A DNA stretch of 39,579 nt from Bacteroidota bacterium (GTDB lineage: Bacteria; Bacteroidota; Ignavibacteria; Kryptoniales; JAKASW01). The notes beneath the pieces were generated by a model. The model was not told where the DNA came from. It saw only the letters and a list, made by a program, of their open reading frames with translations, and searched no databases. Of the stretch, positions 1-39,579 are shown piece after piece. Location: positions 1-39,579 of the forward strand of contig JAKAMG010000027.1 in NCBI GenBank assembly GCA_021812985.1, written 5' to 3'. The stretch's first letter is position 1. The number at the start of each line of letters is the position of its first letter. The translations under genes and the position numbers were made by a program.

Positions 1-165
1 CAGGTACGCTTCGGCCGAGTTGAGCTCGCACGATATCTTCAAAAACGGTATCAACGAGCCGTTCAGCCATGTGACAAACCCAAATATGAAAAACAGCATC
101 CCGATTATACTGATCGAGACGAAATAACTATTTTGTGACGACTCACCGCCTTCTTTTTGCATCAT
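1..165 (-). CDS. Sugar:cation symporter of the GluP/FucP MFS family, N-terminal fragment
   Basis: Only the first 55 codons lie in the window; the rest runs off the left edge. The reading frame starts at a tandem ATG-ATG (165-160) preceded by AAAGGA. A short polar N-terminus is followed by a first membrane helix with the segment FFIFGFVTWLNGSLIPFLK. This is characteristic of the first transmembrane segment of the glucose/galactose (GluP) and fucose (FucP) branch of the major facilitator superfamily, which imports sugars with protons or sodium across the inner membrane. It lies 184 nt downstream of the alpha-galactosidase gene on the same strand, so release and import of galactose by a linked pair is a reasonable inference. 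The exact sugar cannot be told from 55 residues. Confidence 0.75.
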   Translation of the reverse strand, partial: MMQKEGGESSQNSYFVSISIIGMLFFIFGFVTWLNGSLIPFLKISCELNSAEAYL

Positions 166-349
166 TGGTCCTTTCTGTCGTTATGCTTAATGATACTGGT
201 GATCATGACAACACGTCGCTGGAGCAGCGGATGAATATAAAGATAAGACTCTTCGCCCCACTTTCTCCAATCGATTCATTCATCCGTCACACACAAACTC
301 CCATCAGGGTCGTTCGCGTGCGCTCTCACTGACACTTCCGGACGAGACA

Positions 350-2971
350 TTATTTGACGCCGTATGAGGAAATTTCTATCGTTTTGCTTTCCTCATTGCA
401 CGGATATGGTTTCGCAGGAAGGTTGGACTCGTCGACTCTTCCCGACACTCCAGCCTGCTGTTGGACGAGAGCTTCCTGTCCCATCAGCCAGGAGCTCACA
501 TTAGCTCCTCCCATCCCAGGCATGGCAATGGAGCACTCCACATCATTGCCCCCCTTTTCAAGCGGAACTATGGCCCAGTACCATTGTCCATTCCCCTTCT
601 TCACTGAAGGTACTCTCTCCACTCCGTTAACCTTGATTTCGAACTTACCGTCAATCTTACGCGGTGATGTCACGAGCATGGCCAGCCTGGGGTTGCTGTA
701 GTTGGAGGGAACCTGTATGCTGATGTGTCCCGAATAGCCGGTCACCCCTGATGACTGAGAGATGACTTTATATTTCGGCGCTTCGGCTGTTCCATTGAAA
801 TGTATGGTACCCAGCTCCTTTCCACTTAGAGCCTTCACGTGCGCTGCCGTTCCGGCCTCGCCGTAGACAAAAAGCTTACCCATTTCATCCGAGTAGCGGA
901 TTCCGACAGGCAATTCCCCGTCAACTGCTCCCGCGGGGATCAGCTCGGCCGCAAGGACCTCATAGCCATCGAGGGTCAACTTCAATCCTTCGCCGAGCTT
1001 CACAGGATGGGGGAAAATATAGTTGTAGGGATATATCACCTTAAGGTAATATGGCACATTAGGGTCTATGTCACCGAGATCTGCCGTCAGACTGACGTTC
1101 GCGGTCTTCCGATCGACTCCGGGATTTCTAAGGACGACGATGCCTTTCGATTTGGTCATATGCACGTAGCCGTAGACTTCTCCCTTTGACGGGTTCCCGA
1201 GTATCATGCGTGTATGCTTCAACACGTCCACGTTGGATTTGGCCCACTTTATCGCAGAGGCAAGAGCGTTCCACTCGCCGTGGGAGAGGAGCTCCGGGGT
1301 TATGTAGAGCTCCCACATCATCACTCCGCGCCCGAAATACATCATGACCTCGTCGCTGAACGAAGAGAGCGATTCGTTCGCTCCACCAAGGAGATTGTAT
1401 CTCCCCTTGATTATGCCGTGGGTCATGAGACTTGAGATCGGAAAGAGGAGATCGGATTTGCGGAAGTCATCCCAGAGAACCACGTCCTTGTAGGTAATCG
1501 CCTTGTCACGGTCGTTCAGTGAGGGGAGACTTTCCTGATAGCCGTAATCCTCTCCCTGCATCCAGATGCAATCCGCGTATCTGAGCCACCAGGGAGAGAG
1601 CCAAGTACCGCTCGTGATGTTCAGGAAAATGTCCGGGTTGATTTTCCTTACAGATTGCATGACATCTATATAGCTCGACACGCTCGCCTCCCGGGAGTAA
1701 ATCCCGGTCGGGTGGCCGTGATCTGGTTCATTGCAGGAAAGCAGAAAGCCGTCCCATTTGAAGTAGCCGAGGTGATAATCACGGGCATACTCGTCCATCT
1801 TCCCCGTGAAGGCAGCCTTGTATTTTGTGCCGGCGAGACAATAGAAATCACCCGTGGTCTCATACCCATGCGCGGCAGCCCAGTTGACGCGGAGATCCCT
1901 GTTTGAATAGCCTCCGAATGGAGAGGCCCAGAGACCGAGGCTAGTGCTCATGGTCGACAGCGAATCTACGACCGGAGTCAGGCCGTTCGGAAATCTCGTC
2001 GAGTCGAGATTCCAGAGGCTCGCGTATTTGTCCCATGCGTCGTCGAGCACAAAACCGTCCAGTGAAATCCTGTATTTGTCATATAGATGCCGCTTGAACT
2101 CAGAGACCGCATTGAGAACAGTCTTCTCGTTCATGACTCCCGCAGAATCGTGCGCGATCGCCGGGTTTCGTAGATCGTACCAAGAATTATAAAGGAGATA
2201 GGGACGCGTGCCATTCACCTTTATGCCGTCGACATAGTCCATGAAAGTCTGGCGAAGTTTGACCGGGGAGCGTGAGGCTCCAATTATCGAAGTATGGCTC
2301 CTGAACGGAGTCTTGACGATCTTCTTGCCAACGACGTAGCCAATCCTCAGCGTTCCATCGTCCATTTTATTCTCGACCGTGGGATACTCCACCCCCATGA
2401 ATATGTCGTTATCAAAGACTGGCTGTCCGAATTTCCCGTGCGAGAAATCGGGGCTCTCGAATTTCATCGACTCGACGTCTATCCTGTCGAGGAACTGGAT
2501 ACCATATGATGAATCGGCGAGCTCGATCCACTTTCTCATGCTGAACTCTGCCGGGAAGACCTCGTAGTTAACGTCGAGATAGAAGCGGGCCATCTCCCAA
2601 TCGAATCTGAAAGAGAGTGTCAGTTCCTTCCCACCCCCGACGAGGTCAGAGGATTTATATCCGACGTATTTGAAATCGCGAGCAGTGAGAAGCGCGTCGT
2701 TTTCACCGTTCTGCTCCTCACCGGGCGCAGGCCCAAGTCCGGAAAAAACAACATGCAAACCGAAGACATCGTCTTTTACATGGTACTTCTTCCCTGAGAG
2801 TTTATTGACGAGCTCCGTCGTGCCGACAGAGCCCGGCGAAACGCTGATAACTCTCTCGATGAAATGATTGCCGAGAAGTATCTTCCCATCCTCATTCTTG
2901 AGATAGGCCTTCGTCTGAGCGAAGATCGATGTGACCGAGATAAGAAAGATCAGTAAAAAGTTCTTGAACAT
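350..2971 (-). CDS. Secreted GH36-like (clan GH-D) alpha-galactosidase-type glycoside hydrolase
   Basis: The 873-residue protein begins with a signal peptide (MFKNFLLIFLISVTSIFAQ) and the start has AGGTGA just upstream. Residues about 20-250 look like the N-terminal beta-sandwich of GH36-like enzymes. A TIM-barrel follows, with VLDDAWDKY (D310/D311), a KWDGF strand end (D407, the position of the catalytic nucleophile in clan GH-D) and ADCIW (D466). The C-terminal third is beta-rich. Clan GH-D enzymes release terminal alpha-galactose from oligosaccharides and galactomannans. The sequence is a divergent member, and proteins of this shape are often annotated only as hypothetical. The sugar transporter gene lies 184 nt downstream on the same strand. 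Substrate specificity and the acid/base residue are inferred. Confidence 0.72.
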   Translation of the reverse strand: MFKNFLLIFLISVTSIFAQTKAYLKNEDGKILLGNHFIERVISVSPGSVGTTELVNKLSGKKYHVKDDVFGLHVVFSGLGPAPGEEQNGENDALLTARDFKYVGYKSSDLVGGGKELTLSFRFDWEMARFYLDVNYEVFPAEFSMRKWIELADSSYGIQFLDRIDVESMKFESPDFSHGKFGQPVFDNDIFMGVEYPTVENKMDDGTLRIGYVVGKKIVKTPFRSHTSIIGASRSPVKLRQTFMDYVDGIKVNGTRPYLLYNSWYDLRNPAIAHDSAGVMNEKTVLNAVSEFKRHLYDKYRISLDGFVLDDAWDKYASLWNLDSTRFPNGLTPVVDSLSTMSTSLGLWASPFGGYSNRDLRVNWAAAHGYETTGDFYCLAGTKYKAAFTGKMDEYARDYHLGYFKWDGFLLSCNEPDHGHPTGIYSREASVSSYIDVMQSVRKINPDIFLNITSGTWLSPWWLRYADCIWMQGEDYGYQESLPSLNDRDKAITYKDVVLWDDFRKSDLLFPISSLMTHGIIKGRYNLLGGANESLSSFSDEVMMYFGRGVMMWELYITPELLSHGEWNALASAIKWAKSNVDVLKHTRMILGNPSKGEVYGYVHMTKSKGIVVLRNPGVDRKTANVSLTADLGDIDPNVPYYLKVIYPYNYIFPHPVKLGEGLKLTLDGYEVLAAELIPAGAVDGELPVGIRYSDEMGKLFVYGEAGTAAHVKALSGKELGTIHFNGTAEAPKYKVISQSSGVTGYSGHISIQVPSNYSNPRLAMLVTSPRKIDGKFEIKVNGVERVPSVKKGNGQWYWAIVPLEKGGNDVECSIAMPGMGGANVSSWLMGQEALVQQQAGVSGRVDESNLPAKPYPCNEESKTIEISSYGVK

Positions 2972-3600
2972 GGCTTCACCTGTAATACTGTCGAAATCCA
3001 GTGGCTGGTCTCAGCTGGAAAAAGAAATTGGCACCAGACAAGGTCGGCGCACAAATCGGTTGGAGGCAAGTTATCGCACTTCGGCTAAAAAGGTTTTGGC
3101 TCTTCTAAATGCTGACTGGGTATTTTAGCAGAGCGATATGCGAATTTCAAGCTTTTTTCGGAAAGTCTTTTCGCTTCCCTTTCCGCTTCGCCGTCCCTGA
3201 TTGAGGAGACTTTCAGTCAGACCTGTCTCAGTGCGCTTCAAAATGGAATCTGACTGCACATCACGTTATCTTGTTTCAGTTGAACAACGGCGTCCCAAAG
3301 GCACGGTGGCCTTAGGCTGGACATGTCGAGGTTTGGTCCGATGTTCATCTTAATGGGCTCCTGTTTTGAAACCACGGGCCGGTTATTCGTGGCACGGCCG
3401 GGACGTCTTCATTCTGCATCGCGGAATATCCGGCACATAAGATTAAAACGTGGAACAGGGAACAAAGGTACAAGATTCAATTCATGGCACAAATGGTCTG
3501 CAGCAATGGAAAGGCGCAAGATCATGGAGAATACTGAACCATTGGGACCTTGCCATGGAGTCAATAACTCACGACGAAACTGCAATGTGAGCAACATCAG
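2972..3600. other. Divergent intergenic region, no gene seen
   Basis: This 629-nt stretch separates the minus-strand glycosidase from the plus-strand TPR/barrel gene, so it should hold both promoters. The short open frames in it lack a Shine-Dalgarno site and do not read like proteins. I see no tRNA, riboswitch or clear inverted repeat. Confidence 0.5.
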
Positions 3601-4929
3601 ATGAAATGCACGCTCATTCTCGTTTTAACGATGATAAGTATTTCCCCCGCGCTGGGGCAGACAGAAGACGCGGGACTGGCCGTCTCTCCGATTGACAGCG
3701 CGAAAGTCCTCGAGAAGGACAAGGACTTCAAAGAGGCGATTGAAATATATCGAGCGCTTCTGGCGAAAGATCCTAACGACACGGGCCTGCGCCTCAAATT
3801 GGCAAGGGTCCTCGGGTGGGCCGGAGAGTACGATTCATCACTCGCGGCTTACAACCAACTCCTCGCCTCCGATCCTGGATTGTATGAAGCGAGATTTGGA
3901 GTGGCGACGGTGACTTCGTGGAAGCACGACTATCCCGCGTCGTTGAATATGTTCAAAGCGCTCCTCTCGGAGCATCCCCTGAACACAGACGTGCTCGCGG
4001 CGATCTCGAGAGTCTCGTTCTGGTCCGGGGAGCAGGACAGCGCGATATCATACGCACGCAGGGCTCTTGAAATCGATCCCCGCCAGGAAGAAGCACTTCT
4101 CATCGCTGCGCAGGCATCTGCGGAACGTCTCGATTTCACAACTGCCCGGTCGTATCTGACGAGACTACTCGATATCAACCCCGGAAACGAGGCAGGACGG
4201 AGGCTTCTACAGGACATCAAGACCCAGTATCTGAACAAGGCTTCCCTTTCCTTTAACGCTGACAAGTTCGGCCCATCAAACTCCTACACGAACACTCTGC
4301 TCTCTCTCCGGTACGACAGGACTATTTCCTACGCGCTTCAGCTCTTTGGAGAGGCCGACTCAAGGTACACTTTTGGTTCGAGGGACGTGGCCGGCGTTCT
4401 CGGTGGCTCGTACAGATTCTCGGACTATTTCTCGATGGACGGGAGCTTTCTCCTCGCCCCACAGACTTCCACGGCGCAGCGCGAGAAGGGAATCTTAGAG
4501 GTGAACTATAATCTCGGCGGCGGGTTCGTCGCGAGCGGCTCATACCAGTATATCCTATTCCGGGGGACGGCGGTCAACGTGCTTGCCCCCGCCCTCAGCT
4601 ATTATTACACGCCGGACGACTGGTTGGCGATCACGGTATATTTCGGTAGAAGCAACTCGGGAAGCTCTTCAACAAGCTTCATGGGACGGACGGAGTTCGA
4701 CGTGGTTGGAAACCTGAGCGCGCTCGTCGGCGCGTTCCATGGCACTTCATTTTACCTGCTCCCTAGCCAGTTGTTCCTGGAACAGACCGCCACAGGAGGT
4801 TTCCTTTCGCTGAAGTACAAATTCGACCGAAGATACCAGCTGCAGGCGAATGTGAATTACACTAATTGGCGCTCGGCGCCGTGGGCATGGAGTCGTTCCG
4901 CAGGGCTTGCGCTCCTCTATGCCTGGTAG
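3601..4929 (+). CDS. TPR-containing YaiO-like outer-membrane beta-barrel protein
   Basis: The 442-residue protein has a signal peptide ending near ALGQ (residues 1-20). Residues about 30-210 hold at least four tetratricopeptide repeats, each with the A-x-x-x-Y and D-P-x-x pattern (for example AIEIYRALLAKDPND and ARRALEIDPRQEEAL). From about residue 215 to the end there are alternating amphipathic beta strands rich in Tyr, Gly and Ser, and the chain finishes with an aromatic residue (LLYAW), as expected of a BAM-inserted barrel. This order, periplasmic TPR then barrel, matches the YaiO family. Related proteins are linked to polysaccharide or surface-molecule export, but the role here is unknown. 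No strong ribosome binding site precedes the ATG. The gene is convergent with the radical-SAM cluster. Confidence 0.7.
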   Translation: MKCTLILVLTMISISPALGQTEDAGLAVSPIDSAKVLEKDKDFKEAIEIYRALLAKDPNDTGLRLKLARVLGWAGEYDSSLAAYNQLLASDPGLYEARFGVATVTSWKHDYPASLNMFKALLSEHPLNTDVLAAISRVSFWSGEQDSAISYARRALEIDPRQEEALLIAAQASAERLDFTTARSYLTRLLDINPGNEAGRRLLQDIKTQYLNKASLSFNADKFGPSNSYTNTLLSLRYDRTISYALQLFGEADSRYTFGSRDVAGVLGGSYRFSDYFSMDGSFLLAPQTSTAQREKGILEVNYNLGGGFVASGSYQYILFRGTAVNVLAPALSYYYTPDDWLAITVYFGRSNSGSSSTSFMGRTEFDVVGNLSALVGAFHGTSFYLLPSQLFLEQTATGGFLSLKYKFDRRYQLQANVNYTNWRSAPWAWSRSAGLALLYAW

Positions 4930-5061
4930 GAATCGGCTAGACCATGGGATGTAGACCCACTTCCTTCGACAAATAAAGGGCCATCGAGGCCGGGCGTGCA
5001 GCCGTTGTCGGCGGCATGAGGAAGACTTACCGGCAATGACCGCATGATCAAAGAGCCCACG

Positions 5062-6669
5062 TCAGTTGTAATGATAAATCTGACTCTTGGGCTGGACGGT
5101 TTTTTCCCTGACGATTCTGTTCCTTATCCAGGCTAGCGAGGCTACTGACAGGAGCATCGGCGACTTCCATCGATTCTTCGCGGAAGGCGGACCGAATTCA
5201 TCGAAGTAGGCACGCCGGAGGTTTCCCGCTCTTTCCCTGACTGCCGGCGTCGGAGCAAATAGCTCGCATGTGGTAAATAGTGGATAGAGGTCTAGGCATT
5301 CAGTTCTGTGCATTTCGGCGACTTCCTTCAGGCGCCGATCGTGCGAATTTCTGTATCTCCGAAATCCCCTGAGTTGAACGTCAAAATACCTGAGATACGT
5401 CGGCCCCCACGTTCCGTACGCCTTCTTAAGGGCGAGGTCCTCCAAGTTCCACAGTTCCTCGTGAGTGAAGTTCTTGAACCTGTGCCATTTGGAGTAGAAA
5501 CCGGCAGTGTCCCATGAAAGATCCTCGAATAGCCTTCCTTCCGATTCGAGCCTCCTCCAGAGCCTCGTTTCGGGGAGAGGGATGAGCGGCACAATCTGGT
5601 CCATTGTAGCGCCGAGGGAAACGTAGTAGTCGATGTCTTCGAGTATGTTGTCGGGTTCCTGAAAATCCCAGCCGAGAATCATCGATCCCTCGACGAAAAT
5701 CCCGCGATCGAGAAGTTCCGCAACCATCTTACCGGCATCGCACCCATTGAGCTTTCTCCTTATCCTCGGTTCCATTTTGTCGACAAACTTGGACTCTATG
5801 CCGATAAGCACACCCGACAGGCCGTACCTCACGAGCTCATCGATATCATATTTCGAGATAGTCTCAAGGCTGGAAAAGGTGCAGAAAGTAAAGGCCCTCT
5901 GCCGACAAAGCGGATCGTTCATAAGAAGCCTTCCGAATTCCCGCACATACTCCGGCTCGTTTAGAAAGTTATCGTCGAGTATTCTGGCCGAGGAGACATT
6001 GTACTTTTCCAGGTAAGATCTCACGGCCATGAAGAGTTCTCTAGGATCTGCCATCTGTATCCTCCTGTGTCCGAAGAAAGCTGAGGCAGCGCAGAAATCA
6101 CATCCGTTCGAACAGCCGAGCCTGCTCACGAGCGTGGCCGACGACTGCGTAAGAAACTTCCGGCGGAATGGTATTATCGCTCCGAGCGGCATGTCCTGTT
6201 TGATCGGGGCGGTAGCGTCCTCGCCGAGCAGGTTACGCATGTAGCCCACTCCTTCACCATGGCACACGCCATCGACAATTGAAAGGAGTTCCTCTTCCTT
6301 TCCCGTCGAGCGGGTAAAGCACTGCACGCCTGGTCCGCCGAGAACGATTCTTGACAAGGGCGATATGTCACGAACGATTTTCGCCATCCGCATAACGCTC
6401 GAGAAAAAGGGGAGATTGAAAGAGATGCCAACGATGTCATACCCTCTCTTCAGCTCCGCCTTGAATCCTTCTTCCGATGGATGTTCCAGCACGGTCGAGG
6501 GCACTCGAATGTTCTGGGCGATGAGGTGGATGCCATAGAAGTGCATCGAGGTTGGGACCGAAAATACCCCCTGACCGTAAGTGCAGTTCCCATAATTGAG
6601 GTGGAGATTATCTCGTCCGTTAAGGAAAGGTGGGTATGGTTTTATGGGGGATGTCAGAAGGACTTTCAT
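5062..6669 (-). CDS. B12-binding-type radical SAM enzyme
   Basis: The 535-residue protein has an N-terminal Rossmann-like domain (about residues 1-160) containing YDIVGISF and IVLGGPGV, typical of the cobalamin-binding half of class B radical SAM proteins. The radical SAM core follows, with cluster cysteines C186, C190 and C193 in CSNGCDFC. Later core strands include ILDDNFL, GVLIGIES and FVEGSMILGWDFQ. Such enzymes typically methylate or rearrange unactivated carbons. No DxHxxG cobalamin-ligand motif is visible, so cobalamin may be bound base-off without a His ligand, or not at all. The ATG overlaps the stop of the upstream gene by 4 nt (ATGA) and has GGAG 7 nt ahead. It is the last gene of the cluster. 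The substrate is unknown. Confidence 0.75.
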   Translation of the reverse strand: MKVLLTSPIKPYPPFLNGRDNLHLNYGNCTYGQGVFSVPTSMHFYGIHLIAQNIRVPSTVLEHPSEEGFKAELKRGYDIVGISFNLPFFSSVMRMAKIVRDISPLSRIVLGGPGVQCFTRSTGKEEELLSIVDGVCHGEGVGYMRNLLGEDATAPIKQDMPLGAIIPFRRKFLTQSSATLVSRLGCSNGCDFCAASAFFGHRRIQMADPRELFMAVRSYLEKYNVSSARILDDNFLNEPEYVREFGRLLMNDPLCRQRAFTFCTFSSLETISKYDIDELVRYGLSGVLIGIESKFVDKMEPRIRRKLNGCDAGKMVAELLDRGIFVEGSMILGWDFQEPDNILEDIDYYVSLGATMDQIVPLIPLPETRLWRRLESEGRLFEDLSWDTAGFYSKWHRFKNFTHEELWNLEDLALKKAYGTWGPTYLRYFDVQLRGFRRYRNSHDRRLKEVAEMHRTECLDLYPLFTTCELFAPTPAVRERAGNLRRAYFDEFGPPSAKNRWKSPMLLSVASLAWIRNRIVREKTVQPKSQIYHYN

Positions 6670-7877
6670 ATTGTCACTCCTGGCCCCTTAGTAGCCAGGT
6701 CCGGGTCTCCGATGTGCGTCTCCGTGACGCCTGCCGCCGCGATGTAAGATGAGAGGTGTGCTATCGCGCCGGAATGAGTCTCCTCGGCCCCGTGTTTCCT
6801 GACGACCTCAAGGACGGCCTCGGGTCTCGCTACCACCAGGCATTCGCGGCGGTCCTTAGGGTGGAGACCCCTTATGTCGCAGAAGTACGGCGACATGAAG
6901 ATATCCAGAAGACGTTTGGCGTTTATGTTGTCCTTATGAAACTGTATCCCGTTGCAGGGCTCCACGTCTCCGCCGGAAGTTATGTGAAGCGTATGCCCGG
7001 CACCGCATCCGGAATTCAGAAACGTCCCGTCGCTGTACCCCTCCTTCAACACGAGTATCGCCCTTTCCGCAGTCAGCGAATCGAGTTCGCGGTAATATTC
7101 CTTCACTTCGCCCTCGCTGCAGACCAGGTCAAATGCCGGCTCGCTGCCAACGGGCACGTAGGGGAGAAAAGCGCCGAAGAGACATCCTTTGTCGATCATG
7201 AAATCCAGATACCTTCCCGATACCACTTCACTCATGTTCTCACGGTGTACGGTCGTCGAAAAGCCAAATGCTATGCGAGCTTCCTTCATCAGTTTCATGG
7301 CCGCGACTATCCTGCGAAACACTCCCCTACCGCGGAACCTGTCATTGATCTCCTCGAATCCGTCCACGCTGAAGGCGGTGATCACATGTGGTAGACTCTT
7401 CAGTCTTGAGACGACGTCACGCGTAACCAGTGTCCCGTTCGTTGCTATGTAGAAACCGACATCGGTGTATCGGGCAAGGAGATCCAGAAGCGGTGGGAAG
7501 AGAAGCGGCTCTCCTCCCAGTATCCCGACGGAGGGTATACCTATTTCACGTGCCTGCTCAATTATGCTTTCGATGGTACCGACCGGCATGTCCGAGGCAG
7601 ATGAGTAGTTACCCGCGAAACATCCGGCGCACTTCAGGTTGCAGCGCATCGTCGGCGAGACTTTTATCGTAAGCGGTGACAACTCCCCCGCCTTTGCGCC
7701 AAGATATCTCCTCCTCACCCCCATGTGGGAGAGGACCCAGGTACCGTAAAACTTTCTCCTGTAGCGGGCCGGCAGTTCCTCAACCATCCTTCGGCGCACG
7801 AGAAAAAGGTTCCGGTTCTTTTCGATCCAACCGCGAAGTGCGGTCCTTTCAACCAAACCTCTCACAATACTATTCAT
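6666..7877 (-). CDS. SPASM-type radical SAM enzyme (paralogue 1)
   Basis: The 403-residue protein carries the radical SAM cluster motif CNLKCAGC (C79, C83, C86) after a basic N-terminal region of about 65 residues. GGEP (about 121-124) is the SAM-amino-group motif, and ATNGT and FSVDGFEE are core strands. The C-terminus has four further cysteines (C291, C308, C333, C346) in the context GCGAGHTLHITSGGDVEPC, which suggests an auxiliary iron-sulfur cluster of the SPASM/twitch kind. It aligns along its whole length with the next gene upstream, and both are 403 residues long. ATGA overlaps on both sides show translational coupling. SPASM enzymes usually modify peptides, but sugars and other small substrates are known, so the reaction cannot be assigned. 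Confidence 0.75.
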   Translation of the reverse strand: MNSIVRGLVERTALRGWIEKNRNLFLVRRRMVEELPARYRRKFYGTWVLSHMGVRRRYLGAKAGELSPLTIKVSPTMRCNLKCAGCFAGNYSSASDMPVGTIESIIEQAREIGIPSVGILGGEPLLFPPLLDLLARYTDVGFYIATNGTLVTRDVVSRLKSLPHVITAFSVDGFEEINDRFRGRGVFRRIVAAMKLMKEARIAFGFSTTVHRENMSEVVSGRYLDFMIDKGCLFGAFLPYVPVGSEPAFDLVCSEGEVKEYYRELDSLTAERAILVLKEGYSDGTFLNSGCGAGHTLHITSGGDVEPCNGIQFHKDNINAKRLLDIFMSPYFCDIRGLHPKDRRECLVVARPEAVLEVVRKHGAEETHSGAIAHLSSYIAAAGVTETHIGDPDLATKGPGVTI

Positions 7878-9085
7878 CGTCCCATCTCCCCTGCCGTTTG
7901 TATCCTTTGCGGATTTTTCGACGGAATGTCCGGGTAACAGTGAGCGTAATTGGAGTAAGTAGGGAGCGATCTGGGATAGCTCCCCTTTGCTCCGTTATTG
8001 CCTATTATTTCAAGGACTTGCATCGGCTGAAACATCGACACGCACCGTCCGTCGTGCCGGCGTACGCAGTCGAAAATTTCCTTGTAGAAGCGTGAGCGAA
8101 ACACATTTTCCAATCCAACTTCGAAGACGTTTTCCGTGTAGAACTGGATTCCGTTGCACGGTTCGACGTTGCCCCCTGGGGTAATGTTGACCGTGACTCC
8201 GGCGCGGCACCCCTTTTCCGCGAAGTACCTGCCATTCTTGTCCGGTGCCGTATAGCCTTCTTTTATAAAGAGCATTGTGTAGTCTCCGGAGCGCCCGTCG
8301 AGTTCCGCAAAGCATTCAGCAATCTGGGCCTCGCTCAGCCTGAGATCGTATCGGGCGTTGTCGCCGGCTGGGCCGTACGGGAAGAAGAGCCCAAACTTGC
8401 AGCCCGCGTCCCTCATAGCGTCCAGGAATTTTGCGGAAACAACCTGGCCGAAGTTCTTCCGGTGGAGTAGAACGGAAAACCCAAAGAGGACATGCTCTCG
8501 CTTGAGGACCTTCATCGAGTGCAGTACCTGATCGTAGACTCCCTCCCCCCTCCATGCGTCAGTCTCTGCCTCAAAGCCCTCCAGGCTGAAAAAGGTCACA
8601 AGGTTGCCGCAGAGTTTCAGGTTATTCAGGATTTCCTCATCCATCACCGTCCCGTTCGTCGAAATGCGAAACGCGATATCCTTATTGTCCCGGACCACCT
8701 CGAAGAGGTCCTTTCTCGCGAAGGGCTCGCCCCCCAACAGGCCGATGAGGTAAATCCCCAGACTTCTTGCCTCACTTACCAAAAGCCTGACCTCATCCGT
8801 AGTCATCTCCCTTTCCCGGCCGTACCCCAAAGCGTAGCATCCGCGACAGTTCAGATTACACTTTTCGGTTGGCGTGATATCAATGAGCGCGGGAAGCGTG
8901 CATCCCATCTTTCGCTCGAAACTTCTTCTAATCCTGTCCCCCCTGAAGAGATTATTCACCACCCACGACCTCAAGAATTCCTTTCTTCTCTCCTTTGGAA
9001 GATAGCGGACGATCTCCCTGTACAACTTTGCCGAGTTGGGGTTGGAGAAGAGACGCCCTACTCCACCCATTCGCCGTAAAAACAT
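7874..9085 (-). CDS. SPASM-type radical SAM enzyme (paralogue 2)
   Basis: The start is placed at the ATG at 9085, which has GGAGG 5 nt upstream and gives MFLRRMGG and a length of 403 residues, equal to its paralogue. The open frame extends to 9313, but that would overlap the barrel gene upstream by 154 nt. The cluster motif is CNLNCRGC (C76, C80, C83), followed by GGEP, STNGT and FSLEGFEA. Near the C-terminus GCRAGVTVNITPGGNVEPC plus two later cysteines give four auxiliary-cluster ligands, as in paralogue 1. The stop overlaps the start of the next gene (ATGA). The shared FLPY/FFPYxPxG and KEGY segments suggest that both paralogues act on related substrates. Reaction unknown. Confidence 0.75.
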   Translation of the reverse strand: MFLRRMGGVGRLFSNPNSAKLYREIVRYLPKERRKEFLRSWVVNNLFRGDRIRRSFERKMGCTLPALIDITPTEKCNLNCRGCYALGYGREREMTTDEVRLLVSEARSLGIYLIGLLGGEPFARKDLFEVVRDNKDIAFRISTNGTVMDEEILNNLKLCGNLVTFFSLEGFEAETDAWRGEGVYDQVLHSMKVLKREHVLFGFSVLLHRKNFGQVVSAKFLDAMRDAGCKFGLFFPYGPAGDNARYDLRLSEAQIAECFAELDGRSGDYTMLFIKEGYTAPDKNGRYFAEKGCRAGVTVNITPGGNVEPCNGIQFYTENVFEVGLENVFRSRFYKEIFDCVRRHDGRCVSMFQPMQVLEIIGNNGAKGSYPRSLPTYSNYAHCYPDIPSKNPQRIQTAGEMGR

Positions 9086-9159
9086 TTCCCCTCCCAATGG
9101 CTGACAGTATTTCGTTTCATTAACCATCCAATGGAACCAACGGCGGACGCTCCGTCCAG

Positions 9160-9813
9160 TTAGAAAGATGCTCCGATTGATGCCCCTGCCCAAGGTCGAA
9201 AAGCGTGCGGCGTGAACAGAGGCGTGAAGCTCAGTCTGAAGAGTCCGAAGCCGAGCCAGGGTTGGAGTCGGTAGCCAATCGTCGCCGTCCCGACAACGTT
9301 GCTGTTCCCCCACCCCGCGCCTAGCACAGGCATCACCCCGACACCGAGCTCAAGGTGATCCGCACCGTTCCCCGCCAGGTAATCGATCACAATCGGGAAT
9401 GCAGTCAAATCGATCTTCACCAGCCCTCCCTGATCATTAACCCGCTCGAAGCCCACCCTGAGAAAATAGGACGGAGCGAGTTCACGTTCGTAGTTGAAAG
9501 AGTATAGAATCCCCTGACCGAGGATTTCGATGTATACCGCATTTTTGTCGTCGGGCGTAAACTGATGGCTCTCTGTATCAGGAACTGGAGGTGCAGCACC
9601 CGGCCTGAAGCACGCCGGTGCCGCGCCGCGGGCCGTGGACGGGATGCTCCATTCCCGATGAAACGTAATATCCTGATACTCACCGCAAGCCGTTGATGAG
9701 CGCCCTTCGCGAACGGCGAGCGGCGCCCGGTGCACGATCGTCTGGGCCAGCATTTTCACTGCGGGACAACAGAGCATATGCAACAGGAGAACTAACAGAC
9801 ACGGACTCTTCAT
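9160..9813 (-). CDS. Small outer-membrane beta-barrel-like secreted protein
   Basis: The start at 9813 gives a signal peptide (MKSPCLLVLLLHMLCC through KMLAQ) and is preceded by AGAGGA; an upstream in-frame ATG (9870) would put a polar tail before the signal. The mature part begins with a Pro/Ala-rich linker, then from about residue 95 alternating strands (VYIEILGQGILYSFNYER, YFLRVGFERV, HLELGVGVMP, ATIGYRL) and an ending in GASIGASF. This fits a small eight-strand-type barrel common in Bacteroidota. It ends 74 nt before the first radical-SAM gene in the same direction and may be the first gene of that operon. No family was recognised. Confidence 0.6.
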   Translation of the reverse strand: MKSPCLLVLLLHMLCCPAVKMLAQTIVHRAPLAVREGRSSTACGEYQDITFHREWSIPSTARGAAPACFRPGAAPPVPDTESHQFTPDDKNAVYIEILGQGILYSFNYERELAPSYFLRVGFERVNDQGGLVKIDLTAFPIVIDYLAGNGADHLELGVGVMPVLGAGWGNSNVVGTATIGYRLQPWLGFGLFRLSFTPLFTPHAFRPWAGASIGASF

Positions 9814-9996
9814 AGCGTTCCTCTCATTTTCCTCATTCAACGATCGGCTAATTACCTTTGCATCGACCAATTCTCTTCCGGTCTGCGCCGGCGATCGACC
9901 ACGCTCGACATATGACGCATCAATATCAGGAAATCAGCCGGGGGAAATGTCAGAAAAATGTCGGAGGAGTGTAAAAAGAATTGGAGTACCTATGCT

Positions 9997-10025
9997 CCGC
10001 CGGGAAGGGGGAATATTCCCGGCGG
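9997..10025 (-). terminator. Perfect 10-bp stem-loop after the GH18-like gene
   Basis: CCGCCGGGAA (9997-10006) and TTCCCGGCGG (10016-10025) pair perfectly around a 9-nt loop, 19 nt beyond the stop of the minus-strand lipoprotein gene. In that direction a short T-run (TTCTTTTTA) comes about 18 nt after the stem rather than directly, so this is a terminator-like hairpin of uncertain mechanism. Confidence 0.5.
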
Positions 10026-10044
10026 CGCGATGAAACTACGGCGG

Positions 10045-10977
10045 TCAGCCGCCCAAAGGATGCCTTACTGCCGTGGCATAGGCGGCAGTGGAAGGCCCGC
10101 AGTGCTGAATGTCATCGTAATACCAGATAAATCCGCCGGTTACCGAGGATGTACTCCTCCAAATCGCCATTTGAGTCTCGACCTGAGAAGGGGAGTCTCC
10201 ATCCTGACAATTAGTCCCGTGGTTCGACCAGAGTCCCGGATATACCTTCGTACCGAGGGCGGCATTCCATGTTGCAGGGTTGTTGTATGCGCCTCCCGCG
10301 TAGCATTGCAACCAGACGGCGTCGACGCGGTTCCCCAGCTTTGATTTCACGGCCTGCCAGTAAGGAACGTTCCTATAAGGACAGAGGGATATCTTGTAGC
10401 CCATAGAGGAAAGCATCTCACCGAAAGCGACTGTCGTTGTCGAGTCATACAGGTCCTCGTCATCGAAATCGGCCGCATCAGCTCCCGTGACGGTTTTCAG
10501 TACCTCGAAATTCTTGTACAAGTTCGTCGAAGGACCGAGCCCCTTCGAGTTCATGATTCGCTGCACGTCGTGGAAGTCGCTCGTCCCCCACGCGCCTATC
10601 GACACCTCGATTCGGTTGACCGAGGTCGGGGATTTCTTGAGCGTGGAGATCAGACCGGGCCACGACGAATATCCAACGTATGTTCCATTCGTGACGATAG
10701 GAGTGTCATTCAATGAAAGGTTGCCAGCCGTGTCAATATGTACGCTCCATATGAACACCGTCGTGAATCCCGACGAACGGACATCGTTCATCATCGAAGA
10801 TGAGGTATCGGAATAGAAACTGCCGAATATCCCAGCTGTAACTCCGCCCGAGGTACCCGCCTCAGAGGGGTTTGAGTGCGAACCTGAGCAGCTCATCACG
10901 GAAAAAGCGAGAATTGAAAGGATTAGAATCGTACCACGATATGTCAGCGATCTGAAAACCGAATTGGATGTTGTCAC
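10045..10977 (-). CDS. Lipoprotein with a GH18-like catalytic motif
   Basis: The 310-residue protein starts at GTG and has a hydrophobic N-terminus ending in a lipobox-like VMSC (Cys30), so it is probably a lipoprotein. After a Ser/Gly-rich linker the domain runs from about residue 46 (GIFGSFYSD). D167-A-A-D170-F-D172-D-E174 fits the DxxDxDxE catalytic signature of GH18 chitinases and endo-beta-N-acetylglucosaminidases. Other TIM-barrel strand ends fit too: IEVSIGAWG, YKISLCPY, VDAVWLQCY and GGFIWYYDD. The likely role is hydrolysis of an N-acetylglucosamine-containing glycan at the cell surface or in the periplasm. The assignment rests on the motif and strand pattern; an inactive carbohydrate-binding relative is possible. 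It is a single gene flanked by stem-loops. Confidence 0.55.
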   Translation of the reverse strand: MTTSNSVFRSLTYRGTILILSILAFSVMSCSGSHSNPSEAGTSGGVTAGIFGSFYSDTSSSMMNDVRSSGFTTVFIWSVHIDTAGNLSLNDTPIVTNGTYVGYSSWPGLISTLKKSPTSVNRIEVSIGAWGTSDFHDVQRIMNSKGLGPSTNLYKNFEVLKTVTGADAADFDDEDLYDSTTTVAFGEMLSSMGYKISLCPYRNVPYWQAVKSKLGNRVDAVWLQCYAGGAYNNPATWNAALGTKVYPGLWSNHGTNCQDGDSPSQVETQMAIWRSTSSVTGGFIWYYDDIQHCGPSTAAYATAVRHPLGG

Positions 10978-11194
10978 ATTTTACCCGTGAGTTATGTTTT
11001 GCGACTTTTGAATGTGATCGGACCGCCGAAGCCCATTCGGCACGCGACGCTTCTATTATCACCCATACCTCGCGATCATTGCATTAACACGAATTAACCG
11101 ATTACGTTCTCGCGTGAGCCAGCCAGATCGATTGGTTATAGTAACTCAGCGGGACGCGAGTTTCAATCACCAGATTTGAGGACCCAGGGGGGTA

Positions 11195-11230
11195 AATGCA
11201 GGCGACGATCCGATCCACATCACCTGCATT
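11195..11230 (-). terminator. Stem-loop after the CPBP protease gene
   Basis: AATGCAGG (11195-11202) and CCTGCATT (11223-11230) form a perfect 8-bp stem with a 20-nt loop that can add two inner pairs. It begins 13 nt beyond the stop of the minus-strand protease gene. No U-tract follows, so the terminator role is inferred from position. Confidence 0.35.
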
Positions 11231-11243
11231 CAGTTCAAAGACA

Positions 11244-12185
11244 TCACTCCGAAGCCGGCAGACTCTCCCGTCGGACAGAAACATTCCGGCCATTGCGCCA
11301 GACGAGCCACATCAGAAGTGCCACGGCAAGAATCAGCGGTACAATCAGCAGGCTTCCCTCGGGCCCTGTGGCTCCGCCGCTCCAGAGGGCGCTCCCCTGA
11401 GGATGGACACCGAACAAATGCCCCTGCGAGACCGTGCCGCTGTCCGCTGTTCCATAGAAATACGATTCGGCCCAGTCCCAGGCGGCATGGAAGCCTATCG
11501 CCCACCACAACGTTTTCAAGTACCAGAGGCTGATACAGAATATCAGGCCTATAGCCGCCGCAGAAAATATACCGACGGGTGACTCCCCCGTATTGGAAAT
11601 GTGCATGGCTCCAAAGGCTATGGAAAGAATTATCGCCCCCTTCCAGAATCCGATCTCGCGTGACAGTGCGTTGAGAAGGTATCCCCTCAAAAGATATTCT
11701 TCATATATGCCGACGAGTAGAAATGTAATTCCCCATGCGAGCGCATATCCCGCACCACTCCATCCATAAACGAAGACTCCGTCAAAGTGAAGAAAGCCGA
11801 AAGCCCACATCGCACCAACCAGCGCGGAAAGGGCAACAAAACCTGATAATGCCCCGAAGATGAATTTCCTGAAACGGCCAGTCCCCTCAAGCCCGTAGGA
11901 GATGACGGGGGCGTGCTCGATGCGCGTCATAATCACGGAAGCCGCCAGGAGACTTACGAGAACGGATAGCTCCTGAATGGCGGCAGGGAGCGGGAGGAGA
12001 GGAGCAGACGGATTGCGGTGGCCGAGGAAAAAATACGCTACCGGCATCATGACCACGGCAGTAATCGCCGAAAGAATCAGGATAAACACTACTATTCCCC
12101 ATCGTGGTCGGAGTTCCCCTCTGTTCATGAATAGTCTGGCGACCCGAGACTGCTGTGCAGAACCCGTATCAACATTGTTGTCCAC
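11244..12185 (-). CDS. CPBP family intramembrane metalloprotease (CAAX-protease-like)
   Basis: The 313-residue inner-membrane protein starts at GTG with a near-ideal AAGGAGG 5 nt upstream. About eight hydrophobic segments are seen. The three family motifs are present: EEYLLRG (E162, E163, R167), FGAMH (H195) and HAAWD (H233, D237), which form the zinc/glutamate active site of CPBP/ABI proteases. Family members cleave within or near membranes and include CAAX endoproteases and bacteriocin-immunity or maturation proteins. The target here is unknown. The gene stands alone; its upstream neighbour is divergent. Confidence 0.85.
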   Translation of the reverse strand: MDNNVDTGSAQQSRVARLFMNRGELRPRWGIVVFILILSAITAVVMMPVAYFFLGHRNPSAPLLPLPAAIQELSVLVSLLAASVIMTRIEHAPVISYGLEGTGRFRKFIFGALSGFVALSALVGAMWAFGFLHFDGVFVYGWSGAGYALAWGITFLLVGIYEEYLLRGYLLNALSREIGFWKGAIILSIAFGAMHISNTGESPVGIFSAAAIGLIFCISLWYLKTLWWAIGFHAAWDWAESYFYGTADSGTVSQGHLFGVHPQGSALWSGGATGPEGSLLIVPLILAVALLMWLVWRNGRNVSVRRESLPASE

Positions 12186-12388
12186 GATTCCTCCTTTTTT
12201 GATTTATCTTCCTTTTCTGAAATCACCGCCCGCAGTGAACAAGGCTCTATTGTTGAGATGAAACTTGTCGATACCTCAAGGCCATTCCCGAAGCAAGCAT
12301 GAGTAAACGTTACTCCAGGTACGATGAGTGCATTAAATTCAACCAGTCGTTAAGTTGACACCATGACGATCAGGCAAAGCTTGTCGGG

Positions 12389-12619
12389 ATGAAACGCTTC
12401 GAGTTCTCATTGAACATATCCCCGGATGAATACCTTGACTACTACCGGGGAAGTGTGAAGTCTGTGGTGGTGCATTTGAACGGCGGAACCAAGGTACAGT
12501 TTCCCGCCTCGCTTCTGCGGCGACATGTTTCGGCGGGCGGAATTCGCGGGGAGTTCATCCTGACTTGCGACGATGACTTCGCGAACGCCGAACTGAAACG
12601 GAAGCCACCGCGACCTTAA
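12389..12619 (+). CDS. DUF2835 family protein
   Basis: This short 76-residue gene reads FSLNISPDEYLDYYRG, then SVVVHLNGGTKVQFPASLLRRHV, then GIRGEFILTCDDD. That is the DUF2835 pattern: a hydrophobic N-terminal strand, a YYRG segment, a VQFPA core and a C-terminal G-x-F strand. The family is small and cytosolic, and its function is not known. The Shine-Dalgarno site is weak. The gene is convergent with the serine hydrolase, with about 50 nt between their ends. Confidence 0.7.
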   Translation: MKRFEFSLNISPDEYLDYYRGSVKSVVVHLNGGTKVQFPASLLRRHVSAGGIRGEFILTCDDDFANAELKRKPPRP

Positions 12620-12669
12620 GAAAGATTCAGACACCTCCGGCCTCCCCGGGAAACTCCCTCGCGCCTCCT

Positions 12670-14121
12670 TCAATTGGCCGGCTGCGGCGCTATCTGATAC
12701 TGCTCCAGCTTTCCATCGGGCATCTGATACGTCCACACTCTCAGAGTGCGGTCATGTACCACCACCCTGAACGAACGCTCAAGCATTCCTCCCCTGTCCT
12801 GCTGCCCGCTCTGCACGAACACCTTCGGCGCGCCGAGAGGTTCCAGGCTTGATTGGAAGTCCTTCAGTCCCTGCTCACTGAAGTACGCGTTCGCGTCAGA
12901 TGTAAACAGAGAACGGTCGATCCTTCCCTTTTGCAAGCCGAGGAATATTTCCTTCGCCTGCGCAGTGCGGGAGGCCGTTTCGGAGTCCTGCTTTTCAAAC
13001 AGAATGCGCGCAATCCTGTTGGCAACTGCTCCCCCGGCTGAAGACGCGTCCTGGTTAGTCAGCGCCACTACCGCTGCGCTGTCGTCCGGAAAGACGGCGT
13101 TGAACGCTGTGAAACCAGACACCTCACCGCTGTGTGAAATCATCCGATGGCCGTCCATCACGCCCACCGAGACTCCCAGACCGTAGTGAGTACCTACTCC
13201 GTTCTTCAGGAGGACTTCTGTCTCGAGCTGCTTGTAGGAGCCGGGGGAAAGTAGACTCTGGTCGATTATTGAGATGTCCCACTTCGCGAGGTCGCTCGCG
13301 GTCATGGCAAGTTCACCTGCCCCCGCCATCCATCCTGCCCCTTCCTCGGGAGCGGGGCGAAGAGGACCGAGCCCGTACCTCATGTATCCCTGTGGATCTT
13401 CGCTGGTCATCATCCCCTTATCGAAATTGACGGCGCTGGAAAGCCCGAGCTGGCCCAGGACGTTCTTATGAAGAAACGTGAAAAATGGCTCGTGCGCGAT
13501 CTTCTCGACGATTTGGGCGGCGATCACAAAGTTTGTGTTGCTGTACTGCCAGCGAGTACCAGGCTTGAAGTCGAGTGGTTTCTTGGCCCACTTGTCCAGG
13601 ATTTCCTGCGGCGGCATCGGCTTGAGCATCATGGGGGGCACGTAATCCTGGGGCCAGAAGTCCTGGTAGCCTGAAGTGTGTGAGAGTATCTCGCGAACGG
13701 TCACCTCGTTCGCGTCTGTCAATTCCGGGAACCACTTCGAGACGGGATCGTCAAGTGAAAGCTTCCCCTCCTGTTCGAGAAGGAGTATTGCCGCAGAGGT
13801 AAACTGCTTGCTTATCGAGCCTATCGCGTAGCGCATGTCTGCCTTCGCAGGAACAGCGGGGTCGAGCCTCGCATCCCCATACGCCTTCGCATAGACAATT
13901 CGTCCATGCATGACAACGGCCACTGAGACGCTTGGCGTGCCGGTCTCTCTCAGCACCTGAGCGGCGGCTGAATCGATTCTCGAATCGAGGGTGCCGTTCG
14001 AGGATCCGCTCTGACCGTAAGTCAACCGTGGATGAAAGAGCAAAAGGACGACAGATGCGCTGACGAAAAAGCCGACAAGTCCGCGCCTGCGATTGCCGAT
14101 TCGCGAATGAAGGATTTCCAT
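12670..14121 (-). CDS. Secreted serine hydrolase of the class C beta-lactamase / penicillin-binding-protein-like family
   Basis: The 483-residue protein begins with a basic segment and a membrane-spanning or signal helix (about residues 14-36, ending near TYGQ). AGGAG sits 7 nt before the ATG. The active-site motifs of the beta-lactamase fold are all visible: S102-I-S-K105 (SxxK), Y193-S-N195 (YxN) and H330-S-G (the H/K-x-G position). The C-terminal 110 residues form a separate domain, as in many esterase or D-amino-acid peptidase members. These enzymes act on peptides, esters or cell-wall fragments. True antibiotic resistance is not implied, because class C-like hydrolases of this length are mostly housekeeping enzymes. 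Confidence 0.85.
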   Translation of the reverse strand: MEILHSRIGNRRRGLVGFFVSASVVLLLFHPRLTYGQSGSSNGTLDSRIDSAAAQVLRETGTPSVSVAVVMHGRIVYAKAYGDARLDPAVPAKADMRYAIGSISKQFTSAAILLLEQEGKLSLDDPVSKWFPELTDANEVTVREILSHTSGYQDFWPQDYVPPMMLKPMPPQEILDKWAKKPLDFKPGTRWQYSNTNFVIAAQIVEKIAHEPFFTFLHKNVLGQLGLSSAVNFDKGMMTSEDPQGYMRYGLGPLRPAPEEGAGWMAGAGELAMTASDLAKWDISIIDQSLLSPGSYKQLETEVLLKNGVGTHYGLGVSVGVMDGHRMISHSGEVSGFTAFNAVFPDDSAAVVALTNQDASSAGGAVANRIARILFEKQDSETASRTAQAKEIFLGLQKGRIDRSLFTSDANAYFSEQGLKDFQSSLEPLGAPKVFVQSGQQDRGGMLERSFRVVVHDRTLRVWTYQMPDGKLEQYQIAPQPAN

Positions 14122-14279
14122 ATTACAGCTCCTATAGAAGTCAAAAGCAAAGAATGAAAGCGGCAGTACGGCCGCATTTCCGTGGTGCCACGTCGCACAA
14201 TGAGGCTAGGTTCTCAACAACACGTCCGGGTTTTATCGTTTCAATTACTTCATAGGGGGAAGGATTAAGGTAAGACAAT

Positions 14280-15770
14280 CTATCCCCTACCACTTGGCGG
14301 AGTTCGCTTCCGTTTCCCCTTTTCTTGAGATGGCATCGACTGACTTGAACCCGGTATCTGCGGAGGAGGGAGCTGTCCGGCCTCATATCGCGCGACCGAA
14401 AGAGGACCGCTCGTGTCCGGCAGGGCGGGCGTATTGTCGTACGTCTCACCGAACCTGAACGCGGATGTCAGATCGCCGAACGTCCTTCTCCGCCACTCGC
14501 TAATGTTCGGTTCACGGATTCCTGTAAATTTCTCGATGAATCTGAGAACCGATGTGTGGTCGAAGAGATCGCTGCAAGCCCACCCTCCCGCAGTCCATGG
14601 GGAGACTATGATGCATGGGACACGGAATCCGGCGCCGATGGGCGTGCCATTGACGAACTCGCCGGGCGTACCGGCGGGGGGCACTGGCGGGGCGACGTGG
14701 TCGAATATGCCATCGTTCTCGTCGTAGTTAAGAATGAACACAGTCTTTTCCCACACCTTCGGATTGGCGGCGATGGCGTCTATCTTGCTCGCAACGAAAG
14801 CCGCCCCTTCGGCCGGGAGGTAGTCGGGGTGTTCTGATTGGTAACTCGTTGGGATGATCCACGAAACCGCGGGGAGCCTGTCGTTCATCGCGTCGTATTC
14901 GAACTCTCCCTCCGGACCGCGCACCACCCCGCGCTTGTAAAGGTTGGAATTAGGGCCGGCCTCCCTGAACGCTCTAAAATTTTCAAGCATGTTGCAGTCG
15001 TAATTGTCTTTCTGCTGGTACACCTTCCAGCTCACGCCTGCCTCTTCGAGCCGTTCCGCATAAGTCTTCCAAGTGAACCCGTCTTTCGGAACGTCGTTGC
15101 TGATTACCGGACCTCCCCCCTTCCCCTCCGGGTCTATCGTGCCGGTCATCCAGTACATCCTGTTAGGGTTTGTCGGGCCCAATACAGAACAGTGGTAATT
15201 GTCGCAGATAGTGAACGTCTCCGCCAGCGCGAACTGAAACGGGATATCGTCGCGCTTGTAGTACCCCATGACGTATGGTCCGTTCCTGCCGTCGGCTTTC
15301 CTGTGAGCGGGAAGCCAGTTATCCATTCTGCCATCGTTCCATGCGGAGTGCTGGACCTCCCAGGCGTGACTCGTGGACGGGATCTTCTGCGCGCTTGTTG
15401 TCCTCGTGTCGAGGTGGAACGGCAATAGGTACCCGTCCGGATTTTCCGGATCGGGCTGATAGAAGACAGGCCTTCCGTTCCCAAGGCGCATGGAGTGTGG
15501 GTCGTTGAAGCCGCGCACTCCGGACAGTGTCCCGAAGTAATGGTCGAATGAGCGGTTCTCCTGCATAAGCACGACCACATGTTTTATATCCTTGAACGAG
15601 CCGGGTTTCTTTGGAGGGTTCTCGAGCACCCGCTTCAAATTTGGAGGGATGAGTTTGGACGACAGCGTTGCCGCCGCCAGGCCGCCGACGGATTTCAGCA
15701 TGCTGCGTCTGCTTAGCTTCGGGCCGGCGCCGCTAAAGTCAGGGGAATCCCCTTTGTGATTCTTCACCAT
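14280..15770 (-). CDS. Tat-exported phospholipase C / acid phosphatase family phosphoesterase
   Basis: The 496-residue protein has a twin-arginine signal (S20-R-R-S-M-L-K26 followed by VGGLAAATLSS), so it is exported folded. The mature part opens with HVVVLMQENRSFDHYFG, where E71-N72 are the metal-binding pair of the phosphoesterase family (PF04185). Later motifs include VLGPTNPNRMYWMTGT, FILNYDENDGIFDHVAPP and VSPWTAGGW. The family includes non-haemolytic phospholipase C and AcpA acid phosphatase, which free phosphate from lipids or nucleotides in the periplasm. The C-terminus is a short basic tail (KGKRKR). AAGGA sits 9 nt before the start. Substrate unknown. Confidence 0.88.
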   Translation of the reverse strand: MVKNHKGDSPDFSGAGPKLSRRSMLKSVGGLAAATLSSKLIPPNLKRVLENPPKKPGSFKDIKHVVVLMQENRSFDHYFGTLSGVRGFNDPHSMRLGNGRPVFYQPDPENPDGYLLPFHLDTRTTSAQKIPSTSHAWEVQHSAWNDGRMDNWLPAHRKADGRNGPYVMGYYKRDDIPFQFALAETFTICDNYHCSVLGPTNPNRMYWMTGTIDPEGKGGGPVISNDVPKDGFTWKTYAERLEEAGVSWKVYQQKDNYDCNMLENFRAFREAGPNSNLYKRGVVRGPEGEFEYDAMNDRLPAVSWIIPTSYQSEHPDYLPAEGAAFVASKIDAIAANPKVWEKTVFILNYDENDGIFDHVAPPVPPAGTPGEFVNGTPIGAGFRVPCIIVSPWTAGGWACSDLFDHTSVLRFIEKFTGIREPNISEWRRRTFGDLTSAFRFGETYDNTPALPDTSGPLSVARYEAGQLPPPQIPGSSQSMPSQEKGKRKRTPPSGRG

Positions 15771-15855
15771 CGAAGTCTGTCCTTTTTGTTCTACTTCATC
15801 TCGTTGAAGCGAGAATCCTGACGATCATTTGCCCGTTAATTTAAGCGAAAATCTG

Positions 15856-16563
15856 CTATCCATCCAAGGGAGTGTAAAACTCTGTGCTTAGTCTGTACCC
15901 TATCCCCGACTCAGTCATGATGACCTTCGGATCTGCCGGATCGTCTTCTATCTTCTTTCTGAGTTGTCCGACATACACCCTTGTATATTGAGATTCCTCC
16001 GAGAACGCCGGTCCCCAGACCTGTTCCAGTATGTACTTGTGAGTCAGGACCCGCCCTGCGTTCCTGACGAGAAGGGCGAGGAGCGCATACTCGGTGGCGG
16101 TCAGCTTAACGTATTCATTCCCCTTTTTCACAGTCCTGGCTGACAGGTCAATCCGAAGATTGCGGATCGAGAAAACGGGACTATCCTGAACCGACGGGCG
16201 ATGTCTGAGTGCGTTACGGACCCGGGCGAGGAGTTCACCTGTGCGGAAAGGTTTTGTAAGGTAGTCATCTGCCCCGGCATCAAGACAGGCAACTATATCG
16301 CTCTCGGAGCTGCGAACGGAAAGCACGAGGATTGGAACAGTTGACCACTCACGTATTTTTCTCAGCACATCGACGCCGTCGAGGTCAGGGAGACCGAGAT
16401 CGAGTATGATAAGCTCAGGCCGCACCGATGCCGCCCTGGCGACTCCTTCACTGCCGGAAACCGCTGAGCGGACAGCATAGCCGTTTGGCTCGAGGGTCAG
16501 TTCGAGGAGCCTGCGAATCTGCGCCTCGTCATCTATGATGAGTATAACGGGCGCGCTACTCAA
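15856..16563 (-). CDS. kdpE: KdpE, response regulator for potassium-limitation response
   Basis: The 235-residue protein has a receiver domain (about 1-120) with acidic pocket D11-D12, phospho-acceptor D55 in LIILDLGLPD, and the conserved Lys in LTKPF. An OmpR/PhoB winged helix follows (TATEYALLALLVRNAGRVLTH, then YVGQLRKKIEDD). The start is a TTG whose TTGA overlaps the stop of kdpD, with GAGG 10 nt upstream, so translation is coupled to the kinase. KdpE activates the kdp promoter when K+ is scarce or the cell is osmotically stressed. It is the last gene of the operon. Confidence 0.92.
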   Translation of the reverse strand: MSSAPVILIIDDEAQIRRLLELTLEPNGYAVRSAVSGSEGVARAASVRPELIILDLGLPDLDGVDVLRKIREWSTVPILVLSVRSSESDIVACLDAGADDYLTKPFRTGELLARVRNALRHRPSVQDSPVFSIRNLRIDLSARTVKKGNEYVKLTATEYALLALLVRNAGRVLTHKYILEQVWGPAFSEESQYTRVYVGQLRKKIEDDPADPKVIMTESGIGYRLSTEFYTPLDG

Positions 16564-19244
16564 GCGGGCCGTACCTCGGTTTCGCGATGTTTGTCAGAAA
16601 GAGGGAGCCTCATTGTGAATCTGGCGCCGCCTTCCCCCATGTTCTCGGCTTCGATTGTGCCATGATGGGCTTCGATAAATCCCTTCGCGATAGTAAGTCC
16701 GAGGCCCGTTCCTCCGGTCTTTGACTGTCCCGCCCTGTAGAATTTGTCAAACACCTTGTCCACATCCTCCTCCGGCAGGCCCGGTCCTTTGTCGGAAACA
16801 GTTATCAGGCACTTTTCCTCATCCACCTTTGCCTCTATCATTATATCCGTTCCGGGCGGAGTATACAACACGGCGTTGTGTATAAGGTTCATGAGTGCCT
16901 GCTCGATGAGGCCGAAATCAAGCCGAAGGAGGGGAACGGATTCGTCGACGTTAACCGAAATCGCGTGCCCACCGGTTTCCCTTTCGAGACTCTTGAGCGC
17001 GTGAGTTACTATGTCCCTCACGTCGCACCAATCAAGCCTTGGCTGAATCATGCCAGACTCCAGCCTGGTCATATCGAGAAGGTTGGCAACGAGGCGATTG
17101 AGGCGCTCCGCGGCCATATATATTTCAACAAGGTTTTGATTGGACACGTCTTCACCCGCCGATGCTCCGCCCTTCATGAGATTTTCTGACACTCCCATTA
17201 TGGTTGCGATGGGGGTTCTGAACTCATGCGAAATGGAATTAAACAAAGTCTTGTAAAGACGCTCCGACTCCGCCACCACAACCGATCTTCTGTTTACCTC
17301 GTTCAGGAGCTCGCGCTCAATGGCAGATGTTATCTGAGATATGAAATTTTCGAGAAGACTTTCCTGATCGAATGTCATCTCGTCGTCATCATCCAGCCTG
17401 ACGCCGACTACTCCGAGCGGATATCTCGGCCCGGACATTGGAAAGTAAGTAGCCTGGGCGGAAGGGAGTGTGTCTGTTTTCTTCCCCGCCTTCTTCTCGT
17501 TCCAGTACACCCAGGCCGCGACGCTATACTCCTTAGAGTCAAGTTTGAGAGTGCTCGCCGAATGCGCTGCCGGCGCCATCTCCCCTTCCGAGTCACCGAG
17601 TATGAAAGCGACGTCGGCGCCGAAGTATCGCCTGATGTTCGAAACAGCGGCCTGGATCACTTCGTCCTCAGAGTGTGCTGAGGAAAGGTCCTTCGTAAGT
17701 GAGAACAGAGCGGACGTTCTTGCCTCGCGTAATCTTATTAACCTTTCGCGCTTTCTCACCCTTGCAGAGAGGACGCCGGTGACCGTCGCGACAAGGAAGA
17801 ACATGGCGGCAAGAAGACTATCTTCCAGATTACTTATGGAAAACGTGAACCGAGGTGGGATGAAAAGAAAATCCCAGGACAGCGCACCTATCGCCGCCGC
17901 TGTCACGGTTGGACCCGGTCCAAGTTTCAAAGGAAGGAGCGAAACCACAAGGAGAAGGACGAAGGATACGGTCCTGTACCCCACGACTCCCTGGAATGGA
18001 TAGCAAAATGACGCGGCCGCAAGCACCGCGACCGCAGCGGCTAAATATTGCAGCGGTGTAGACTGCGCCTTCGGAAGCAGGGCGGAGAGCTTCCGCTTCG
18101 ACTTCCCCTCCTCCTGACCGACTATGTATATGTCCAGGTCGGCACTCTTCTTCATCAGGTCATCGATCAGGCGGGCTGCCCTTGAAAAAAGGAACCTGTC
18201 CGGTTTGCCGAGAAGAATCTGGCTCGCGTTCTGTTCGCGTGCCACCCTTATCAGGCTGTCTGCGATGCTGACGCCTGAAGTTGTCACGACTTCTGCGCCC
18301 AGCTCGCGTGCAAGCTTCATATTCTTCGCGAGTTGTTCCCTCTCTTCTTCCGCAAGCTTGTCAGGCTGTTCGACATAGACGACAACCCATGACGCATCCA
18401 TTATGTGCGAAACCCTTCTTGCCCAGCGGATAACCGAGACTGAATGAGGGCTTGGGCTGATCGCTGCGACCAGTCTCTGGCCAGACTTCCATGTTCCGGT
18501 TATTCTCTGCCCCCGCCTGTATTCCCTGACCTGCCTGTCGACCCGCTCGGCAGTCATCCGGAGTGACATCTCCCTCAGTGCCGACAGGTTTCCAATTTTG
18601 AAGAAGTTATCAACCGCCTGCCTTGATCGCTCCGCGGTGTACACTTTACCATCCTTCAGCCGCTTAAGGAGCTCATCCGGCGATATATCTATCACCTTGA
18701 TTTCGTCAGCGGCGTCGAATATCGAGTCCGGAACCGTCTCCCTGACGATACTCCCCGTGATCTGTGCGACGGCGTCTGCCCTGCTTTCGAGATGCTGAAC
18801 ATTTAGTGTGGTGTAAACGTCGATACCGTTCTCGAGTATCTCCAGGACATCCTGGTAGCGGCGGGTGTGGCGGCTGCCGGGCGCATTAGTGTGTGCCAGC
18901 TCGTCAACCAGAACCACTTTCGGCCTGCGGGCAAGAATCGCGTCAATATCCATTTCATCGAGAACTGTTCCACGATATTCAATCTTCATCCGGGGGATCA
19001 CGTCAAGGCCGAGCACTAGCTCCGCCGTCTCCATCCGTTTATGCGTTTCGACGTAACCTACAGCCACGTCTATCCCTTTTGCTGCCGCATCCCTTGCTTC
19101 GCTGAGCATTGAATACGTCTTACCCACGCCGGCACACATGCCGAAGAAGATCTTAAGTTTTCCCTTCGCGCTTCGCTCCTCTTCCTTCTGCAACATCCGT
19201 AGAAGCGTGTCAGGATCCGGGCGTGTGCTGTCGCGTTCTGCCAT
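16560..19244 (-). CDS. kdpD: KdpD, sensor histidine kinase for potassium/turgor
   Basis: The 894-residue protein has the full KdpD plan. The N-terminal KdpD domain holds a Walker A loop GMCAGVGKT (35-43) and a Walker B-like VLVDELAHTN (111-120). A universal-stress-protein-like domain follows (about 255-375), then four closely spaced membrane helices (about 398-495) and a GAF domain (about 510-645). The HisKA box has H673 in SHEFRTPIA. The ATPase domain has N, G1 and G2 boxes (NLIHNAVLYTP, SDKGPGLPEEDV, GGTGLGLTIAKG). It senses low external K+ and turgor and phosphorylates KdpE. It starts 11 nt after kdpC, without a strong ribosome binding site. Confidence 0.95.
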   Translation of the reverse strand: MAERDSTRPDPDTLLRMLQKEEERSAKGKLKIFFGMCAGVGKTYSMLSEARDAAAKGIDVAVGYVETHKRMETAELVLGLDVIPRMKIEYRGTVLDEMDIDAILARRPKVVLVDELAHTNAPGSRHTRRYQDVLEILENGIDVYTTLNVQHLESRADAVAQITGSIVRETVPDSIFDAADEIKVIDISPDELLKRLKDGKVYTAERSRQAVDNFFKIGNLSALREMSLRMTAERVDRQVREYRRGQRITGTWKSGQRLVAAISPSPHSVSVIRWARRVSHIMDASWVVVYVEQPDKLAEEEREQLAKNMKLARELGAEVVTTSGVSIADSLIRVAREQNASQILLGKPDRFLFSRAARLIDDLMKKSADLDIYIVGQEEGKSKRKLSALLPKAQSTPLQYLAAAVAVLAAASFCYPFQGVVGYRTVSFVLLLVVSLLPLKLGPGPTVTAAAIGALSWDFLFIPPRFTFSISNLEDSLLAAMFFLVATVTGVLSARVRKRERLIRLREARTSALFSLTKDLSSAHSEDEVIQAAVSNIRRYFGADVAFILGDSEGEMAPAAHSASTLKLDSKEYSVAAWVYWNEKKAGKKTDTLPSAQATYFPMSGPRYPLGVVGVRLDDDDEMTFDQESLLENFISQITSAIERELLNEVNRRSVVVAESERLYKTLFNSISHEFRTPIATIMGVSENLMKGGASAGEDVSNQNLVEIYMAAERLNRLVANLLDMTRLESGMIQPRLDWCDVRDIVTHALKSLERETGGHAISVNVDESVPLLRLDFGLIEQALMNLIHNAVLYTPPGTDIMIEAKVDEEKCLITVSDKGPGLPEEDVDKVFDKFYRAGQSKTGGTGLGLTIAKGFIEAHHGTIEAENMGEGGARFTMRLPLSDKHRETEVRPA

Positions 19245-19255
19245 CCGTGAATAAT

Positions 19256-19852
19256 TTAAGAGGTTTTTCTTCCAGTTACATGGAGCGTGTCCAGGGCGAT
19301 GTTGAGTAGCAGGACATTAACCCTCGGCTCCCCCAGCAAACCAAACTGCGGCCCGCGAACGCTCCTCCTGACAAGTTTGGCCAGTGCTTCCCTCCCGCGG
19401 GGTCCAAATCTCCGCGCCCTTGCAACCCTTTCAATCTGCAATTCAGCTCCCTCCGGGCTGATATCGGGGTCAAGGCCGCTCCCCGAGGCGTAAAGCATCT
19501 CCGCCGGAACAATAGCGTTCGAAGGAAGGCTGTTCAGCTGAATGAAATCGGCCCTACGCCGTTCGACAAGCGTTTTCAATGAATCGCTTGTCGGACCGTA
19601 GTTACTCGCGCCGGAGGGAAGGGCATTGTAATCTGTCGACGAGGGTCGCGACCAAAAATATCTGTCCCCCGTAAAATGCTGACCGATCAGTTTTGAGCCA
19701 ACAACGGAACCGTCAACTTTCACGAGGCTTCCATCAGCCCGCCCCGGGAAGATCAGTTGCGAGACCGCGGTAATGAAAAGCGGGTAGATAATTCCCGTCA
19801 CGAAGGTCATCGACAGAGTCAGGTATATCGCAGGCAGAATAGCTTTCTTCAT
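19256..19852 (-). CDS. kdpC: KdpC, K+-transporting ATPase accessory subunit
   Basis: The start is placed at MKKAILPAIYL (19852), which has GGAG 5 nt upstream; an earlier in-frame ATG (19876) adds eight residues without support. The 198-residue protein has one N-terminal membrane helix followed by a periplasmic domain with FTGDRYFWSRPSSTDYNALPSGASNYGPTS compressed into the familiar KdpC order: WSRPS, then SGASNxGPTS. The later SGSGLDPDISPEGA and Q-x-x-R-V-A-R-A-R are also typical. KdpC stabilises the KdpAB complex and helps nucleotide binding by KdpB. Confidence 0.93.
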   Translation of the reverse strand: MKKAILPAIYLTLSMTFVTGIIYPLFITAVSQLIFPGRADGSLVKVDGSVVGSKLIGQHFTGDRYFWSRPSSTDYNALPSGASNYGPTSDSLKTLVERRRADFIQLNSLPSNAIVPAEMLYASGSGLDPDISPEGAELQIERVARARRFGPRGREALAKLVRRSVRGPQFGLLGEPRVNVLLLNIALDTLHVTGRKTS

Positions 19853-19975
19853 ATCACTCCCAAAGCATGGATTCAACGAGGACGGGACTCCTCCCGCCGA
19901 AACAATTCCTCAAAGCGCTACAAGCGCTCGCGTTTTCATTCGGCCCCATTCGCCCTTTGCTTTTTGTCATTTGGG

Positions 19976-22084
19976 TCATACCAGCCTCAGTGCATTAACG
20001 AGTATATCGATGAGTTTGATTCCGATGAACGGGGCGATTATTCCACCAAGGCCATAGACGAGAAGGTTTCGCCTCAGCACGGCGCTCGCGCCGACCGGTC
20101 TGTACTTGACCCCCTTAAGAGCAAGCGGCACGAGAAGTATGATGATTATCGCGTTAAAGATTACCGCGCTCAGTATCGCGCTTTCGGGAGACCCGAGTTT
20201 CATTATGTTCAGCGCGGACAAAGGTCCGTACGGCTTGCCGAATGCGTAAAGCGCCCCCGTCATTGCGGGTATTATTGCGAAATACTTTGAGACATCGTTC
20301 GCGATGCTGAATGTTGTCAGCGCGCCGCGGGTCATGAGGAGCTTCTTGCCCGTCTCAACGACTTCGATCAGCTTGGTCGGGTTGCTGTCGAGATCGACCA
20401 TGTTTCCAGCTTCCCTGGCAGCCTGAGTTCCGCTGTTCATGGCAATGCCGACGTCGGCTTGCGCGAGAGCGGGCGCATCATTGGTCCCGTCTCCTATCAT
20501 ACCGACGAGATGTCCGCTCGCTTGTTCCTGGCGAATTCTGGCCAGCTTGTCCTCGGGTTTCGCCTCCGCTATGAAATCGTCCACGCCGGCCTCCGCGGCG
20601 ATAGCAGCTGCCGTAAGCGCATTGTCGCCGGTAATCATGACGGTTTTAATTCCCATCTTTCTAAGCTGTGCGAACCTTTCCTTAATCCCCCCCTTCACTA
20701 TGTCCTTCAACTGGACTATTCCGAGGACTTCGCCATTTTCCACGACCACGAGAGGCGTGGACCCCTGTCGTGCGATTTCTTCCAGGTTCTTCTGGACAGA
20801 CTGCGGAAACGTCTTCCCGATTTCAGTCACAAACTTCTTCATCGCCTCGCCAGATCCCTTTCGAATCGATCTCGGACCCAGCCCGTCCAACGCCGGTATT
20901 TCCACTCCGCTCATTTTTGTCTGAGCGGAAAATGGGATGAAGGTCGCGCCAACATCGCGCACTTCCTTAGCCCTCATGCCGTATCTTTCCTTGGCGAGGA
21001 TGACAATGGATCTTCCTTCGGGCGTCTCGTCGGCAATCGAAGAGAGCTGTGCCGCGTCCGCGAGGCGCTCGACAGGTATACCCGGCGCCGGAAGAAAATC
21101 ACTGGCCATTCTGTTGCCGAGGGTTATGGTTCCCGTTTTGTCCAGGAGGAGTACATCCACGTCGCCTGCCGCCTCGGCCGCGCGTCCGCTTGTCGCTATC
21201 ACATTCTTCCTAATTAACCGATCCATCCCGCTTATGCCGATGGCGCTTAGGAGCCCGCCGATGGTCGTCGGGATGAGACAGACCAGGAGTGAATCGAGTA
21301 TGGGAAGCGATACGTATTCATTCACCGAAATGCCGGACGCCTTCCCGCTGTAGTGCATGAAAGGAGGGAACGTCGCAACTGCAAGAAGAAACACGATCGT
21401 CAGCGCGGAAAGAAGTATCGTGAGAGCAATCTCGTTCGGGGTCTTCTGGCGCTTTGCCCCTTCGACCAGTGAAATGATCTTGTCCATGAACGTGGAACCC
21501 TGTTCAGCGATGATCCTTATGACAATTCTGTCGCTGAGCACTTTGGTACCTCCCGTGACAGCGTTCCTTTCTTCGCCGCTCTCGCGTATGACCGGAGCCG
21601 ATTCACCGGTGATCGCTGACTCGTCCACGCTGGCAATACCCTCAACGACCAGACCATCAGCCGGGATGACATCACCGGCTTCGCAGACCACGATGTCGTC
21701 TTTTGAAAGCTCGGTCGCCGGAACATTCACTTCTTTCCCGTTTTCAAGCTTGCGGGCGAACGTCTCCGCCCGCGCTTTGCGTAGCGCTTCGGCCTGAGCC
21801 TTTCCCCTCCCTTCGGCAATTGCCTCGGCGAAGTTTGCGAAGAGAACCGTGATCCACAGCCAGACAGTAATTTGGGCATCGAACGAGAGGGAGGAAGGTT
21901 GATGACCGATAGCCGATTGCGCGACGACGTAGGTGGAGACAACCGCCACTACCTCCACGACAAACATCACCGGGTTCTTTACCAGAGTCTTCGGATTGAG
22001 TTTCTTGAACGAATCGGCCAGCGCCTGAACGACTATGTTTCTATCGAATGCCGATGCTAATCCAACGCCTGATTTATTGTCCAT
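19976..22084 (-). CDS. kdpB: KdpB, P-type ATPase subunit of the K+ uptake system
   Basis: The 702-residue P-type ATPase has the phosphorylation motif DKTGT with catalytic D315. The actuator-domain TGES ends in S162, the same residue number as the inhibitory phosphoserine described for E. coli Kdp[20 protein letters not shown] and [28 protein letters not shown] form the nucleotide and phosphate-binding region. It hydrolyses ATP to drive K+ transport through KdpA. AAGGA lies 10 nt before the start. It is separated from kdpA by 228 nt, which is long for this operon, and from kdpC by about 120 nt. Confidence 0.96.
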
Positions 22085-22312
22085 CTTTCGTGTTCCTTGA
22101 AGGTACGTAATATTATCCGCGCCTCATTTTAGATTCCGACAACCATGTCCACGGTTTCCAAAGTGTTCGCATTGTTTATCAGCCGCGGGATGCATCCGCG
22201 TTTCTGCAACTTCCATTTTTTACTCAGGCCTAATTGTTGTAACGAACTCTTTCATCTGAGTCGATTGGGCTTTGCGTTCGCTTAGAATTCAGAATTCATT
22301 CATCAGGATTTC
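22085..22312. other. kdpA-kdpB spacer with a bulged palindrome
   Basis: This 228-nt gap inside the operon contains CGCGGGATGCATCCGCG (22184-22200), a palindrome centred on ATGCAT with one extra G, which could fold as a short hairpin. A 30-codon open frame (22124-22216, minus) has no ribosome binding site and is not called. I see no other feature. Confidence 0.4.
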
Positions 22313-24010
22313 CTAAAACGTTTTTCCGGCCAGCATCAGGAAATGCTCGACAATCGGACCGAGAGCGAGCGCTGGAAAAAATGTCAGCGCCGAAATAATG
22401 ATGATGATGCCGATAAGGAGGAAGCCGAAAAGCGGAGAATCCGTGGGGAAGGTGCCCGGGGAAGGTGGAATCGATTTTTTCCTCGCAAGACTCCCCGAAA
22501 TGGCAAGCACCGGAACTATCACAGAGTAACGCCCTATGACCATGCCAGCAGACTGAGAGAGGTTGTAGAACACCGTGTTTGTATTTAGCCCTGCGAACGC
22601 CGATCCGTTATTCGCCGCCGCGGAGGTGAAGGCATAGAGGATTTCGGAAAATCCATGCGGCCCGCTGTTGTTCAGCGATGAAATCCCTCCCCTTGTTATG
22701 ACTCCGATCGCCGTGAAGACGAGGATCGCGGCACTCGGTGCAACCACGCCTATCACTGCCATCTTCACCTCATACGCTTCGATCTTCTTCCCTAGATACT
22801 CCGGAGTCCTCCCGACCATCAGGCCTGCTATGAACACGGTGAGCAAAATGAAATGGAACATCCCGTACAGTCCTGCTCCGACGCCTCCGAAAATCACCTC
22901 GCCTGTCATCATGTTGACCAGCGCAACCATCCCGGAGAGAGGAGTCATGCTGTCATGCATTGCGTTGACAGAACCATTCGAGGCGGAAGTCGTCGCCACC
23001 TCCCATAGGACACTGTTTGTGATCCCGAACCTCGTCTCTTTCCCTTCCATCGTCGGAGTCGACGCGTACGCGGGATGGAATGTCCATTCTGAGTACAACG
23101 AGACGGAGAGCATGCTCACGAAAAGAACCAGCATGACGGACCAGATAACCAGCGCTTGTTTCATCGAGCCGATCAGCCTGCCGTAAGTATAAACGAGACC
23201 TGATGCGATAAGTAGTATGCTGAGCATTTCGAGGAAATCAGTCAGAGGCGTCGGATTCTCGAAGGGATGTGCGCCGTTCGCATTGAAGAAACCTCCGCCG
23301 TTGCTTCCGAGCTGCTTTATCGCAATTTGCGAGGCCGCAGGGCCGACCGGGATGACTTGTCCCTGCCCTGTGATTGCCTTCACCGTGTGATAATGCGTTA
23401 ACGTCTGAACGGTCCCCTGACCGACAAGAATGATTGCCAAAATGACGGACAACGGGAGAAGGATATATAGAGTGGTCCGCGTGACATCAACCCAGAAGTT
23501 GCCGATATCGTCGGTTGTCTTTCTAATGATTCCCCGGATGAAGGGGAGTATGACGACAATGCCGGTCGCGGCGCTCAGGAAGTTTTGCACGGTCAGTCCC
23601 ACCATCTGGACAAAGTTGCTCATAGTCGTCTCGCCGGCGTACGACTGCCAGTTCGTGTTCGTTACGAAACTGACCGCCGTGTTTATGGCGAGATCCCACG
23701 ACACTGCCGGGAGATGCTGTGGATTGAACGGAAGTATCTGCTGCACTTCCTGAAACAGCAACAGGAGAATAAAGCCCGCGAAGTTGAAGGCAAGAAGGGC
23801 GAACGTGTACTCTTTCCAATTCATCTCCTCGGCAGGGTTTATCCTGCAGACTCTGTATATCAACTCCTCGGTCTTACCGAGAAACGACTTCATGAAGTGC
23901 TTCTCCCCGGAAAACACTTTCGCCATAAAGCTCCCGATTATGGGAGTAAGGACGGCGAGTGAAAGGATGAATAGAGCTACCTGTAGAACATCGAGTGTGC
24001 CGAATTTCAC
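22313..24010 (-). CDS. kdpA: KdpA, potassium-translocating subunit
   Basis: The start is placed at GTG 24010 (VKFGTLDVLQVALF), one nucleotide after the kdpF stop and with GGAGA about 10 nt upstream. The ATG at 24070 would extend into kdpF. The 565-residue inner-membrane protein has about ten helices and the four selectivity-filter-like loops of the KdpA/superfamily of K+ transporters. Visible family segments are NTNWQSYAGE, GSNGGGFFNANGAHPFENPTP (read as two pieces, GSNGGGFFN and NPTPLTD), and SAAANNGSAFAGL. It binds K+ with high affinity, and KdpB drives it. Confidence 0.95.
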   Translation of the reverse strand: MKFGTLDVLQVALFILSLAVLTPIIGSFMAKVFSGEKHFMKSFLGKTEELIYRVCRINPAEEMNWKEYTFALLAFNFAGFILLLLFQEVQQILPFNPQHLPAVSWDLAINTAVSFVTNTNWQSYAGETTMSNFVQMVGLTVQNFLSAATGIVVILPFIRGIIRKTTDDIGNFWVDVTRTTLYILLPLSVILAIILVGQGTVQTLTHYHTVKAITGQGQVIPVGPAASQIAIKQLGSNGGGFFNANGAHPFENPTPLTDFLEMLSILLIASGLVYTYGRLIGSMKQALVIWSVMLVLFVSMLSVSLYSEWTFHPAYASTPTMEGKETRFGITNSVLWEVATTSASNGSVNAMHDSMTPLSGMVALVNMMTGEVIFGGVGAGLYGMFHFILLTVFIAGLMVGRTPEYLGKKIEAYEVKMAVIGVVAPSAAILVFTAIGVITRGGISSLNNSGPHGFSEILYAFTSAAANNGSAFAGLNTNTVFYNLSQSAGMVIGRYSVIVPVLAISGSLARKKSIPPSPGTFPTDSPLFGFLLIGIIIIISALTFFPALALGPIVEHFLMLAGKTF

Positions 24011-24011
24011 G

Positions 24012-24089
24012 TCAGAACTTCTCCGGCCGAATAAGCGTATATGACAAGTACACAAGTAGTGCGATTGCAATTATCAGTGCGACGACCAT
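24012..24089 (-). CDS. kdpF: KdpF, 25-residue Kdp complex peptide
   Basis: This micro-gene sits directly before kdpA, with one nucleotide between its stop and the kdpA GTG. It encodes 25 residues: a single hydrophobic helix (MVVALIIAIALLVYLSY) and the tail TLIRPEKF. The Y-x-L-x-R-P-E-K-F ending is the hallmark of KdpF, a small membrane subunit that stabilises KdpABC. The Shine-Dalgarno site is weak (AAGG at 12 nt). It is too short for usual gene finders, but its position and C-terminus make the call firm. Confidence 0.88.
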   Translation of the reverse strand: MVVALIIAIALLVYLSYTLIRPEKF

Positions 24090-24483
24090 ATGAGTCTTAA
24101 GCCTTTTCTTTGTTGCGGATAAATATGACATGCTACGGACCAGACGGACAATGAAAGGATCGTAAAGATGTGGCCCCAAAGCATAAAGAAGTTGTAAAAT
24201 GGAGAGTTATTTAACGCTTTGACACGGGCAGCGCAATTGGTCTCAGGCGGGAATTCACTAAGGAATACCGGGGCCGTCGACGGTGGGGACTCTAGAACCA
24301 GAAGCGCTGACCGCACCGTATTCCAAACTACATCAACACATCTAGCGATCTCCTGATTTAATTTGCTGGTTGGATACTACCGAAGTTTCAAGTCAGTGTA
24401 TTCATAGTCGGCACACCACAACGAGAACTGCGGCAGGGGCTCGGCTACCCTGCACAGATACACATCAATCGTGGGGGCCTGCT
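24090..24483. other. Upstream region of the kdp operon
   Basis: This 394-nt stretch holds the promoter of kdpFABCDE on the minus strand and the end of the beta-helix gene, which lies further upstream in the same direction. A candidate KdpE site is listed separately. GCAGGG (24433-24438) and CCCTGC (24448-24453) make a 6-bp stem, 30 nt past the beta-helix gene stop. An 80-codon open frame (24074-24316, minus) overlaps kdpF and is not supported. Confidence 0.45.
24182..24198 (-). promoter_or_regulatory. Candidate KdpE binding site
   Basis: On the minus strand TTTACA (24198-24193) and TTTATG (24187-24182) are separated by 5 nt, giving an 11-nt period direct repeat about 93 nt before kdpF. The E. 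coli KdpE site is likewise a pair of TTTA-type hexamers 5 nt apart. A possible promoter, TTGTCC and TCATAT 17 nt apart, lies downstream. Position and pattern agree, but the match is short. Confidence 0.3.
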
Positions 24484-25815
24484 TCACTTCACTCTCCCAC
24501 CGCGCGTTCCAGTGCCCACTGAATTGCCGTTCAGCTTCGCCCTCCTGCTCAAATCGACAATCCCCCCACCGGCATTTCCGTAGACAATATTACCGATCAC
24601 TACGACATCCCGGCAGTGTCTGCCGATCCTGATACCATCCCGCTGGCCAGAGGCTGTCACAGCTGCGTGGTCATGCACAGAACAGATCGAGTTTGAGATT
24701 ATGACATGGCGGGAGTCACTCACGTTTATTCCGTCGACCTCATTGTTGTACGAATGCACGCCGTCACAAATTATGTTCAATGGCTCGCCCCCACTTTTCC
24801 CTTCGGAAGAAATGACTATCCCGCTCCCCTTCCTGGTTCCGCCGACATCAGTGCCTCCCGTCACGGTAATATCCTCACAGTGGCTGCCGATGAAAATTCC
24901 GGCCCCTCCGTCGCGCACGGCGGTAACCCCGACGATCTTCACAGACTGGATTCGCTGATCTCCGCCCGGACTGCTGAGGCGAATGCCTGGACCTACGCAA
25001 TCGGAGAACTCTCCTCCGAAAACCTTCGTATAGTGTGCTCTCTCGAGAAGCAAGCCGATACCATTGATCTGCGGATCGCAGAAATAAATCTGTGCAGCGT
25101 CAATGACTCCGCTATCCGCCGTTCCACGCCCTCCCTGCAGGTAGATTCCGATTCCACAGTGGTTGACCCCAACGTTCGCAAGCGTCATAGCGTCCGTTGT
25201 GCCATGTACCCAGATCCCCGCCTTGCCATTGCTCACTCCTGAACCATACAGAAGCAAATTTGTAACCGTTACGCCAAACACGCGCTTATCTCCCCCGTAG
25301 ATCTCCAGGAGGTTAATAGGCTTGTCAGACCATAGGACGGTACCCCCTTGTGTGCGCCCCTGCATGCCGCGCGCTGCCCCTTCGATATGCACGCCGTGCT
25401 TGTTTGCTACGACGATGGTACTTTCGAGACGATAACTCCCGGCAGCTATGTAAACCTTACCCCCGCTGACGGAGAGAAGATCGATCGCCTTTTGGATAAC
25501 CGAAGATGCATCCTCTCCCCGTTCCACAAGGCAGTCTCCCACGACATCCTTCAAGGAACATGTGCCTGAACTGTCGTGGTAGACGATGTAGTCAGCGGGC
25601 GGCGTAGGGACCGCCCCCGCAGGAACGGTCTGAGCCGCAATGATAAAAGGGTGAACGAGCCATAGGAGAAATGCGGCGGGTAATAGCGGGAGAAGCCGCT
25701 TCGGCATGACAGCAAGTATCGAGTAGTGTGAGAGCCGTTCACTGACAATCCTCATTCCATGGACCTTTCGTTTCAACACTTTACCAGGGCTTAAAAAGAA
25801 ATGCAAACATAGCAT
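24484..25815 (-). CDS. Secreted right-handed parallel beta-helix protein
   Basis: The 443-codon frame has three possible starts. M37 (25707) opens directly with a signal peptide (MPKRLLPLLPAAFLLWLV through IIAAQ), whereas M1 and M21 (25755) have AAAGG about 8 nt upstream; the longest is given. The mature protein begins with a pectate-lyase-3-like opening (AIDLLSVSGGKVYIAAGSYRL preceded by DASSVIQK). It then has regular beta-helix coils with I-x-V-x-G repeats, such as GIWVHG, GIGIYLQGG, GIRLSSPGG, GAGIFIGSH, GIVISSEG, DGINVSDS and DGIRIGRH. The fold is used by polysaccharide lyases, GH28-like hydrolases and phage tailspikes. No catalytic set could be assigned, so the activity is unknown. Confidence 0.65.
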   Translation of the reverse strand: MLCLHFFLSPGKVLKRKVHGMRIVSERLSHYSILAVMPKRLLPLLPAAFLLWLVHPFIIAAQTVPAGAVPTPPADYIVYHDSSGTCSLKDVVGDCLVERGEDASSVIQKAIDLLSVSGGKVYIAAGSYRLESTIVVANKHGVHIEGAARGMQGRTQGGTVLWSDKPINLLEIYGGDKRVFGVTVTNLLLYGSGVSNGKAGIWVHGTTDAMTLANVGVNHCGIGIYLQGGRGTADSGVIDAAQIYFCDPQINGIGLLLERAHYTKVFGGEFSDCVGPGIRLSSPGGDQRIQSVKIVGVTAVRDGGAGIFIGSHCEDITVTGGTDVGGTRKGSGIVISSEGKSGGEPLNIICDGVHSYNNEVDGINVSDSRHVIISNSICSVHDHAAVTASGQRDGIRIGRHCRDVVVIGNIVYGNAGGGIVDLSRRAKLNGNSVGTGTRGGRVK

Positions 25816-26026
25816 GGTCCCAACCTTTGAGATTTAGTCGCTTTTGAGGGAACATGACGCTGGATTCGGCAAGGCCCCTCTTGATTGACATAATGTAAAG
25901 CTGGCAGATAGCCTCAAGAAGGGCCCGACAATGCTATCCTGGCACAGAGGAAGGCCCGTGTCCCGGTTACAACATGTGGGGGATCAGGGCTCGACCAGAA
26001 GCGCGGGATCGCACGATGCTATGCTT

Positions 26027-26047
26027 CGCCCTCGACAGCGAGGGGCG
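26027..26047 (-). terminator. Stem-loop after galactose mutarotase gene
   Basis: CGCCCTCG (26027-26034) pairs with CGAGGGGCG (26039-26047) around a 4-nt loop with one bulged G, starting 5 nt beyond the stop of the minus-strand mutarotase gene. No T-run follows, so termination is inferred from placement and stem strength. Confidence 0.4.
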
Positions 26048-26052
26048 TTAGA

Positions 26053-27192
26053 TCAGTTCTTCTTGACCCGAAACTTGTAGATAGTTTCCTGTCGGTAGGT
26101 CTGCCCTGGCCTCAGCACCGACGAAGGGAATTGTGGCTTGTTGGGTGAATCGGGATACAATTGCGCCTCAAGGGTCAGCGCCGTTCTGTGGTTGTAATGA
26201 ACTCCACCCTTGCCTATCTCCGTTCCATCGAGGAAGTTCCCAGTGTAGAACTGAATCCCGGGCTGGTCCGTGTAGACATCGAGCACTCTTCCGCTCTCAG
26301 GATCGTACACCTCGGCAGCCTTGCGCACCTTGCCGGTGAACCCATTCAGTACCCAATTAAGATCGTAGCCTCGGCAATACCTAAGCTGCCCATTGTCTTC
26401 GCCAATCCTCGCTCCAATCTTCGTCAGACGTCTGAAGTCCATCGGCGTGTTTACCACCGGCGCTATCTTACCAGTCGGAATTAAATTCTTGTCTACAGGT
26501 GTGTAATTGTCCGCGTCGAGCATGAGATCCTCGCCAAGAATCGTTTTCCCCGGGTTACCGCTGAGGTTGAAATAGGTGTGGTTGGTCAAATTGAGGACAG
26601 TAGGCTTGTCCGTCGTCGCGCGATATGTTATCCTTAGCCCGTTGTCATTCAGGAGCGTGTAGACAACGGTAGCCTTGACGGTTCCAGGGAATCCGTCCTC
26701 CCCATCGGGACTCACATACGTAAAGGTAACGGAAGGACCTTCAGCCGTCTCTGCCGCGGTCGCCTTCCATAATACCTTGTTGAAGCCGATGGTACCGCCG
26801 TGAAGCGTATTCGGTCCGTCGTTCAGGGGGAGATGATAAACCCTGCCGTCGAGCCTGAACTCACCTCCGCCGATCCTGTTAGCATACCTTCCGACAGTCG
26901 CGCCAAAGTACGACTTACCGTTCACGTAGCCCGACGCACTGTCATAGCCGAATGCTACATCCGCGTAATGGCCATCCCTGTCCGGGACGATTATGGATAC
27001 CGTGGTCGCGCCGTAGTCTGTGAGTTTGACCGTCATGCCTGAAGCGTTCTTCAGCGTATAAAGATGTGCTGTCTTTCCGTCGGGGAGTTTGCCGAATGGA
27101 GACTTTGCGATCTCATCCTTTCCTTTGGGATTCGCCGAGGTCGTGACGATGGACAGCGTGAAAGTAAGCAGTCCGAATAGAAGAGATTTCAT
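26053..27192 (-). CDS. galM: Secreted galactose mutarotase (aldose 1-epimerase)
   Basis: The start at 27192 (MKSLLFGLLTF) has GGAGG 9 nt upstream and opens with a signal peptide ending near TTSA; the ATG at 27234 adds 14 unsupported residues. The 379-residue protein has the GalM signature set: FGATVGRYANRI, NTLHGG (H131), NLTNHTYFNL (H205, the catalytic acid position) and TLEAQLYPDSPN carrying the catalytic-base Glu. The enzyme interconverts alpha and beta anomers of galactose and glucose. A signal peptide on the mutarotase is common in Bacteroidota and places it in the periplasm, where it can act on sugar released by external glycosidases. Confidence 0.9.
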   Translation of the reverse strand: MKSLLFGLLTFTLSIVTTSANPKGKDEIAKSPFGKLPDGKTAHLYTLKNASGMTVKLTDYGATTVSIIVPDRDGHYADVAFGYDSASGYVNGKSYFGATVGRYANRIGGGEFRLDGRVYHLPLNDGPNTLHGGTIGFNKVLWKATAAETAEGPSVTFTYVSPDGEDGFPGTVKATVVYTLLNDNGLRITYRATTDKPTVLNLTNHTYFNLSGNPGKTILGEDLMLDADNYTPVDKNLIPTGKIAPVVNTPMDFRRLTKIGARIGEDNGQLRYCRGYDLNWVLNGFTGKVRKAAEVYDPESGRVLDVYTDQPGIQFYTGNFLDGTEIGKGGVHYNHRTALTLEAQLYPDSPNKPQFPSSVLRPGQTYRQETIYKFRVKKN

Positions 27193-27377
27193 TTGACCAA
27201 TCCTCCGTTTTGAAACTCGAACACCAATTCTCACCTATGCCCGTCTTAAGCCGCAGCGACGCAAGTGTCAGCGGATAAGTTGACCGATCTCATGTTAATC
27301 AATGAGCGTTCGCGGTCCTAATCCGACAACCCTGGAACAATGCCGATAATGGATGCTTAGGCCAACAGTTACAGTGA

Positions 27378-28883
27378 TCATTTCAAGAGAAGAAGTTTTC
27401 TTACGGCGAAGTAGTTCCCAGCGTCAAGCCGGCAAAAATACAGTCCAGTCGGCAGTCTCGAACCGTCGAATCTGACCTCATAAGTTCCCGGCTTCTGGAT
27501 CTGGTCCACGAGAGTCACGACCTCTCTGCCGAGCACATCAAACACTTTCAGAGTGACATGTCCTGCGTCAGACATCCGGTAGGTGATAACCGTTGAGGGA
27601 TTGAACGGGTTCGGATAATTCTGGTACAGATCATAGCCCACGGGCATACTCCCTCTTTCCGCGATGGCGTCCACGGGTGTCGCATTTGCCTCCTGAAGAA
27701 AGTGATAGAGGTAGACAACTCCCAGATTCGCGTACCAGATGTTCCTTCTTCCGCTGATGTAATCAAGATGTCCATGGAGGTACCTTTTCCCGATATCGCT
27801 GAAAATTACCTGAGGGTGCCACATGAGATGATACACGCCTCCTTCTGAGACAATAAAATCGAAGAGACTGTCGAGTGACACGAGGCTCGTGTCTCCCCCG
27901 CCCCAAGAAGGCGCTCCAAGCTCGACGCTCGGGAGGAAAGGCTTGAAATGTCCCCTTGCGGCGTCCCACCCTGTCAGTGCTGAGGCGCCGTACACATATT
28001 CCCTTGGCGATGTCGTATCGAGATTGGCATACAATCTCGCGTCTAGATAACTGTAAGTGCCAAGCAAAGAGTCCACCATGTTGTCGTAATTTCCGTAGGG
28101 GGCAATCCAGGTGTAAACATATTCTCTTTGACCGGATCTGAATGGAGGTGGAAGAGTGACTGAATTCAGAATATCGTCTGCGGACCCGCCGATCTCTCCC
28201 TGTGGGTCTGCATACGGAGTCGCGGGATGCGTGCGGCTGTGGCTGGCAACCTCGATGTAACCTGAGTCGACCTCGGACTGGAGAGCCTGCCAGGTGGAGG
28301 CGGAAGAGCTGCCGGTGATTACTCCGACAGTAACGTAAAGTCCGTGTGACCGAAAAAGATGGAGTAGCGTGGTGAACCAGCCCGGCTGTACAACCCAATC
28401 CGACCAATCATCCGCCGACACGGTGACGACTCCCTGACGATTGTCGTAATACTTGCTTATGCCCTGAAAACCGGGAGTGACGGGGTTTCCCGATTCGTCG
28501 ACAATTCTGATGTAGAGGCTGTCGCTGTTGGACGGGAATGAGGCCGACACGTAGGCCATGTTGTCGGCATAGTCGAACCTAACGACCTCCGCCCCGTTGA
28601 ACGAATCGGTGTCACCTTTCGCCGGCAAAGGAATCCATGGAGATGAAATCGAATAGCGCTCATAAGCACTAAGCTTGGCCGAACCGGCCGGCAGACTCAG
28701 CTCGTAAGTCTCCGGATAGGCAAAGCCGTACTTCTGGTGAATGTCGTGCTGGATTACAATCGACAGGCCGGTGGTTGGCAAGTAGTGCAAGGTGAGCTTA
28801 CCCTCGTTCTGGCCAAACGCCAGATTCGCGAACACGATCACAAGTGCCGCTATAAATCCGCAGCGCGTGCATTTCAAACTCAT
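27378..28883 (-). CDS. T9SS-exported NodB-like polysaccharide deacetylase family protein
   Basis: The start at 28883 (MSLKCTRCGF) has a GGGGG-rich site about 9 nt upstream and a signal peptide ending near LAFGQ; the ATG at 28913 has none. Numbered from that longer frame, a beta-sandwich comes first (about 35-150). A NodB-like barrel follows (about 160-405), with VVTVSADDW (D168-D169), ASHSRTHP (H225, H229) and YTWIAPYGNYDN. These are the metal-binding Asp-His-His and the downstream segment of carbohydrate esterase family 4. The last 85 residues are a T9SS sorting domain: NYPNPFNPST, KVFDVLGREVVTLVD, LPTGLYFCRL and RKLLLLK. The target glycan is not known, and deacetylase activity is inferred. 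Confidence 0.75.
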   Translation of the reverse strand: MSLKCTRCGFIAALVIVFANLAFGQNEGKLTLHYLPTTGLSIVIQHDIHQKYGFAYPETYELSLPAGSAKLSAYERYSISSPWIPLPAKGDTDSFNGAEVVRFDYADNMAYVSASFPSNSDSLYIRIVDESGNPVTPGFQGISKYYDNRQGVVTVSADDWSDWVVQPGWFTTLLHLFRSHGLYVTVGVITGSSSASTWQALQSEVDSGYIEVASHSRTHPATPYADPQGEIGGSADDILNSVTLPPPFRSGQREYVYTWIAPYGNYDNMVDSLLGTYSYLDARLYANLDTTSPREYVYGASALTGWDAARGHFKPFLPSVELGAPSWGGGDTSLVSLDSLFDFIVSEGGVYHLMWHPQVIFSDIGKRYLHGHLDYISGRRNIWYANLGVVYLYHFLQEANATPVDAIAERGSMPVGYDLYQNYPNPFNPSTVITYRMSDAGHVTLKVFDVLGREVVTLVDQIQKPGTYEVRFDGSRLPTGLYFCRLDAGNYFAVRKLLLLK

Positions 28884-29205
28884 CGCGTCAATCCCCCCAT
28901 TACTGAACGGCATAAATGTTTAGTGGTCTCTGACATCAGACAGATAACATGGCACACCACCTCCACAAGTTCAACACGCTGGAAACGGGATGCCGGTTCA
29001 GGTGGCAAAGCCTCCGGAAGGTTTCGCGTCACCGTCCAACTCAGTCACCCCTAGAGGCCGCTTCTTTTCTCCCTTCTCGGTTGCGGCGAGTCAACCAAAG
29101 AGCGATAAGTTATTCTTATGATTGACATAGTAAATATAAATAATCATTTATGACCTAGCCTCCTTATCTTAACGTTGAAGAAATGAGAGACAAGCAAGCA
29201 ATCGA
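28884..29205. promoter_or_regulatory. Divergent promoter region upstream of dabB
   Basis: This 322-nt region separates the NodB-like gene (minus) from dabB (plus). Its plus-proximal end is sharply AT-rich. TTGACA (29122-29127) could be a -35 element, with CATTTA 17 nt on. TAAATAATCATTTA (29137-29150) is a 12-of-14 palindrome that may be an operator. Both are pattern calls with low certainty. Confidence 0.3.
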
Positions 29206-30843
29206 ATGTTGAACGAACTGAGAATACCAGAAATGGCCGACGCCAATTTCCTAACCTTGATCATCCTGACCGCCCCTGCCCTCTTTTTGTTAACATCAAT
29301 CATAGCGCGCTCTAAGCCCGGGACAAGACCACTTGCGGTAATAAGAGCAGGGATGGCGGCTACGGGAGCCAGCCTGATTGCCTCGGTCTACGGAATCATC
29401 GTGGTCTGTCTCTTCGGTTTGACCGAGGGGACAATTGTTGAAGTGTCGGGTATTGGGTTGTCGTTCCGGCTTGATCCGTTGAGCATGCTTATGTTCACTA
29501 TGATCGCCCTGCTCGGGTTCGTTGTACTGAAGTACAGTAGGAACTACCTGGACGGAGACGCGCGTCACGGAGTCTTTATTGGAAGATTGGCCAGCACGAT
29601 CGCAGCCGTCCAACTGTTGGTCCTATCAGGGAATCTTCTCGTTCTGTTTCTCGCCTGGATAATGACAAGCCTCATGCTTCACCGTCTGCTGATATTCTAT
29701 CCTGAACGCCGGCGTGCGGTCATCGCGGCGAGAAAGAAGTTCATCGTCGCGAGACTTGGAGACATATTCCTGCTGGCGGCCTCCGTTCTGATGTATATTC
29801 AGTACTCAACGGGGAATCTTCAGCTGATTTTTGACGCGTTGAAAGGAAGCAATCGTCCTCCGTACACGGTAGAGATTGCCGCGGTGTTTCTCGCGTTTGC
29901 CGCCCTCCTGAAGTCCGCCCAATTTCCCACGCATGGCTGGCTGATAGAGGTCATGGAAACCCCCACCCCTGTCTCGGCATTGCTCCATGCCGGCCTGTTG
30001 AACGCTGGGCCTTTCCTGATGGTTCGAATGGCCTATGTCATCAGTCGTGCCGAGGCAGCATCAATCGTTTTGATCGTTTTCGGCGGCCTGACCGCGCTCC
30101 TGGCCTCCATATCCTATACGACCCAGCCATCCATAAAGACCGCTCTGGGTTATTCAAGCGCCGCCCATATGGGTTTCATGCTGCTTGTATGCGGCATCGG
30201 GGTATTCCCGGCTGCAATGCTGCACCTCGTCGCCCACAGCTTCTATAAGGCACACGCCTTCCTGTCATCCGGTAGCGCGGTGGATATCAGACGAGCATCA
30301 AAGGTACCCGAGCCCAAACGTATCGGCAGTCCAATCAGGATCGTGGCGAGCGTTATAATCTCTTTTGTCGTGTACCTTGGTTTCGCAATGCTCTGGAGAA
30401 TCAATCCGGCCAACGACTTCGCGCTTTTGGCAACCGGTGCTATCGTGGTCATGGGTTTATCACAAATCATCGCTCCCGCGCTTGACTCGGACGGCTATTT
30501 TGCAACCACCCTGCGGGCGATATTGCTCACCCTGCTGGTGGCGGCATCTTTTTTCACACTCGAGAGTGTGTTCCATCACGTACTCTATTCGCAGCTGCCG
30601 CCACCCTCAAAACCGGACACTGCAACCATCCTTCTCACAGTCGCCGTGCTGATTGTCTTCGGACTGACCGTTCTCGCACAGATTTGGGCCCCGGCTGCGA
30701 AACAGAGTATCTTCCGGCAGAAAATTGGAGTACACTTTCGAAACGGGTTCTACATGAACGCGCTGTTTGATCGACTGACAGGAGCATTTTCAGTTTCCAG
30801 TCCAGCGAAAACCCGGAGACCTTTTGAATATCGGAGCAACTAA
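29206..30843 (+). CDS. dabB: DabB, membrane subunit of the DAB inorganic carbon transporter
   Basis: The 545-residue protein is a member of the complex I NuoL/MrpA antiporter-like family, with about 14 hydrophobic helices. It has the conserved LLKSAQFPTHGWLIEVMETPTPVSALLHAG region, read as KSAQFPTHGWL and TPTPVSALLHAG, which carries the proton-channel Lys and the helix-breaking Pro residues. It lacks the long lateral helix of true NuoL. The adjacent dabA gene identifies it as DabB, which supplies the ion gradient used by DabA to hydrate CO2 in one direction. No clear Shine-Dalgarno site precedes 29206; an ATG at 29233 is an alternative. It overlaps dabA by 20 nt. Confidence 0.88.
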   Translation: MLNELRIPEMADANFLTLIILTAPALFLLTSIIARSKPGTRPLAVIRAGMAATGASLIASVYGIIVVCLFGLTEGTIVEVSGIGLSFRLDPLSMLMFTMIALLGFVVLKYSRNYLDGDARHGVFIGRLASTIAAVQLLVLSGNLLVLFLAWIMTSLMLHRLLIFYPERRRAVIAARKKFIVARLGDIFLLAASVLMYIQYSTGNLQLIFDALKGSNRPPYTVEIAAVFLAFAALLKSAQFPTHGWLIEVMETPTPVSALLHAGLLNAGPFLMVRMAYVISRAEAASIVLIVFGGLTALLASISYTTQPSIKTALGYSSAAHMGFMLLVCGIGVFPAAMLHLVAHSFYKAHAFLSSGSAVDIRRASKVPEPKRIGSPIRIVASVIISFVVYLGFAMLWRINPANDFALLATGAIVVMGLSQIIAPALDSDGYFATTLRAILLTLLVAASFFTLESVFHHVLYSQLPPPSKPDTATILLTVAVLIVFGLTVLAQIWAPAAKQSIFRQKIGVHFRNGFYMNALFDRLTGAFSVSSPAKTRRPFEYRSN

Positions 30844-33397
30844 TACCGGCCAAGGACAAATGAAAACGAGCGACATGAATTTCAATTTTGACATCAGATC
30901 ACAAATGCAGAAGGCGTGCGGGAAGATAGCGCCGTTATGGTCATTGGAACATTTCGTAGCGGTGAATCCTTACTATGGTCTGAGCGATATGACTTTTGAA
31001 GAGGCCGCGATGCTCCTGTCGCGTACAGGCGGCGGAAAGATGACAATGCCGGTCTCCTTTTATCTGAATGCCATTGATGAAGGCATAATGACGAGAGAGG
31101 ATTTGAAAAGGGCCTTATCTACCGTCGACTCATTCGAAGATCCCGACGTGGACACTTTCCTGGACCAGATTAGACTGGAAGCCAGCGCTGACAACCAATC
31201 GAGAAGAGTGTCCATTGCAGCGGACGTTGCTTCTGAGCTTACTGGGACGGACTGGAGCAGTCTAATGCTGGAGCGCGTCACCTCCTGGGCTGCTCCATAC
31301 TTCGACAAGGGACAGGCTCTGTGGAGGACATCTCCATTGGAACAGGACATGTTCACGTCGTGGAAGATAGAGGCCTCCACAGACGCAACTCCATTGGTGA
31401 TGGGTTTGAAAGGCTTCCGGGAAGCGGTGAAAGGCTTGCCTGACGACCCCTTCGATGCTGCCGCAGAAAGCATTGAGTCCCTTGGCATTGCCACTGAAGT
31501 ACTTGAACTCTACCTGCACACTTTGCTGCAGCGGACCGGTGGCTGGTCTGCCTACGCCGCGGGTTTAGACTGGAACGAACGATTATACGGCGGAAAACCC
31601 GACAAATTATTGACCTTTCTTTCAATCTTGCTCAGCTGGGAACGCTGTTTGATTCAGTCACTGGCCGACAAGGGATTGAGTAACGCCTGGGATCACGAAG
31701 TAAAGAGTTGGCAGCAGCTCCAAAGGCAAGGGATGGACCGACAATTGCACGTTAAACTGATATTGCAGCAGGCTTTTGACAATGCCAACCAGAGGGAGTT
31801 GGTGGAGAAAATAAACGTAGCTTCAGACGATAGCTTGATCGACAAAGGCAATCCGCTGGCCCAGGCCGTCTTTTGCATTGATGTGCGCTCGGAGATTTTC
31901 CGAAGAAACCTGGAACATGTTTCTTCACAAGTGCGGACGATTGGCACCGCTGGTTTCTTCGGATTCCCACTTAAATATATTCCCATCGGGCATGAATCGG
32001 GCGAGGATCAATGTCCGGCGCTCATTCCCTCGAAGCATAATGTGCTGGAAATGATTCCTGAAAAAGAGGCCTATATCAAGGCCGTGAGAAAAAGGAAGAC
32101 ATCGCATCAGCTTGAGAAAGCCTGGAAATCATTCAAGCACGGCGCCGTCAGCTGTTTCAGCTTCATGGGCCCCGTCGGCCTGTCCTACCTTCCAAAGATT
32201 TACTCCGACACGTTCGGACTCACGCGACCTGTTCCTCACCCTGCAGTTGCAGGAATAGGAAAAAGGATGTTCAAGAACATCGACGTCGGCCTTGATGCCG
32301 CGAATCATGAAGGCCTCTCGGTAGGAATACCAATCGAGGAGCAGATAGAGATGGCGGCATCTGCGCTGAGAGCAATGTCTTTGACTGGCAACTTCTCACG
32401 CATCGTGCTCATCGTGGGACACGGCTCAACTTCCGTAAACAACCCTCACGCTACTGGCCTCGACTGCGGAGCATGCGGCGGACATTCCGGAGAACCAAAC
32501 GCGAGGGTGGCCGTTCGTGTTCTCAATACCCCCGACGTCAGGAAAGGACTGGAGCAGCGCGACATCTTCATTCCGCAGGACACCCTCTTTGTTGCGGCTC
32601 TCCATGATACTACAACGGATGAGGTGACATTGTTTGGGCAGAATCCGCTATCTGAAAGCCATCAAAAAGATATTGCCCAACTTAAGGAATGGCTCGCTCT
32701 TGCAGGCGAAGCATCGAGGAAAGAACGCGCAGCGCGATTGCCTGGTTCAGGCGGAAAGAAAGTTGACAGCGAGATATTCCTTCGAAGCAAGGATTGGTCT
32801 CAGGTGAGGCCCGAGTGGGGACTCGCAGGCTGCAGCACCTTTGTTGTGGCACCACGCAAAAGAACGGAAAAGATCAATTTCGTCGGCAAGTCATTCCTGC
32901 ATGACTACGATTGGAAATCCGATGAAAGATTTGGCGTTCTGGAATTGATAATGACAGCCCCGATGATCGTTACAAGCTGGATCAACCTGCAGTACTACGC
33001 CTCGGTCGTCGACAACAGGAACTATGGGGCAGGAAACAAAACTCTTCACAACATAACAGGCGGTATCGGTGTGCTCGAGGGCTATTCTGGAGATTTGCGA
33101 GCGGGATTGCCCTGGCAATCCGTGCACGACGGCCTTGAACTCCAGCACCTCCCTCACAGGCTCAATGTCGTGATTGAGGCTCCAATAGAAGCGATGGATG
33201 CAATTATCAAGAAGCATCCGCTAGTCAGGAATCTATGCGACAACCACTGGATTAAGCTCTTCGCGATGGACGGAAAAGGGCAAGTTGCTTTTGAGTACCT
33301 TGGGTACTTTCAGTGGAACCCAATTTACAAATCAGTAGAAGAATACCTAGACCAGGCGCCTGTCCCCATCGAAACTTCCGACGGAGAAGCTGCCTGA
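30824..33397 (+). CDS. dabA: DabA, zinc-dependent catalytic subunit of the DAB inorganic carbon transporter (DUF2309)
   Basis: The 857-residue protein is a beta-carbonic-anhydrase-like large subunit of the UPF0753/DUF2309 family. Zinc and catalytic residues are visible: C351 and D353 in FCIDVRSE, and H533 and C548 in VGHGSTSVNN and LDCGACGG. They match the Cys-Asp-His-Cys set described for DabA of Halothiobacillus. The start given is a TTG with GGAG 5 nt ahead that overlaps the end of dabB; an ATG at 30860 with a close AGGA is nearly as good. With DabB it pumps CO2 into the cytosol as bicarbonate using a cation gradient. In non-autotrophs this supports carboxylation at low CO2. Confidence 0.92.
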   Translation: MNIGATNTGQGQMKTSDMNFNFDIRSQMQKACGKIAPLWSLEHFVAVNPYYGLSDMTFEEAAMLLSRTGGGKMTMPVSFYLNAIDEGIMTREDLKRALSTVDSFEDPDVDTFLDQIRLEASADNQSRRVSIAADVASELTGTDWSSLMLERVTSWAAPYFDKGQALWRTSPLEQDMFTSWKIEASTDATPLVMGLKGFREAVKGLPDDPFDAAAESIESLGIATEVLELYLHTLLQRTGGWSAYAAGLDWNERLYGGKPDKLLTFLSILLSWERCLIQSLADKGLSNAWDHEVKSWQQLQRQGMDRQLHVKLILQQAFDNANQRELVEKINVASDDSLIDKGNPLAQAVFCIDVRSEIFRRNLEHVSSQVRTIGTAGFFGFPLKYIPIGHESGEDQCPALIPSKHNVLEMIPEKEAYIKAVRKRKTSHQLEKAWKSFKHGAVSCFSFMGPVGLSYLPKIYSDTFGLTRPVPHPAVAGIGKRMFKNIDVGLDAANHEGLSVGIPIEEQIEMAASALRAMSLTGNFSRIVLIVGHGSTSVNNPHATGLDCGACGGHSGEPNARVAVRVLNTPDVRKGLEQRDIFIPQDTLFVAALHDTTTDEVTLFGQNPLSESHQKDIAQLKEWLALAGEASRKERAARLPGSGGKKVDSEIFLRSKDWSQVRPEWGLAGCSTFVVAPRKRTEKINFVGKSFLHDYDWKSDERFGVLELIMTAPMIVTSWINLQYYASVVDNRNYGAGNKTLHNITGGIGVLEGYSGDLRAGLPWQSVHDGLELQHLPHRLNVVIEAPIEAMDAIIKKHPLVRNLCDNHWIKLFAMDGKGQVAFEYLGYFQWNPIYKSVEEYLDQAPVPIETSDGEAA

Positions 33398-33410
33398 TGA
33401 ACTAGTTGCG

Positions 33411-33431
33411 CATTCCTGATCGCCAGGAATG
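33411..33431 (+). terminator. Perfect 8-bp stem-loop after dabA
   Basis: CATTCCTG (33411-33418) and CAGGAATG (33424-33431) pair exactly around a 5-nt loop, 13 nt past the dabA stop. No T-run follows, so it is either a U-less terminator or an mRNA 3'-end stabiliser. Confidence 0.45.
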
Positions 33432-33595
33432 GAATAGAGGCTCGCAGATAACTTTGACGTTGAGGAATGCATCCCCGGACGCGCGACGAACAGGAAGAAA
33501 TCATAGGACCCGGAGATGTGACGAGAACGTTCGCCGTATCATCCTGCCCCCCTCTTCCCATTCCCTCCACTTCATTTCTTACAGCCGCCAGAGAG

Positions 33596-34087
33596 TCAGC
33601 GTTTTCTACTTCCCTCTATTTTTCTCATGAGGATCAGCACACCCAGGCATAACAATGCCCAAAAGGTGCTACTGAGCAGCGCTGCCCATTGTCCCTGTCG
33701 GAGGAGGACTGATGGGAATCTGAGTAAGTCGTCCACGATGGTCAACGTTTTTGTTGATAGCACAGATTCAGACGCTCCGGTTGAGTGGTATGATTCGCCG
33801 AGGACAAGGAGTAGTATTAACCAGAACCGTTGAAGGGCAAAATGGAAACATCCGATCATGAAGGCGAGTCGTAAAGGGGTCATTCTCCACGGAATGTCAG
33901 TTCTGATGCTTCGAACCGCGGGAACCATGCCAACCAAAGCCCCCATAGGTCCTCCCCAGGTCCCAATCCAGACAAGGTTTCGAGCACCGATGGTCAGCGC
34001 AAGGTTTGCCAGCAAATCGGCGAGGACCGGCCCCACAAACAGGTAGAAGAACAAGAAGACGAGCATCCCCCTGACATATTTTTTCAT
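33596..34087 (-). CDS. Small integral membrane protein, unknown function
   Basis: The 163-residue protein has about four hydrophobic segments (about 7-32, 37-58, 73-97 and 132-155), basic ends (MKKYVRG and KIEGSRKR) and a polar loop after helix three. No catalytic motif or family was recognised. GGGGGATT lies about 5-11 nt before the ATG and could serve as the ribosome binding site. The gene is convergent with dabA and stands alone. Confidence 0.55.
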   Translation of the reverse strand: MKKYVRGMLVFLFFYLFVGPVLADLLANLALTIGARNLVWIGTWGGPMGALVGMVPAVRSIRTDIPWRMTPLRLAFMIGCFHFALQRFWLILLLVLGESYHSTGASESVLSTKTLTIVDDLLRFPSVLLRQGQWAALLSSTFWALLCLGVLILMRKIEGSRKR

Positions 34088-34500
34088 AGAAGAATCCCCC
34101 AGGAGTTGAAATGCAGAGTGCGGAGCAGCCGATATATCATCACATGGCGTAGCGAAGTGAAGCGGGAATGATGAGAGATAGCGAGTCCGAAGGGCCTCGC
34201 ATTAATGCCCATGCCCATGCGCGACTGTGCAACTGCGGCAAGAACACTTTCCTCCTGCAAACCCTGCTCCCTGCCTGCATAACGTTAGCCGACTGATGGG
34301 CGAATTGCAACTCAGCCTCCTACACTCCCCCGATATTCAATGAAGTGAAAATGCCGCCGGAGATCGCCACCCCGCAGGACGGTCACGTCAGAACCAAGAT
34401 CCTGTGACGCCACAAAATGGAGTCAGGTTTTCCCGCGTGGCGCGCTTGACCGACGCACGCTGCAAAGGCCGGCAAGCGAATCAGTCAATCTTGCCGGATA
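34088..34500. other. Intergenic region, no gene seen
   Basis: This 413-nt region lies between two minus-strand genes and should carry the promoter of the small membrane protein. The strong stem-loop next to 34501 is listed separately. A GTTAGCC/ATAACG patch near 34280 recalls integron attC ends but lacks a partner. Confidence 0.45.
34469..34497 (-). terminator. Perfect 8-bp stem-loop after the cohesin-rich gene
   Basis: CCGGCAAG (34469-34476) and CTTGCCGG (34490-34497) are exact complements around a 13-nt loop and start 3 nt beyond the stop codon of the minus-strand gene. The next bases are CCTTTGC, only a weak T-tract. Confidence 0.5.
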
Positions 34501-37062
34501 CTATTTCATCAGGGTCATCTTCTTGACATCCGTGAATCCGCCTGCCTGCAATCGGTAGAAATAGAGACCGCTGGGGAGCATTGCCGCATTGAATACCGCC
34601 TGATACGAACCGGGTTGACGGTCCGCATCGACGAGCGTGACGACGCTCCGACCAAGTATATCATAGATTACAAGCGTTACGTGCGAAGCGCTGGGTACGT
34701 CGTACTCAATCGTAGTGGCAGGATTGAACGGGTTGGGGAAATTCTGCGCCAGCCCGAATGCTGTAGGCACCGAATTTTGATCCGATTTTACGCCCAGGAG
34801 GGTTAGGCTGACTTCGTTCGAATAAGCAGACATCACAACTAGATTATGACCTCTTACCCGGTAGAAGTAGACGTTGCCTGGGACGCCGGTTGTGTCAGTG
34901 AATAAGGCAGTGTTTGTCCCGACGGAATCAGTCACAGCATACGTACCGGAAGCTCCTGTCTTTCTTTCTATGTAATACCCTAGCTCACTTCCTGAATTGT
35001 CGTTCCATGTCAGCTTGACGTTCCCGCCCACAACTTGAGTCGCCGTCAGATTCGTCGGCGGTTTCATCGGGGTCACTGCGCTCGACATGTTCGAGTAACC
35101 CGAGTTCCCGCCAAGATTGGATGCGTACACGCGATAGAAATACATGCTTCCATCCACGAGCCCGCTGTCTGAATCGGATGTCGTGTTCGCCGGTAGATTA
35201 GCGACAGTGGACCACGAAGTCGTGTCAATGGTCCTCTGGATGCCGAACGAGGACTCATTATTTGAATTGTCGGTCCAGTTCAAATCGATGCGTCCGTAAT
35301 TGACGGTGGTGGCGGCGAGATTCGAGGGTGCTGCGGGGAGACTGACCGGAGTCGCCTTCACCGCACCGTTAACGAGCATCGCGCGCGGGCTCCCCTCGTT
35401 CAGGAGAAACTGCTGCAAAGTCAAATTTGAGACTCGCCCGGAGCTGACGTATGCCGGGACGAAGAAGCGGAGCTTGCACAGTATCCCAGGCGCGTTCAGG
35501 CTTGTCGTGCCAGCCCCGGCAAATATCACTTGCGTTCCGGAGATGTTAAAAGTGTACGTCCATCCATTGGTCAGCGAACCGGTCCCCACAATGCCGATGG
35601 GATGCACGACCGACGTGTCGAATGATACGGTCCCTTGACAGCTCAGTACCATCATCCCGGAGGTCATCGGGAATACATAAAGAGGGACATCCACGGTATC
35701 ACCGATCATTCCAACGGTGTCTGCAACCGACACCCGCGTGTCATAAATCTGTATAGTCCCCGAAGCGCCGCTACCACCGTAAGAATCGACCGCCTGCACA
35801 GTGATCGCGCCTCCTTTACGGGCCGTCAGGAGTCCTGTCTGGTCAATCGTGGCACGAGTCGAATCGCTTGTAGACCAGGTGTATGGCGGATTTCCGCCGG
35901 AGGCTGCGAGCCGCAGCGTGTCCCCGACCATGAGGTTCGCAGTTTTGGGTAAGATTGCCAGAGTCGATAGGTTTATCGTACGAAAATTGGCTGTCGCCGA
36001 GTCGCCCTGCAGGTTTTGATTGAAGACAATGTTTGCAGGGACGAGGCCTGTTGACCCCGTGTTTGTCCTTGACACTTTGAATTGCAGATAGACCAGGACA
36101 CCTTGCCCGCTCAGGGGAGAGGTGCCTGCGAATGAAAAACTGAGCACTCCGCTCCCGGAATTTCCGAGCGCCCCGTCTGGGTATGAGGCCATCATAGTAC
36201 CTGCCTGAGTGAATCCGATCGGAGAGAGAAGGTTTGGATTGAAATTAACCTGGAACGAGCCTGACGTAACGTTTAAGCCTGTCAGGTCGCTGGTATAAAC
36301 GGGAAGGCTGAACGTCTGCCCCTGCACATATGATGTATCATTTACGGTTAGCCGAAACGCCCGCACCTCAACCTGTCCGCTTGTGGTGTCAACAGTCCCG
36401 ACGGAGTCTACAGCTACAACCTTTGTGAACCCGGCATGTGTCGCCGTGAGGAGACCTGTCGAGTCTATCGTCGCTACTGCGGAATTCGTCAAGGACCAAT
36501 GATAGGGCGCAGTGCCGCTGTAGGCGGTGAACTTAACCTGGTCACCAACTGTAAGGAGTCCCCCGGTGGGGGAGATACTGATGCTCGGCTGAGCGAGAAT
36601 GCTAATCGAGCCATTTCTGAAAATCATCGACGGACTTCCCTCGTTGAAGTAGTTGGAAGCCGTTCCGCCGGAGAATGTCAGCGATACTCCACCCGAAGTC
36701 AGGAGTTTGAAGCGTACGTAGACCAGTATGCCGGTTCCAGAAAGGGGAGTAGTACCCGCGCAGGCAATCGTGACAATGCCCGGCGTGGACTTATTGAAAC
36801 TAAGGGATCCGAGTGACTGGCTCATGCTTCCCGCGGCGATCACGCTGTCAGCAATCATGTAGTAGGAACTATAACTGAGCTGGATCTGGTAGGAGGAAGC
36901 CCCCTTCCCTGTCAGGCTGCTGTCCACGAAAACCGGCACCGTCAGGAAGTTCCCTGTGGTGGCAGTTGTGTCATGTATCGAAAGACGGATTTGACCGTTG
37001 GCAGCGGAAGATACTAACGTCAACAGGAGGAGAATCGTCAGATACTTGAATGATCTAACCAT
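34501..37062 (-). CDS. T9SS-exported protein with three cohesin-like, two Ig-like (Big_2) and two fibronectin III domains
   Basis: The 853-residue protein has a signal peptide ending near SAANGQ, with AAAGGTG just before the ATG. Domains in order: cohesin-like 1 (about 25-155), Big_2-like (157-233, ending ATIDSTGLLTATHAG), cohesin-like 2 (237-370), Big_2-like (373-440, ATIDQTGLLTARKGG), cohesin-like 3 (442-570), FN3 (577-665, RIDLNWTDNS) and FN3 (668-755, VKLTWNDNS). A T9SS sorting domain closes it (770-853: NFPNPFNPAT, IYDILGRSVVTLVD, LPSGLYFYRL). Cohesin-like domains 1 and 3 share the ending F/L-N-E-G-S-P. No enzyme domain is seen, so it reads as a surface scaffold or adhesin. The neighbour 60 nt upstream bears a dockerin. 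Confidence 0.75.
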   Translation of the reverse strand: MVRSFKYLTILLLLTLVSSAANGQIRLSIHDTTATTGNFLTVPVFVDSSLTGKGASSYQIQLSYSSYYMIADSVIAAGSMSQSLGSLSFNKSTPGIVTIACAGTTPLSGTGILVYVRFKLLTSGGVSLTFSGGTASNYFNEGSPSMIFRNGSISILAQPSISISPTGGLLTVGDQVKFTAYSGTAPYHWSLTNSAVATIDSTGLLTATHAGFTKVVAVDSVGTVDTTSGQVEVRAFRLTVNDTSYVQGQTFSLPVYTSDLTGLNVTSGSFQVNFNPNLLSPIGFTQAGTMMASYPDGALGNSGSGVLSFSFAGTSPLSGQGVLVYLQFKVSRTNTGSTGLVPANIVFNQNLQGDSATANFRTINLSTLAILPKTANLMVGDTLRLAASGGNPPYTWSTSDSTRATIDQTGLLTARKGGAITVQAVDSYGGSGASGTIQIYDTRVSVADTVGMIGDTVDVPLYVFPMTSGMMVLSCQGTVSFDTSVVHPIGIVGTGSLTNGWTYTFNISGTQVIFAGAGTTSLNAPGILCKLRFFVPAYVSSGRVSNLTLQQFLLNEGSPRAMLVNGAVKATPVSLPAAPSNLAATTVNYGRIDLNWTDNSNNESSFGIQRTIDTTSWSTVANLPANTTSDSDSGLVDGSMYFYRVYASNLGGNSGYSNMSSAVTPMKPPTNLTATQVVGGNVKLTWNDNSGSELGYYIERKTGASGTYAVTDSVGTNTALFTDTTGVPGNVYFYRVRGHNLVVMSAYSNEVSLTLLGVKSDQNSVPTAFGLAQNFPNPFNPATTIEYDVPSASHVTLVIYDILGRSVVTLVDADRQPGSYQAVFNAAMLPSGLYFYRLQAGGFTDVKKMTLMK

Positions 37063-37085
37063 TAGACACCTTTGTTTTTTCAGGT

Positions 37086-37107
37086 GGGCGTGCCGCGAGG
37101 CACGCCC
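37086..37107 (-). repeat. Perfect 9-bp stem-loop between the two cohesin genes
   Basis: GGGCGTGCC (37086-37094) and GGCACGCCC (37099-37107) pair exactly around a 4-nt loop. It fills the 60-nt gap between the dockerin/cohesin gene and the three-cohesin gene. Minus-strand bases after it are A-rich, not T-rich, so it is not a standard terminator. Confidence 0.6.
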
Positions 37108-37122
37108 GGTTTCCGTGGTTGA

Positions 37123-39579
37123 TTACTTCAGTAATAAGAGTTTCTTCACCTGTGAGAATTTGCCGGCGGCAATCCTGTAGAAATAGACTCCGCTGCCCAC
37201 TCTCGTACCATTATTGTTTGTGCCATCCCACACGGCCTTATAGGAGCCGGCGTTCTGGCTGGCATCGACGAGCGTTTTCACGGCCTGTCCCATGATATTG
37301 TAAATTGTCAGCTGGACGTATGTGTTGTCGTCAGGCAGTTGGTACGCGATCGTCGTGCTCGGATTAAACGGGTTCGGATAGTTCTGATCCAGCTGATACG
37401 CGGTAGGTCTTCCGATCAGCTCTATCTCAGCCGGGTTCGCCAGCTTCGTCAGATCTGTTTCATTCGCGATGAACTTCGGGACGGTGATCTTCGACGTGAT
37501 GTTTCCGCGAATATCGTCGGCAGCCCTGAATGAGACAGACGCGATGTCGCCGTCGTTCCCCAGCATCTGGGCCCCCGCCATAGCGACCCTAAGCACACCG
37601 TTATGCTTGTCGTTAAAATAATCGACCTGCATACCGGACGCCGCGCCGGCGGTTTCAACGTTTTCGAAGCTGAGAACTTTCGGGTCATAATTCAACGTGA
37701 ACTGGACGGACGCAACTCCATTGACGTTGTCGAGTGTTATAGGCACGCTGAAAGAGTCACCGTGGGCCGCTGTCGTATTTCCGACCGCCATCTCAACCCC
37801 GGACACCTTCTGAAGGACAAACAGGTCCTTCGTGTGGTTGTCGATCTTCTTTGCCTTGGCGCCCACCTCGGCCGGAAAGCCTGAGATAAGATCAACCACA
37901 TACTGGAGTACAAGAGATGCGTCATAGGCCGTTATGCTTCCATTCCCGCTTACGTCAGCGACTGATTGCTGCAAGGCGTTAAGAGTGTCAGCGCCCGGGT
38001 TTACGACATATTTCAGTATAAGCGATGCGTCGTAGGCCTGGACAATCCCATTCAGGCTTACATCTCCCATGACGGGGGTGGAAGCGCCGGTAGTAAGGAA
38101 CGGTTGGTAGTTAACCGAATCTGTGATCGCCTGTCCCGATCCGCCGGGATTGCTCGTCGCTGTCGGTCCGGAGTTGTCTCCCCACCAGTTCCACCTTGCG
38201 TCTATCGTGAAAGATTTGTTTACGTTATTGACACCCTTCAGCGAGTTGGCATATATATCGCTGTAATTCACTACCGGATTCGAAGAGCCGTTGGCTGTGA
38301 TTCCGTTCGCGTTGTTCGTGATCGTCGAGTACGTCACAGTTGGGCTCGCATTGTTAGCTGTTATCGCGGAGCCGGAGTTTGAAAGGCCGGCGTACTTTAT
38401 AACACAGTGGCTGAATTGGCAAAGCGGATCAAGAGACTGGTCGGCAAATGTAATCCCGTTCCAACCAGGGTACCAGTACTGTGAATAAGTGAACGTCGTC
38501 GGGTTGGACGCTGTACTGTCTGAATTCGAATCGCCGCCGTAGAAATCGTCACGCAGGTCCGTGAAGACTATCGTGCTGTCAGGTCCGGGGCCACCGACAG
38601 CCATGAGGCCTTTGTTAACTGTCATGCCTGTACCGGGGAAGAATTTGACAATTACGCCCGGGGCGATAGTGAGTGTGGCATTGCTGGCTATTGTGTAGTT
38701 TTGGAACAAATACGGAATGTTGTTGTAGCCGGCAAAGTTCTTCTTTGATAGTGTCACGTCCTGGACCAGAGTCTCGTTAGCGAGGACGCCGATTGCCTTG
38801 TAAGTAGTCCCGCTTATAGAATCGCTGACTGTCGATCTCGGATAGGAAACGAGCGAGGTCTGCATCGGTGCGTAAGTCAGATTCCTGAACAGGCACGAAT
38901 CGAGTGCCGGCGTAGAAACGCCCGTCAGGTATACTCCCCAGTTCGTCCGGTCGAATGTACAATGCACGATTGTCGGCGCGGCCTGCTGTAGTGCAATCCC
39001 AACGTCGGTATATCTGAACATCGCGTACCTAACCACGCTGAGCGAATCTGTGCTCACGTCAGCGAACGTGACCCTGCTGCCGCTCGCAATGCTCGGCGCG
39101 GAAGCAGAGCCATCCTGGTTCGTATCGAACGGATTACCGTAATTATCATCCTCGATATCGGTAAACACGACCGGTTGGGATGCCGTACCGTTGACGGCAA
39201 GAGAACCGCCGACCTGCCAGTTCCCGCCCTTGAACACCAGGCCTGCGGGTATGGTAATCGTGGTACCCGTATTCACCGCGCATGTTCCAAAAAGGACGTA
39301 CGTGATGTTTGTGTACCCCGCGAAGTTCCGAATTGGCACCGTCGCATTGACAGAATAAGTCTCGGGAACTATGCCGAGCCCCATATCCCCGACGTTCAGC
39401 GATTTAATGTTAGTGAATGTCGGATTCGAGAAGAGGCTCATCGAGACGGGAGTCGAGCTGACGTTGATCATCTGAGTGTTCGAAACAACCGGATGGCCGC
39501 TTCCGAATACGCCGAACGCGGAGCTCGCAGACTGCTCGATTACAGAGGAATCCATGACCATGGCAGCATTGAAGTCTCG
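37123..39579 (-). CDS. T9SS-exported beta-helix protein with dockerin and cohesin-like domains, N-terminus beyond the window
   Basis: The frame stays open to the right edge (upstream codons read RDFNAA), so the N-terminus is missing. Residues are numbered from the first Met in the window. Two copies of a beta-helix-type module (about 65-250 and 258-490) share NFAGYxNI, then T-I-x-x-G/PG, then VVFTDIEDD or IVFTDLRDD and a D/N-rich loop. Next is a type I dockerin-like domain (499-557) with two Ca-binding loops: GDVSLNGIVQAYDAS and ADVSGNGSITAYDAS. A cohesin-like domain (about 589-715) follows, then the T9SS sorting domain (NYPNPFNPST, IYNIMGQAVKTLVD, KLLLLK). A dockerin and a cohesin on one chain suggest chain-to-chain docking. 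No catalytic residues are seen. Confidence 0.78.
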   Translation of the reverse strand, partial: RDFNAAMVMDSSVIEQSASSAFGVFGSGHPVVSNTQMINVSSTPVSMSLFSNPTFTNIKSLNVGDMGLGIVPETYSVNATVPIRNFAGYTNITYVLFGTCAVNTGTTITIPAGLVFKGGNWQVGGSLAVNGTASQPVVFTDIEDDNYGNPFDTNQDGSASAPSIASGSRVTFADVSTDSLSVVRYAMFRYTDVGIALQQAAPTIVHCTFDRTNWGVYLTGVSTPALDSCLFRNLTYAPMQTSLVSYPRSTVSDSISGTTYKAIGVLANETLVQDVTLSKKNFAGYNNIPYLFQNYTIASNATLTIAPGVIVKFFPGTGMTVNKGLMAVGGPGPDSTIVFTDLRDDFYGGDSNSDSTASNPTTFTYSQYWYPGWNGITFADQSLDPLCQFSHCVIKYAGLSNSGSAITANNASPTVTYSTITNNANGITANGSSNPVVNYSDIYANSLKGVNNVNKSFTIDARWNWWGDNSGPTATSNPGGSGQAITDSVNYQPFLTTGASTPVMGDVSLNGIVQAYDASLILKYVVNPGADTLNALQQSVADVSGNGSITAYDASLVLQYVVDLISGFPAEVGAKAKKIDNHTKDLFVLQKVSGVEMAVGNTTAAHGDSFSVPITLDNVNGVASVQFTLNYDPKVLSFENVETAGAASGMQVDYFNDKHNGVLRVAMAGAQMLGNDGDIASVSFRAADDIRGNITSKITVPKFIANETDLTKLANPAEIELIGRPTAYQLDQNYPNPFNPSTTIAYQLPDDNTYVQLTIYNIMGQAVKTLVDASQNAGSYKAVWDGTNNNGTRVGSGVYFYRIAAGKFSQVKKLLLLK

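Follow-up and report, generated by a model that had tools for sequence, protein, structure and literature searches.

A conserved gene pair in Bacteroidota encoding a trivalent cohesin scaffold and a beta-helix dockerin-cohesin protein, both ending in T9SS sorting domains

The window analyzed here (39,579 nucleotides) is the whole of contig C7 of a 3.5-Mb Bacteroidota genome that is 98.95% complete. Two neighboring genes lie at its end on the minus strand, P0001 (34501-37062) and, upstream of it across a gap of 60 bp, P0002 (37123-39579), which is cut by the contig end. By searching the genome with an orthologue, the missing N-terminus of P0002 (963 residues) was located on contig C21, whose end shares an exact overlap of 127 bp with that of C7. 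The joined P0002 has 1,781 aa and begins MRRWSVTAFILFLLGGIAYSQ, a hydrophobic start that by eye looks like a signal peptide. The features of the pair, in the direction of transcription, are the following.

37123-39579, minus strand: P0002, C-terminal 818 aa of a beta-helix/dockerin/cohesin protein that continues on contig C21
38092-39579, minus strand: P0002 right-handed beta-helix region, C-terminal part (PF13229, 1.9e-11)
37897-38067, minus strand: P0002 type I dockerin, aa 499-555 of the in-window ORF (PF00404 above cut-off; aligns to 4uyp_B)
37798-37896, minus strand: P0002 dockerin-cohesin linker, two short helices predicted (AlphaFold2 model)
37444-37797, minus strand: P0002 cohesin, aa 589-706 (PF00963, 2.9e-19; VIA-align to 3ul4_A)
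37135-37380, minus strand: P0002 T9SS type A sorting domain, aa 728-809 (Pfam, NCBIfam)
37086-37107, minus strand: hairpin GGGCGTGCC-TCGC-GGCACGCCC, without U-tract, in the 60-bp intergenic gap (gap sequence)
34501-37062, minus strand: P0001, trivalent cohesin scaffold, 853 aa (translation, Pfam)
36604-36984, minus strand: P0001 cohesin 1, aa 27-153 (local HMM, 4e-22; AlphaFold2; VIA-align Z 17.4 to 6kgc_A)
36367-36585, minus strand: P0001 Big_2 Ig-like spacer 1, about aa 160-232 (Pfam; AlphaFold2 strands)
35989-36351, minus strand: P0001 cohesin 2, aa 238-358 (PF00963, 42.2 bits in the genome-wide search; local HMM)
35746-35976, minus strand: P0001 Big_2 Ig-like spacer 2, about aa 363-439 (Pfam; VIA-align)
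35359-35733, minus strand: P0001 cohesin 3, aa 444-568 (local HMM; VIA-align Z 17.6 to 5nrm_A)
34798-35331, minus strand: P0001 two fn3 domains, about aa 578-755 (Pfam)
34516-34740, minus strand: P0001 T9SS type A sorting domain, aa 775-849 (PF18962, 7.7e-9; TIGR04183, 1.4e-9)

The whole 60-bp gap folds at -24.5 kcal/mol, and a scan for promoters and terminators gave nothing above chance. Strong hairpins without a U-tract were also seen in the corresponding gap at L044, L045, L047, L049, L051, L155, and L164, i.e., within the genus of the window and at a few loci beyond it, with a sequence that differs from locus to locus; they may adjust how strongly the second gene is expressed or shield RNA ends. 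The rest of the window (transport, radical-SAM, and kdp genes, others, and two more secreted-looking proteins) shows no link to docking. Three radical-SAM proteins follow one another at 5062-9313, two of them resembling heme-biosynthesis and peptide-maturase types, with none above the NCBIfam cut-off among the matches listed. KdpA, KdpB, and KdpD genes (potassium pump and sensor) lie at 16560-24070, and at 29206-33397 a DabA inorganic carbon transporter adjoins a proton-antiporter-M protein that is probably its DabB partner. The polysaccharide deacetylase encoded at 27378-28913 carries a T9SS sorting domain and is likely an additional surface protein.

The Pfam content of P0001, which starts with a hydrophobic stretch resembling, by eye, a signal peptide, amounts to three cohesins, two Big_2 domains, two fn3 domains, and Por_Secre_tail, so that the three cohesins with Ig-like spacers read by the first-pass annotation are borne out by matches to Cohesin (E 2.5e-21 for the whole protein, 76.8 bits against a cut-off of 24.1) and Big_2. 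The second spacer superimposes on the Big_2 domain of 7r3t_B (VIA-align Z 12.6, 1.2 Å over 75 residues). AlphaFold2 modeled the trivalent region with a pLDDT of 93.0 and a pTM of 0.57, and it is predicted to form well-folded beads on a string with flexible joints.

The in-window part of P0002 contains two Beta_helix stretches, Dockerin_1, Cohesin, and Por_Secre_tail, while in the part encoded on C21 Beta_helix is the sole Pfam match above cut-off. The searches with cohesin and dockerin profiles that had been proposed matched both families above their cut-offs, with Pfam values in P0002 of 6.4e-18 for Cohesin, far above the family cut-off, and 4.6e-8 for Dockerin_1 (33.6 against 22.9). All cohesins were assigned to the type I-like family PF00963 by a profile match above the curated cut-off together with the AlphaFold2 fold, and those of both proteins match type I cohesins from solved complexes with VIA-align Z of 17-18 (for P0002, 18.3 to 3ul4_A, 1.7 Å over 127 residues). 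A type I dockerin (PF00404) is defined by two F-hand loops with D at position 1, S, N, or D at positions 3 and 5, and D at position 12, a pattern found in both loops of P0002, DVSLNGIVQAYD and DVSGNGSITAYD. These are intact, and the domain aligns to the crystallized ScaB dockerin 4uyp_B; its fold was judged by sequence alone, the VIA-align matches listed for this part of P0002 being to cohesins. Thus, the type I-like dockerin with two intact calcium loops and a cohesin of its own described earlier for P0002 is upheld, as are the sorting domains that end both proteins, found by Por_Secre_tail and by NCBIfam TIGR04183 (T9SS type A sorting domain), above cut-off in each.

The dockerin, linker, and cohesin of P0002, modeled with AlphaFold2 from 38 sequences, reached a pLDDT of 93.6 and a pTM of 0.89. 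Since we estimate a pTM near 0.6 for a freely moving dockerin (cohesin alone), the two domains probably form one rigid unit in the predicted structure. With such packing in cis, the dockerin could already be occupied, and dockerin and cohesin might be docked on each other within the chain, either to make a structural unit or to hold a closed state that opens upon secretion. The high score of the two-domain unit, the confident linker helices, and a linker length that is similar across the class all favor this, but it leaves unexplained why a separate protein with three cohesins is so strictly paired with P0002 (see below), and we judge it improbable.

The beta-helix N-terminus on C21 has no solved relative in the PDB by sequence at E 0.01. 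The beta-helix fold is found in many polysaccharide lyases, and for this reason the beta-helix region may still be enzymatic. Nevertheless, no catalytic or carbohydrate-binding domain was detected by Pfam in P0001 or in P0002, including its C21 part, and among the orthologues scanned (five upstream proteins and three related scaffolds) no glycoside hydrolase or CBM family reached its cut-off. The earlier remark that no catalytic domain is visible therefore holds for both proteins and extends to the full-length orthologues scanned.

Genome-wide, Pfam Cohesin matched P0001 and P0002 only (four cohesins), and Dockerin_1 gave one full copy, that of P0002, plus two weak partial matches below cut-off. 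The latter (PF00404, E 0.01 and 0.26) had marked proteins on contigs C56 and C26 as candidates for second dockerin proteins; they were missed by the family-specific dockerin profile, which in this genome matched the P0002 dockerin only, and were also unsupported by the local profile on the fetched loci. The search for other dockerin proteins elsewhere in the genome, suggested along with the original reading, thus returned no further full dockerin. As in a cellulosome, a multivalent cohesin scaffoldin is present (three cohesins in P0001). Several dockerin-bearing enzymes are not, there being one dockerin protein without a catalytic Pfam domain, nor is there a CBM on the scaffoldin, whose matches above cut-off are Cohesin, Big_2, fn3, and the sorting domain. 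The single dockerin in the genome and the lack of a detected enzyme domain led us to reject a cellulosome, and the “cellulosome-like” label, with no catalytic or CBM domain found and one dockerin for four cohesins, was not supported. By the genome counts of dockerins and cohesins, the system is a non-cellulosomal cohesin-dockerin one. A degradative complex whose enzymes were missed could be imagined by reference to “Ca. Stygibacter,” reported with dockerin-bearing enzymes and a scaffoldin (PMC8542988); we give this reading very little credence, with one dockerin in a nearly complete genome and the defining enzymes absent.

To what extent the two genes belong together was apparent from other genomes. 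In a first survey of 61 related genomes, Cohesin and Dockerin_1 matches were often close together, with 27 of 42 dockerin matches having a cohesin within about 6 kb (counted by eye). We then searched with two profiles, A1 for the trivalent unit and A2 for the dockerin-cohesin unit. Across the class (197 genomes), every full trivalent match (E < 1e-110; 26/26) lay directly downstream of a strong dockerin-cohesin match on the same strand. A sample of the phylum (395 genomes) added 12 loci, of which one belongs to the class and the other 11 come from ten genomes that do not, all with a dockerin match directly upstream on the same strand. In total, all 38 Coh-Big2-Coh-Big2-Coh loci, from 30 genomes, have a dockerin protein directly upstream on the same strand, and the median intergenic gap is 43 bp (39 fetched pairs). 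The pair is patchily distributed, being present in only some members of the genus of the window and twice in some genomes, and the flanking ORFs vary between loci (by eye). The E-values and the conserved synteny exclude chance for the domain calls, and P0001/P0002 is a conserved two-gene module.

The orthologous upstream proteins are mostly 1,750-1,960 aa long, and scans of five of them turned up beta-helix repeats, dockerin, cohesin, and sorting domain and nothing else. Downstream orthologues retain the N-terminal Coh-Big2-Coh-Big2-Coh unit within a total length of about 660 to 2,400 aa, and the domains that follow it are of the fn3, DUF1573/HYDIN-like, or He_PIG/cadherin-like kinds. DUF4350 is matched in one scaffold, L057; in a second one, L049, the similarity to phosphatase families is confined to their N-terminal Ig-like domains and does not reach the catalytic parts. 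Three strong dockerin-cohesin matches in the class stand alone, without a trivalent neighbor. The proteins L171, L172, and L173 (2,409-3,440 aa) have the same dockerin-cohesin C-terminus with no trivalent gene adjoining, and are possible extra clients of the scaffold. Other pairs of a dockerin gene followed by a cohesin gene, with different architectures, occur in the same class (L051, L052, L053, L059, and L063), which suggests a wider group of such pairs. In another lineage (G049), a three-cohesin protein at L058:148-2511 has no adjoining dockerin protein; a repeat at its own C-terminus, DTDGSGVIDVTDRANTWN, looks like an unusual dockerin.

Among the modules of the pair, the dockerin is the most conserved (mean pairwise identity of 60%, 38 sequences), and the cohesin beside it is the least (22%, same number of sequences), with the scaffold cohesins at 30-35% (25 loci common to both alignments). 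The calcium ligands of loop 1 are retained in nearly all 38 dockerins. In loop 2, D stands at position 12 in 38/38 and D or N at position 1 in 37/38, but position 5 is neither N nor D in 12/38, which could leave some orthologues with one weak calcium site. Positions 10 and 11 of the loops carry specificity in clostridial dockerins, and in loop 1 they are an A-Y or A-F pair in 36 of the 38. The two halves of the dockerin are 57% identical to each other, compared to 9% for shuffles; in type I dockerins already known, internal symmetry of this kind accompanies a dual binding mode (PMC12484212). The pairwise divergences of dockerin and trivalent scaffold are correlated (r 0.83), which may come from shared ancestry alone.

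This pattern of constraint bears on two further readings. Cohesin-like modules do occur without known dockerin partners, e.g., in TMEM132 (PMC6030884), and the modules could thus be parts of a stalk, with the cohesins as Ig-like spacers and no docking. Such a pure spacer role fits poorly with how strongly the dockerin is constrained. Although a dockerin would serve no evident purpose as a spacer, it is the module kept best, calcium residues and internal symmetry included, and it is always next door to the trivalent unit; we regard the stalk reading as very unlikely. Alternatively, the dockerin of one P0002 could bind the cohesin of the next, giving head-to-tail fibers for which P0001 would be the branching node or cell anchor. 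Most P0002 orthologues carry both halves, and no other full dockerin was found in the genome, as such self-assembly would have it. However, the P0002 cohesin, given its low identity and its degenerate state in several orthologues from outside the class, is a poor fit for the contact that a polymer requires, and the AlphaFold2 model is rigid in cis. We consider self-assembly unlikely, if less so than a stalk.

We regard as probable that the two genes form a module whose products build a non-enzymatic surface assembly, in which P0002 docks on P0001. From the sequences we infer cohesin-dockerin docking between the two, its stoichiometry, the surface location, and an adhesive role. The N-terminal signals would take both proteins across the inner membrane, and the T9SS, whose involvement is suggested by the sorting domains and by the SprA that the genome encodes (SprA_N, 9.6e-42, in a frame of 2,340 aa), would take them across the outer membrane. 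There, P0001 would display its three cohesins with the Big_2 domains between them. The P0002 dockerin, near the C-terminus of a long beta-helix protein, would plug into the P0001 cohesins in a calcium-dependent manner, and each scaffold could display up to three beta-helix rods. The P0002 cohesin, rigidly packed on the dockerin in the predicted model, might stabilize it as X modules do in clostridia, or might instead accept another dockerin. What results would most likely be a surface layer with an adhesive or structural function rather than a machine for degradation. The plan of a T9SS-exported cohesin-dockerin assembly, proposed at the outset, is thus consistent with the profiles, the predicted folds, the intact dockerin, the pairing at 38 loci, and SprA. 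The other proposal made there, an unrelated adhesion system, comes nearer than a cellulosome but is incomplete, since “unrelated” does not apply to docking modules that are genuine type I cohesin and dockerin homologues. More tentatively, this may be a dedicated, patchily distributed Bacteroidota two-gene system in which docking mounts giant beta-helix rods on the trivalent scaffold exported by the T9SS and so builds a purely structural surface lattice or fiber, an idea that we hold possible rather than probable. If the lattice reading is true, the product of cohesin-dockerin interaction would here be a surface structure and not an enzyme complex. As the pair is fixed at 38 loci, it is clear beforehand which proteins to test against each other for binding. 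Docking, if true, would link cohesin-dockerin interaction to T9SS surface display, and the pair offers compact docking modules for engineering.

A literature search, with incomplete coverage of subscription journals, found no description of this pair. Cohesin-dockerin modules outside cellulosomes have been on record since 1999, for the most part as scattered genes with no known purpose. With T9SS type A cargo the pair shares the sorting domains present in both P0001 and P0002; the T9SS cargo known so far usually consists of enzymes or adhesins that lack docking modules. The best solved match to the P0002 dockerin (9.5e-14) is in the ScaB dockerin/ScaC cohesin complex of Acetivibrio cellulolyticus (4UYP, 4UYQ), in which the dockerin joins one scaffoldin to a cell-surface scaffoldin, although ScaB/ScaC belongs to a true cellulosome with many enzymes. 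“Ca. Stygibacter” (Cloacimonadota) is reported to have dockerin-bearing GH18, GH57, and peptidases and a scaffoldin whose C-terminal domain serves surface attachment (PMC8542988). The likeness lies in a tandem-cohesin, scaffoldin-like protein with a C-terminal surface-attachment domain and in dockerin proteins, but there it is glycoside hydrolases and peptidases that bear the dockerins, and CBM2/CBM3 are present on the scaffold; neither was found in our pair. ANME archaea and their sulfate-reducing partners have non-cellulosomal cohesin/dockerin proteins with a proposed role in adhesion (PMC9012536, PMC10553843); their architectures are different, and a Coh-Big2-Coh-Big2-Coh protein paired with a beta-helix protein is not described there. 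The closest experimental precedent is in Archaeoglobus fulgidus, where AF2375 (dockerin) and AF2376 (cohesin) bind strongly (PMC9705933). These are likewise adjacent, by their ORF numbers, and non-cellulosomal, with dockerin and cohesin on separate proteins, and the structure of the Archaeoglobus cohesin (2xdh) matches the cohesins of both P0002 and P0001. However, the Archaeoglobus pair is archaeal and has no T9SS, and the AF2376 fragment used is a single cohesin, whereas in the pair described here the scaffold is trivalent, has Big_2 spacers, and is partnered by a beta-helix protein.
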